Assembly (NCBI GenBank): GCA_963995525.1
Contig: OZ023214.1
Span: 56,752,841 to 56,816,840 of the forward strand
Source: Escarpia spicata
Lineage: Eukaryota > Annelida > Polychaeta > Sabellida > Siboglinidae
Length of the DNA stretch: 64,000 nucleotides
Reading direction: 5' to 3'
Shown one piece after another: positions 1 to 64,000 of this stretch. A model generated the notes under the pieces. That model was not told the origin of the DNA. It saw only the letters and a list, made by a program, of their open reading frames with translations, and did no database searches. How positions within the stretch are numbered: the first letter of the stretch is position 1; each line of letters begins with the position of its first letter. The position numbers and the translations under genes are program-made.

Positions 1-133
1 ACGCTCACCACACTTCACTCGTCAGTTGTCCCTCGTACAGTATCACTGCTCTACTAGTTGATGTAGACCGTAGCATCAGACAACCTGTCTCTCATATAGC
101 TGGCACAGGTTGAAGTGAGTGAGTATTGATGAA

Positions 134-141
134 CGTGCGTG

Positions 142-192
<51 letters not shown>
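134..192. repeat. GT/GCGT microsatellite
   Basis: A run of GT dinucleotides passes into repeated GCGT tetranucleotides and ends at a GCATGC. A second short GCGT patch lies near 246-272. It is simple sequence only; the reading frames across it are artefacts of the repeat. Confidence 0.95.
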
Positions 193-299
193 ATGCGATC
201 ACATATCGGTAGGTGTGTGTGTGGAAAAGTGTGGTTGTTGATGTGTTTGCGTGCGTGCGTTGTGCGTGCGTAAACATGTTAATATGTCATAGCCATTAA

Positions 300-1590
300 C
301 CTTTTCATGAATAGTTCCTTTTTAGCTACTAGCAATCTGTCAGAAATTGCCCGAATACCCAGTGTTTTTAGATGTTACTGCTTCGTTTGGTGTATTGTTG
401 GTGTAAAGGTTACTGGTTCTATTTATAAAGTGACTTTGCTCGTCCGTGAGAATTTGTTTTAACTGTTCGCCTCTAACGTACATATGCAACTGCAAACCAC
501 TGCAGTTTGTGTGGTAGCTCGAACATTGCATTGAACAGCTTTAGGCCTTTTTATTGTCGGAGTCCTTTGTGGGGGGTTTCATCAGCTAACGTAGCTGAAA
601 GTACGTGTTACGATTAAGCGTGATGGCGGAGAGCAGCGGCGATCATTACGATAGCGAATGTGTCGCAGGCTTCATTTCTGGTTACAGCGTGTGTTACTAG
701 ATAAAACACAAAGAAAGGCAAATCTATTGAAACTGGACTGCAAGAAAGAAACCACACACAGCAGGGTCATTCCGTGTCAGATGAACAAATGGCTTCCACC
801 ACAGCGTCTTAGAATTGGCTGATTTTTGGTATATGTCAAAATATGCATAAAAACTAGCGCATCCTGAAAATGTTAGCTCCATTGGACGATTTTGGCAGAG
901 ATCTAAGGTTTTGTAACTTTTATCAGATTTGTCACGACGAGCTAAAATACCATTTTTGGAGCCCATAAAATTATTAATATTTACCACAGAGATTTGAAAT
1001 TTGGCAGATAGTCTCAATGCCATCATTTTAAGTGTCATATGAATATAACTTGAGGTTTTGTTCATTCTGACTCATGTTTGCGAGGCAAAATATACCTGAA
1101 AATATGATGTCCAATAGCGACTGACTTTTATTTTCAGTTCCATAGTGGTCTAGTTGATATTCCAAAATAAATCAGGACTCTTACACTGTCTGTTTGTATC
1201 ATGCATCTCCAACAAAATAGATAAATCATATTTTGGACTATACACAAACATGGTCATATCTCCAGGGGGATAGGTCACACAACTTAGAAACTTTATATGT
1301 GTATTCCATAAATGTGTATTAGCAACCAATACAAAAATTAAGAGATGTGGTCTTCTTAGTCTGGATTTTATAATGTTTTGAAATTAGTAGCATTTAGCTG
1401 ATATGATCGTATCAACAATGAATACGATGCAATAAACATGGGGCACTTACATGCAGGTTGTACAATGTGGATACTGCAGTGCACTATGCAGTTGCCTTGA
1501 ACCACAGTTCCTGGAATTTGGACTTGGCAACATTGGCATATGGTGAGTCTTTTAAATTGAACACTTGTTCTTTGGGAAACATGTTGAACA
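300..1590. other. No supported gene
   Basis: This is mixed-composition DNA without a convincing coding frame, RNA gene or recognised repeat. The one point of note is an ATG at 622 on the plus strand that opens a 25-codon frame beginning MAESSGDHYD and ending at a TAG near 697. It could be a small first exon or chance. No splice donor was identified for it. Confidence 0.5.
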
Positions 1591-1594
1591 ATTA

Positions 1595-2502
1595 ATGTCA
1601 TCATGGTACTTGGACACATGGCTGTACTGGCCTAACGTGTATAAATGAATGTCATCATGGTACTTGGACACATGACTGTACTGGCCTAACGTGTATAAAT
1701 GAATGTCATCGTGGTACTTGGACACATGACTGTACTGGCCTAACGTGTATAAATGAATGTCATCATGGTACTTGGACACATGGCTGTACTGGCCTAACGT
1801 GTATAAATGAATGTCATCATGGTACTTGGACACATGACTGTACTGGCCTAACGTGTATAAATGAATGTCATCATGGTACTTGGACACATGACTGTACTGG
1901 CCTAACGTGTATAAATGAATGTCATCATGGTACTTGGACACATGGCTGTACTGGCCTAACGTGTATAAATGAATGTCATCATGGTACTTGGACACATGAC
2001 TGTACTGGCCTAACGTGTATAAATGAATGTCATCATGGTACTTGGACACATGGCTGTACTGGCCTAACGTGTATAAATGAATGTCATCATGGTACTTGGA
2101 CACATGGCTGTACTGGCCTAACGTGTATAAATGAATGTCATCATGGTACTTGGACACATGGCTGTACTGGCTTAACGTGTATAAATGAATGTCATCATGG
2201 TACTTGGACACATGGCTGTACTGGCCTAACGTGTATAAATGAATGTCATCATGGTACTTAGACACATGGCTGTACTGGCCTAACGTGTTTAAATGAATGT
2301 CATCATGGTACTTGGACATATGGTTGTACCGGCCTAACGTGTATAAATGAATGTCATCATGGTACTTGGACACATGACTGTACTGGCCTAACGTGTATAA
2401 ATGAATGTCATCATGGTACTTGGACACATGACTGTACTGGCCTGACGTGTATAAATGAATGTCATCATGGTACTTGAACATATGGCTGTACTGGCCTAAC
2501 GT
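1595..2502. repeat. 54-bp minisatellite (array 1)
   Basis: About 17 head-to-tail copies of a 54-bp unit beginning ATGTCATCATGGTACTTGG. Copies differ at a few sites (for example CATGGC versus CATGAC, single changes near 1711, 2171 and 2260). Because 54 is a multiple of three, the minus strand stays open across the array and would read an 18-residue repeat containing YHDDIHLYT. No signal peptide, start context or flanking exon supports translation, so I treat the frame as a by-product of unit length. Confidence 0.95.
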
Positions 2503-2631
2503 GTGAGTTTACTAATCAAGAGCATAAACTGATATTATGGAGAAGTAACTCACAACCTCAGTGCTTCCAGCAAACTTACAGTTTGTATGCACCATGAACA
2601 AATTCTGCTTTCAAAGTATTCATCTCTACAG

Positions 2632-3688
2632 ATGAAATGCTGTGATCCGTTAATATTTAATAAATCTGCAATTAAAAAATCCCTTCGGCTGGTGAATGAA
2701 GATCTTGCCAATCAAATTTCTGCTGTCGTGCTGCCATGATCAAACATTAAACCAGGCCAAACAAATATGTCCTACATGTATAAAAAAAAAACTTCATCAT
2801 ATTCAGGAATCGACTTGTGAAATCACTGATGAAGAAAACAGCCCTGCTGATTCTGATGAGGGAAACCCACCTTGTGATTACACAGGTGCCCACATTTTGG
2901 ATAACTTTCAAATATTTGGTGTTTCACCTGTAAAAAACATGGAATCAGATTCAAGGACCGTGTGTCATATACCAAGCGAAAGCTTAGACACGTTGAGAAA
3001 ACTATCACTGCGAAAGTGGCTAAACTTTGGACATTTCAAAAGATGAAATCTCTGGGGAAGAAAAAAGTGGAAGATGTACAAAGTGTGATGACTTGGATAT
3101 CCTGATGAGCCAACTACAGGTGAAATGTTCAGGAGTCCACACAGTTAGAAAAATTGCAATTGCACATATTTGTTCCAAAAAGCTGGTCAGTAGAGAAAAC
3201 AGCACAAGAATTTAAAGTATCAAAATATCTTGTTAGAAAATCTCAAACACTGAAAACGAAATCTGGGATACTGGCTGAACCTGAAAACTCAGAAGATAAA
3301 GCACTTCCTGATACAACAGTGGAAGTCATTCTCCAGTTTTACGAGGACGATGAATACAGACACAGTATCAGATGACACGGACACGGAACTATACCAGGTT
3401 GGAAACTATATTGCTGCTGTGTGCTGGTACGTTGGACTGATTAGTGAGCATTCTGAACAACATGAAGATGTACTTGTCAAGTTCATGAAAAGGAATCAGC
3501 GCAACAACCTTCTCACTTGGACAACAACTGATGAATGTTGGGTTCCATTTATCAATACCTCGAGAGTAGGTCGAACACCATCTGTAGTTGGACAATCTGC
3601 CAGGCAGTACAGGCTTGACAAGGATATCATTGCCAATTGTGTGGCACAGTTTACGCCATTCAAGCTATGCCCACTTGTCACAGGGTAA
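2632..3688 (+). pseudogene. Fragment of a multicopy repeat-associated gene (PKSW/FYEDDE family)
   Basis: Recognisable blocks run in order but in different frames. A 5' block follows a plausible acceptor (CTCTACAG at 2624-2631) and contains ICPTC, a CxxC pair. A middle block holds PKSWSVEKTAQEF, GILAEP and FYEDDE. A 3' block has WYVGLI, VKFM and WVPF. From memory, this order matches a family found in many copies in cnidarian, mollusc and fish genomes, where the blocks are separated by several hundred residues. Here the middle has been lost near 3360-3400, and at least three frame changes and a TGA near 2738 break it. Its function is unknown, and it is probably a dead transposon-linked copy. 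Confidence 0.6.
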
Positions 3689-3699
3689 AAGAATGTTCT

Positions 3700-4690
3700 C
3701 TATAAATGTAATGTCATGCATAACTATATATTAGTGTTGATTGTTAAAATGTTTCATACCGTATCCTTGTTTCATACCGTATCCTGAAATATACAAAGTG
3801 AATATACAAAGCATTGCTGACCAGTTTGACGAAAAATTTTAAAGTCTTTGCACAGACGCAAATTATACTCAACCTCATACTAGCTAGTGTATTAACAAAT
3901 TCATAAAATCCAAATTGCGAAGAACACACCTCTAATATTGTTACTGGTTGTTAATATACATTAAAAAAATATAGGGACACTGATTTTCCGTTTCAAAAAA
4001 GGCAAATTCCGTTTCAAAAATAGTACATTGTGTGAAATATATACAATATCACTGCGTCTAAATAATATGGTGTTATGGTGTGGTTAACTTTTCTAACAAC
4101 AATTTGTGCAATATTTGCAACACAGTAACAACCGTACATAATCAATTCAGATAATAAAATAATTCTGTCACACAATTACTTATACATTTAAATGACTGGT
4201 TGTTGCTAATGCAGCAGTGCTTAATATATAAGTTAGCAAATGCAAATTATACAAGCAATCATATTAACAATTATGAATGTTTAAATCACTGTTTGCTGTT
4301 TCATTAATAATTTGTTTCAACCATTAATTTTTAGCTAGCGCCAGAGCCATTGATAGAGTTTGATTGGTCGATGACTGGGGACGCCATTTTCGGTCCAACG
4401 CGTCCTCGTGCAGAACAGGACTGTTCTGCTTGGGGATGCTCTAATCGTAGCGAAATTGGTCTTAATCTTGAAAAATAATCCATAAATTCCCAGAAGGGAC
4501 AACACGTGGATGATATATGAGAGGCAATGCGTTCAGGATAGCGCCTCTAGCCTACTCCGAAATGATGTACTGGAGCAGGCCGCAATAATATTGCTAGATA
4601 ATTTATTCCAATCAATTTATACCATTATAGTTCTTAAGATTTAGACAAAATAGTTTTATTACAACTAGGTCTACTTAATTTATGATTAAA
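3700..4690. other. AT-rich, no gene seen
   Basis: AT-rich DNA with a short local duplication near 3751-3785 (GTTTCATACCGTATCCT repeated) and another near 3985-4020 (TTCCGTTTCAAAAA repeated). No coding frame or recognised element was found. Confidence 0.6.
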
Positions 4691-5365
4691 TAAAATATTC
4701 CCATCTTGACCCATCGATGATCCTGCCGTGTAGCTCTATTAACCTTTTGCACACCAAAGTTTGAAAATTTGATTGATTTGTTTTATAAAACAGAGTTAAA
4801 CGCATAATACGTCTCCGATCTGTTAATTCTGCCCAATTTAAGTCTTAACAATTCTGCCACACTTATTTCATATGAATATTTCGATTTTGTCCATCTTGCT
4901 GCACGTCTTTGAATTACTTCAAGGCTGTTAATTTTTTTCATTAGGAATGGATCCCATATTGTTGCAGCCTATTCCATTCCAGCTCTTACTAATGAAATAT
5001 ATGCAATTGTTTTACTTTTTTTTTAACAGCCCCTAAGATTTCTACGTAAAAATCCAAGTTTTTGATTACCTTTCTTAACCACTTCGGCAATGTGCTTAGA
5101 CCAAATTAAATAATTTGATAAAAATAACCCCCAAATACGTTGCATCATTGACCTCTTTCAAAATTTGCCTGCCCATGTGATAAAAACGATGTAAATGAAG
5201 ACCAGAAGTTGTGCTCATTATATTGCATTTAGAAATATAAAATGTCATGCTCCAATCAACACTCCACTTAACAAGGCTGTCTAAATCTTGTTGCAAAATT
5301 AGTTGATAATGTAAAGACTGAACTGGTCTATAAATCAAACAATCATCTCGTGTGTCACACAGGAG
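4690..5365 (-). pseudogene. Non-LTR retrotransposon, C-terminal reverse transcriptase remnant
   Basis: Read on the minus strand from 5365 downward. A decayed catalytic box (RDDCLIYRPV in place of FADDCLIYRPV) is followed by DLDSLVKWS, then ATYLGV, then the thumb-region blocks KLGFLRRNLRGC and EVIQRRAARW. This order is typical of the end of ORF2 in jockey/CR1-like LINEs. Internal stops lie after the LRGC block and within SLVRAGME. The copy lacks endonuclease and most of the polymerase, so it is 5' truncated and dead. Confidence 0.75.
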
Positions 5366-5389
5366 TTAGTACGGGCTATGACAAAGTCT

Positions 5390-5900
5390 AAAAGGTGGCC
5401 TTCTTGATACGTTGGTTGTTGGATACAACATACTGCATCATGTCATGGCAGTGCAACATGTCCCGGAAACGTTTCACGTGAACGTCAGTGTTAACGTCAA
5501 AGTGAAAATTAAACCGAGAACGTTTATGAATACAAATATGAGACTGAGTACATTAGATATGTACTTGTGTTCGAGAGTGCATAAGTAGTAGAGTCTTAGA
5601 GGAGTCTCCTGACGTTATTTTTTATTTACATGAATTTATGCTTTGTTTATTATGTATGCTTATACACCCATAAACATGTATATATTGTTTACCATAAAAA
5701 ATTGCATTTTAATGTGGTTTATTCATACTCTCTAGTTAACCACCAGATTCGACCACGGATAATCTCCCTCCAAAATAAAAAGTAAACATTTAATATTTTC
5801 TTAGAATCCATTATTTTTGTTCAGAATAATCAATTTTATTGACGATTTGTTGATTCATACCTCCGATCAATTTATGACCATTTCGATTACATCAAGATTA
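5390..5900. other. No gene seen
   Basis: AT-rich intergenic DNA with no frame, repeat or RNA structure that I can support. Confidence 0.5.
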
Positions 5901-5907
5901 GTTTTGG

Positions 5908-6395
5908 TTGAAATATGTACGATTACCAAATGACCAAAACCTGTTTCGTTTTCATAAAAAGTATGTCATTGACATTTTTCAAAACTGCTGTGCCAACCAT
6001 CACACGCTGTTTGATATATCCTGTGGTAATTTATATGAAGAGGTACGTACGTTTTTCCGATATCCCCAGGAATCTCAGATCATCTGTTTCACAACGACTT
6101 TTTGTTCCGAAAACCAAGCTGAATATCGGCAAACGTGCTTTTCTGTAGCTGCACCTAAAATCTCGAATCAACTCCCTATCGCTTTAAAATCATCTGAGAC
6201 TATAAATACCTTCCGTAAAAAAACTAGACTTATTTATTTGAAATTGCATTCCCACCCTAACCTTCGGCGGTCCCTTGCTCTAATGACGACTCTTGCTTGA
6301 CCCTGTTAACGATTTTGCCCAATGAGTTTTGTATGTTGCGCCTCTAAGCTCAGATTCCTGGGGATTTAGGCGCTATAGAAGTTTGTCATTATTAT
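5908..6395 (+). pseudogene. LINE 3' end (ORF2 C-terminus plus tail)
   Basis: The plus strand reads AAPKISNQLP, then ETINTFRKKTRLIYL. These are the WNxLP and FKxxLKTYLF blocks that close many CR1/L2-type ORF2 proteins. Two frames are needed upstream, so a frameshift lies near 6070-6150. After the stop at 6298-6300, the sequence TTAGGCGCTATAGAAG followed by ATT repeats resembles the usual GCGCTATA-type LINE tail. The same 3' UTR block appears inverted at about 24340-24385. Confidence 0.7.
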
Positions 6396-6451
6396 TACTA
6401 TTACATTTGTATAAGATAATTTGTATGTTTGTGTCAACTACCTCTGATGTA

Positions 6452-6859
6452 TTACACTAGTTCTGCGTGTGTATGTTTGTGTTCAATAACATTTTTCCTA
6501 GGATGGCCGCCAACAAACAAATTATAATCGACGGTTTTAGGCAAACCGATGATTTGATTATAAACATCAAACTGATTCCTCATACTAAAATCTATAATTA
6601 AATGTCTTATAAAGCTGCACACTAGATATTCAAAGGTAAACACTGCGTAATGTATATCAAGCTCTTTCTGCATGTGCTGGATGTGTTCATGTAGTCCGGT
6701 TGGAGCTAGATGTTGGTTATTGAATTTATTGCGCTGGCAGTGTACCTCTAAGACTCTCAAAATAATGCAAGTTGTCAGTTTATTTCCTAATCCCTTAGCA
6801 ACGTATTCACAGAGCACTTTGCCTGGTGTTGTCATATAGCGGGGACGTGCTGATCTCAT
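6452..6859 (-). other. Unrecognised open frame, 135 codons
   Basis: This frame opens with an ATG at 6859 on the minus strand and runs 135 codons with mixed composition and no low-complexity tract. I do not recognise the product. It has no signal peptide, and a hydrophobic stretch (AVFTFEYLVCSFI) is too short and charged around its edges to be a clear membrane span. It may be an old mobile-element exon or chance. It sits between two LINE remnants, which favours debris. Confidence 0.2.
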
Positions 6860-6869
6860 TTAAAATATT

Positions 6870-7490
6870 GTGTTATTTATGTAATTGACCTGAACGACCT
6901 GATATGTCTTAAACAGGTGCAGGAGAGTTTGTTTGCTCTAAGTGTGTAACTCTATTTGACATGTACTCAGCTTATTTTAACTGGCCCAAAACACTCAGAC
7001 GGTTCATCAAAAATGTGTGCTCCATGAATGCAAAGATCAGACATATACTGACTGTCATAACTTGGTATTCAAATGTTCATTTTAGTTCTAGCAACATATG
7101 TTTGGACTTTGGTCTCTTTGTATGAAGGGCATTTATATATAAAAAAAATCCTGTTTATTTTAAGAAAATGTTTGTGTATGATAAAAATCTCTTGGCTAGT
7201 AATCACACATATTTATTATAAATTCATTGAGTTGATACAAGTTCTTTTCTAAATCAATGCTTTATTTATAATTACTTGTATATTAAATAACTTCATCACA
7301 CTATATATCCATAAAAATGCACAATCAGAGGCATCGTTACAATAAAAAATCACTGTTATATGTATCCAGCCTTCTGAAGTATAAGTTGATTTTGTTTTTA
7401 ATTATATTTACATATTCACATTTTCTGATAGATCTAATCTACAGTGTTCCTTCTATACTGTAACTTCATGTTGTACACAGTCCTGTAGCC
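6870..7490. other. AT-rich, no gene seen
   Basis: AT-rich sequence without a supported feature. Confidence 0.5.
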
Positions 7491-7499
7491 TGCCTATCT

Positions 7500-7850
7500 T
7501 TTTTAACTGAGAATTTTTTTTTCATAACCATTCAGTATTCCAAACAAATTCTGTATAATCTCCAGGTCTTTAATGTTGTCAAACCACATTGTTTTAGGCA
7601 TGTTTTGTAGATAATATCTCCGTTCTGAAATAATTACTCACCTGTGTACTCTTCTAGCATATCTATGTCCTTCTTGTGATATGGCCTCCACACTTGTAAA
7701 CAGTATTCTAAATGAGGCCTAACTACTGCTTTATACAGAGCTATGTATAATTAGGTCATTTTCCATATACGTTATATTTCTCCTAATTAAACCAAGAAAT
7801 CTACGTGCTTAGTAATGTCTTCCAAAACACGTAACATCTGTTAAGTATGA
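7500..7850 (-). pseudogene. LINE ORF2 C-terminal fragment, same family as 44.9-46.5 kb
   Basis: On the minus strand the blocks [25 protein letters not shown] and KKDIDMLE can be read across several frames. They match the corresponding blocks in the plus-strand LINE at 46.07-46.26 kb ([33 protein letters not shown]). This is therefore a short, much-mutated second copy of the same CR1-like family. Stops and indels are frequent, so it is inactive. Confidence 0.65.
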
Positions 7851-7859
7851 TGTCGTGTT

Positions 7860-8440
7860 TTGGAACCCATGTTGAAATTTATGCTAAAATTTGTTGTAAG
7901 GACTCAAGATTGAAGAAAGGCATGTTGACATAAACTGGACAACTCTGAAATCCCCGGTCTTGCATGCAATGTTGTATTTATGTAAATATAAAGAACATCG
8001 AATATAAAGAACAGTTTGACCAAGTCCTAACATGTTCCTTTACTTCCTTATACCTGTAGTGAGAGTCTAAGTACTGCTAGATTTAGTATTCAAAAAAATA
8101 ATGACGTTTGTAGCACACAAATATAAGTTATAAATGAACAATGGTCTGATGAAAATGGACTGAAGGGATGTATATTGAATATCTATGACAGTTAGATTCA
8201 TCACCAGCCAGATAATTGAAAGTAATGAGGATTATTCAATTTTCTCAGTAACCATTTTGCTTTGTGGTAAGTGAGATGATTAATAGGATTCTGGTAAGGA
8301 TCATGTTAATAATAAATATTTACTTGAATATATAATGTTATGATAATTTTTCTTTCAACCGGCTTTTATGTATGAAAAGAACGCTTTATAAGTTTGGTAT
8401 AATAATAATGATAATAACATGCCATTTTTAATGCTGGCAC
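7860..8440. other. No gene seen
   Basis: AT-rich spacer without a supported feature. Confidence 0.5.
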
Positions 8441-8443
8441 CAG

Positions 8444-8660
8444 CAGTGCCGGATTTAGGATTGTGGAAGCCCCTGGGCTATGGTTAACCAGGGTCCAGGG
8501 ATCCTATCACAATAGTTCACACTCCGTCCTGCCTATACTACAACATGAACTCCAAAGCACAACACAACGTTTATCATTTAAGACACAAAACCTTTATGAA
8601 ATAGCAGTTTTATTTGAGAGTTTATGTCTGCAGCTACAGAAGTGACACACAACAGAAACA
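8444..8660 (+). mobile_element. hAT-type transposon terminus
   Basis: The sequence CAGTGCCGGATTTAGG starting at 8444 matches the usual form of hAT terminal inverted repeats (CAGNGNCGGATTTAGG). No matching opposite terminus or transposase was found nearby, so it is a truncated or non-autonomous copy. The right boundary is a guess. Confidence 0.45.
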
Positions 8661-8709
8661 TATCAGATTCTGTGTATAACATAGTGCTAGGTAGGACTTG
8701 TCATGGACT

Positions 8710-9305
8710 CCTAGGTCACGTGTAATGTTGCATTCAAGTTTCTGGAATCTTCAGGGTACTAAATTACCCGTGGTACACATTGTATTTTCCAAGACATTAC
8801 AATAACAAGAAAGAATGCAAATTCACTGCATAAATCTGGTAGTGAACTTGGCAGTGAGAGTATGGCAATGAGACAGATGGCGAAGCATTAAATAGAAATG
8901 TGACATGTTGCATCTGTTAGCACTGTAAGATTCATTTTGTCATTATGGCATCGTGGGCATCATGCTAAATGCCAACATGTTACCTTGTCAAGAGTGTTAC
9001 TTTGTAAGTCAATTACATGTGAAGTTATGAGTGGTTGAAATGACTCAGAGGTCAGGTTTAACATTGCAATCAAGTCTCTGAATTATTCAGGGTACTATAG
9101 TACCTATTGTATGCATTGTATTTTCCAACATGTTAAGAATTGCAAAAATGCCAATACACTGCATAAATCTGGTAATGAACGTGGCAGTAAGATGTGTAAG
9201 ATTCGTGTTGGCATTATGGAGTTCAGACACATTGCTAAATGCCAACAGTTCATCTTGTTAAAAGTGTTACTTTGTAAGTCAATCACAAATACATGTGAAG
9301 ATGTG
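8710..9305. repeat. Imperfect direct duplication, two copies
   Basis: About 8710-9022 and 9048-9305 align block by block. Shared blocks include TTCAGGGTACTA, GCATTGTATTTTCCAA, CACTGCATAAATCTGGTA, GCTAAATGCCAACA and AGTGTTACTTTGTAAGTCAAT. The copies are clearly diverged and the second is shorter. Neither encodes a convincing protein. Confidence 0.75.
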
Positions 9306-9744
9306 TATGTGCAGCATTGAGAATAAAGGTATTCGATTTTGCAAATATGTGTTAAATGTGTACATGCTACAATGGATTCTGGATACGTCGAACTTCCAGG
9401 GACCCGTGGCAATACTTCTAGTTATCAGAAACTCCACTAATCAAGATCTATGTTTTATTGCCTTATATGATTGGGACTGAAGAGAAAGATCAACATAAGC
9501 AAAAGTTAACTAAATGATAGTGTAAGTTATCTGAAGTGCACTGTATATTTAAACAAGGCCCCACAGAGACACAGTCATGCTGAGAGCTACTACTGTATAT
9601 TAATATGTTGCCTATTGGTCTGTATAATAATAACCTATACCATAACAATGTCCTAGGTACAAGTTCGTTTAACAAGGAGCAAACTTTCTCAATCTTTACG
9701 TAATGTTCACAAAGACACATCATCCCATTAACAAGTTGTAAGGC

Positions 9745-11800
9745 TTATAAGAGTTGGCAGTAGAAATTAGGAACATCATTATGGAATCAGCTGACAAACA
9801 CTTCACTAAAAAGAGGAGACAAAAACAACCATGGATAAGCAAAGACACACTGCAGATGATTGACGAAAGGAAAGAGTTAAAGAAAAACAAAGAAATGAGT
9901 GAGAATTATCATGAGAAATACGGAGAGAAGTGCAAGATGATTAAACGAATGTGTAAGGAAGACAAGAAGAAATATCTAGAGAAGAAATGCGAAAAGATTG
10001 AACTATGTATGAGAAGGAACGATAGTCGCAGTATGTTCGACGAAATCAAGTCTATGACACAGTCTTTCAAACCTAGACTTGGCGTCATTAAAGATGAAAC
10101 GGGAATGACTGCGACAGAAAGCAATGACATACTTGAAAGATGGAAGCAGTATTGTGAAAGCATGTTTAAGAAAGAAGAAACAGTAGAGGTAGACATGGAT
10201 GAAGGCAGAGAGAGGACAGAACAAGAAGATGAACTTGAGCCTTTGCGTTCAGAGGTGGAGTGGGCAATAAAAAGTATAAAAGACGGAAAATCACCTGGCA
10301 CTGATAACATCACTGCAGAGCTAATAAGAGCAAGTGGCGAAGCAGGCGTGGATATCTATCACACATTATGCAAGAAAATATGGAGAAGTGGAACATGGCC
10401 CATGGATTGGAAACGAGCCATCCTTATACCAATACCAAAAAAAAGTGACATACAAGAATGCTCAAACCACAGGACTATATCCCTCATCAGCCATGCGAGC
10501 AAAATTATGCTAAAAATCATAATGAAGAGAATCACAACAAAATTAGAATGTGAAGTCAACAGAACACAAGCTGGTTTCCGGACTGGAAGAGATCACATTT
10601 TCAACCTGAAGATGTTAATTCGGAAATGCAGAGAATTCAACCATGACCTTAGGATCTGTTTCATAGATTATTCAAAAGCTTTTGATAATGTTAGTCAGCA
10701 ACAACTCTAGAATACCTTGCTACTCATGGATTTGACCAGAAAATTACATCACTTATCCAAAATTTATATGTTGGACAACAGTCTGCAGTGAGATTAGAGG
10801 GAGGTACCACAGATTGGTTCCCAGTCGGCAAAGGAGTGAGACAGGGGTGCATTTTCTCCCCCCACCTATTCAGTTTATACACAGAGAATATCATGAGAGA
10901 AGTCGAGACTGACACGAGAAACAAGTTTTTTAATGGCCTGAAAGTGAATGGACAGGTTTTATATGAATTGAGATGTGCCGATGACACAGTGTTAATATCC
11001 GATACAAAAGAGGGATTGGATAAACTGATAACTACTGTTAAAGAGCACAGCGAGATGAAAGGATTGAAATTAAACATAAAGAAGACTATATATAAGATTA
11101 TGGATGTGAAGGGATGTCAAGAACCATCAGAAGTCACAGTAGATGGCGAGGAAATAGAACGAGTGGAAAGTTTTGAATATCTGGGGTCACTGATAGAAGC
11201 GGATGGAGATGGGGCGTAAGAGATCAAGCGGAGGTTTGCAATGACGAGTAAAAAGTTGACGGAGATGAAGAAGCTGTGGAAAGCAACGAACAAAGATATG
11301 AAACTACGAATTATCCGAGTCTGCATATTTCCAACGGCTACATATGGATGCGAAACCTGGACTCTTAATAAGAACATTACTAAACGTATAAATGCATTTG
11401 AAAACAAGTGTTATAGAAAGATATTACGAGTTTCGTGGACTGAACGCAGAACTAACGAATCTATCGCAGATGAGCTTGGTGTTATACCCGGGACTTTATT
11501 GAACTTTATAAAGAAACAGAAATTAAGTTATTTCGGCCATGTGAAACGGCATCAGTCTCTAGAGAGACTAATAATGGAAGGAAAAGTGGAAGGCAGAAGA
11601 AGCAGAGGAAGACCTAGGAGACAATGGGGGAAGGACATAGAGGAATGGATGGGAGCCGACGTCTGGCGAGTGGGGAGACTGGCAAACGAAAGAGCTAAAA
11701 CTAAACCCGAATGACGCACCGATCGCCGCAAACTGTCCGCCACGACGATAAGTACTCGTTAACCCGCTATCTAATCTAATCTAATCATCTAATCGCGTCA
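9745..11800 (+). pseudogene. RTE-type non-LTR retrotransposon, 5' truncated
   Basis: The plus strand carries reverse transcriptase and C-terminal domain of an RTE-clade ORF2. In order: the linker before the polymerase, GKSPGTDNITAEL, the motif A block FIDYSKAFDNV with its Asp, GVRQGCIFSPHLF, the motif C block CADDTVLIS (Tyr changed to Cys, both Asp kept), YLGSLI, YGCETWTL, and the RTE-typical ending YFGHVKR followed by GRRSRGRPRRQW. The upstream endonuclease is absent. A TAG at about 10708 with a frameshift follows motif A, and an in-frame TAA lies at 11217-11219. The 3' end runs into short TAATC-type repeats near 11770, as RTE tails often do. It is dead. Confidence 0.85.
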
Positions 11801-12100
11801 CTGCCGTTCGACGAGGAACAAGTGCAAGCCGAGACAACACGTGCCTGTTGTCGGCTCAGGTCTAGTGCATAGTAGGCCTCGCTGGCACAATTATGGAAAT
11901 GAAATGCGGGGTAAATGGTTCAATAACGCGTTGATAATTGATGTCTGATATTGAACACTAAACAAATGTAAATCCAGTGGATGACACCGTCGCAGGTGTG
12001 CATGACAGCATCAATTCCCCGCTCCACTCCGAGTGCTTCGGGGGAGGGGGGGGGGGAGTAACCTGCAACACACGTACGTACATCGATTGGCTGAACAACT
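11800..12100. other. Spacer with poly-G tract
   Basis: This lies between the RTE copy and the minus-strand exon that follows, and includes a G-rich run at 12042-12058. It should be the start of the intron downstream of that exon. No further exon was recognised. Confidence 0.5.
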
Positions 12101-12103
12101 CAC

Positions 12104-12613
12104 CTTCTACCATGCCCTCCGAAGATGTGTTCAGCCTTGGCGTCAGACACCAGCACATTGTCTTCGTAGGAGAACTGACAAAAGAGGTCGTCTGCCCGGA
12201 GGCTCAGTCCTATGATCCTTACGACGGGCCGCTCAGCGTTCCGGTGATCGTAGAACGCGGAAAAGACGTCAGTGACATCGCTGTCTGGATCCACCGGCTG
12301 GAAGGTGAACGTCTCTCGTGTGCGGACACGCGGGAAGAGTCCGGGACAGTGGAAGGTCCCCGGTACCGGCTTCAGCGGACGACGAGGTTTTACGTTCTCA
12401 GTCGACGGGGGTTTGTCTGTTTGTGTCGTTACTACCACGGCTGCGGTGTACTGTGCCGCCCGGGGGTAGAGGAACTCGCGGTAGACGCCGACGAAGAAGA
12501 CGAAGTACAAGACGGCGGTGAACAGTAGCACTATTGAGGTGATCTTACTGAGGCGGAAGCGCCAGTAGATGCGCATGGCGACGTCCTGTTGTCCGGGCAG
12601 AGAGACCGGGCAC
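12104..12613 (-). CDS. Glycosyltransferase family 92-like protein, first coding exon (partial gene)
   Basis: Minus-strand exon. The likely start is the ATG at 12576-12574 (context GTCGCCATGC), giving 157 codons plus two bases before a strong donor, AG|GTGAGT, at 12104/12103. A possible acceptor (TTCCCTGCAG) places the exon start at 12613. The protein begins with a short basic cytoplasmic tail (RIYWRFRLSK), then one hydrophobic span (ITSIVLLFTAVLYFVFFVGV), as in type II Golgi enzymes. A Pro/Thr-rich stem follows, then DVFSAFYDHR and VVRIIGLSLR, which resemble the start of GT92 (DUF23) domains. The catalytic part must lie in later exons; none was found between here and position 1. The exon is GC-richer than its surroundings. 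Family assignment is from remembered motifs. Confidence 0.7.
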
Positions 12614-12639
12614 CTGCAGGGAACAGTCAAGTCCGTCTC

Positions 12640-13930
12640 ACATGTGTCTCACGCCCACTGTGTCGGCATTGTTCGGGCTGCAACCAAACAACATGTCGTT
12701 GTTACCGGCGGTAGTTGTTATGTTATCCACGTCGTCTGTGTGTGCCTACCAGCAAACATACAACGTACCATTGGCACCACGACAACGACATATATTTTCT
12801 AACTTGATTACAACTCGATGTGCACTTCACGAGAAATATGGGTTTACTCACGAATAGTGACACAGCGCTGCGTACGTCAAATGCAGGGCGCGTGTACACT
12901 GATATGTACAGTACTGAATACTGCAGATCGAGCGATTGTCGCGATTCCCCGGCGCTCGTCTTCACACGGGCTCCTAGTTCAGCGTGTGTCAGCGTGCAAC
13001 AAAAACAAGCCGTCCGATGCTCCACGGAAAGTGGGACAGTGACAAATTGCTCAAGCAAACAAACCACTCGTTGACAAATGGCGTCTTGTCTGGGTTTAGT
13101 TGGGTCGTTTCGCTTCGGTTAACCGTAACACAGCCTATGACACACGGTCGCTCATCAATAAACCATGCATGTGTGTGGGTACGCACAATTGTCATATGAT
13201 TTCGCTGCCTATGAACTCTATTGAAATATATCAGGTACACCAACACCGTTGAGCTACTTCTCTGCAGATGGACGATCATAATAATATGTATGCGCCCCTT
13301 TCACATACACCTTTCTGTGCAAAGCAACGATACAAGACCAATGTTGATTGAAACAGGCCAACTTAATGACATTTATTTACTAACACATATTAAACAACAC
13401 CATATATACATAAAACCACACCATATATACATACATCAATACACAGCAAGCTTGCCATCCCCAACAGCATTGTTAAGCAATACCTACAATTTCTAAGCAT
13501 ATAACTTCCGAGACATCTACTTACTAACATGACCAACTACATGACTGCACTATATTTACCATTACCACCGTAACGGTGGGGGTCACTCCGCCCTTATAGT
13601 GAAAGCGCCAAGTAAAAAGCTTCTAACCAACAAGTAAAGTAATATAGGGAGGAGGGTGGGCAAAACAAAGAAACTAAATATAACTAAATCGACATAAAAA
13701 CAGAACACAGAATTTTGGTGATTGGCGAGCCAATAGCATACACTAAATCAAACCAAACCAGAGAGTGAGGCTGAATTTCCTTTGTGGCTGGCCTATATAG
13801 CCCCTATCACTCTTTTATATATCCCTCTGCGTTGTTCTCAGCTTGATCACTAGGGAACTCCAGGCCTATCTACTAGAGGGCGCTACCATTTGCCCCTTTA
13901 CTACTATCAATATTGCATCGCTGCCTCACA
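12640..13930. other. No gene seen; upstream region of the GT92-like exon
   Basis: This holds the presumed promoter or 5' UTR side of the minus-strand exon. I saw no clear TATA box at a usual distance and no second exon. Short repeats of CACCATATATACATA occur at 13400-13440. Numerous short open frames overlap on both strands but none shows protein-like features. Confidence 0.5.
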
Positions 13931-13936
13931 CAAAAC

Positions 13937-16900
13937 CAATATTTTATTTGGTATAGCGCCACATCCAGTATTGTTCGTGGCGCTTCACAACATATTAAAA
14001 TACATAAAAATTGTAGAATTGCAATAAATATGTGTATGTATATTAATTAAAAATAAATATCAGTGGTAAAGAATAAAACAAATAACTACATTTGAATAAT
14101 GTAGAATTTCTAAATAAAGAAGTAAATAAATAGCAGATATTCATCAAAATTAAATAATATTAATAATAATAATAAATCTAGCACAATAACTATATAAACA
14201 TATTTTCTTCTTCTTCTTCCCCTTGCTCCCTGGCGGGGTGGGGTCCACGTCACTTGGTAGCTTCTTCTACTTTTCTTATCAGTTCTTTCCACCTCATTCT
14301 ATATAAACATGATACTAATAACTATATATATATATATATATAATAATAATAAATAATTTAGTAAAACATTTGATATAAAATAGTTGACGTGAGGAATAAT
14401 GAATAATCACTATACGAATACGATAACTAATTAAAATTGGTTTTAATAGAGGACAGTGTTCATCTAGAGTGACACTAATATGAAACACAAAAGAAATGTG
14501 TCTTCAGACGACATTTGAAGCTGGCGAGATTGTCACAAGTTTTAACAACACTCGGTAAAGTGTTCCATAGGGACGCAGCAGCTACAGCGAACGAACCGTC
14601 CCCTGCCTTGATACGAGTTCACTTCACTTCCAACATGTTACTGCTCGCAGAGCGCAGTGCTCTTGCCGGTTGATATGGGTGTACGAGTTCACACAGGTAC
14701 ACGGGGCGCGTCATTGTGCATGGCTTTGTACGTGAGTACCAGTATCTTGTAATCCACTCTGCGCGCAACAGGCAGCCAACGAAGTTCGAGTAACGGGGGC
14801 GTGGCGATGTCACTACGTGGACGACGCAGGGTCAGTCTGGCAGCCGAGTTGTGTATTCGTTGCAGACGCGCGATTTTAACTGCAGACGTGCCGTACAAGA
14901 GTGCGTTGCAGTAGTTAATCCGCGATGTGATGATGGCATTCACTACGCGTTCCTTTGTTGGTTTGGGTAAAAAACAGCTAATCTGATTTATGTGGCGGAT
15001 GTAGAATGAGCATGCGCCGACAGTTTGCGACACTTGCTTTTGCATATCTAGGTGCCTGTCAATGGAGACACCGAGACTTTGAACACATCGTGAAGATGTA
15101 ATTGTAGAACCACCAACGCGAATCACAGTGTCATCAACGATTGCATCCGCAGACTTGGGTACAATCGGAAGATACTGTGTCTTGCCGTCTTTCATGCACA
15201 TATAATTCCATGCCATCCAGTTCTTTATTTCATCCAAACAGTCCTCCATTTGCTGAATCGCAGCCGTTAAAGCGGAAAGATTCAGGTCGAAATGTAAGTA
15301 GATATGTAAGGCGTCAGCATAGTGGTGGAAGAATAGTCCATGGTCTCGAATAATGTCACCGATAGGTTGGACATATAATGAAAAGAGCAGTGGTCCAAGG
15401 ACGGAGCCTTGCGGGACACCTGTCGTTAGAGTACTACAACTCGACAATTGGTCACCGATTACTATTCGCTGCGTCCGGTCTTGCAGGTACGATGTCATCC
15501 AGTCCAGTGCTTTTCCAACAAAGCCATAGCGCAAACGTAGACGCTTAATCAAGATGTCATGGTTAACAGTATCAATGTTTGATCAATCAATGTTTATTGT
15601 CCATGGCTGTTTTGAAGGCACCTGTAACGTACAGTAGCGCGGTTTCGGTCGAATGTTTTTTCGTTACGCCGACTGAAAGCATTCAACCATTTGCTTATCA
15701 GAAACATGAGTCATTATCCTAAGCGCGACCACTTTCTCGATTACTTGTGTAAGGTTATTCACAGGTCGATAACTGCTCAGAATGTCTTTGTCTAGTGATG
15801 GTTTCTTCAAAAGCGGACGGACAATTGCATGCTTCAGCAACTTTGGCATGACTGCCTCGTCCAGCGAAGCATTTGTAATCCGTGTGATGACAGACACAAT
15901 ACTTGTGATATTATCTCTTAGCTCAATTGCAGGCAGAGGATCCAATCCGCACGTTTTGCCAGTAGTACCACAAATCGCTGTGATCTCTGTGTTCGTTGTC
16001 GGATCAAACGCATGGATACAGTCAGTGAAACAACGTCTTTCATCAGTTGGCCTATCGATGATGTTGAAACACTGCAGACCTCTCAGGAGCTTGCCAATCT
16101 TTTCACTAAAGAAACGTGCACATTTTTCGCATCTTTGGGCCGTCAAATGGAATTCAGGGTGTTCCTGTATGCGGTGGCCATCCAGCGATCTCAGTAATGG
16201 AAACATGGTGTTGTTGTTTGCCTTCTCCAGGCGGTTTTTATAATAATCCGTTTTGCGTGCTGATATCAAAGCAGTGCATTCTTCACGAGCCGTGACATAT
16301 AATTGCCGATGAATCTCCAGTTTAGTTCTTCTCTACACATTCTCCCGTTTCCGCTTCCTATCCCTGGCGTCGTCGATGTCAGAGTCGTACCAGGGATGTG
16401 GTGTGCTGTCTTTTATTTTCACATTGCGTAACGGGGCATGTTTGTCAAGGCATTCAGTGAGACAGGTGTTGTACATCTTCACCAAATCCTCTGCTTGTCG
16501 ATCATTCGCGTATGTATGGAATGTCATGTCAGCACCTGCTGACTCGATATCGTTTCGGAGTGCATCTGTTTCAATGTTCCTGAAATTCCGCTTTGCAATC
16601 GTCTTAGTTTTTACTGCAGGCTTCAGTGCTATTAGTGTGAGTTCAATGCGATGGTGGTCAGACAGAGTGTCAGGATGCACAGTAACGGAAGTAATGAAGT
16701 CGTCACCAGTTTGGTGCGTTGGCGAATGTATATGTTGAGTTAGATTGAACGATGCGAAGTGGTTCTGATTTGAGGGTATCGTCAAAATGAACATTGAAGT
16801 CACCAATGATGGCAGTAGGAACAACGGAGATGGATGCCTCGAGGAATAGCTGCTCAAGTTCAGCGTAAAAATTCGATATTGTTCCAGATGTCTTACTTAA

Positions 16901-17299
16901 TGCAGGCGGGTGATAAGCGACCCAGATATTGTATTTCAACAAGAAAGGGTTGGTGAGTTGCAGACGGAGAAGTTCGAAGGTTGTGAATGGCAGCTTTGGG
17001 AGGATCTTGGTGTTGAAGGTATTTCGATGAACTATGGCAACTCCGCCGCTACGACCAGAGGCACGTGCTACATGATTGAATGTGTAGCCGGGAGGCGTCA
17101 GTTCAGCCACAATCGCTTCGTCTCCAGTTTTTTTTAGCCACGTCTCGGTGATGGCCAAAACATCCCAATTGTGTTGGATAATTTCCTCATTTATAGTCAG
17201 CGTCTTATTTTTTACAGATCTTGCATTGATCAATGCGATGTTGGTGTAACGATTCTTAAAATCCTTGTCATCAGTTTGACAAGACGATAGTTTCACTCA

Positions 17300-17300
<1 letters not shown>
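13937..17300 (-). pseudogene. L2/CR1-type LINE, near-complete ORF2, inactivated
   Basis: Read on the minus strand. The APE endonuclease comes first (ALINARSVKN, AITETWL, GDFNVHF, and SDHHRIEL after a frameshift near 16.8 kb). Next is a spacer domain, then the polymerase (GLDPLPA, LLKKPSLD, YRPVNNL). Around 15.56-15.66 kb the motif A region is lost: text jumps from HSTETALL to DTVNHDILIKRL. Then GVPQGSVLGPLLFSLY and a mutated motif C, YADA instead of YADD. The C-terminal block (AASLWNTLP, then FKCRLKTHFF) ends at a stop at 14475-14477. The 3' UTR carries the GCGCCACGAAC/GCGCTATA-like tail near 13950-13990. Both polymerase metal-binding motifs are damaged, so it cannot be active. Confidence 0.85.
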
Positions 17301-17956
<656 letters not shown>

Positions 17957-18132
17957 ATGTGTGTGACACGTTTCGGGGCGTCAAATTACATACATGTTCC
18001 CATTCAGTATAATATTCATATGTACTAGTATTCTAATTGCTAAATATCCCGTTTGGCACATTACTACCCTACATCGAGTTCGATCTAATTTCTTTAAAAT
18101 GCTGCCTTTTATTATAAATATATATCTCGCTC

Positions 18133-18234
18133 GGAGGGAGGGAGGGAGGGAGGGAGGGAGGGAGGGAGGGAGGGAGGGAGGGAGGGAGGGAGGGAGGGAG
18201 GGAGGGAGGGAGGGAGGGAGGGAGGGAGGGAGGT
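18133..18234. repeat. GGGA tetranucleotide microsatellite
   Basis: About 25 uninterrupted GGGA (GAGG) units. The strong purine/pyrimidine bias could allow triplex or G-quadruplex structure. Confidence 0.97.
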
Positions 18235-18459
18235 GGAGAACTTGTCACAAGATGATGTGGGGTCAAATTTGTCCTTCGGAAAATAATGTATTCTCTTTTT
18301 GTACATGCCAAACTGTTTACTTTTTAATTGATTTCCAGAAACATTATTTCAGTAATAGGCACACACGGCGTGTTTGCATTAATTAAATTAATTTATATAA
18401 ACGTATAATGCCACCATTTTAGCAAAATACCACACGTTGACAAAATTCATATACGTCGG

Positions 18460-18840
18460 AAAATGTGGATAACTTTTAAATAATGTCGGCTTTATTCGCT
18501 GCATAAAATACTAGTTTGTGAAGATAAATGGTAAACATCATTGTGCAACCTGTAGTGTCCCGTGGCTGGGCGAAGGCCACTGCATGTCGTTTCCAGATCT
18601 GCCTGTCTTGCGCTATCCTCTGCAAGATGGTGCCCTTCCAGTACTCGTTTAGTTCGTCTCTCAATCATATTGCCGGTATTCCTCTATATCGTTTCCCTCC
18701 GTAATGTCTCCAGGTGGTGATATGCTATATCCATCGGTTATTTCGTAGTCTACTGACGTGCCCTGCTCAGGTCCATTACAGTCTTCTGATTTGTTCTATC
18801 ACGTCTACGACTTTTGTCTTCTCTCGTACCCCGATGTTGT
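18460..18840 (-). pseudogene. RTE-type LINE, C-terminal fragment
   Basis: The minus strand reads WTWAGHVSR, then NRWISHI, GKRYRGIP, LRDELNEYWKGTI, RIAQDRQIWK and AFAQPRD across two frames. This ladder (WAGHV, then GRPxxRW-like, then AQDRxxWK) is the usual C-terminal tail of a group of RTE-like endonuclease/reverse transcriptase proteins. The polymerase and endonuclease are missing. Confidence 0.75.
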
Positions 18841-18849
18841 TGTCTCTTC

Positions 18850-19475
18850 AATTAGGTTCCAAAGCTACCCTTGGCGAATCCTGTCCAGCCGGACGTGAAC
18901 TAAATATATTCGTGCAATTTAACTACAAATGTTATTATTGTATTGACATGTAATCATACGTTCAGAGTAACACGAATGCAACGATGTCTGATAACGAGTG
19001 ACACTTGTGTCATACAGAATATGGTGACCCAGTTAGCGATCTAGGAAGTTCTTACATCCATGCCGTGTAGGCCCTAATCGTGGTAAAGGTAAATTACCCC
19101 CAGATTAGAGTATTTCCTATGGACAGGCTATCATAACAGTAAATTATATCTCAACTTGTTGATACTGACGCTCAGAGGATTAGTTTAAAGGCTGTGAAGT
19201 TGTGATAACGTTCCTTTTTAGTGTTTATTGATTTTAAAATAAAATTCTTTCGTGGATACATGAGTGATAACAAGAAACAACAACCGCTATGGTGGTAATG
19301 ATTACGATTAGCTAATGGACCTAATAATCGAAGCTTTGTTGGCGTCTTCCGGTGCTACCTAGCATGTACAATTTTCCGTTAAGTAATGTTATTCTGTCGT
19401 CTTTGAGGCGTCCGTCAGCTTGTTATATACGGACACAATCTACCTTAAATCCCTATTTTAAGTACCTCCAAACAA
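18850..19475. other. No gene seen
   Basis: Unremarkable AT-rich spacer. Confidence 0.5.
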
Positions 19476-20310
19476 TTAGCTTCTGCCGATGGTCCGAAGG
19501 AGGATAGCACAGGCCTTGCTGTCGTTTCTCTTGTTCGATTCATCAACCATCAGCGTCACAGGCTGCGTCTTCATTGTCTGGACCACGTCCTCCATGAAGT
19601 TTGGGGCCAGCGCATGATTAATCATGGCACTGACCTTCGTTCGGCGACAACTAAACTTCTTGGCGATTTCGCTGTCAGTGAACATCGCCTTCACGAGATC
19701 AGTGAAATGGTCACCGACAGCGAAAGGCAGGCTGTGTTCGGCGACGAACTGGAAAAATAAGGCCTCGGCCTTCGTCATCTTCTCCGCGACCGTACCGGTA
19801 GCACCTGGCTGAAAGCGCATGCTTATCAGCTTGGCCAGCACGCCACACCTCTTTGCATCAACCACTTCGTCCTTGTGTTTTTTGTTCGAAACGTGTTTCT
19901 CCATATTATTTCTGCCCCATGACTGACAGATCGTACATAAAGCAAACGTGTCGCCTTTACAACTTTTTCGAATTCCCGCAACTTGTCCGCCCATTTTTGC
20001 TGCCACTTGGAAGCGTATTCCCTCGCCTTTCTCTTTGCATGGTTGCCAACGTCGTTTGCCTGACGCTTCTCGTTTTGCATTTTCAATTTCCGGTGAAGAG
20101 CAAGAGTTGCGATCGCGGGAAAGTATAGTACAAAATGTCGTCGACCGGAAGTCTATGTTGTGGGGTCAATTTGAGCATTGCAGTGCAGTTTTCTTAAGTT
20201 TTCGAATAAAATTGGGACATTTCTACTCTAATTCGGGAGATCGGGAGATTTTCTAGATTCTGTCAAAATTCGGGAGATCTCCCGACAAATCGGGAGACTT
20301 GGAAGCTCTG
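19476..20310 (-). pseudogene. hAT-like transposon: terminal repeat plus N-terminal part of transposase
   Basis: On the minus strand the sequence begins at 20310 with CAGAGCTTCCAAGTCTCCCG, a hAT-type terminus with an internal palindrome (CGGGAGATCTCCCG). An ATG at 20080 opens a lysine-rich start (NHAKRKAREY); a frameshift near 19970 joins it to a BED-like zinc finger (CTICQSW ... HVSNKKH). Downstream are AMFTDSEIAKKFSCRRTK and VTLMVDESNKRND, which resemble hAT-family transposases of the fish and invertebrate type. The frame stops at 19476-19478, before any catalytic core. The copy is truncated and dead. Confidence 0.7.
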
Positions 20311-20364
20311 GTCACGGTTTTAGGCAATGGCGTATGTCCAATATTTGGATTTGGCAATAGTCTC

Positions 20365-21060
20365 CTGTTTTCTTATTCGATATTTGTTTTATATTTCGTG
20401 AACTTGTCGAACTCCAGCGTCTTAGGCCTAGTTTTAGGCAATGACTTCGACTTAGACTTGAGACAAAGCCAAAACGAAGCCAATAATCTACTGTTTTCTT
20501 ATTCGATATTTGTTTTATATTTAAACTTTAACTATTTATACTGTCATACTCACTTACTTAGAGTTAGCATTTGGGCCTAATATAACATGTTTGTTTGTTT
20601 GTTTGTACACTCGCCCGCCCACCTCCCTGCGATTTACATGGCTGATTGCAGTCACGGTTTTAGGCAGTGGCGTTTTTCCAAGGTTTGGCAAGTGGTTGAC
20701 TCAATACAACTTATAAACAATTGTCTGGCACAAACGTGACGGAATAGATGCTATAGATTTAACATATCATATGGGTTAATTTGTTCGGGTTTATTTTAAA
20801 ACGTTATATCATGCATGGACTCCCACTGGAACGTCTTAGACTTAGTCCTTAGTCTTAGACTTAGACGTAGTCTTTGTCCGAGTTTGACAACTTACATTTT
20901 CGGTTACACGGTATAATCAGGCCTGGACTTTGTTTTGGCTTCGTCTCGAATCTAAGTCGAAATCATTGTCTAAAACTAGGCCTAAGAGTAATACGTTGGA
21001 GTTCGACAAGTTTTCGAATCCTCATGTTAAATATAACAATAAAAGTATAAAATAAAGAGT
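20365..21060. repeat. Fold-back structure: imperfect inverted repeat of about 120 bp
   Basis: The arm 20365-20485 (containing AACTTGTCGAACTCC, TTAGGCCTAGTTTTAG and AGCCAAAACGAAGCC) reappears reverse-complemented at about 20930-21060. In addition, GTCACGGTTTTAGGCA starts at both 20311 and 20653, and CTGTTTTCTTATTCGATATTTGTTTTATATTT occurs twice, near 20364 and 20491. The pattern suggests a non-autonomous fold-back element. It begins directly beside the hAT terminus at 20310. Confidence 0.65.
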
Positions 21061-21560
21061 GAATAATCAGGGCGGGACCAGTTGACAGTGTCAGTGAGTT
21101 GCCATGGCTTTGGTTTGTAATGAAGTAATGAAGTGCACATTCTAATAGCGTGCAGCAAAGGGCATACTTATGTTGTTTGCAAAATTACCTGTAGTTAGAC
21201 TTTACCGAAATTACAGCTTATCCCGTATCTGTAGTATTTATTTGTTGTCGGCGTTAATTGTTCTCGAGACTTGTCTCAAAACGAATGGCGCGTGTTGTGG
21301 TCATGTGATGTGACGATGCTACACGTGACGATAATCCCGTGGCGCCTCTGGTGGATAAAGTATCACTAATTGACATCCATTTAGTAGTGTTTGGCTACTG
21401 CGTTCTTTTTAAACCATTTTATGTCGGATCACTTCACGCATAATTGTTGTTTCATATTTCATTGGTGCTATGGCTTCACGGTGTAGTCTAGTATCGAATC
21501 TAGCAAAACAATGTATCTAAGTTATCCGGCAGATGCCTGCACTAATCTAATTTATTATTA
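21061..21560. other. No gene seen
   Basis: No supported feature. Confidence 0.5.
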
Positions 21561-21983
21561 GTAGCTCAGTGGCGTACCCAGAGGGGGTTTCCCGTTTCCC
21601 GGAACCCCCCAGAAATCCCACACTATATGGCAATGTACTGTGAATGATGACATGCAACAGCCAGCCTTACAGTGATACCCATTTGGAAACCACCTAACAT
21701 ATCAATCCTGGTTACGACCACTATATATATTAGGTAGTGTCAATGCGGCTGTACATAGTTCATATAAGAGCTATGTTTGTTGTTGTGATTCACAATATAA
21801 AAGCGAGAAGGGAGAGAGTTTACACTAACAAGATTGTTGTATTCACTGTTCCTCGCCTCATCGTGTGTAGTTATAGGATGTGATGTATATTGAAATCTGC
21901 TGCGCATTGCTATGTTTATGTTGAGAAAGAGAGTCACAGAATGCGGGTGGAAATGGCAAAGCCCTTTAATTACATGTAGTAAT
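21561..21983 (+). mobile_element. hAT-type non-autonomous repeat, copy 1
   Basis: The sequence CAGTGGCGTACCCAGAGGGGG at 21567 matches hAT-type termini. The whole segment is nearly identical to 25114-25538, with a few substitutions and small indels. Similarity ends after CCTTTAATTACA. No transposase is encoded. Confidence 0.7.
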
Positions 21984-21989
21984 TTATTC

Positions 21990-22430
21990 ATGTTGGCCCT
22001 AAATTTAAGTTCAGTTGATTTAGTTTCGGTCGGGCAGGCAATAACCGGAGTTATTTTTAATACTAGACGGCAAGAGCAGAAAATGTGAAAAACAACGAAA
22101 CGGTCTACCTCATGATAGCTAACGTGCATTAATATTGTACAGCCTCACTTGTATTATAAACTTGTTTGTCTTGTATATAATAGTGTTGTTGCCAATGTTT
22201 TAATACAGTTTAAACGTTCATTCATTCAAACGTCGGATGATCGACCTACCCCATAGACGATAGTTGTCCATAATTGAGCATTGAGACCGTCTCAAGGTTT
22301 GGTTTTCTAGTTGGTTTCCAATTTCTCTCTTCATTTTGGTGGTATTGTTCTTACTATTGACGTTATTGTTTTTTTCCGGTTTACCTAGTCTAGGTTAGCT
22401 CATGTCTAGGCTGGTTTGTGACGTCATGTA
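21990..22430. other. No gene seen
   Basis: Nothing supported. A minus-strand frame of 129 codons (21740-22129) crosses the repeat boundary and is not protein-like. Confidence 0.5.
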
Positions 22431-22439
22431 GGTCTGGGT

Positions 22440-22790
22440 GGTCTCTTCAATATCGTCGGAGGGGGGATTTCAGTTGGTTGATGGTCTGTGCCTGAATGGT
22501 GTCTTCCGATAGCGAGTTCCACGATTTTACAATTTTGATGGAGTGGAGTGTCTGTTTCCTGTTGATCTATGTTTGTAATGTTTCACTGTTGCGTTTTGTG
22601 TTACCGGTGGCTTTTGGGAACATCTGCTTTGATGAGCATGAATTATGTCTGTTCTTTGTTTTCTGTAGTTCAGTGTAGGGTGTTTTAACTCTTTCAATCT
22701 GTTGCTGTGTGATAGTCTTTTTGTTTCTGGCACTAGCTGGGTTGCTCGCCGCTGAACTTGTTCGGTGAGGTCTGAACGAGATGACTATTG
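22440..22790 (-). pseudogene. LINE C-terminal fragment
   Basis: The minus strand reads QRRATQLVPETKRLSHSNRL, KELKHPTLNYRK and RTDIIHAHQ, followed in another frame by WNSLSEDTIQAQTINQLKSP. These are the RRATKLVP, RRxRGDMI and WNSLP-type blocks near the end of many non-LTR reverse transcriptases. The frame change lies near 22540. No upstream domains are present. Confidence 0.75.
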
Positions 22791-23179
22791 GAGACGTCTT
22801 GGCACTGCGTAGACTTGCGGTCTGTGCTACTTTGGTGCATTTGACAGGTAAAATATTGGTGAGGCAATAGAGTTGGATACAAAATGAGTAATTGTTTTCA
22901 AACGTCGACATTCACCAGGTTTATGAAGATTTTTAATTGATAATAAATTATACGGTGAAATATCGGTCTGGCGATATATTTCGGCACTAAAGATAAAGTG
23001 GTAGACGGTGAGAATATTAAAAATTAAGAAAAAACGCGAGAATTCTACTGCCAAAGCGGTAGGACTTGACATTTATGGGTGTGGTAACGTAGTAACCAAA
23101 CGTCAGTAGAAATTTAGAACCAATTGTGTAGATTTAAATATCTAAATTATGTTGGCTGAGTTATTGTGCAGTTTTGGTA

Positions 23180-23920
23180 GAATCAGCGGGCCCGCGGATT
23201 TTCCTGTCGGGCCCGCAACAGGACCCACTGGCCCGCGCGGTTTAGGAAATAATTGGCAATTTTGCCACATTAGCAGACAACAAACAGAGATTACAATTAA
23301 GAAGCACTGAATGTAAGGAACGAGGTGCCCCGAAAGCATGGACTGAAGTTTAGTCTGCATGGATAAGACAGAAATTGTGTGATTGGGCACCACCAACAAG
23401 TTTTGGCCAGAATGCTAGAAGTGAGATGAATGAAGCAGGTGGTTTTGTGACGACGTGCCTCTGTTGGAAGGAATGCAACGATGGGTGAATAAAATACAGA
23501 GCACATTCACACAGAAAGGCAGATGGGTCACGACAGATCGGAATATATCTGTACATAAAACAAATTTAATGGGAACATTTAATAGTACAATAGTACTACC
23601 AGTAGTATATTAGTCTTCTTCTGGTAGATTGCCAAATGTACGGCAGTTTGCTGAATACACTGTAGGCTATCTACTTCATCCCGACTGCTGTCTTCATCGG
23701 TCTTTTTGTACGAAGCAAAGAAAGTGAATAAATTGAGCGAACAGACTGGGATGTATTTGAGTTCAGAGTTAATTGTATTTATTAAGTATAACATACATCA
23801 TTACACTTCTAAAGATGGCAGCAGCGGCTTGTTTACTGGGATCGTCGAATTCTTTATCGGGCCCGCAACATTTTATGTTACAGGCCCGGTTGGCCTTACA
23901 TATGTTATGGCTTATGTTGC
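23180..23920. other. Two GC-rich palindromic patches, possible old hAT ends; no gene
   Basis: The patches at 23187-23235 and 23857-23900 share CGGGCCCGCAACA and contain repeated GGCCCGCG/GGGCCCG palindromes, unusual in AT-rich surroundings. GC-rich palindromes of this type occur inside hAT termini (compare 54542). No terminus could be fixed. Confidence 0.3.
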
Positions 23921-24339
23921 TTATTGGGTAGAGTGCCTACGTAAATTAAAATATTAACCCATATTGGCTCTCAAATTATACTATAGTTCAAAATTGCATT
24001 ATGGCTCAAATTTCCCAGTATAACAAGTTCACGATACCGTTGAGAGATTTTACCTTCGCCATATTTGTTTACATCACAGTAAAAAATTAAGCCAAACTAG
24101 TTCCTTCGAGTGGGATCTATCCCCCCCCCCCCTACTAGAACTATTCTACCTCCGCGAGGGGCATTTACATCCTCCGAAACATCCTAGTCAACGGGCCTGC
24201 TAACAGTAAAATGTTGCATGAAAATTGGAATGTTATCAAACATCAGTATGTTCAATCTATATAATTAAATATATATATATATATATATGCTGTCACCGTT
24301 TCTAGTCGAAAGCGAACGGATAGTGAATTTTTACAATCC

Positions 24340-25073
24340 TATATCCTTAGGAATCTGACCTCAGAGGCGCAACATACTCTCACGATGCGAGACTCTTCAG
24401 ACTTTAACGTTTTATTCGCAAACAAGACCAGATTGATCTATTCTTCAACGGCAGCTTATAGCAAAAACTTAACTGGCCCCAATCTCGTGTTGCTTCGCTC
24501 TCCTCAATCTCCCACGAAACCCCCAATTCTAAGTAGTCATCCATCAGCCATCTAGTATTACTACGGCTAGATTACAATATAATTATTCCAATAAATGTAA
24601 AGAACTCAATCTAGTACTAACACCGAGCGTATTATAATGCGGGTATAGAATGCAATACCCAAATTTACACATACACATATATACACTATGAAAGGAAGGA
24701 TTAAACACAAACTTCTGTGACATCTCTCGGCTGATTTGAACACTTAGTAGTCACTGACAGCATACACCAGGTGGTGTTACTAGAGTAATTCTATAAATGA
24801 TTAAGTAGTAACTATATATCTTGGTTATCCATGACATCACAAAAATCATTAGGCAAACTCGTGAACCTGGACCGCCGAAGGGTAGGGCGGGAAAGTGATT
24901 TCAAATAAATAAGTGTTGAGTTCCGTACGAAAGACAGCTATAGTTCCAGATGATCTTAAAGTGACAGGGTTTGATTGCAAATTGTTAGTGCAGCCAATAT
25001 TAAACATGGTTTTAAGAGAGAAAAAAATCATGTTCCTGAGGTTATCTAACACAAAACGCAGGAGATTAACCAA
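24340..25073 (-). pseudogene. LINE 3' end interrupted by an insertion of about 440 bp
   Basis: On the minus strand, 25073-24849 encodes the closing LINE block (LRSSGTIAVFRTELNTYLFE). After the stop, the 3' UTR matches that of the copy at 6300-6395 as far as TTTTGTG near 24835. Similarity then resumes at about 24390 with TGTTGCGCCTCTGAGGTCAGATTCCTA. The intervening 24393-24830 is absent from the other copy, so it looks like a nested insertion of unknown type. Confidence 0.55.
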
Positions 25074-25113
25074 ATAAGACGGCTGTTGTGTAGAAAGGGC
25101 ACCATATGTAATA

Positions 25114-25538
25114 GTAGCTCAGTGGCGTACCCAGAGGGGGTTTCCCGTTTCCCGGAACCCCCCCAAGAAATCCCACACTATATGGCAATGTACTGTGAAT
25201 GATGACATGCAACAGCCAGCCTTACAGTGATACCCATTTGGAAACCACCTAACATATCAATCCTGGTTACGACCACTATATATATATTAGGTAGTGTCAA
25301 TGCGGCTGTACTTAGTTCATATAAGAGCTATGTTTGTTGTTGTGATTCACAATATAAAAGCGAGAAGGGAGAGGGTTTACACTAACAAGATTGTTGTATT
25401 CACTGTTCCTCGCCTCATCGTGTATAGTTATAGGATGTGATGTATATTGGAATCTGCTGCGCATTGCTATGTTTATGTTGAGAAAGAGAGTCACAGAATG
25501 CGGGTGGAAATGGCAAAGCCCTTTAATTACAGGTAGTA
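25114..25538 (+). mobile_element. hAT-type non-autonomous repeat, copy 2
   Basis: A near-identical direct copy of 21561-21983 that starts with the same TAGTAGCTCAGTGGCG. It sits only about 30 bp outside the left end of the large inverted element. Confidence 0.7.
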
Positions 25539-25639
25539 CATTAGTAACATAAATGGTAAAGACAAGACAATGGGCATTAGTAGTCTAGTAGGTTAATCAG
25601 CGTAGGCAACATCCGTTTTTCCATTGAGCAAGAGCAAGT

Positions 25640-26060
25640 GACGTCATATCTAGGTCAAGGTCAAGTACCCGGATGCAGGTAAAGGGAAATACTCCGATGT
25701 AGGTCAAGGTCAAAGGTCAAGGGGCCACCTGGCGGATAGGTCACGAACTAAAACAGCGCCACTTGGCGGACCCGTGGTGAACGGAAATAGTGCCGTCTGG
25801 CGGATAAGTGTTGAACTACATATGAGTACTGCCTAAATTCGTGCTTCTTAGTTTTGTTAAATGGTGCCACCAGGCGGATAGATCATGAACTACAAATGCC
25901 ACCCTGACGGATAAGTCGCGAAATAAATATGGGTCCTGCCTAAATTCGTGCGTCTTATTTATGAAAATTGACGCCCCTTGGTGGAAAGGTTACGAACTGA
26001 AAGAGAAGTACAAATAACTCCCCCAGACGGATGTCAATCAACCAAATATCGATACTGCTT
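25640..26060 (+). repeat. Subterminal degenerate repeats, left arm
   Basis: A degenerate motif of form GCCACCTGGCGGATAAGTCACGAACTA recurs about six times, separated by text such as CCTAAATTCGTGC. The block 36190-36540 mirrors it. Subterminal iterated motifs often serve as binding sites for the protein that moves an element; that role here is inference. Confidence 0.6.
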
Positions 26061-26512
26061 AAAATCGTGCCTCTTCTTTCTTTTTACTCTTTTTACCATA
26101 CAAAATAGGTCAAAGACGTCATTAAATAGGTCATTGCGCAAGCGCAATGGTGTCTTTTCTTATGTCTCATAGGTTGTCGACCATTTGTTTAGGTGTAGGC
26201 CTCTCCTAACCTATACATTTACAACCATAACATAGGTCCAATCCTGACGAATCGGCAGAGAACTAGTAAAATAAGTCAGTTACCATAGTTACCATACAGA
26301 TATATGACCTTCCTATCGCCCTGTTTGTAAATTATTGCCTATCAATGTCTCTTATTACTTGCATACGTCGACTGCTTCCTGTATTAACAAATAGGTGTTT
26401 GTAAATTTTTGTGTACTATTTCGTATCTGTCACCAGCTCCGGCAACCAAACCAACCATAAATCATCCACTCTACAGTCCGTACCTATAATTTCTACTCTC
26501 AGGTCTGTGCTT

Positions 26513-26623
26513 GTTCGGCACGCCCACGTGACTTTTTGGCTTATTCACTAACAATATACTCTACAATCCATAATCTTTCGGCACACCCACGTCACCTTTA
26601 TGTTCCGTCGAACTGTTATAAAA
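26513..26623 (+). promoter_or_regulatory. Shared promoter module P1, left arm
   Basis: GTTCGGCACGCCCACGTGAC at 26514-26533 contains a CACGTG E-box. A second, weaker copy (TTCGGCACACCCACGTCACC) lies at 26577-26598, and TATAAAA at 26617-26623. The finger-gene ATG follows at 26664. The same arrangement precedes the mirrored gene (35334-35444) and the unrelated gene at 33.1 kb. Confidence 0.65.
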
Positions 26624-26663
26624 GTCCTGCGTCTGTTTTTTATGGTTATATATATTTTGGAAG

Positions 26664-27610
26664 ATGAACAACATGACTAGTGATAACGTCCGGCAAGGGA
26701 TTTTGCTACCGAATGCGCAACCTTCTCCGGCTACGGGCCCACTCAACCTCTCGACCCCGACAATCAACCCGGACCAACGGCCAACGACCAGTTCAACGAC
26801 CAGTCCGACGACCAGTTCGACGACCAAACCAATTTCGTCTCTGTTATCAGTTCCGACAACCAATCCAACCATTAACCCGACGTCGTCACCTCCGACGAAG
26901 CGTCAGAAGCTTTTGTCGCGTTATGCCGGCTGCATGTGTGGCATGTGTGGCATGTGTGGCAGTACCTTCAGCTGTAAAGGGAGTTGGCACGTTCATGTGA
27001 AGCAGGGCTTCTGCCAAAGGAAGCGAGATAAACAGCGGCGGCGTAAAGAACAACTTGAAGAGATAATAGTAAGTTTCAATTTCTCATAGTGTTCAAATGC
27101 TATTCATGGCATTTTGTTAGAACATTTTCAAAAGCCTGATACAAAGAACTTAATATTATATTTCTCTTATACATATCAGTTGACAATACATTATTAAGCT
27201 CATCTCGTCACTGTTTCAGCGGCAAGAAAAGGAGCGCATTGCTGCAGCCGTCGCTACTTCTGCTTCTTCTCCACATGTCGCGGCAACGGGCAAACGATCA
27301 CAGTCACCGTCTGTCAACCGACCACCATCACCGTTGTACTCGAAGAGACAGCCTGATCCGACCACCGAACCATTCTACCAACGGCCATCGACCAGTCCGA
27401 CGACCAGTTCGATGACCAAACCAATTTCGTCACTGTCATCAGCGCCGTCAATCAATCCAACCATTAAGTCGACGTTGTCACCTACGACGAACCGTCGAAA
27501 GTTTTTGCCTCGTTATGCTTGCTAGGTGTGTGCCAGTACCTTCAGCTGTCAAGGCAGTTGGCACAGCTATGTGTATGGTTGGAAAGGTTGCTACCGACCA
27601 TGATTCCGTT
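26664..27610 (+). pseudogene. Two-exon C2HC zinc-finger gene, left-arm copy (stop in second finger)
   Basis: Exon 1 runs from the ATG at 26664 to 27068 (135 codons) and ends at the donor GTAAGT. Exon 2 starts at 27220 after CTGTTTCAG. The join is in phase and links QLEEII to RQEKERI. Exon 1 has a Ser/Thr/Pro-rich region (TSSTTSPTTSSTT), then a basic patch (TKRQKL), a finger with CGSTFSCKGSWHVHVKQGFC, and a Lys/Arg-rich tail. Exon 2 has another Pro/Ser-rich stretch (a likely NLS at GKRSQS) and a second finger. There, TGG has become TAG at 27523-27525, just before VCASTF. The mirrored copy lacks this stop. The protein resembles a small nuclear DNA-binding factor, but I do not recognise the family. 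Confidence 0.6.
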
Positions 27611-27660
27611 TACTTGCCCACTATGTAACGACGGGACGCCTTGATCAATGTTCAGTCTCT

Positions 27661-27727
27661 GGTTCTTACAGTTATGGAGCGCGACATGTAAATTCGTTTG
27701 TGTTGTACATAGAATCAGATTGCAAAC
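27661..27727 (+). terminator. 3' module, copy a (degenerate poly(A) signal)
   Basis: Reads TTATGGAGCGCGACATGTAA and then GTTTGTGTTGTACATAGAATC. In better copies the last part is CACGAATAAAAGG, so AATAAA is mutated here. It follows the left finger gene. Confidence 0.5.
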
Positions 27728-27759
27728 TTTCACTAACAATCGTGCAAACAAACAATACA

Positions 27760-28170
27760 GGAAGGTATTGTATCACGGCGACGTCGAATGCGGAGAGCGC
27801 ATCAAAGCTGCAAAACACGCACACTTGGCAAAACGAAAAAGCAAACAGATTGGAGAGACGATATCTGGTTGGAACGATGTCCGTGTTCACTAGATGCAAC
27901 ATTTGCTCCGCAAAGTTCAAGGCATCAAAGGATTTGAGAGCCGTGTTGTTGGCAACCGGAAATGTTGAACAGGTGGAGCGTTTACCATCGAAAGAGGGCT
28001 TTTGGGAACTTGGACGTGGCTACAAAAATGGTCGAAACACTCTCGGAAAACTGTTGAGTAGTATCCGTGACAATCACTTGTATACACTACGTTGTGTACT
28101 ATCAAGAGTTGGTTGCAAGACTATCTATCAGAGCAGTGAAGAAACAGTGTCCACTTTCTTGTTCTCGTAG
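27760..28170 (+). pseudogene. Degraded finger-like gene piece with C-terminal block B
   Basis: An ATG near 27876 opens a frame beginning MSVFTRCNICSAKFKASKDL. It has the CxxC and F of the element's finger type but lacks the final His and Cys. It continues into a C-terminal block (LPSKEGFWELGRGYKNGRNT) that recurs at 28780-28980 and, mirrored, at 33870-34076. That block aligns loosely with the C-terminus of the protein at 31.6 kb (SKHWRNTM). It probably derives from a paralogue of that gene. Confidence 0.4.
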
Positions 28171-28230
28171 TTATGGAGTGTGACATGTAAATACGTTTGT
28201 GTTGTACTTGAATAACAGTTGCAAACCTCA
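28161..28230 (+). terminator. 3' module, copy b
   Basis: Same module: TTATGGAGTGTGACATGTAA, then TGTTGTACTTGAATAACAG, with a mutated poly(A) signal. Confidence 0.5.
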
Positions 28231-28444
28231 TTTTGTGTCTTTTTTATAGTGTAATGAAAAGCATGTTGGGAACCTTACTAATAGCCTTACACAAACTGGC
28301 AAAGTCGACCTGTTTGAGGGAAAAGGAACTCGGAATAGACGTTTTACTGCTACAACGGACGAGATATCGCAAGAGACTACGGATGAGATATACCGATCTA
28401 CCGCACTGAAACGCTAAAAGCGAGGAGGAGGAGGGATAGAGGTG

Positions 28445-28690
28445 GACGGGTTATTGCGTGACATCCCTCGTCTTTCAGGAAAATAGACGGTTTATTGCGT
28501 CAAATCCATCCTCTTTCAGACAAATAGACGGGTTATTGCGTGACATCCCTCCTCTTTCAGGCACATATGCGGGTTATCGCGTGGCATCCCCTCTCTTTCA
28601 GGCAAATAGACGAGTTATCGCGTCAAATTCCACCAAAATGGAGCAAATAGACGGTTTATCGCGTGAGATTTCACCGATTCGACGGAATTC
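28445..28690. repeat. 41-bp iterons (promoter module P2, left)
   Basis: Six units start at 28445, 28486, 28527, 28568, 28609 and 28650, exactly 41 bp apart. Each holds GACGGGTTATTGCGTG followed by CTCTTTCAGGCAAATA-type text. A shared downstream sequence (AATTCCACAGCAATAGGCAG) follows. The TATA that follows other copies is changed here (GATAGAAAAC). Confidence 0.85.
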
Positions 28691-28754
28691 CACAGCAATA
28701 GGCAGATAGAAAACGAGTTCTACAAATTGTTGGGGTTAATCTCGCGAAAATTTA

Positions 28755-29345
28755 AACAAATTGTAGGAAATGCTGAACTGGTGGAGCGTTTACCATCGAA
28801 AGAGGGCTTTTGGGAACTTGGACGTGGTTACAAAAATGGTCGAAACACTCTCGGAAAACTATCCGTGACAATCACTTGTAAACACTACGTTGTGTACTAT
28901 CAAGAGTTGATTGCGAGACTCTCTATCAGAGCAGTGACGAAACAGTGTCCACTCTCTTGTTCTTGCAGTTATGGAGCGTGACATGTAAATACGTTTGTGT
29001 TGTACACGAATAAAAGGTGCAAACCCCATCTTGAGTCTTTTTCATAGTGTAATGCAAAGCATACGGTGGAATCCTTACTAATAGTCTTACACTTCACAAG
29101 TAAAGAGACTATCCGTATTGTCAACATCAAGGATACCAAGGGCATCGACCATAGGGATAAGCATAGCAACATATATAGAGACAGATATAGAGAAAGCCAC
29201 AGAGAAAGCCATAGAACGAAATACCAAAGAGTTAGACCAACGAGTGAGAAGAAACAAACTTGTCGGACAAACGAAACACCAAATTGCCTATCAATGTCTC
29301 TTATTAATTGCATACGTCGACTGCTTCCTGTATTAACATATAGGT
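28755..29345 (+). other. Block B, left copy (C-terminal exon and downstream short frames)
   Basis: Contains the GFWELGRGYKNGRNT block, a 3' module, then a segment with two overlapping open frames. One of 72 codons (from about 29118, no ATG) is helix-like and charged: IEKATEKAIERNTKELDQRV, ending ...AYVDCFLY. Both frames are preserved in the mirrored copy at 33453-33785, so neither can be favoured. It ends in a module (CTATCAATGTCTCTTATTA) found five times in the element. Confidence 0.4.
28961..29030 (+). terminator. 3' module, copy c (intact AATAAA)
   Basis: TTATGGAGCGTGACATGTAA, then TTGTACACGAATAAAAGGTG. AATAAA is at 29009-29014. Confidence 0.6.
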
Positions 29346-29352
29346 GCTTATG

Positions 29353-29466
29353 GGATAGAGATGGACGGGTTATTGCGTGACATCCCTTCTCTTCCAGGCA
29401 AATAGACGGTTTATCGCGTGAGATTTCACCGATTTGACGGAATTCCACTGCAATAGGCAGGTATAA
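29353..29466 (+). promoter_or_regulatory. Promoter module P2: 41-bp iterons plus TATA
   Basis: Two iteron units (GACGGGTTATTGCGTG at 29354, GACGGTTTATCGCGTG near 29405) are followed by AATTCCACTGCAATAGGCAGG and TATAAAA at about 29462-29468. The ATG of the finger gene lies 82 bases further on (29550). Confidence 0.55.
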
Positions 29467-29549
29467 AACGAGTTGTACAAATCAAACTTAGACCGCCGAG
29501 TTCCAAGAGACATTCCGTTCTTTACATTTGAACAGTAAACCCCTACACC

Positions 29550-29822
29550 ATGAGCCTATCGACTCGTCTACCAGCTGCCAACAAGCCCACACCAGTATCA
29601 CGGGCGGCCTTCCAGTGCCACGATTGTAAGAGACATTTCACACGGAAAGATAGCTGGAAATGACACAGTGCCCACAGTTGCTGTAGGCCATTGGCAAACA
29701 CTACGTTGACAAGCACTACGTTGTTCAATTCCCTTGTCCCGGCGACCATTACGAGACCTGTGTCGGTGGCCTCAGCGACAAGCTCGACATTCCTAGGCCA
29801 TTTTCTCCATGTTAAAAGATAG
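29550..29822 (+). pseudogene. Single C2HC-finger gene with early stop
   Basis: The ATG at 29550 (ACACCATGAG) starts a frame with a Pro/Ala-rich leader (LPAANKPTPVSRAAFQ) and a finger reading CHDCKRHFTRKDSWK. It is cut by TGA at 29661-29663, one codon before the expected His; past the stop the frame continues with HSAHSC, completing C-x2-C-x12-H-x4-C. The frame ends at TAG 29820-29822. It has its own TATA and iteron promoter upstream. It is a paralogue of the finger genes in the arms. Confidence 0.5.
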
Positions 29823-30215
29823 GAAGTTTACCCATGTTAAACGATAAGCCATTTTCTCCATGTTAAAGGATGGGAAGTTCCCCATATTAAAAGATAGGAA
29901 GTTTCCCCATGTTAAAGGATAGGAAGTTTCCCCATGTTAAAAAAATTGGAAGTTTCCCCATGTTAAAGGATAGGGAAATTTGCCCCATGTTAGAAGATAG
30001 GTCATTTTCTTCATGTTAAAGGATAGGGACATTTTCCCCATGTTAGAAGATATGTAATTTTCTCCATGTTAAAGCATAGGAGGTTCCCCCATGTTAAACG
30101 ATAGGAAGTTTTCCTATGTTAAAAGATAGGAGGTTGTCCCCATGTTAAAGGATAGGCCATTTTCTCCATGTTAAAGGATAGGAAGTTTCCCCATGTTAAA
30201 AGATAGGGCATTTTC
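29795..30215. repeat. Minisatellite of 24-29 bp, about 16 copies
   Basis: The core is CCATGTTAAAGGATAGGAAGTTTC, with length variants that alternate AAGTTTCCC and GCCATTTTCTC. The TAG ending the gene upstream lies in the first unit. One isolated unit lies near 33380. Confidence 0.9.
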
Positions 30216-30229
30216 AACGTCAACTCAAT

Positions 30230-30630
30230 GTATCGTAAAGTCATATGACGACATTTTGAATTTGAGGTGCCAAACATCACATACCTTCATGTCAAGAGAC
30301 GATCATCTGTTCGGATTCACGTCCAACAAGTTGACCATAGGACTCGTATGAGGTATCGCTTCTTTTAACGGAAAACATATGCATATGAAGCAGCCGTCTT
30401 TACAACATAACAATTCCATATTTACAAATAGTGCGAGCGACCAAATACGATACGACCTTCTCGAGAGTCGAAAAATGAAAGACCAGAATCGTTGGAAGCA
30501 CGGTATATACACTAGTTTTCGGCGTCATCTCATTTGCATAACCAATCAGACCGAACGTACATCACGTGACTTCCCTTAACACAAAAACTGTGCACGTTCG
30601 TGAGACAGATGACATGGGACGGCCCCAACG
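30230..30630. other. Central segment without recognised gene
   Basis: A plus-strand ATG at 30379 opens 66 codons beginning MHMKQPSLQHNN, unrecognised. No finger motif was seen here. Confidence 0.3.
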
Positions 30631-30639
30631 AATAACGCC

Positions 30640-30840
30640 ATCTACCGGCCATGACAGATCTCTATTCGTCGACACACTTCCGGGAATGGTGGAACCATAG
30701 AGGCCGCCATGACAGGTCGCCATGACAGTCAAATAACGTCCGGTACGACGTTACTTCCGACGTAATGGCCCCTAGTAGAGGCCGCCATGACAGTCAAGTA
30801 ACTTCCGGTTTGACATCACTTCCGGCGTAGTGGATAATTG
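30640..30840. repeat. Direct duplication in element centre
   Basis: GAGGCCGCCATGACAGTCAA followed by TAACTTCCGGT occurs at 30778. A shuffled version is at 30701-30768 with an extra GGTCGCCATGACAG. GCGCCATCTAGCGG-like text lies near 30642 and 30862. Confidence 0.7.
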
Positions 30841-30914
30841 GAGTACTACCCCACACGATGGCGCCATCTAGCGGGTAAATGTATATAATTAGGGTTACAT
30901 AGAGAACAAAGTTG

Positions 30915-30995
30915 TGGTTAATCTCGCGATAATTTATACAACCACCTTGGTCGAAACACCTTGGTGGTTGTTTAAATTTTCGCGAGATTAACCCC
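30915..30995. repeat. Perfect-to-near-perfect hairpin with 35-bp arms
   Basis: The arm GGTTAATCTCGCGATAATTT followed by ATACAACCACCTTGG pairs with CCAAGGTGGTTGTTTAAATT ... CGCGAGATTAACC across a loop of about 8 bases (TCGAAACA). Mismatches are few. GTTAATCTCGCGAAAATTTAAAC also occurs singly at 28733-28756. Confidence 0.8.
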
Positions 30996-31020
30996 AACAA
31001 TTTGTACAATTCGTTTTCTA

Positions 31021-31250
31021 CCTGCCTATTGCAGTGGAATTCCGTCGAATCGGTGAAATCTCACGCGATAAACCGTCTATTTGCTCCATTTTTGTGGAAT
31101 TTGACGCGATAACTCGTCTATTTGCCTGAAAGAGGGGGATGGCACGCGATAACCCGCATATGTGCCTGAAAGAGGAGGGATTTGACGAAATAACCCGTCT
31201 ATTTGCCTGAAAGATGAGAGATGTCACGCAATAACCCGTCCATCTCTATC
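31021..31250 (-). repeat. 41-bp iterons (promoter module P2, right)
   Basis: Mirror of 28445-28690 on the minus strand, with five to six units of ACGGGTTATNGCGTG and the same following AATAGGCAGGTAGAAAAC. The TATA position reads TAGAAAA. Confidence 0.8.
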
Positions 31251-31460
31251 CCTCCTCCTCCTCCTCGCTTTTAGCGTTTCAGCGCGGTAGATCGGTAAAT
31301 CTCATCAGTAGTTTCGTGCGATATCTCGTCCGTTGTCTCAGTAACCCGTGTATTCCGAGTTTCTTGTCCCTCAAAGAGGTCAACTTTGCTTGTTTGTGTA
31401 AGGCTATTAGTAAGGTTCCCAACATGCTTTTCGTTACACCATAAAAAAGACACAAAATGA

Positions 31461-31528
31461 GGTTTGCAACTTTTATTCATGTACAACACAAACGTATTTA
31501 CATGTCACACTCCATAACTACAAGAACC
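31461..31528 (-). terminator. 3' module, copy d (intact AATAAA)
   Basis: The minus strand reads TTATGGAGTGTGACATGTAA, then TGTTGTACATGAATAAAAG. AATAAA is at 31477-31472, about 115 bases after the stop of the upstream gene, a fitting cleavage signal for it. Confidence 0.65.
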
Positions 31529-31592
31529 AGAGACTAGACATTGATACAGAGTCTTGCAAAGTTTAATCGTATACAAGACAAAAGAAAGTTCT

Positions 31593-33130
31593 TTACAGGT
31601 CACCTTCCATTACTGTCAGAACCATATGTTTCATAGTGTTTCGCCAGTGTTTCGAAACGGCGTCTTGCAACAAAGTATTGATATTACACAACTGTTTGAA
31701 TGTCACGTCGGATAGCTTCACACCTGCGTCTAACAAAACACTCAAACAGTCTTTCACCACTGCAGTTGAATTAATGGCCTCCACAGCATCATCAAAGTGC
31801 ATGCACATTTGAATGTCATCAGATAACATACAATCGTGATGAAATTGACTAGGATGGTCTATCTCGCAACCACGGCATTGTCGCCTTGAGATTTCAAAGA
31901 TGGTACATGCTATGTGGCATGCAAGCGTCTTCTTCATTTCGGTCACAGGGAAATCAATGGTAAAGTTCCGACCAGCAAAGTCAGGAGCGGATGTTGCGAC
32001 GTTGGCAGAATGGGTAGAAGTTGTGACATTGACAGCTTGGGTAGTTGTGACGTTCGTTAGGAACGGAAGTTGATGTCGATGATGTTCCGTTGTCGTTAAT
32101 CGTTTCTGTTGATACAGGGACCATTCGTTGCCGCTTTGATGGTAGCGGACCTTCAATGTAGTTCTGCAAGAATATTTCAATAACATTTAGAAGATTGCAT
32201 GGGAATAGTATACCGTTGCTAGACTACGGTGATATAAGGACAGGTAAGAAACAATGATAAGAAGTGACATGATAGGAAGTAAGGTGACAAGTTGTATGAT
32301 CATAAATATAAATTGTCGACAAAAATTACCCGTGGACGCATATAGGGAGTTAAGACGTTGTCAGATGTTGATATGAAGGAAAACGTAGGGGAGCCCTAAT
32401 CTTGAAAGCAAAGACGTGACAGAATATTGTGTACCCGGATGTTAGCAGGTAATATACGAGTCCAACCATATAGGAAATAATAAAACGGGGCGAAGTTTTA
32501 GCGGAAGTATAGACACAGTGGACACCCTTATAGCGGAAGGTATGGGGACACCCTCTTAGGGAAAGTATAGGCACGGGGGACGAGATTTTAGGTGAAAGTA
32601 TATAGTAAAACAATATAAAGTATGACTCACCACAAGCGCGTCCAGCTCGGCGTCCTCGGCCGCCCTCTTCCGGCGGGCACAACTGCCGCCGGTGACGTGG
32701 TGCTTGCTATTATTTTTTCGTGTGAACGACGACCCACAGTCCGGGCAGGTGAAGAGTCTTTGCGATGGTGGTAGTTGTCTCGGAGTCGGTAGAGACTCCT
32801 CATCGGCAGCGACCGTTCGAACCATGATATACATGTCAGAGGCAACGTAACCGTGTCGTTCGCATTGCAAATGTCCCCTATCGTTAACAATCATACGCTT
32901 CTTGCAGTATCTGCATCCGATGTAGAAGGGAGTATGCTTGTATACTTTGTCGATAAGGAGACCTCTGACCTTGATAACAGGGTCGGCACTGACCGTTGAT
33001 TCTAGAGTTGGCATGTTCACGACTTCTGGTTCCGTTGGCGGAGAAGGACGGATGGTCACCGGCATGATGGGTCGGCTCGTCGGCTCGTCCTCATCGCTCG
33101 AGTCTGCTTCAACGTGATGTTATTAGCCAT
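31593..33130 (-). CDS. Two-exon protein: RPA-like zinc ribbon, C2HC finger, DHPSQ Cys/His motif
   Basis: Minus strand. Exon 1 is best read from the ATG at 33065 to 32631, with donor GTGAGT. The in-frame text above it (ADSSDEDEP) suggests an original start at the ATG 33130 with one frameshift. Intron 32630-32164 ends TTCTTGCAG; exon 2 runs 32163-31593. Exon 1 has IKVRGLLIDKVY and a ribbon CRYCKK ... CERHG, recalling the C-terminal zinc ribbon and OB fold of RPA1. A C2HC finger follows (CPDCGSSFTRKNNSKHH ... C), then a basic/acidic tail. Exon 2 opens with an NLS-like LPSKRQR. A frameshift in a Ser/Thr-rich stretch leads to RRQCRGCEIDHPSQFHHDC and a helical C-terminus. TATATAAA lies at 33184-33177. 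The ribbon suggests single-strand DNA or nucleic acid binding (inference); the DHPSQ motif is unassigned. Confidence 0.6.
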
Positions 33131-33176
33131 GGTGTCGTCGTGATACGAATGACGGTTTGACTGGTAGAGCTCCGCG

Positions 33177-33224
33177 TTTATATAGTTAGTGAATGTGTCG
33201 AAAGGTCACGTGGGCGTGCCGAAC
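33177..33224 (-). promoter_or_regulatory. Shared promoter module P1 of the RPA-like gene
   Basis: The minus strand reads GTTCGGCACGCCCACGTGAC, then CTTTCGACACATTCACTAAC, then TATATAAA. It matches the left-arm P1 (CACGTGACTTTTTGGCTTATTCACTAAC) closely, although the genes that follow are different. The ATG at 33130 lies about 47 bases past the TATA. Confidence 0.7.
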
Positions 33225-33499
33225 GAGTACGGACCTCAGAGTAGAAAAATGCCTGCGCGGACTGCAGAGTAGAATATACTCACGGACTGTATAGTAGATC
33301 AAACTTGAACTGTGAATACAAGTTCAAACCAGTTTGCAAACAGGAAACAAAGTGAATTAAGTACTAACAAAATATATTGATCAATGTTAAAAGATAGGGA
33401 GATGTTGATTTTGTTGATAATGATGTCCGAAAGAATGTTACATGTTCAGGAATCACTTCACGCCTGCTATTAATAACATACATAGATATGCAAAACATG

Positions 33500-34080
33500 A
33501 TAAGCACCTATTTGGTACTACAGGAAGCAGTCGACGTATGCAATTAATAAGATACATTGATAGGTAATTTGGTGTTTCGTTTGTCCGACAAGTTTGTTTC
33601 TTCTCACTCGTTGGTCTAACTCTTTGGTATTTCGTTCTATGGCTTTCTCTGTGGCTTTCTCTATGTCTGTCTCTATGTATGTTGCTATGCTTATCCCTAT
33701 GGTCGATGCCCTTGGTATCCTTGATGTTGACAATACGGATAGTCTCTTTAGTTGTGAAGTGTAAGATTATTAGTAAGGATTCCAACGTATGCTTTGCATT
33801 ACACTATGAAAAAGACACAAGATGAGGTTTGCACCTTTTATTCGTGTACAACACAAACGTATTTACATGTCACGCTCCATAACTGCAAGAACAAGAAAGT
33901 GGACACTGTTTCGTCACTGCTCTGATAGAGAGTCTTGCAACCAACTCTTGATAGTACACAACGTAGTGTCTACAAGTGATTGTCACGGATATTTTTCCGA
34001 GAGTGTTTCGACCATTTTTGTAGCCACGTCCAAGTTCCCAAAAGCCCTCTTTCGATGGTAAACACTCCACCAGCATTTCC
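33500..34080 (-). other. Block B, right copy
   Basis: Mirror of 28755-29345: GFWELGRGYKNGRNT, a 3' module, then the paired overlapping frames with IEKATEKAIERNTKELDQRV. It is highly similar to the left copy. Confidence 0.5.
33822..33896 (-). terminator. 3' module, copy e (intact AATAAA)
   Basis: The minus strand reads TTATGGAGCGTGACATGTAA, then TTGTACACGAATAAAAGGTG. AATAAA is at 33842-33837. Confidence 0.6.
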
Positions 34081-34255
34081 GGTTGCCAACAATATGGCTC
34101 TCAAATCCTTTGATGCTTTGAACTTTGCGAGGAGCAAATGTTGCATCTAGTGAACACGGACATCGTTCCAACCAGATATCGTCTCTCCAATCTGTTTGCT
34201 TTTTCGTTTTGCCCAGTGTGCGTGTTTTGCAGCTGTGATGCACGATTGTTAGTGA

Positions 34256-34325
34256 AAGTTTGCAATCTGATTCTATGTACAACACAAACGTATTTACATG
34301 TCGCGCTCCATAACTGTAAGAACCA
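34256..34325 (-). terminator. 3' module, copy f (degenerate)
   Basis: Follows the right-arm finger gene; TTGTACATAGAATCAG replaces the AATAAA region, as in copy a. Confidence 0.5.
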
Positions 34326-34392
34326 GAGACTGAACATTGATCAAAGCGTCCCGTCGTGAAATGGGTCTTACATAGTGGGCAAGTAAACGGAA

Positions 34393-35293
34393 TCATGATC
34401 GGTAGCAACCTTTCCAACCATACACATGGCTGTGCCAACTGCCTTGACAGCTGAAGGTACTGGCACACACCCAGCAGGCATAACGAGGCAAAATTTGGAG
34501 GTGACAACGTCGAGTTAGTGGATGAATTGATTGACGGCGCTGATGACAGAGACGAAATTGGTTTGTCGGACTGGTCGATGGCCGTTGGTAGAATGGTTCG
34601 GTGGTCGGATCAGGCTGTCTCTTCGAGTACAACGGTGATGGTGGTCGGTTGACAGACGGTGACTGTGATCGTTTGCCCGTTGCCGCGACATGTGGAGAAG
34701 AAGCAGAAGTAGCGACGGCTGCAGCAATGCGCTCCTTTTCTTGCCACTGAAACAATGACGAGATGAGCTTAATAATGTATTGTCAACTGATATGTATAAG
34801 ATAAATATAATATTAAGTTCTTTGTATCAGGCTTTTGATAATGTTCTAACAAAATGCCATGAATAGCATTTGAACACTATGAGAAATTGAAACTTACTAT
34901 TATCTCTTCAAGTTGTTCTTTACGCCGCCGCTGCTTATCTCGCTTCCTTTGGCAGTAGCCCTGCATCACATGAACGTTCCAACTCCATTTACAGCTGAAG
35001 GTACTGCCACACATGCCACACATGCGGCAGGCATAATGGGGCAAAAGCTTCCGACGCTTCGTCAGAGGTGACGACGTCGGGTTAATGGTTGGATTGGTTG
35101 TCGGAACTGATGACAGAGACGACATTGGTTTGGTCGTCGAACTGGTCGTCGGACTGGTCGTTGAACTGGTCGTTGGCCGTTGGTCCGGGTTGATTGTCGG
35201 GGTCGAGAGGTTGAGTGGGCCCGTAGCCGGAGAAGGTTGCGCATTCGGTAGCAAAATCCCTTGCCGGACGTTATCACTAGTCATGTTGTTCAT
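34393..35293 (-). CDS. Two-exon C2HC zinc-finger protein, right-arm copy (open)
   Basis: Exon 1 runs 35293-34898 (132 codons, donor GTAAGT) and exon 2 runs 34746-34393 (acceptor TTGTTTCAG, phase 0), giving about 250 codons. It starts MNNMTSDNVRQGILLP, then has Thr/Ser/Pro-rich linkers and finger 1 (CGSTFSCKWSWNVHVMQGYC) with a Lys/Arg tail. Exon 2 has a second linker and finger 2 (CASTFSCQGSWHSHVYGWKGC). Compared with the left copy it keeps TGG where the left has TAG, but has lost part of the exon 2 linker through compensating indels. A second ATG overlaps the stop (TCATGA) and opens a frame with CPLCKTHF, perhaps a further finger. Probably nuclear DNA binding; target and role unknown. Confidence 0.6.
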
Positions 35294-35333
35294 CTTCCAA
35301 AATATATATAACCATAAAAAACAGACGCAGGAC

Positions 35334-35444
35334 TTTTATAACAGTTCGACGGAACATAAAGGTGACGTGGGTGTGCCGAAAGATTATGGATTGTAGAGTA
35401 TATTGTTAGTGAATAAGCCAAAAAGTCACGTGGGCGTGCCGAAC
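35334..35444 (-). promoter_or_regulatory. Shared promoter module P1, right arm
   Basis: Mirror of 26513-26623. The CACGTG block is at 35424-35444, the weaker copy near 35359-35382, and TATAAAA at 35340-35334, followed by the ATG at 35293. Confidence 0.65.
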
Positions 35445-35543
35445 AAGCACAGACCTGAGAGTAGAAATTATAGGTACGGACTGTAGAGTGGATGATTTAT
35501 GGTTGGTTTGGTTGCCGGAGCTGGTGACAGATACGAAATAGTA

Positions 35544-36066
35544 CACAAAAATTTACAAACACCTATTTGTTAATACAGGAAGCAGTCGACGTATGCAAGT
35601 AATAAGAGACATTGATAGGCAATAATTTACAAACAGGGCGATAGGAAGGTCATATATCTGTATGGTAACTATGGTAACTGACTTATTTTACTAGTTCTCT
35701 GCCGATTCGTCAGGATTGGACCTATGTTATGGTTGTAAATGTATAGGTTAGGAGAGGCCTACACCTAAACAAATGGTCGACAACCTATGAGACATAAGAA
35801 AAGACACAAAAATTGACAAACACCTATTTGTTAATACAGGAAGCAATCGACGTATGGAAGTAATAAGAGACAATGGTAGGCAAAACTTTACAAACAGGGC
35901 GATAAGAAGGTCGTATATCTGTATGGTAACCAGAAATGACATCATTTGACTTATTTTACTAGTTCTCTGCCGATTCGTCAGGATTGGACCTATTTTATGG
36001 TTGTAAATGTATAGGTTAGGAGAGGCATACACCTAAACAAATGGTCGACAACCTATTAGACATAAG
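35544..36066. repeat. Tandem duplication of 261 bp in the right arm
   Basis: CACAAAAATT ... ACACCTATTTGTTAATACAG begins at 35544 and again at 35805, and both copies run through CGATTCGTCAGGATTGGACC to ATAAGAAAAG. The left arm has one copy (about 26155-26430). The duplication therefore arose after the arms formed. Confidence 0.85.
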
Positions 36067-36189
36067 AAAAGTCACCATTGCGCAGTCGCAATGACCTATT
36101 TAATGACGTCTTTGACCTATTTTTATAGTAAAAAGAGTAAAAAGAAAGAAGAGGCACGATTTTAAGCAGTATCGTTGTTTGGTTAATTG

Positions 36190-36540
36190 ATATGCATCAG
36201 GGGGAGTTATTTGTACTTCTCTTTCAGTTCGTAACCTTTTTACGAAGGAGCGTCAATTTTCATAAATAAGACGCACGAATTTAGACAGGACCCATATTTA
36301 GTTCACGACTTATCAGTCAGGGGTGGTGTTCGTAATTCATGATCTATCCTCCAGGGAGCGCCATTTGACAAAACTAAGAAGCACGAATTTAGGCAGTACT
36401 CATATGTAGTTCAACACTTATCTGGTACTATTTTAGTTCACGATGTACCCGCCAGGTGATGCGGTTTAGTTCGTGATCTATCCGCCAGGCGGCCCATTTG
36501 ATCTTTGACCTTGACCTACATCCGGGTACTTGACCTTGAC
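36190..36540 (-). repeat. Subterminal degenerate repeats, right arm
   Basis: Mirror of 25640-26060 with the same CGCCAGGCGG/GATCTATCCGCC motif recurring. Spacing differs by indels. Confidence 0.55.
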
Positions 36541-36768
36541 CTAGATATGAAGTCGCTCTTGCTCAACGGAAAAACGGATGTTGCCTACGCTGATTAACCT
36601 ACTAGACTACTGGCATTGCCGTCGACTTAGATAGCAAAAGGCAATTTCCCTGACAAGTGTAGATGAGTCGTTCATATCTGCCAATGGAGAATGCCAGTAA
36701 TTAACTGTCTAAGCGGAATAAATGTGGGGGACTTATTTGATGGCGCCCAACGTATATATGGTATAACA

Positions 36769-36835
36769 CGCACATACACACACGCGCACACTCGGCCACA
36801 CACACGCACGCAAGCACGCAAGCACGCACCAGCCA
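36769..36835. repeat. CA/GCAC-rich microsatellite
   Basis: Interrupted CACA, CGCACA and GCACGCAA repeats. Confidence 0.85.
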
Positions 36836-37009
36836 ATCGAAGCTGTATAAGACTACAACAAAGAAACACGCGTTTCTTGTTGCCTGTCGCTGTTTTGTTG
36901 TGGCGGCAACCAAGGCAATAAACCGTGACGTAAAGAAACGTCCGCATCATGCAAAATCACGTAAAATCATGTCATGTTCACGATAATTTTATTTGCACCC
37001 TTAGCCAAT

Positions 37010-37700
37010 AAATTTAACTCTAAACATCGCCTAGCCTAGACTAAGTTGCTAAAAAAAACGATCCCTTGCCAACCAAAAATTATTGATACTATATAGGAGA
37101 AAATAACAAATTTTGCATGTTTGTTGCTACCATACTAAACCAATATTAACATTACGCCATCTGGCGGAATATTACATTCGTAAAAAGGCCCTAATTTATG
37201 AACCATTCATCCTACATCAACGTATGATGTATCTAGAGATTCGAAATGAGGAGTAGCAGCTATTAGAGTATGTATTTTGTGCGTAACATCAACCATATTG
37301 ATGTTATTTGCGAAAAACTTTAAAATCATATTATTCTAATGCTAATTTCCCTCATTATTTTCAGCCATAGCCGATCAATTTGGGACTAAACATCGCCTAA
37401 CCTAGACTGAATTGCAGAAGAAACACCAAGCTCCTTCCGAACAAAATATAAATCATATAATTGATAGTATATGGGAGAAAGTCGACTTATTTTCCTCATT
37501 GGTGTGTATGGTGGGGTATTTTTAAGAAAAAACCGTCCATTACACATCAAGGTGTAATGTCTCTGTGGATTCAAAATAAGGAGTACCAACTGTTGTGTTG
37601 TGTGTAGTTTGTGCGTTAAGGCAGCCATATTGGTGTTGTTTACGAAAACGTTTAAAAATCATGTCATTTTAATTGTGTTTCTCCTTACCAAACATACAAA
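37010..37700. repeat. Imperfect tandem duplication, period about 365 bp
   Basis: CTAAACATCGCCTAGCCTAGACT near 37021 and CTAAACATCGCCTAACCTAGACT near 37386 open two diverged copies. Both continue through ATTGATACTATATAGGAG/ATTGATAGTATATGGGAG, a GATTC(G/A)AAAT(G/A)AGGAGTA block and GTGCGT. No coding frame was seen. Confidence 0.8.
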
Positions 37701-38329
37701 TTATGAATGCAATACGGCTTGATTTTACCCTGCTTATATAATTTATTATGCAAAAGCATGTTTTGCATTTTAAAATAAATACGCAATCAAAATAAAACAA
37801 AGCCAAATCTATTCTCACGTAAAGTAGTGATAAATCACGAAGCAACTTCCACATTCCTTACGGTTGTTTTACCAATGATGACGTACTTTTCCCGCCATAT
37901 CCTAGCAGGATCTAATTCGCCGACTGCAGAAAACATTGTAGATCCTCTCCGTGAGTCAGGTTGCAATGCTAAATATGTCTTCCCTTCCTATGAACATGAA
38001 GCGTAAGCCTCCTTTTGCAAAGTTAATTTCACAGCGCTCAAGAAACGCTTAAAATGTGTTCTCAGTCTGGACGATTATGCACCTGTGAGTCCATCCTTCC
38101 TCACTCATATACGTTCATTCCGACAAAGAATCGGCAGCTCTCCACTCAACCACCTGCGAAAAGGGTAATTGACAACTGAGTTTGTTCGATGAAGAAAAGT
38201 AGTCATATTCTTTAAGAGATATATATATATATATATATCAGTTATAGAAGACTGATTGGTTGGCTGTATGTTTTCAAAGGCTTGATAACGCAGACACGTT
38301 AAAAAAACCAAATGCGCGCTCGCACACGC

Positions 38330-38535
38330 ACGGTAATGAAAACCAGATGTGATGACTAACGCTTCGAATAACTCTTTGTTGTTTGAAAGGGCGTCTCATA
38401 CACTTTAAAAAAGTGTGCACTCACACACACTCGATTATAAAAAGGAGATGTTGAATACTCGTTATGTTGTAATCTCTTTATTGTCTGGAAAAGGCGTCGC
38501 ATACCCTTAAAAAAAACTGTTCACTCAGACACACA
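38330..38535. repeat. Imperfect tandem duplication, period about 102 bp
   Basis: Two copies align through AAACCAGATGTGATG/AAAGGAGATGTTGAA, GGGCGTCTCATAC/AGGCGTCGCATAC, the A-rich run and the CACTCA-CACACA end. The unit contains CGATTATAAAAAGGAGATGT, which also flanks the LINE at 39611-42755. Confidence 0.7.
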
Positions 38536-38539
38536 CACA

Positions 38540-39160
38540 CACGCTAACAATGCGGGGTGCCGTCTCAAGATGACGACCGCGGAACATGGCGGCGAGTCCG
38601 TGGTTGAGAAGTGTGACGAAATAGGCGAATCTGTCATTGTCTAGTGAGCAGATGTAACGTTTGCAGGATGTTACAAGGCTCTGGAAAGGAACGGGATCGG
38701 TGAAGCGGAGATGAAGCAGCTCAATCTGATTCATTTATATCCACTATTGATGTTGTTCAACGTCTTCCGGCTTCTTTATACTACCTTCTCACGGCGTCTA
38801 ATCGGAAACTGTCTGATGGATCACTCGCTAACTTGGCACAAGCAGTCGTATCGGTGTATAATAAAAGTGATGGAATGCAAGGTAGAAGTAAGCGGAATAA
38901 GTTTTATGCTTGGGCAAGTTAGATGGAGATGCGAAGAACCAGTAAATGGTAGACCCCGGCCTAGTCGACACTGCTACAGATTGATGGTATGACACGTCAA
39001 CTCTTGGTTGTCGCATTCAGGAGACACCCGTGTCCGCGCATCGACGGGCCGAATGGCAACATCGATAGACGTGACACTTGTTAACGTCATCGTTCGACAC
39101 TCTAACGCCGCTAAGGACCAGACATCGTTGACATTAATGGCTGGCCTGTTCAGACTAAGC
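38540..39160. other. No gene seen
   Basis: Moderately GC-rich. Short frames exist on both strands without protein-like features. Confidence 0.4.
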
Positions 39161-39480
<320 letters not shown>

Positions 39481-39585
39481 TAATGCATTTGAATAAAAAA
39501 ACAATAGTTGTTATATCATAGTTAAAATGAACTAATAATAATAGTAATTAAGACAATAAATATAGTAGAAGTAGAAACACACAGT

Positions 39586-39610
39586 CGATTATAAAAAGGA
39601 GATGTTGAGT
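39586..39610. repeat. Left target-site duplication of the 39.6-42.8 kb LINE
   Basis: CGATTATAAAAAGGAGATGT plus TGAGT. The right partner at 42756-42779 differs by a one-base indel and a substitution. Another copy lies at 38432, so the target itself was a local repeat. Confidence 0.6.
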
Positions 39611-42600
39611 AATATAATATAATAATAATGTTTTTATTACAGACAAAAGTCCATATGTACATACAATACAAATAAATAAAAAATTAATAAAATCCAAAGG
39701 TAGAGACACACATGAAGTAAATAGATGGTTAATAAAAGATATATATAAAATGTGTATTCAACTTTAAGTATACAATTGGATAGTCCGATATTTAAACATA
39801 GGACGTCTAAAATGTATATCGGTATAAAAATAATTCACAAAAAGTTTATTTTCAGACAATATATATGGATGAACGCATACGTTCATTAAACGATTTAACA
39901 CAGTTTGTAGCAAACAAAATTATAAAACTGTTGTTATAGGCAACAGTAATTCCTTTCAAACACTGTTTTTTTTAATTTACACCAAAGACTTGAGGTGTAC
40001 ATAGTACCACAGTAAGAGATAAGTAGGTAAGTTTTAATGTTAGAGCTGCAACGGCGACATTTTGGTGCTAAGACGTTGGCCTGAGCATATAGGCATCTTT
40101 TCTGTCTGGCAATGTCGTCATCGTCAGTAAGATTATTGTTAATTATATGACCCAGATATGCATTTAATAGTGTGAGGTAACGGACGATTATTGAGAGTGA
40201 CAGGATGAATATTGTCCATGTCCTGAGGTTTGTTGTCAATAACCATACATAAACATTTCGCCATACTTGGCACAACAATATGTTAGTTTTCTCAACTCAG
40301 AAGTACAAGGTGAAAAAATACAAAGAACTTCTGCATGCATCAAATTATTCATTATGGTGCCTGCATAAAGACATCCAATTTGTAATTTGTTAAGATTTAC
40401 ACTTAAGTCATCCATGTACACATTAAAAAGATAGGGAGAAAGGATTCCACATTGTTTGACACCATTTGAAACAGTACAAAATCTAGAAAAGCTCTGACAC
40501 CATTTGACAATGAATTTTTGGGTACTGTACCAGTGATACAGAATGCGCACAATGCAAGCAGGACAACCACGGTCAATTAGTTTAGTGAATAGCTTGCTAT
40601 GGTTCAATTTGTCGAAGGCCTTGGAGGCATCCAACATAGTGACGTACATAGAAGAGCCATTTGCTATGTAGTGTCGAAAAAGTTCTTTAAATAGAAATAT
40701 GAACATCTCAGTTGAGTGATGCTTTTTAAATCCAAACTGGTTGGCAAACGTTGTGAAGAAAATGATAACCCTTGATAATATTAAAGATTCAAATAATTTA
40801 CTAGCAATTGTTGCAAGAGCAATAGGTCTGTAGTTATTGTTGTCAGACAAATCGCCAGCTTTGTTTTTAATTATTGGAGCTATTATTGTGATAATCACAG
40901 CATCAGGCAAAAACCCATGAATTAACAAGCTGCTGAATAGCAGTGACATATAAACATGAAGTTTTCATTAGCATACTTAAAATGTTCATTACTCATACAG
41001 TCATAAGCAGGAGCCAACATTGCTAGGATTTGGCAACTTGGCATTGTTCATTTGTTTGATATCTTTCCAGAAGTTTTTAAAGTCATTACTACTTAATTTT
41101 GACGCAAGTCGTTCGGCTTTAAGGGTTCAGCATTTTTTTTACAGTCTTTTATTATGTTTAAATTGAGCACTTTTAATTTTCATTATGTCTTACAAAGGAC
41201 CATGTCGGGGACTCCCAGCAGACCGCCACATGAGAAAAGACTCTCTAGCAACCTGGTGGGAGTCTCTGCCCATATCATTCCAACCAAGAACGGCATGCTT
41301 CGAAGACATGTTATGCGTCTTAGTAGTTATTACTTCAGAGGCATCCTTGAGTGAAGTAATAATGTCGTTATAAAATTTGCATAGCAGTATCTGATAGGCT
41401 TCATCATTACAATTCGGGTCGGTACATCGTAAACATCATGAGGTACATCAATGGCAGATAAAAGCACACTAGTTTGAGTGTAATAGTTGTGAAGGTCTTG
41501 GTGAGTGGCAGCCCCCCACATAGGACAAGGCTGTCGACTTTGCTCCTGAGTGGATGCTTCAGAAGTAGGTAATAAGTTGACAGATATGGTAAAGCATAAA
41601 GTTAGGTAGTCAGACGAGACACAATCATAATTAACTACCACATCAGAGATTGATGAGTGACTGGAGTGAGTGCTGACCACATGGTCCAGCCAGCTTCTTG
41701 AGCCATGATGAGCATCACTGACATAAGTAAAAGCACCGGAAGGGAGACACTTTATGTCACTTGGAATGAGGTGACATTCATTAATAAAAGCATTGAGAAG
41801 TAACGAAAACAGACTGGGCGTGTTAATTTCCGCATTAAAATCCCCAATGATGAATATGTCAGCTGTTTCAAATGAATCGCTTATAGCCTGTATCTTGCCT
41901 AAAAAAGCTTGATATTCATCGGAATTATCATCACTCTGATACGGTAAATATACGTTAAGAATCAGAATAGTGGCATTAGACGTGATGATTTTCAGACCAA
42001 GGAGTCTTTTTTCATCGTCATAAATTATAGGTTCAATAAATGGGTCGAGTGAACGTCTCCATAAAAAGCAAAGCCCGCCATGAGGGCGTCCACTCAAACC
42101 ATCAAAAAAATCAATAGAACTAATACCTCTGGCATTGAAATCAGGGTGAACAGAATTGAGATAGGAAAGGCAATATTTGGAGAGCCATTGTTCTTGCACT
42201 GCAAGATTATCACAGGATTTTAAAATGTTAAGCACGTCGTAAGCACTGTTCCGTATGCTTCTGGCAATAAATGAAGCAATACGGAGTTGACAGTTTACAG
42301 GTGAGTCGAATCTGTTGTTGTGTGCTTCCGAAACTAGGCGGAAAGTACCGTCCAATCTTTGTTCCAGCAGGCCAGAGATTGGCATCATAGAGTAAGTTCG
42401 GTTTAGCAGTGTCCACACAAAGTTTGAAGGAAGAATAAAAGTCATGTTTAGTTGGTAAGCGTTCACGTGAGCATTTCATGTTCAAAGTAGTTGCCACATA
42501 AGTAGACATTTCGGCACAAGTTGTATATGCGTGAAATCCTGTTAAGGAGTATTCAGCAGATATAACCGTCAAGATGTAATCTCATTGTTGTGTAGAAAGT

Positions 42601-42755
42601 ATTCTCCTTTGTGGAATGAAGAGTTAGGCTAGTGTTTCATTATTAAATATTTGTGATGTGTCAGCAAAAATATTAAAATGTGTTGTGTCAGAAAAAGTTG
42701 TGTCTGAAAGGAAAAAAAGATTTGTCATTACCAACCGTTACTGTAATTTCTTTCA
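39611..42755 (-). pseudogene. Non-LTR retrotransposon with APE endonuclease and dead reverse transcriptase
   Basis: Minus strand. From about 42572 the endonuclease region reads VQEQWLS, GLSGRPHGGLCFLWRRSL, IIGDFNAEINTPS, SWLDHVV and SSDYLTL, where the usual final catalytic His (SDH) is Tyr. Linker pieces follow near 41.05 kb (FWKDIKQMNNAK). The polymerase (40949-40278) reads NYRPIALA, LDASKAFDKLNH with its Asp, GVKQCGILSPYLFNVYMDDL, then LMHAEVLC where LMYADDLC is expected, so motif C is destroyed. The C-terminus reads YLGHIINNNL and RQKRCLYAQANVL. The 3' end at 39611 is AT-rich and the flanks are duplicated. The family resembles a LINE group common in molluscs and fish; the exact clade is not assigned. 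Confidence 0.8.
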
Positions 42756-42779
42756 CGATTATAAAAAAGGATGTTGAGT
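42756..42779. repeat. Right target-site duplication of the LINE
   Basis: CGATTATAAAAAAGGATGTT plus GAGT, partner of 39586-39610. Confidence 0.55.
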
Positions 42780-43260
42780 GCATTTATACAAGTATTTTAA
42801 AAACTCAATTTTGATTCATAAGCATTTTTTCCTAATTATATGTTTCAGTGTTTGGCAAGATGTCCACTGGTGGTGGTTCTATCAGGTGATGAAGAAACTT
42901 CTGAAATACTTTCACGGGCCACCACCACCCCCGCCACTTCCACCTATATAATGGTAGATTCTCCACACGGACGAGCCGGATTCCGGTTATGAATCCGATG
43001 AAGATTAAATTGTGACAAATAACAAATATGGTGTTGTGTTCGTTTTATTCATAGATCATATACCAGGTAACCTCCCTTACACGCACACGCACGCACGCAC
43101 GCACTAACGTTCCCAACACTCGCAAGGGGATGGGCGATAATTAAGGGATATGACCTCATCGGATTAAGTAAGTAAATAACCCCCAGGGGGTACTCATAAC
43201 CGGAAGTGAGTCAGCATCTTATGTCCCTCATTTTCATGCATCCTCATTTGCTCCTCGAAA
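42780..43260. other. No gene supported; possible C-terminal tail frame
   Basis: A plus-strand frame ends LHTDEPDSGYESDED at about 43008. It looks like an acidic protein tail, but it is cut by TAG 15 codons upstream and no exon boundary is clear. GCAC repeats lie at 43080-43105. Confidence 0.3.
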
Positions 43261-43261
43261 T

Positions 43262-44153
43262 CCTCTCCTTAACTACTGTTAGCTTTTAAACTCCGGGCAT
43301 TGAAGTATATCATATTCAGTTTGTTTGTCTGTTTTACCAGCAATGCGAAAGTTGATTGAAAATTGTGCTGGGGTGTAATATTTACATCGAGTGGGTAAAT
43401 CGTTATACAACAAACAATCAGTATCAATATCGCGTTAGCAACAGTATTCAATATAATCATACAGTGTATCATACATAGGCATTAATCCGACATTTTGTTG
43501 TGGAGTTGACGTCATGGTTAAGTGATCACAACAACGTTTGTCAAGATAGTCAGCAAGTACTTGGTTGTCTAACCACAGTTTGCGACATCATGCCCCTCTC
43601 TTACCACCAGTTTGTCAAATGACAAATACAAGAAGGGTTGCCCTCTTCCTTCGCCTTCATCATTTTGGTAGCAGTTCTTTCCGTCTCGCCATGACCCTCT
43701 GCGAATAGTCCTCGTTGACGTAGATGCCACGAGGCCGTTTCTTCTTCGCCACCTGCAGTACCAGCTCGCGGTCCTTGAACAACTCGAACTTGACCAATAT
43801 GGTCCGGGCTCTCGTCCCCCTGCCGCCAGTTCGGTGTGCGCGCTCGATGTTGATGGCGCGTGTTTTCCTTCGACTGTTTCTCTTTGATCTCCTCGACTTG
43901 GATTTGCGTGTACTGAAGGCTGACTCGGAGTTCTGTCAGAGCCGTGGATGTCTCACGCATAAAACAGTCCACCCTCCTGTTGATTTCAGCTACCGCGCTT
44001 TGCAAGCACGCCTAGTACGCATCCTGTTGTACTTTCAGGAGCTTCTCGACGAGCGCACTGCAGGTCTGGCTTTCGTCCGCGTCGGCGCTTACTTCTACGT
44101 GGATTTCAGCAGCAGGGGCCCGCCCCGGTCTTGGGCAGCTTAGCCTTAGACAT
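43262..44153 (-). pseudogene. L1-like LINE: ORF1 and start of ORF2
   Basis: The ORF1 start is the ATG at 44153 (MSKAKLPKTGAG). After a frameshift comes a coiled-coil-like region (AEINRRVDCFMRETSTALTE, then QIQVEEIKEKQSKEN). A second frameshift leads to INIERAHRTGGRG, RTILVKFELFKDRELVL, GIYVNEDYS and RRKELLPK, the RRM and C-terminal blocks of L1-type ORF1 proteins. A TAG near 44007 and the frameshifts inactivate it. About 110 bases after ORF1, a frame reaches LNMIYFNARSL, the first endonuclease block of ORF2, and stops near 43271. The rest of ORF2 is absent. Confidence 0.7.
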
Positions 44154-44159
44154 TACGGT

Positions 44160-44640
44160 TTGGTTGACACCCAACGAGTGTCACTCGCTTAGCCAGAAAC
44201 AATGGCTTAATGTTAACGCATATCAGCTGCTATAGTTCATCGTCAATATGTCCAGGTGAACCCCATGATTCCGTGTCAGCGAAGGTGAAATTTCCCGCGC
44301 CGTACTGTCCAGATGGGTGATATTCCAGGTACAACTGTACAATATAGTAAATATACAATTCCTTCACAGATATGAAGATTCACTTACTCGCCTGCGCAAA
44401 GATCAATCCTGATATTCATCGCACGCATACAACCGAATAAAAACACAATATATTTGTTGCGGAGCTTGTAACACACGTCTGATCAATTTTAATGCAATAA
44501 AATTCAGCCATACTATACCTTCACAAAATGATAGTTGTTGTACTGGATATTTGTATAAGGCGGGTGCACAAGGATAGTGAAAATGAGTTTTCTCTGGAAA
44601 ATAGGATCGCGGTGGTTGCACGAGAGAGTTCTACAGTCAT
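44160..44640. other. No gene seen
   Basis: Perhaps the 5' UTR of the L1-like copy on the minus strand; nothing firm. Confidence 0.4.
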
Positions 44641-44884
44641 ACCATGCTGGCTACTTGTGCACGAGTTCCAACAGATCATCTTCACGTTCGTCCGAGCGCA
44701 CCGAAAGAGGACATTCTAGCTATGGTCGACACACTGAAGCTGCTCGCAGCTCTGTTATTTTCTCTCGATCACCAGAATTATGTCCGGTGCATTCCCATCT
44801 TCATTCAAGACCTCGGTGTGTTTCTTCCGAACATGCAAGGTGAGAGAGACGAGGGTCAGTGGGCGATAAACAAGAGCAGTTGAC
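44640..44884 (+). pseudogene. Fragment of a multicopy element-associated gene
   Basis: The plus strand reads IFTFVRAHRKRTF in one frame and DTLKLLAALLFSLDHQNYVR in another. These are adjacent blocks (FVRAHRxxxF, then FxLDHxNYxRW) of a large family seen in many copies in invertebrate genomes and usually annotated only as uncharacterised. A single frameshift near 44715 separates them here. Downstream family blocks are missing. Confidence 0.5.
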
Positions 44885-44939
44885 GGTTCTGTACCATACC
44901 GATTGGCCAAGATCATGAGCATGCCAACACAAGGTCAAA

Positions 44940-46480
44940 GGGACATTGCGATGTGATCGGCCTTACTCAGCACCTGTTAGAATGCTGGACAGTGGCTGAC
45001 CCAAAGATCAGCCGAGATGAGTACTTTAGTTCAATGATTACCAGAGAAGTTATTAGTTCACTGCCAGTACCAGTGGCTAAGTTCAAAGGGGCAGATTCAG
45101 ATTATTTAGGACAATTAATTGTAACCCCGGAAATGGTAGCTAAGAAAATAAGGGTTATGAAGGATAATAAATCAACTGGAGTGGATGGGATTCCGCCCAA
45201 ACTACTATTGGAAATTGTAGAACAAATTAGCGTACCGCTTGCAACAGTTTTCAATTTGTCATTAGAAGAGGGAGTGGTTCCTTTATAATGGAAAAAGGCA
45301 AACATTATACCGTTATTTAAAAAAGTTTCGAGAAACAAATCAGAGAACTATAGATCAGTGAGTTTAACATCAGTGATTTGCAAATTATTAGAAAGACTAA
45401 TTAAAGATCACATGGCGGATTTTCTTGTTAAACAAAACTTGATAAACCCATCTCAACATGGTTTTTTTAAACCGAGGTCATGCTTAACAAATATATAATG
45501 TTTTTTGGAAGACATCACTAAGTGGGTAGATAAGGGATCACCAGTAGATATCGTCTACTTAAATTTTCAAAAAGCTTTCAACAAAGTACCACATCAAAGA
45601 TTACTGCTTAAACTAAAGGCCCCGGCATAGGAAATGGTATAATAAACGGGATAGAACAAAGGCTGATTGACAGAAGACAACGTGTAGTAGTTGATGGGGA
45701 GGCTTCAAACTGGAAATCGGTATTGAGTGGGGTACCACAGGGATCAGTACTAGGACCTATATTATTCTTAATATATATCAACGATTTGGATGACGAAATA
45801 ACAAGCAAGGTGTTGAAATTTGCGGATGATACAAAAGCGTTTAGAAGGATTAAAAGTGATGGAGATAGACAGCATTTGATCAAATGGTCTGAAAAGTTTC
45901 AATTTCAATTTTTTGAAATGTAAATGCCTCCACACAGGACATGGGAACGAAGAGGTAGAATATACAATGGGGGGGGGGGGTACTGTACTAAGTACTACTG
46001 TAAAAGAAAAGGACTTAGGGTTAACCATTAGTGCTGATATGAAGGTTTCAGAGCAGAGCGGAATTGCAGCTTCAAAGGGAAATCAAATACTTGGATTAAT
46101 TAGGCGAAACATAAAGTATAAGGAAAAAGAGCTAATAATACCGCTGTACAAAACAATAGTTAGGCCTCATTTAGAATATTGTATTCAAGCGTGGAGGCCA
46201 TATCGCAGGAAGGACATAGATATGTTAGAAAGAGTGCAGAGGAGAGCAACTAAAATGATACCAATACTTAGGGATCTTATTTACGAAATACGCCTAAAAA
46301 ATGCGGTTTAACAACATTGTTGCATTAGCAAAGGAGCAGAGTAGATTATATATAAGAAAGTTTTCATTTTCACAAAGGACTGTAAATGAATGGAACAGAT
46401 TATCTGCTGATTGTGTGGGTGCTAATAGCGAATATATGTTTTAAAATAAAAACGACACACCTCAGACGGGCGGGATACAC
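44940..46480 (+). pseudogene. CR1-like LINE, reverse transcriptase and C-terminus, inactivated
   Basis: The plus strand reads DNKSTGVDGIPPKLLLEI, then WKKANIIPLFKK, ENYRSVSLTSV, the motif A block VYLNFQKAFNKVPH, SGVPQGSVLGPILFLIYIND, the motif C block [45 protein letters not shown] and RRATKMIPIL, and near the end FSFSQRTVNEWNRLSADCVG. In motif A the catalytic Asp is Asn; motif C is intact. There is a TAA at 45286 (before WKKAN) and another near 45498, and deletions near 45625 and 45910. The endonuclease is missing (5' truncated). A shorter relative lies inverted at 7500-7850. Confidence 0.85.
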
Positions 46481-46731
46481 ATAAATAAAAGGGTCAGACT
46501 CTCGAAAAGCCAAAGGGCTTCCTTGTCCACCTGCCACCTAGAGTTAATTCTCTGGGTGGCAATCTTGTTAAATCTTATTAAGTTGGGGAGTTGACCAGTG
46601 ATAATAACCATGCTGTTGACAGTAAAGGCTGTGCATACTAGGAACGTGTTCGACGCCACCTTAGGAATTTTTTGGAAGCCTTGATGAACAGACAATGTAA
46701 TTTTGAAAAAAGAGCGTGAGGACTCACTTAC

Positions 46732-46878
46732 GTTGAACAACAAGGTGTACGTCACGTATGTTGGTGAGCTTGAATCAAAGGGAGAGAAGTAACACGACAG
46801 CTTCATGGAAAATGTGCTGAATTCGAACGCCTTGTATCTGACAACACCATCCAAGCAAAACAACTTATCCACTAACAC
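46732..46878 (-). other. Candidate exon, product not recognised
   Basis: The minus strand has an open frame ending at a strong donor (AAC|GTAAGTGAG at 46732/46731). Its text includes VDKLFCLDGVVRYKAFEFST and SPTYVTYTLLFN, which reads like beta-strand-rich protein. No convincing acceptor was found upstream and no partner exon is known. The frame continues open past the donor to 46462. Confidence 0.2.
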
Positions 46879-46997
46879 AGCAAAGTAGCTACCGTTGTGT
46901 TTTATGAAATATGTCGCAAATCAACAGAAGAAACGGTGTGTGCACCTCGGGGCTTCGGACGGGTGTATTAACAATGCTCCACAATTAGCAGATTAGT

Positions 46998-47290
46998 ATA
47001 TAAAAGAAAGCTGGAGTTGTGAGAGGACACTGCAAGGAAATTATAACATGTCTGGTGATGTCGGCGCAGAGTCTGGTGATGAAGACACTGGGAAGGGAAG
47101 CCTGGTGCAACTTGTGCAAGCATACCTATTTGCATTGCCAAAAGAATTCCTGACATCCTTCCAGGACACGATAACGCCTCGTGTGATATTACTACGCTCT
47201 GTGTGGAACTGCAATCTATGCAATTGTAGTATATCCTACCCACAACTCTGGCATACCAACACAATAATATATACACAATGTAGCATATAA
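46998..47290 (+). other. TATA-like promoter and short frame running into the 54-bp array
   Basis: TATATAAAAG at about 46998-47007 is followed, 41 bases on, by an ATG at 47048 (ATAACATGTC). The frame reads MSGDVGAESGDEDTGKGSLV and LVQAYLFALPKEFL, then enters the minisatellite and stops at 47288-47290. The acidic start and promoter spacing look genuine, but the product is unknown and the array appears to cut it. Confidence 0.3.
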
Positions 47291-50200
47291 TAGGCACAAC
47301 CCTGGCATACCATCACAACAATACACACACAATGTAGCATATCACAGGCACAACCCTGGCATACCAATGCAATAATATATACACAATGTAGTATATAATA
47401 CGCACAACCCAGGCATACCAATGCAATAATATACACACAATGTAGCATATAATAGGCACAACCCTGGCATACCAACACAACAACATATACACAATGTAGT
47501 ATATCATACGCACAACACAGGCATACCAATGCAATAATATACACACAATGTAGCATATAATAGGCACAACCCTGGCATACCAACACAACAACAAATACAC
47601 AATGTAGTATATCATACGCACAACCCAGGCATACCAATGCAATAATATACACACAATGTAGCATATAATAGGCACAACACTGGCATACCAACACAACAAC
47701 ATATACACAATGTAGTATATCATACGCACAACCCAGGCATACCAATGCAATAATATACACACAATGTAGCATATAATAGGCACAACACTGGCATACCAAC
47801 ACAAGAACATATACACAATGTAGCATATCATACGCACAACCCTGGCATACCAATGCAATAATATATACACAATGTAGTATATAATACGCACAACCCTGGC
47901 ATACCAATGCAATAATATATACACAATGTAGTATATAATACGCACAACCCTGGCATACCAACACAACAACAAATACACAATGTAGTATATCATACGCACA
48001 ACCCAGGCATACCAATGCAATAATATACACACAATGTAGCATATAATAGGCACAACACTGGCATACCAACACAACAACAAATACACAATGTAGTATATCA
48101 TACGCACAACCCAGGCATACCAATGCAATAATATACACACAATGTAGCATATAATAGGCACAACACTGGCATACCAACACAACAACATATACACAATGTA
48201 GTATATCATACGCACAACCCAGGCATACCAATGCAATAATATACACACAATGTAGCATATAATAGGCACAACACTGGCATACCAACACAAGAACATATAC
48301 ACAATGTAGCATATCATACGCACAACCCTGGCATACCAATGCAATAATATATACACAATGTAGTATATAATACGCACAACCCTGGCATACCAACACAACA
48401 ACAAATACACAATGTAGTATATCATACGCACAACCCAGGCATACCAATGCAATAATATACACACAATGTAGCATATAATAGGCACAACACTGGCATACCA
48501 ACACAACAACATATACACAATGTAGTATATCATACGCACAACCCTGGCATACCAATGCAATAATATACACACAATGTAGCATATAATAGGCACAACACTG
48601 GCATACCAACACAACAACATATACACAATGTAGCATATCATACGCACAACCCAGGCATACCAATGCAATAATATACACACAATGTAGCATATAATAGGCA
48701 CAACACTGGCATACCAACACAACAACATATACACAATGTAGCATATCATACGCACAACCCAGGCATACCAATGCAATAATATACACACAATGTAGCATAT
48801 AATAGGCACAACACTGGCATACCAACACAACAACATATACACAATGTAGCATATCATACGCACAACCCAGGCATACCAATGCAATAATATATACACAATG
48901 TAGTATATAATACGCACAACACAGGCATACCAACACAACAACATATACACAATGTAGCATATCATACGCACAACCCTGGCATACCAATGCAATAATATAT
49001 ACACAATGTAGTATATAATACGCACAACACAGGCATACCAACACAACAACATATACACAATGTAGCATATCATACGCACAACCCTGGCATACCAATGCAA
49101 TAATATATACACAATGTAGTATATAATACGCACAACACAGGCATACCAACACAACAACATATACACAATGTAGCATATCATACGCACAACCCAGGCATAC
49201 CAATGCAATAATATACACACAATGTAGCATATAATAGGCACAACACTGGCATACCAACACAACAACATATACACAATGTAGCATATCATACGCACAACCC
49301 TGGCATACCAATGCAATAATATACACACAAAGTAGCATATAATAGGCACAACCCTGGCATACCAACATAACAATATATACACAATGTAGTATATCATACG
49401 CACAACCCAGGCATACCAATGCAATACTATACACACAATGTAGCATATAATAGGCACAACACTGGCATACCATCACAACAATACACACACAATGTAGCAT
49501 AGTATAGGCACAACCCTGGCATACCATCACAACAATACACACACAATGTAGCATATCACAGGCACAACCCTGGCATACCAACACAACAATATATACACAA
49601 TGTAGTATATCATACGCACAACCCAGGCATACCAATGCAATAATATACACACAATGTAGCATATAATAGGCACAACCCTGGCATACCAACACAACAACAA
49701 ATACACAATGTAGTATATCATACGCACAACCCTGGCATACCAACATAACAACATATACACAATGTAGCATATCGTACGCACAGCCCTGGCATACCAACAT
49801 AACAACATATACACAATGTAGCACATCATGCGCACATCCCTGGCATACCAACATAACAATATATACACAATGTAACACACCATGCGCACATCCCTGGCAT
49901 TCCAACATAACAATATATACACAATGTAACACATCATGCGCACAACCCTGGCATACCAACATAACAATATATACACAATGTAGCGCATCATGCGCACAAC
50001 CCTGGCATACCAACATAACAACATATACACAATGTAGCATATCATACGCACAGCCCTGGCATACCAACACAACAACATATACACAATGGAGCATATCGTA
50101 CGCACAGCCCTGGCATACCAACATAACAACATATACACAATGTAGCACATCATGCGCACATCCCTGGCATACCAACATAACAATATATACACAATGTAAC

Positions 50201-52232
50201 ACACCATGCGCACATCCCTGGCATTCCAACATAACAATATATACACAATGTAACACATCATGCGCACAACCCTGGCATACCAACATAACAATATATACAC
50301 AATGTAGCGCATCATGCGCACAACCCTGGCATACCAACATAACAACATATACACAATGTAGCATATCATACGCACAGCCCTGGCATACCAACACAACAAC
50401 ATATACACAATGGAGCATATCGTACGCACAGCCCTGGCATACCAACATAACAACATATACACAATGTAGCATATCTTATGCACAACCCTGGCATACCAAC
50501 ACAACAATATATACACAATGGAGCATATCATACGCACAACTCTGGCATACCAACACAACAACATATACACAATGGAGCATATCATACGCACAACCCTGGC
50601 ATACCAATACAACAATATATACACAATGAAGCATATCATACGCACAACCCTGGCATAGCAACATAACAACATATACACAATGTAGCATATCGTACGCACA
50701 ACCCTGGCATACCAACACAACAATATATACACAATGTAGCATATCGTACGCCCAACCCTGGCATACCAACACAACAATATATATACACTATATACACAAT
50801 GTAGCATATCTTACGCACAACCCTGGCATAACAACACAAAAATATCTACACAATGGAGCATATCATACGCACAACACTCGCATACCAACACAACAATATC
50901 TACAAAATGTAATATATCGTACGCACAACCCTGGAATACCAACACAACAATATATATACAATGTAGCATATCGTACGCACAACCATGGCATACCAACACA
51001 ACAATATATACACAATGTAGCATATCGTACGCACAACCCTGGCATACCAACACAACAATATATACAAATGTAGCATATCGTACGCACAACCGTGGCATAC
51101 CAACATATCAATATATACACAATATAGCACATCATGCGCACAACCCTGGCATACCAACATAACATTATATACACAATGGAGCATATTATAGGCACAACCC
51201 TTGCATAGCAATATAACAACATATACACAATGTAGCACATCATGCGCACAACCCTGGCATACCAACACAACAACATATACACAATGTAGCACATCGTGCG
51301 CACAACCCTGGCATAGCAACATAACAACATATACACAATGGAGCATATCGTACGCACAACCTTGGCATACCAACATAACAACATATACACAATGTAGCAC
51401 ATCATGCGCACATCCCTGGCATACCAACATAACAATATATACACAATGTAACACATCATGCGCACATCCCTGGCATTCCAACATAACAATATATACACAA
51501 TGTAACACATCATGCGCACAACCCTGGCATACCAACATAACAATATATACACAATGTAGCGCATCATGCGCACAACCCTGGCATACCAACATAACAATAT
51601 ATACACAATGTAGCGCATCATGCGCACATCCCTGGCATTCCAACATAACAATATATACACAATGTAACACATCATGCGCACAACCCTGGCATACCAACAT
51701 AACAATATATACACAATGTAGCGCATCATGCGCACAGCCCTGGCATACCAACACAACAACATATACGCAATGGAGCATATCGTACGCACAGCCCTGGCAT
51801 ACCAACATAACAACATATACACAATGTAGCATATCATACGCACAGCCCTGGCATACCAACATAACAACATATACACAATGTAGCATATCATACGCACAGC
51901 CCTGGCATACCAACATAACAACATATACACAATGTAGCATATCATACGCACAGCCCTGGCATACCAACACAACAACATATACACAATGGAGCATATCGTA
52001 CGCACAGCCCTGGCATACCAACATAACAACATATACACAATGTAGCATATCATACGCACAGCCCTGGCATACCAACACAACAACATATACATAATGGAGC
52101 ATATCGTAAGCACAACCATGGCATACCAACATTACAATATATACACAATGTAGCATATCATACGCACAACTCTTGCTTAGCAACATAACAATATATACAC
52201 AATGGAGCATATCATATGCACAACCCTCAGAC
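47233..52232. repeat. 54-bp minisatellite (array 2), about 92 copies with higher-order structure
   Basis: The unit is GCATACCAACACAACAACAT followed by ATACACAATGTAGCATATCA and TACGCACAACCCTG. In the left half (47.3-49.7 kb) two unit variants alternate, giving a 108-bp dimer (CAATGCAATAATATACACAC units next to CAACACAACAACATATACAC units). On the right, a six-unit block of 324 bp recurs exactly (49767-50090 and 50091-50414), with related blocks further on. Minus-strand frames are open for over 1000 codons, and more than one frame is open at once, which argues against translation. A Gypsy fragment follows directly. Confidence 0.97.
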
Positions 52233-52234
52233 TC

Positions 52235-53505
52235 AAAGACGAGCTATCCGTGTTCAACGATGTGTGTCACGCGGCACACGTGCTGTAATCTCTACCACAC
52301 TTCAGGACGAAGTGCTGAAAATGGCCCACGAAGGTCAGGCCGGGATCGTGCGAATTAAGCACCGCTGTTGCGAATCGGTATGGTGGTCCGCCATTGGTCG
52401 ACACATAGAAGATCTCATCAGAGATTGCGAATAATGCGCGGTGTGTGAGAAATCAACCAAACCTACACAGCCACCGATTCAGCCCATACCATGACCGGAG
52501 AAATCATGGCAGCGAATACAAGTCGACATATTCGGCGAGGTGTAGGCCACATCTCACAGCCAACGATTTCTGGTTGTCATAAATGGCCGGAAATAGCCGC
52601 AACCAGTACGGAGACGTTTTCCGCCATCATCCAGATCCTGAAGGACCTGTTCGCTCGTTGGAGAATCCCGGAAGTTCTCCAAAGCAACAACAGACCACAG
52701 TTCGTGTCACACGATTTGAAACATTTCTGCAGAAACTTGGTATTGAGCATCGTCGCAGTGCGCTTTACAACCAACAGTACAACGGAGGTGTGAAGAGACT
52801 AAATTGCGTCATCAAAGAGAGTCTCGTAGCTCAACTTGTGGAGGGGAAAACGTTCGCAGATGCAGTACGAACAGTCCTGCAAACGTACCGATCGACATCA
52901 CATGCGTTGACACAGCGTACTCCAGCAGAGTTGATGCTAGGTCGTAAACGACGGTTTCCTCTGGAAAACCTGAAACCACCTCAGGCATCTCCACCGAACA
53001 TTTCATGTTAGCTGAATCGATCGCAAGGAAGCAGGAATGAATCAAAACGTACACCGACAAACGACGTCGTTCGCAAAATACGATGATGAAACCTGGAGAC
53101 TGGATCATGACGAACCGACCTCTCCGGAAACACAAACTGGCGTCGTCATTGTCGAACCCGAAGCGTATCGCCGCTAAAGCTGGTCCCAATACATTCGTGC
53201 TTGAAGACAACCAAGATATCAACAGCTATCGTCGGACGCCCACCTTGATGACCTTGAGATCGGAGGTCTGCCTACTCAACAACCCGGATACCCGCAGTAC
53301 CAACGGCCCAGGCAAAACAGACATCCACCGCGGTACCTTCAAGACTACCTGACGAACTAGTGAACGTTTGTTGTGACATTAGTCAGCTGTTACATTAGCA
53401 TGTGACTTTAAACATCAGTGGCTACATTGGTAATTTGAACGGTTTGTGTGCGCCTCTCTATTGTTCGATTTCGGAACAGTAATCTTTACAGAGAGGGGGG
53501 AAATA
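52235..53505 (+). pseudogene. Gypsy-type LTR retrotransposon, integrase end
   Basis: Begins abruptly after the array with LRLKDELSVF, then a zinc-binding region MAHEGQAGIVRIKHR ... VWW ... RDCE, where the second His of the HHCC motif is Gln and a TAA lies before CAVC. The core follows in several frames: VDIFGE, then SNNRPQFVS (usual SDNGPQF, so the second Asp is Asn), GIEHRRSALYNQQ, and GGVKRLN (the catalytic Glu of VER is Lys). The C-terminal part reads AELMLGRKRRFP, then PGDWIMTNRPLRKHKLA. A polypurine tract (GAGAGGGGGGAAA) ends it. Protease, RT and RNase H are missing. Dead. Confidence 0.85.
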
Positions 53506-53664
53506 TGTCGTGTTCTGTTACTAACAGTGTGACTTTAATGTACTTGATCAGCTGACGTCAACCTCGTTCTGGGGTGAAACGTGGCCCCGCCAATGTGCTG
53601 CATTACAACCTGTTCAACGTTACGATAGTCTGGTGTTGTTTGTGATATTTCCGTATTATCGACA
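53506..53664 (+). mobile_element. Gypsy 3' LTR (likely 159 bp)
   Basis: Directly follows the polypurine tract, starts TGTCGTGTTCTG and ends ATCGACA, giving a TGTCG/CGACA inverted end. The 5' LTR is lost, so the target duplication cannot be tested. Confidence 0.55.
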
Positions 53665-54540
53665 TAACAATCCCATGCATATTTACGTTACAAATTAAGG
53701 AATTAACATGCATTACATAGTTTCGAAACTAATAAGATAAATACATAAATAGTGGTATGTTAAAATCAATTAAATGTATTATATAATAAATAAATAAGTT
53801 AATAAAATACATGTTCGTAAAAAGTGTCCTACAGCACTGTTCTAAAGTTTAGGGTCATACATTTAAACAGACGGTATAGCCCCACTTATGGAGTGGTTTG
53901 TTTTCAGGTTTTTCTTTCTCTACAGTTAGCGAGTGTGCCACGGATCAAGGTTGTGTAATGTCTCTTCCGAAACACAGGTAACGACTCGAGCCCCGGCTCC
54001 TCGATCGACGGGCCGCTACTCTACCGCTCGACCACCGCAACCCACTATTAACTGAAATATAAGTGATTGTAACTATAATTTGCCACATGACTATTAATCG
54101 TCTACTTCTGAATTGCGTCTATAGACCGTGTAGTTGATCCAGGATCAGAATGAGCGGAATATACCCGTTATTATTCACAGTTTTATGAGATATTCGTTGT
54201 CGTGACGCGGGAACTATGCTGATTTGGGGCGGAAGTGACGTTGGGTTGCAACGAAGCAACTCGGCGAATAATTTGCTCTAGTATATTCTTTTGGCTAGAT
54301 ATTAATAACACAAGGAATGGAAGTTAGCTGTGATTGCACTGCTTCCAAACTAAAGCGTCCATTCAGTTGGCATAGTAAATATTCTCTAACCACCTTCCAA
54401 TGCACGATTATTGTGACCATGTGCGTGTGAGTTATAGAGACGTGTGGGATGCCAAACCAATTCGGTTACGTCTGATTTTCTCAGAAATAGCACACCAAAG
54501 TTACAACAATTTGATTTGCGTATCCGTATTATTGTAACAG
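53665..54540. other. No gene seen
   Basis: AT-rich spacer. A tRNA-like or B-box-like stretch (ACGACTCGAGCCCCGGCTCC TCGATCGACGGGCC near 53980) was considered but does not fold into a recognisable tRNA. Confidence 0.4.
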
Positions 54541-54541
54541 T

Positions 54542-54625
54542 CAGCGGTCGACAACCTGTGACCCGCGGGCCAACTGCATCCCGTGGAGTATATGCAGCCC
54601 CGGATTTATGCGGCCCGCGGACAGA
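54542..54625 (+). mobile_element. hAT-type terminus with GGCCCGC palindromes
   Basis: CAGCGGTCGACAACCTGTGA, then CCCGCGGGCCAACTGC and ATGCGGCCCGCGG. This matches the CAGNGGTCGNCAACCTG-type hAT ends with internal GGCCCGCGGGCC. The opposite end was not found. Confidence 0.6.
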
Positions 54626-54629
54626 CTGA

Positions 54630-56330
54630 GGGCTACATTGGGGCCAGCGACATGACAACAGTTATTGCACTCTCGAGGGTCAGAAGCACCCATGGAGTTG
54701 TTTTTTTAATGGAAAATGTTCGACACAATACTGATGCAACTACGTAGCTCTTCAAGGCTCACTGCATTTTACACACCAATCTAGCTAACTGTATTGTGAC
54801 ATAATCAGCTTTGTTTCTTCAATCTTGGACTTTGAATGAGGTAGGCAATACAATTAAAAAAGCCAATTAAATTAGTGAAATGGTGTCCTCGTTAGTTCAA
54901 TTCATGAAACTGTTGAGACTTTGGTCGGATGGACATGAAAGTTTGGCCGTGGGTACAGATATATTTTGCATGAAATTGTATGTCATGGGGGGGGGGGGGG
55001 GTAGTCACTCCACATCCCTCCGAACTTCATCATAAAGCCCCTCCCCTGCATGTTTGCTTTCAATAAACAAACCGAAGACACGCAAGCACAAGAATAAGCT
55101 TTTGAGGAACTACGAAACAGCTGTTGTGGAAGAAAGAGAAACTCCCCAAGAGGACATTTCATATTTTATTGACAAACTTGTAGCTAGAGAGATGAATAAA
55201 TACATTAAGGTTATGTACTATGTACACAGACCTCTCAATGTCGACCGACACATCACTGGCAGTTGGCACGTACAACCTGCAAACAATTTATATATGCATT
55301 GCTGTTGTTTTTAAATCTTAAAATAAGGTACGTCTATGGACACGCGTATGTGCGCCCGGAAACGTCGGCCGATCAGCTGGTAAACCGACAGAGTTATATC
55401 AAGGGCGGCGACCGACGGGATGTGTGCTTGTCTTCTACACGGCGATACCGTGGCAGTTGTCATAGCACTTGGAGGTTCGGGGCAGACGTCATTATGATGT
55501 CGACTAGTCGTTGGTGCAACACATGTACGGGTACACTGTGCATCGGTTGTGCCCAAGTCCACAAAGTAGACTGCATAACTATAAACAGACCATCTAATGT
55601 TGCTAATCTTGGTTGTCTGTATGTCTGTCTTATCTGTTAGTGTCTGCCTGTCTGTCAATCCGTCGTGTCTGTCATATGTCTGCTACATAACTAAACATGG
55701 CACAGGAGAACTACTATAAAAGAACTTCCATTTAAGGCACTCTTGTCCCTCACTTTCTTCTGACAACAAACCGTCTTCTGTATCTACAAGGCAGTGCAGA
55801 ATACACTTTAAGGCTACTTTACGCTAAGAACTCGGTCAATTAAACGGGCCCATTTTCAGTACATAGACTACAAGAGTATTTTTGGGCTGCTCTGATATAA
55901 CAGATTTCGCATACTTTCAAAATATAAGTCAATGAAGCAATATTTTGTACACATACATTTCAAAGTACAATAGCACATTCTACCTGTTTAGCTATTGGAC
56001 ATGTGAAAGCTATAGATAATGTCCACGCTCATGCATAACGGCACCATACATCAAATACAAATGTGTACGTCAGTTTGATCACCCGTTACAGACAGGTTCT
56101 AAAGTGTCATTGACTAACAGCTGTATTACATATAAAACACATTTGACCATTCATTGTGGCTATACAAACTAAAGAGAAATATGTGCAATTAAGCCTGAAA
56201 TCTCATTCAGTAATGTGCAAAATTCAGTAAGACCAACACAACCACCTGAGATCAATTTCATGTGCTGGTTTCTAGTACGTTTGTTGCAGTTATAAAATCA
56301 GCATACATGTTCCACTAGACGTGCGTGCCA
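54630..56330. other. No gene supported
   Basis: Contains a G run at 54987-55002. A plus-strand frame near 55054-55314 (KTRKHKNKLLRNYE, EERETPQEDISYFI) and another at 55263-55640 are open but lack ATG starts and are not recognised. TGTC-rich simple sequence lies at 55610-55670. Confidence 0.35.
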
Positions 56331-56334
56331 GTGT

Positions 56335-57027
56335 TATAATAATAAGAAGAATTTTATTGGTGAGCCACCATTAAATGGTTTGTTAATAGTTTCAAAACGC
56401 AGTTTTTGTTTGTGATACACATAACATATTCGTTTTATGGCTGCATCTTGACATTCCGAAAACATGTATATAGATACGAACACTGATGTGTACTTTCTCT
56501 TTTTTCACGTTTTATACAAACTGTAAATTACATAAAAACCCAATGTATATTTGGCATAAAGTAAGACAGGAATACAAAGTATATGTGACATATTAAAGCA
56601 ACTGCAAGCTCTGTGACACGCAGTAGTAATGACATCACTAAGACAGTCAACTGAACTGCGTACACGTTGTCACACGCAGTGACCAAGACACCTGCATGTG
56701 CTACTACACACGTGCAGTTTGCATTATAACGCTCTCTGAGAAGTCTATCAACTTCTGTCTCCATGCTAAATCATCAAGTCATATCTAGGAGAGTCTGTCA
56801 CTGATGTAGGACACTTGAAGGTAGCCAGTGGCTGCTGACTGTAACAAACTCGGACCAGTGACCCGAGAGTGGAAACAGCTGGGACAGGGTGTGTTGAGGA
56901 CTCTCTCCCTAGCTGTAGACGTCCACCGTGGGTCTGGTGCTGTCTGTCACCTCCTAGCTGTTCACGGGGATGTCTCCTCTCTCAGCTCGGTCTGTGCGGA
57001 TTCCGAGTTCTGAGGGAGCATCGGGTC
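56335..57027 (-). CDS. Candidate last exon of the MEGF-like gene (short coding end plus 3' UTR)
   Basis: On the minus strand a good acceptor (CTGCTGTTTGTGTGTCGCAG) ends at 57028. The exon then reads PDAPSELGIRTDRAERGD and ends IPVNS at TAG 56956-56954. The hydrophilic, charged tail would suit a cytoplasmic C-terminus. AATAAA is at 56358-56353, about 600 bases downstream, giving a normal 3' UTR. The opposite strand at the same place shows a donor-like GTAAGA, but its frame is Cys/Pro-rich and unconvincing. Linking this exon to the EGF exon at 63 kb is inference from strand and position. Confidence 0.4.
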
Positions 57028-57059
57028 CTGCGACACACAAACAGCAGGTAAGAGAGAGA

Positions 57060-58320
57060 AGTCATTAAACACAGACACACAGGGGGTGAACTATTGCCAT
57101 GTACTAAACATATCCACCGACGGGCTCTCATAATAATGATTCCATTGTTTTAATATATAATCTTTAATATATAAAATGTACGTCATATTCTATTATCATA
57201 ATATATTTTGTTTTTAATTTACAAATAATAATATATTATTTGAGTTATTTATTAATTACTAGTTATTAAATATTTATCTTTAAAATGTATTATTTCTTCA
57301 ATGCATTTACTTATTATTTCAGTGTATAACCATGTAAAAATATATGCAACTGCTCAAAGAAAGAAATGTAATTATTGTGTGCAAACATGTGAAAAACCAA
57401 TGAAACGGGTGGATTGTGGGTTCTTGCTGATCTTATACATTCAATTTTTAAAGGATAGTTATTTCATTTTGGCATTTCAGTGATTGCTCATTGAAACTAT
57501 TATAGCAACAGAGACAACATTACCAAGTTTATTTAATTACCTGAGTACACATAAATATTTCATATTTCACATCATCATTCATTGGAAACAGTTTGTTCAT
57601 GCTCTTTTAAAATGTTTTAACAAACACTGTTTTAGATAATCTAGCAGGAGGTTACATCAGGTCAGGTTACTGACTCTTCCAATAGCTTTACAAGTTTTAT
57701 ACAATGATAAACATCTAGACACTTGCATAATTAGCACTCCTCCAACTTCTAGCATGCTGTTTGTAAATAGCGTATAACAATTAATACAAACAGTTGGTTA
57801 TAAAATATACAAGTCTTATTCTAAATGTCCCAGAGTTGCATGTTGAGGTTTTTAAAATGTCCAATATATTGAAATATTTATGTACCTTATTCCATCGATA
57901 ATAAGCACACAAATGCCATAACAAATTAGGTTTAAAACTAGAATTCTTGATATGCTTTGCATAAACCTGGGTTATGTGTAATTTCATGCCCCACTAACAT
58001 TGTTAATACTAATTATAATACTATATATTGATGTTAAAAAATAGCCATTTTGAATACAATCAATCATTAATTCCACCATGATTTTAAATTACAAACATAA
58101 CTTGTAGTACATGGTATGACAGATTAATGCTAAATGTAGAGAGCAAGCCTTCAGTATGAACTGTTCAAACCTACCTGGTAGTTTGCTTTTTGCTACAAAA
58201 ATATATAAATACGAAAACAGTTACTATCTGTCACTTTGTTGTGTGTGAATCAGTTGATGAAAGTTAACGTAAGAACACATAACTGGCTTTATATGATGAG
58301 GATGGAGAAAAGGAGAGATG
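57060..58320. other. AT-rich intronic or intergenic DNA
   Basis: No further exon recognised. Likely intron if the MEGF-like gene spans this region. Confidence 0.4.
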
Positions 58321-58329
58321 TATGAAAGA

Positions 58330-58467
58330 CAAGACTGTCAATTAATAACTGTCCAGAGTAACGATGATTATTAATACTTACAAGACTGTCAATTAATAAA
58401 TGTCTAGAATAACGATGGTTATTAATACTTACAAGACTGTCTATTTCTTTAGTGACGATGAACACTT
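58330..58467 (-). other. Candidate 35-bp microexon with tandemly duplicated donor
   Basis: On the minus strand TTAATTTTCTTTTAG is followed by 35 bases open in one frame (VFIVTKEIDSL) and a strong donor GTAAGTATT at 58432. The piece ATTGACAGTCTTGTAAGTAT is then repeated about 52 bp further on (donor at 58381) and partly a third time near 58340. The exon may belong to the MEGF-like gene. Confidence 0.3.
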
Positions 58468-58699
58468 CTAAAAGAAAATTAACCGTAAAGGTAAATTTTA
58501 AAAGAACAGTTTGTTTTGCTACAGCTAATACTACATTGATGGCTTTTGGGATCATGCGTATGTTTATGAGAAAATTTCATGCATCTTTGTTAATAGCAAA
58601 AAACGGAAAAGCAACATGGGCCAGGTTCATGCTTACCTGTCTTAAGAAGGTATTCAAACACATTTATTACTACAGATTATAGATGACAATAACCTTAGC

Positions 58700-59440
58700 A
58701 CAACAGAAGTAACATTCACATTTTAACAATGTACATGATCAAACACAATATTCTAAAAAAAATGTAAATTAATAAATCCTGTTGCCATTAATGAGATATT
58801 TCTGCCAAAATATGTCAAATTAAATTCTGCATGGGTATATCTAGGTTATGGTGTTTGGGGTTTCAGTTTAACTTAAGTGATCATCAACAGTTCATTATTC
58901 AACTTGTTTGTTGGTTATAGGTTACAATATATTCTGGTGTGAACAAATACCAATGGTGTAATGTCTTAGTGACTTAAATGAATGGAAGGTAGAGAGGAGG
59001 GTAGGAGAGGGAGAAGGTGAGGCGGAGAGGGAGAAGAGAGAGTGAGTGAGGGCAAGAGTTTGGGCAACTGCTGTACATTCTAATTACACAACTTCTTTAT
59101 AATCTGGATAGTTTAACAACTAATTTCCCAAATTATATAAACCAACCCCATTACATTGATAAGGTTTATATAGAAATATATCAATAATAAATCATGCATA
59201 AAACAAAACACACCACATCTATTTGTTATTTAAAACATCTGCATTATATAAAATCCAAACATTGTATTCATTGGTTTGGTATATTCATGCTTGCTGCTGC
59301 TACAAATGTATGTTTCAGTTAGCGTCTAAGGTTTAACAAAATATTGTTATAGAGGTTGATGATGTCTAGTACATGGCAAAACCATTCACATTCCCTGAAA
59401 GGTAAACTCATGAAGCAGGTAAACATTACAGGTGCTACAG
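58700..59440. other. No gene seen
   Basis: AT-rich, with a purine-rich GGAGAGGGAGAA stretch at 58985-59050. Confidence 0.45.
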
Positions 59441-59454
59441 CAACACAGGCACAC

Positions 59455-59964
59455 AATTCACACAGGTACACATCTCACACAGGTATACAACTCACACAGG
59501 TACACAACACACAAAGGTACACAACACACAAAGGTACACAACTCACAAAGGTACACAACACACAAAGGTACACAACACACAAAGGTACACAACTCACACA
59601 GGTACACAACACACAAAGGTACACAACTCACAAAGGTACACAACACACAAAGGTACACAACTCACACAGGTACACAACACACAAAGGTACACAACTCACA
59701 AAGGTTTACAACTCACAAAGGTATACAACTCACAAAGGTATACAACTCACAAAGGTACACAACTTGCAAAGGTACACAACACACAAAGGTACACAACTCA
59801 CAAAGGTACACAACACACAAAGGTATACAACTCACAAAGGTACACAACACACAAAGGTACACAACACACAAAGGTACACAACACACAAAGGTACACAACT
59901 CACAAAGGTACACAACTCGCAAAGGTACACAACACACAAAGGTACACAACTCACAAAGGTACAC
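59455..59964. repeat. 17-bp minisatellite, left part, about 30 copies
   Basis: The unit is GGTACACAACTCACAAA, with ACACAC/ACTCAC variants. The unit has no stop in any frame of this strand, so three repeats (51 bp) give a 17-residue period and a long open frame by construction. Confidence 0.95.
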
Positions 59965-61425
59965 TGTCACAAAGTGGTTTGTGTAGAATTTAATCAGGCT
60001 TTAGAAGTGGTTTTGATGGTGCTGCCATCTCTGGTATGTATTGTCGCGGAGGTATACGCTGATGCCCTCTGGCGATTAAGGCGTGTAACGTTTTAACTGC
60101 CGACGAGTCAGATTTAATTAATTTCATTTGTAGCGTACACCACTAATTCTACGGTTAGGTATACAAAATTTGGTACCTGTAGAAATTATTTAACATGACT
60201 GGTAATATGGTGACCTGTCAAACTAATTATGTTGTGGTTATAAGAAGATTATAATATTATGAACTTATAAAAGTTGTTTACTGAAATGTAGGTGTGAAAA
60301 ACACTAGGGTCACACCTAGCTTATGAATAGAGTGCGTGTTTTATTAAAATTATGGATTAATTCATGAGAGTTGGAATGTACGATGGATATTGTGGTATCC
60401 GGCTCGATACAGGGAATCCAGTGATATTAATTATGTAAGTAATTCACGTAAGTTTAAGATTGTATGAGCACTTATATAGCCAGACGTTTAGCTCGCAAAA
60501 TCTATCTTAAATTCGGCGAGTTGAATGGATTGCTTCGATGTGTGAAAGGTTTCGGGAGCTGGTTTTTGAGGCGACTTTAATTTGTATCGAGTGTTGTAAT
60601 TGGTCAGACTAACTTCCGGTCATCAAGCTATATAAGGGCAGGACGGCCATTCGAGGCCAGACGAACATTTGAGCAGAAGAAAGTGCACTCTCGTCTCCAG
60701 GAATTGGGCTGAAACGTGTGTCCGCCCAACGCCTGTAGTAAATAATTCTACGATTCCAACAGTACATTTTAGTTGTGAGACGCTGCACTTCTCACGCGTT
60801 GAAGAAGACTGAGCGATAACCGACTGCAGTTCCGTTTTGACGTGATCTACGAATGAGAGGCCACCACCGTTTCGTCTGCTAGCTGTCGTAACACAGACAC
60901 CGTGACAGACCTTCTCGACATCGCCGACGTCGTGACATCGTTTCCGTGTTGTCGCCTGGTGATTCACGTGGGATCGACATTCGTTCGCCGAACGTCGAAC
61001 GACTTTCGACTTCGTCCTGACATCTCACCGAACGCGACTGATTCGCACATCACGAGACCTTCATTGGTTACAGTTCATAGACTTTACAACGGTGTATACC
61101 CGTCTTCATGTAAGTGACCAGCTGTTTATATTGTCTTCCATGTAAATTCGCATTTGGATGCATACTCGTCGAGTACATTGTATGGTGTTATAAATATAAT
61201 GTCGTAGCAAAGTAACGGTTGGCCAACTATCATTCGATTCATTGAACCGCATATATTTGTTGTTGATGTATTAAATGGGAATGCCAGTTGGCTTCTCGTA
61301 CATACATATCTGATGTCACGTTATGTCTCTCGTTCACTCCGAATCCTAGTGCACCTAAACCTATAACTTGCTATGTCAAATCGGGTACCGCCAATTTATT
61401 AATACTTACACTCGATTTTGTGACA
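59965..61425. mobile_element. Solo LTR, 1461 bp, with 5-bp target duplication
   Basis: Starts TGTCACAAAG and ends CTTTTGTGACA-like text (GATTTTGTGACA), a TG...CA element with the 9-bp inverted end TGTCACAAA. The flanks are TACAC at 59960-59964 and TACAC at 61426-61430. Removing the element rejoins GGTACACAACACAC, a normal unit of the 17-bp minisatellite. Inside lie a TATA box (CTATATAAGG, about 60628-60637) and a strong splice donor (CAT|GTAAGTGA at 61110). No retroelement genes are present, as expected after LTR-LTR recombination. The family is not assigned. Confidence 0.75.
60628..60637 (+). promoter_or_regulatory. TATA box within the solo LTR
   Basis: CTATATAAGG in a GC-richer context, with transcription expected near 60660. 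It fixes the LTR orientation as plus. Confidence 0.5.
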
Positions 61426-61429
61426 TACA

Positions 61430-61735
61430 CAACACACAGTCTCAGAGGTACACAACACACAGAGGTACACGACACACAGAGGTACACGACACACAGAGGT
61501 ACACGACACACTGAGGTACACGACACACTGAGGTACACGACACACTGAGGTACACGACACACTGAGGTACACGACACACTGAGGTACACGACACACAGAG
61601 GTACACGACACACTGAGGTACACGACACACAGAGGTACACGACACACTGAGGTACACGACACACTGAGGTACACGACACACTGAGGTACACGACACACTG
61701 AGGTACACGACACACTGAGGTACACAACTTATAAC
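61430..61735. repeat. 17-bp minisatellite, right part, about 17 copies
   Basis: The unit is GGTACACGACACACTGA, a relative of the left array's unit, with GACACACAGA variants. It is the continuation of one array split by the solo LTR. Confidence 0.93.
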
Positions 61736-61739
61736 ACAC

Positions 61740-62260
61740 ATGTGCATTGTAAGTGGTGGAATAATGTTATTGCATTGTTACATCACATGGTTTCTTACAG
61801 AAGATCCACACAATGAACAATGAGGCATCTGAATGCAAACTACAGGCAATAACACAGGATTAGTGGATACACTATATCTAGGGCACACAGGGTCTGTTCT
61901 CATACATGTAATAAATGTTAGATAATAATATATTATATTTATAACATCAATAAAAGTAGTGAAAATGAAGAACATAACTTTCATGGTGATAATATGACTG
62001 AATAACACATTAGCTGTCATATTATATACATGTTCTACATGAGAAACTGTCCGATAGACTTAATTTCTGGGTTAACAAGTTATATTAATATCATAGACAT
62101 ATCTTGTGTTATCAAACTATTACTGAAGTCCATACATACATCAAGTGTACATAAAAGTAGAGTACATAAAATTATTTTTTTAAGTCTACAGCAGACAAAA
62201 AATTATATGTCGCTATCGTGGGAGCCACCCTACTGTTCTAACATAATTATGACAGATGTT
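61740..62260. other. No gene seen
   Basis: AT-rich, presumed intron of the MEGF-like gene. One short hydrophobic minus-strand frame was not credible. Confidence 0.4.
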
Positions 62261-62261
62261 A

Positions 62262-62960
62262 CCTGTGAGTGAACAGACCGACCCCCTGAGTGACAGATGT
62301 TACCTGTGTGTGTACCGACCCACATGGTGACAGATGTTACTTGTGAGTGTACCGACCCCCAGTGTGACAGATGTTACCTGTGAGCGAACCGATCCCCTGG
62401 GTGACAGATGGTACCTGTGAGCGAACCGATTCCCTGGGTGACAGATGTTACCTGTGAGTGAACCGACCCCCTGGGTGACAGATGTTACTTGTGAGTGAAC
62501 CGACCCCCTAGGTGACAAATGGTACCTGTGAGTGTACTGATCCCCTAGGTGACAAATGGTACCTGTGAGTGTACTGACCCCCTAGGTGACAAATGGTACC
62601 TGTGAGTGTACTGATCCCCTAGGTGACAAATGGTACCTGTGAGTGTACTGATCCCCTAGGTGACAAATGGTACCTGTGAGTGTACTGACCCCCCTAGGTG
62701 ACAAATGGTACCTGTGCGTGTACTGATCCCCTAGGTGACAAATGGTACCTGTGAGTGTACTGACCCCCTAGATGACAAATGGTACCTGTGAGTGTACTGA
62801 CCCCCCCCTAGGTGACAAATGGTACCTGTGAGTGTACTGACCCCCCTAGGTGACAAATGGTACCTGTGAGTGTACTGACCCCCCTAGGTGACAAATGGTA
62901 CCTGAGTGTACTGACCCCCTAGGTGACAGATGGTACCTGTGAGTGTACTGACCCCCAGAT
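62262..62960. repeat. 37-bp minisatellite, about 19 copies
   Basis: The unit is GTGACAAATGGTACCTGTGA followed by GTGTACTGACCCCCTAG. The left units are more variable (GTGACAGATGTTACCTGTGA). It lies just inside the intron that follows the EGF exon on the minus strand. Confidence 0.95.
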
Positions 62961-62978
62961 GTCACTCACTAGACGTAC

Positions 62979-63177
62979 CTTTGTTCTGAGAGCAGTGAGG
63001 ACCGATCCAGCCCTCCTGACAGACGCAGGTGCCAGTGACAGCGTCACATGAGGCACTGTTTTCACAGTTGCACCGGAACTCACAGTTGGGGCCGTAGCGC
63101 CCTCGGCGACAGGCTGCAACATCATCTCCATGAGTCCACATCGCAACAATAAGGAACCACACAAATATTGCAGACAT
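62979..63177 (-). CDS. MEGF-like secreted or membrane protein, first coding exon
   Basis: Minus-strand ATG at 63177 (CAACAGTATGTC). The 66 codons plus one base start with a signal peptide (MSAIFVWFLIVAMWTHG). One EGF/laminin-type module follows, with eight cysteines in the order C-x8-C-x3-C-x1-C-x6-C-x6-C-x1-C-x8-C (CRRGRYGPNC, RCNC, CDAVTGTCVC, GWIGPHC). The exon ends at AAAG|GTACGT (62979/62978). CxxGxYGxNC with GxCxCxxGWxGxxC is typical of MEGF10/11-like and scavenger receptor F-like proteins, which bind ligands or apoptotic cells in animals. That role here is family inference. One module per exon at phase 1 is normal for such genes. No further EGF exons were recognised downstream. Confidence 0.75.
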
Positions 63178-63369
63178 ACTGTTGATGTTCTCACTGTTTA
63201 ACTTATAATATATTCAACATACCAAAATTGCTTACAAACAATGCCTAACTAGATCAGGGTGATTTTTGATGGTTTGAAAATATCAACATCAGCAAGTCAT
63301 TGTTCTCCTCTTTCTCCCTGTAGTTTGATGTGAGGCTGGTCTCATGACTTTCATCAATTGTGTTTTCTT

Positions 63370-63900
63370 TCTCATCACTGCTCCTGCACTCCTGTCTCCA
63401 ACAACTGTCTCCACTCTCCACTCTCCCCACTCCTGTCTCCAACACCTGTCTCCACTCTCCCCACTCCTGTCTCCAACACATGTCTCCACTCCCCCTACTC
63501 CTGTCACCAACACCTGTCTCCACTCCCCCCACTCCTGTCACCAACACCTGTCTCCACTCCCCCTACTCCTGTCACCAACACCTGTCTCCACTCCCCCCTA
63601 CTCCTGCCTGTCTCCACTCCCCCCTACTCCTGCCTCCAACACCTGTCTCAACTCACCCCACTCCTGTCTCCAACACCTGTCTCCACTCCCCCTACTCCTG
63701 CCTCCAACACCTGTCTCAACTCCCCCTACTCCTGTCTCCAACACCTGTCCTCACTCCCACCACTCCTGTCTTCACTCCCACCACTCCTGTCTCCACTCCC
63801 CATACTCCTGCCTCCAACACCTGTCTTCACTCCCCCCACTCCTGTCTCCACTCCCCCTATACTCTCACTCTTGGTTTCCACTCCCATCTATCTCTCATTC
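63370..63900. repeat. Pyrimidine-rich minisatellite
   Basis: Variable units of CACTCCTGTCTCCAACACCT followed by GTCTCCACTCCCC, about 15 copies. It lies upstream of the MEGF-like start on the minus strand. Long frames across it are artefacts. Confidence 0.9.
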
Positions 63901-64000
63901 TCCTCTCCCACTCCCTCCAAATCTCTCTACACAGTCCTCCCTTCTCAGTCATGGATGCAGCCACATTGATGTATTAACCCTATGTTTGATGAGAACTCTG

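What the first reader, a model, noticed from the sequence alone, without database searches (positions are those of the whole stretch)
25565..36632. An 11-kb inverted element with mirrored zinc-finger genes and no recognised mobility enzyme
Seen directly: both ends mirror each other, the mirror runs through regulatory blocks and intron-containing genes, and an unpaired segment carries another gene type. The encoded proteins are small nuclear-looking C2HC-finger proteins and an RPA-ribbon protein. I know of no described transposon class with this gene set. It may move using a partner's enzyme or derive from a DNA virus (inference).
Basis: partly seen in the sequence, partly recalled or inferred. 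Interest (0 to 1): 0.9.

Follow-up and report, generated by a model that had tools for sequence, protein, structure and literature searches.

The report
Mirror-image satellite of Maverick virus-transposons
This 11-kb mirror-image DNA element carries the end signature and side genes of virus-like Maverick transposons but no recognisable copying, inserting or shell gene of theirs, so it likely spreads by borrowing those of fuller relatives found in the same genome.

Summary
The element runs from 25579 to 36611, is flanked by a perfect 6-bp target-site duplication, and ends AGTAGT...ACTACT: the published Maverick/Polinton signature. Its terminus occurs at 71 sites in the host genome, control 0; 15 pairs face inward, 0 outward. 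Of 14 pairs read, 8 have exact duplications and 5 match at 5/6. Maverick polymerase, integrase, capsid, protease or any transposase was not recognised among its 43 ORFs. Its genes are Maverick side genes: the RPA-ribbon gene lies within 8 kb of 23 of 63 proteases of one Maverick lineage (0.14 pairs expected) and 0 of 87 of another. One relative, L018, combines the arm genes, an AGTAGT end, a protease and a capsid gene. Mirrored finger genes recur: 25 inward pairs, 0 outward. So it is a gene-bearing, non-autonomous Maverick derivative, likely mobilised in trans; the partner's integrase was not found. Not a new transposon class; the mirrored, intron-bearing arms look like a new variant.

The parts
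25573..25578 (.). left target-site duplication GGCATT
   Evidence: sequence
36612..36617 (.). right target-site duplication GGCATT
   Evidence: sequence
25579..36611 (.). the whole element; ends 5'-AGTAGT...ACTACT-3'
   Evidence: same terminus (up to 3 mismatches) at 71 places in the host genome, control 0
25579..29351 (+). left arm of the inverted repeat
   Evidence: identity profile
33500..36611 (-). right arm of the inverted repeat
   Evidence: identity profile
26664..27068 (+). left C2HC-finger gene, exon 1 (predicted)
   Evidence: 160 matches in the host genome for its relative in L020
27220..27525 (+). left C2HC-finger gene, exon 2 (predicted; ends before its second finger)
34898..35293 (-). 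right C2HC-finger gene, exon 1 (predicted)
34393..34746 (-). right C2HC-finger gene, exon 2 (predicted; second finger kept)
27774..28068 (+). broken NADAR-domain gene piece, left arm (two frames)
   Evidence: Pfam NADAR 2.1e-8, 35.0 bits, just under the cut-off 35.1; tblastn with the NADAR protein of L022
28766..28861 (+). second NADAR fragment, left arm
33990..34245 (-). broken NADAR-domain gene piece, right arm
29532..29798 (+). start of the finger/KKMALVDP protein gene that is open over 326 aa in L020 and lies next to the protease in L018; broken here
29794..30215 (.). central tandem repeat, period about 25/51 bp
31593..32186 (-). 197-aa ORF (p197) of unknown family; relatives open in L024, L025 and (part) L028, one stop in L026
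   Evidence: no Pfam family and no database homolog
32556..33119 (-). RPA-type zinc ribbon fused to a C2HC finger; upstream part of the same gene at 33107-33202
   Evidence: RPA C-terminal domain above cut-off in the relative L019
35543..36075 (.). 268-bp direct duplication in the right arm

Best explanation
The element has Maverick ends, a Maverick-type 6-bp target-site duplication and Maverick side genes but no recognisable polymerase, integrase, protease or capsid gene, so it is most likely a non-autonomous Maverick derivative moved in trans by the proteins of fuller Mavericks in the same genome. Shown: ends, duplications, gene content, and repeated occurrence of the mirrored layout. Inferred: the integrase of lineage-A Mavericks recognises the shared terminus and joins it to 6-bp staggered cuts, after protein-primed copying of the linear DNA. 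Inferred: the mirror arose when one end, with its side genes, was copied onto the other during protein-primed replication, where displaced strands can pair end to end; this makes a very long terminal repeat that carries genes. Inferred: the kept genes (C2HC finger, RPA ribbon, p197) serve the element's own replication or expression, since finger genes of different insertions show dN/dS of 0.40-0.72.
For: Ends and duplications: against the published signature. Link to fuller Mavericks: L018 holds arm, finger, NADAR and KKMALVDP genes, an AGTAGT end, a protease and a capsid frame; of 6 scanned homologs of that capsid frame one is above the Pfam DJR-like cut-off. The RPA gene lies within 8 kb of 23 of 63 lineage-A proteases, 0.14 pairs expected, and of 0 of 87 of lineage B. 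Finger genes lie within 6 kb of 6 of 63 lineage-A proteases, 0.26 pairs expected within 15 kb. The terminus lies within 20 kb of 2 lineage-A proteases (0.17 expected) and within 8 kb of 3 RPA genes (0.16 expected); one protease-side terminus matches the window's first 40 bp at 37 positions, the other at 30. Mirrored layout: 25 inward finger pairs and 0 outward; 16 inward RPA pairs and 0 outward. Own enzymes not found. Selection.
Against: No movement was observed and trans-mobilisation was not tested. No integrase or polymerase of lineage A was found: L018 and its neighbour L033 (20 kb together) show none with the L032 proteins. L032-type integrases are abundant (121 of 121 scored at 95-100%) but 0 lie within 15 kb of the 63 lineage-A proteases and 0 within 20 kb of the 71 termini, 0.32 expected. 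L018 itself is damaged (2 stops in its KKMALVDP gene; LINE-like frames beside it). No terminal repeat was found for L022/L032. One of 14 end pairs lacks the duplication at the expected place; L020, outside the 14, matches at 4 of 6; no AGTAGT end was found for the palindromes L014 and L009/L010. Between the two window arms the finger gene has dN/dS 1.08, so this copy may be decaying. The outer 400 bp of the arms are less alike (87-91%) than most inner blocks, which simple end-to-end copying does not predict.
Confidence: 0.8

Rival explanations
1. An independent DNA transposon whose own, unrecognised transposase is one of the kept proteins (p197 or the C2HC-finger protein).
For: p197 and the finger protein are kept as open frames in several copies, p197 has no relative in the databases searched, and no lineage-A integrase was found.
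Against: End motif and duplication length are those of Mavericks. The finger and RPA genes co-locate with Maverick proteases. No catalytic domain was found. Short members with the same kind of ends exist that are too small for these genes, for example the 1.1-kb pair at C2:53501418, whose flanks match at 5 of 6.
Confidence: 0.07
2. A dead remnant: one autonomous Maverick inserted here and later lost its middle and was inverted in place; it never moved in this form.
For: NADAR and KKMALVDP genes are broken in the window; window arm dN/dS is 1.08.
Against: Inward finger pairs without a scored protease between them occur at 25 places. The element is flanked by an exact duplication at its present ends. 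Deletions in place would not explain the repeated loss of the same genes. Joints of the deletions were not compared.
Confidence: 0.12
3. A foldback-type element of the P superfamily (Galileo-like), with long repetitive inverted arms.
For: Long, internally repetitive inverted arms.
Against: Foldback and Galileo elements make longer duplications and carry or use a P-type transposase (recalled); here the duplication is 6 bp and no such domain was found.
Confidence: 0.005
4. An assembly artefact that made a false palindrome.
For: Palindromes are a known assembly problem (general knowledge).
Against: Arms differ in a graded way, the flanks carry a duplication, and mirrored gene pairs recur in many other places.
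Confidence: 0.005

Closest known systems
Maverick/Polinton elements of animals (PMC8097293; abstract, section 7 and passages seen)
   Same: 6-bp target-site duplication, (AGT)2//(ACT)2 ends, inverted terminal repeats, side genes near the ends; Maverick protease, capsid, integrase and polymerase genes occur elsewhere in the same genome
   Different: No core gene was recognised in the window element. Its inverted repeat (about 3 to 3.8 kb per arm) exceeds the 46-1447 bp reported for intact vertebrate Mavericks and carries a gene with a predicted intron, where the conserved ORFs of intact vertebrate Mavericks are described as intronless
Defective adenovirus genomes with symmetric ends (SYREC-type; recalled; not among the 10 papers listed)
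   Same: A linear, protein-primed genome family in which one end block is duplicated in inverted form at the other end
   Different: Those are laboratory virus by-products (recalled); here the symmetric form sits in chromosomes many times, with target-site duplications where ends were read
Polinton-like viruses of cryptophytes (PMC12220804; search listing and passages seen)
   Same: Inserted viral elements with terminal repeats; that study accepted repeats of 100 bp to 8 kb
   Different: Whole-word counts of NADAR, RPA, replication protein A and non-autonomous in its main text are 0
Galileo/Foldback elements (PMC3573991; search listing and abstract start only)
   Same: Long, internally repetitive inverted arms
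   Different: P-superfamily transposase (its abstract start) and another duplication length (recalled); different genes

Membership tests
Maverick/Polinton | 6-bp target-site duplication | tested here: met
   window exact; of 14 pairs read 8 exact, 5 with 5 of 6, 1 with 1 of 6; L020 apart from these 4 of 6; of 110 cross-pair controls (11 pairs) none had 6 of 6 and one had 5
Maverick/Polinton | (AGT)2//(ACT)2 end motif with inverted terminal repeats | tested here: met
   motif from PMC8097293
[quoted passage not shown]
   tblastn with two pieces of the L032 polymerase: no hit at 1e-3 in the window; Pfam on the 43 ORFs
Maverick/Polinton | retroviral-type (rve) integrase gene in the element | tested here: not met
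   tblastn with the L032 integrase: no hit at 1e-3; Pfam
Maverick/Polinton | capsid, protease and ATPase genes in the element | tested here: not met
   tblastn with L018 and L032/L022 protease, capsid and putative ATPase frames: no hit at 1e-3 in the window; the ATPase frames were named from recall
Non-autonomous derivative of Mavericks | shares ends and side genes with copies that carry Maverick core genes | tested here: met
   protease and capsid only: L018; RPA gene beside 23 of 63 lineage-A proteases, terminus beside 2
Non-autonomous derivative of Mavericks | a partner copy with integrase and the same ends | tested here: inconclusive
   none found in L018/L033; 121 L032-type integrases lie near no terminus or lineage-A protease; that search was filled by one lineage
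Non-autonomous derivative of Mavericks | mobilised by Maverick proteins | not testable with these tools
   needs an assay; inferred from ends and duplications only
Foldback/Galileo (P superfamily) | P-type transposase and longer duplication | tested here: not met
   no such domain; duplication 6 bp; the family's own values are recalled
Helitron | no terminal inverted repeat and no target-site duplication; RepHel protein (recalled) | tested here: not met
   both repeat and duplication present; no helicase or Rep domain

The most novel reading that the evidence does not exclude
A self-standing, gene-bearing satellite of a virus-like Maverick: symmetric genomes keep their own DNA-binding, single-strand-binding and finger genes in long mirrored ends, and live off the integrase, polymerase and perhaps the shell of Mavericks in the same cells, possibly dampening them as satellites do to helper viruses.
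Probability: 0.15. Interest if true: 0.85.

Novelty: new variant of a known kind. Interest (0 to 1): 0.6.

Why it matters
Mavericks sit between transposons and DNA viruses. Phrase searches of the held library for non-autonomous, nonautonomous or defective Polintons/Mavericks returned no paper with those words, and Polinton with NADAR gave none. A genome with at least 25 inward-facing mirrored gene pairs and abundant protease- and integrase-bearing Mavericks gives a natural system to ask how protein-primed elements make symmetric defective genomes, whether these act as satellites, and what RPA-like and NADAR proteins do for them.

Tried and rejected
C3:19.56-19.60 Mb looked like a 35-kb element from its arm hits, but is an inverted duplication of a host gene region with short arm pieces. 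The nearest copy by terminus, C5:25718663-25732811, carries no family genes, only a Gypsy-like insertion. Structure prediction of p197 was useless (mean pLDDT 34) and was not searched further. Protein database searches with p197 and with the L032 RPA protein found nothing at 1e-3. IMG/VR scans with the polymerase and the capsid alignment found no relative. Maverick with NADAR in the papers gave 15 listings; by their titles they are unrelated, and in the one on transposable elements, which I opened by passages, NADAR is an author's surname. PHROGs gave nothing useful. No terminal repeat could be found for L022/L032. An integrase search meant to find the lineage-A partner returned only L032-type integrases. 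The species was not identified.
Full report
What is there. The window lies in a 1.06-Gb genome at C11:56752841-56816840. Self-comparison shows inverted arms at 25579-29351 and 36611-33500. Alignment of the two ends gives limits of 25579 and 36611, ends 5'-AGTAGTCTAGTAGGTTAATCAGCGTAGGC, and the 6-bp duplication GGCATT on both sides. Over ungapped columns the arms are 91% identical in the outer 400 bp and 96-100% in the next 2 kb, then lower.

Other copies. The left end gives 140 matches in the host genome (40 of 2375 candidates scored). The 24-base terminus with up to 3 mismatches occurs at 71 sites, against 0 for the reversed control. Within 30 kb of each other 15 neighbouring pairs face inward, 0 outward, 2 are tandem; the inward ones span 1.1 to 28.8 kb, the window included. 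Both ends of 14 of the 15 were read: 8 have exact 6-bp duplications, 5 match at 5 of 6, and 1 at 1 of 6. In that one (C15:27956600) the left 6-mer GGCCCT recurs 9 bp further out on the right. L020, found by another end form, matches at 4 of 6. Of 110 cross-pair controls one reached 5 of 6 and none 6 of 6.

Class. Vertebrate Mavericks have 6-bp duplications and most often (AGT)2//(ACT)2 ends (PMC8097293; passages, abstract, section 7). The match of end motif, end symmetry and duplication length points to Maverick-type insertion. The same section gives terminal repeats of 46-1447 bp (mean 402) and side regions flanking the core modules. A passage describes the conserved ORFs of intact elements as intronless.

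Mavericks in this genome. L032 has an rve integrase with a chromodomain (both above the Pfam cut-offs), a family B polymerase match just below its cut-off (24.3 against 25.8 bits), and an RPA C-terminal domain protein above cut-off; neighbouring L022 has a NADAR domain above cut-off. L018 has an adenovirus-type protease (weak Pfam match, 15.8 bits against 21.3), 53% identical to the L032 frame that I take for the protease, and a 312-aa frame with 686 database homologs; of 6 homologs scanned one passes the Pfam DJR-like cut-off, so I call it the major capsid protein. The names minor capsid, ATPase and core protein used in my notes for other frames are recalled, not tested. The L032 integrase has 121 scored matches of 3218 candidates, all listed at 95-100% identity, so this lineage has many near-identical copies.

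The link. L018 carries, from its AGTAGT end inward, the window's arm DNA, the finger gene, the start of the RPA gene, a NADAR piece, the KKMALVDP protein gene, the protease and the capsid gene. Genome-wide, the L018 protease has 150 scored matches of 1871 candidates: 63 at 73-100% identity (lineage A) and 87 at 54-57% (lineage B). The RPA gene (150 of 153 matches listed) lies within 8 kb of 23 of 63 lineage-A proteases, 0.14 pairs expected by uniform placement, and of 0 of 87 lineage-B ones. In 20 of the 26 pairs it is upstream on the same strand, in 6 downstream on the other strand. The finger gene (147 places after merging 150 listed rows of 160 matches) lies within 6 kb of 6 of 63 lineage-A proteases and 0 of 87 of lineage B; at 15 kb 0.26 pairs are expected for A, and 1 of 87 is found for B against 0.36 expected. 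The terminus is within 20 kb of 2 lineage-A proteases (0.17 expected) and within 8 kb of 3 RPA genes (0.16 expected). The two protease-side termini match the window's first 40 bp at 37 and 30 positions. These searches score only the best candidates, so counts are lower bounds.

The mirror recurs. Among neighbouring finger genes within 20 kb, 25 pairs face inward, 0 outward, 3 are tandem; none of the 25 encloses one of the 150 scored proteases. Among RPA genes within 25 kb, 16 pairs face inward, 0 outward, 2 are tandem; 3 of the 16 enclose a lineage-A protease, so mirrored ends are not limited to gutted copies. Four palindromes were profiled (window, L020, L014, L009/L010): the outer 400 bp are 87-91% identical, and inner blocks mostly 91-100%; blocks at the inner ends of the window and L014 arms fall lower. 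For L014 and L009/L010 the outer limit is only approximate, since no AGTAGT end was found.

Genes of the window element. The 43 ORFs of at least 70 aa inside the element (of 52 listed for 24000-38000) were scanned; nothing like a transposase was found. A weak sub-threshold recombinase-ribbon match (18.8 bits against 25.3) overlaps the C2HC finger of the RPA ORF. The finger gene is present in both arms with a predicted 151-bp intron; donor and acceptor sites are seen in 6 of 8 gene copies examined, not in L018 and L023. Finger-gene dN/dS is 0.40-0.72 in the 27 comparisons other than the two window arms with each other, which give 1.08 with dS 0.029. Ten p197 comparisons give 0.48-0.97. The NADAR and KKMALVDP pieces are broken; the RPA ORF keeps the ribbon but ends in a C2HC finger, and L024 and L025 have frames of the same build.

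How it likely works. Shared ends and 6-bp duplications imply that a Maverick integrase inserted it (inferred). A protein-primed polymerase would copy it (inferred). The mirrored arms are most simply explained by one end replacing the other during such copying, as recalled for symmetric defective adenoviruses; the lower identity of the outermost 400 bp is not explained by this. Whether the kept genes act for the element, the partner or neither is untested.

Against this reading. No integrase or polymerase of lineage A was found: L018 with its neighbour L033 shows none, and of the 121 L032-type integrases none lies within 15 kb of a lineage-A protease or within 20 kb of a terminus, 0.32 expected for the latter. 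That search was filled by one lineage, so it does not show absence. The lineage-A link rests on protease, capsid, RPA and finger genes. L018 is itself damaged. L022/L032 showed no terminal repeat. No movement was shown.

Novelty. Phrase searches for non-autonomous, nonautonomous or defective Polinton/Maverick found no such wording, Polinton plus NADAR none, and Maverick plus NADAR 15 listings unrelated by title. NADAR domains are reported in Gypsy elements of Ectocarpus and in oyster Tx1 LINEs (PMC12477816, passages). The library misses most subscription papers, so earlier descriptions may exist. I rate it a new variant of a known kind.

Noticed in passing
L022:7680-8012 and L032:3-9010: A fuller Maverick that encodes a NADAR domain, an rve integrase with a chromodomain, a family B polymerase (match just under cut-off) and an RPA C-terminal domain protein; 121 scored integrases of this type in the genome are 95-100% identical, which suggests a recent burst.
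   Followed up: partly
L020:8430-8882: A SERTA-motif protein (30.3 bits, cut-off 25) in the right half of a mirrored copy: SERTA is a motif of cell-cycle regulators (recalled), here as an apparent side gene.
   Followed up: no
L009:9207-9860 and L009:4280-4912: A palindromic copy on C13 holds a tyrosine-recombinase domain (Pfam Phage_integrase, 39.8 bits) with a mirrored second copy of the frame, likely a second element inside the first.
   Followed up: no
window 26664-27068, 29532-29798, 32556-33119; L032 polymerase frame: The same C-x2-C...H...C finger type appears by eye in the arm gene, the KKMALVDP protein and the RPA gene, and as a sub-threshold Pfam C2HC_ASCIZ match in the Maverick polymerase frame.
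   Followed up: partly
window 21556-21981 and 25109-25538: A 430-bp direct repeat, 97.7% identical, one copy ending 40 bp left of the element.
   Followed up: no
window 47225-52227 and 1590-2504: Two tandem arrays with a 54-bp unit (92.5 and 16.9 copies), both leaving long frames open.
   Followed up: no
G000:C10:54175457-54211053: Four finger genes in the order + + - -: a nested palindrome of about 35 kb.
   Followed up: no
G000, protease matches of lineage B: A second protease lineage with many copies of nearly equal score (54-57% to lineage A).
   Followed up: no
window 9751-11711, 14692-17296, 40239-40964: Reverse-transcriptase-like frames of LINE type (recognised by eye).
   Followed up: no
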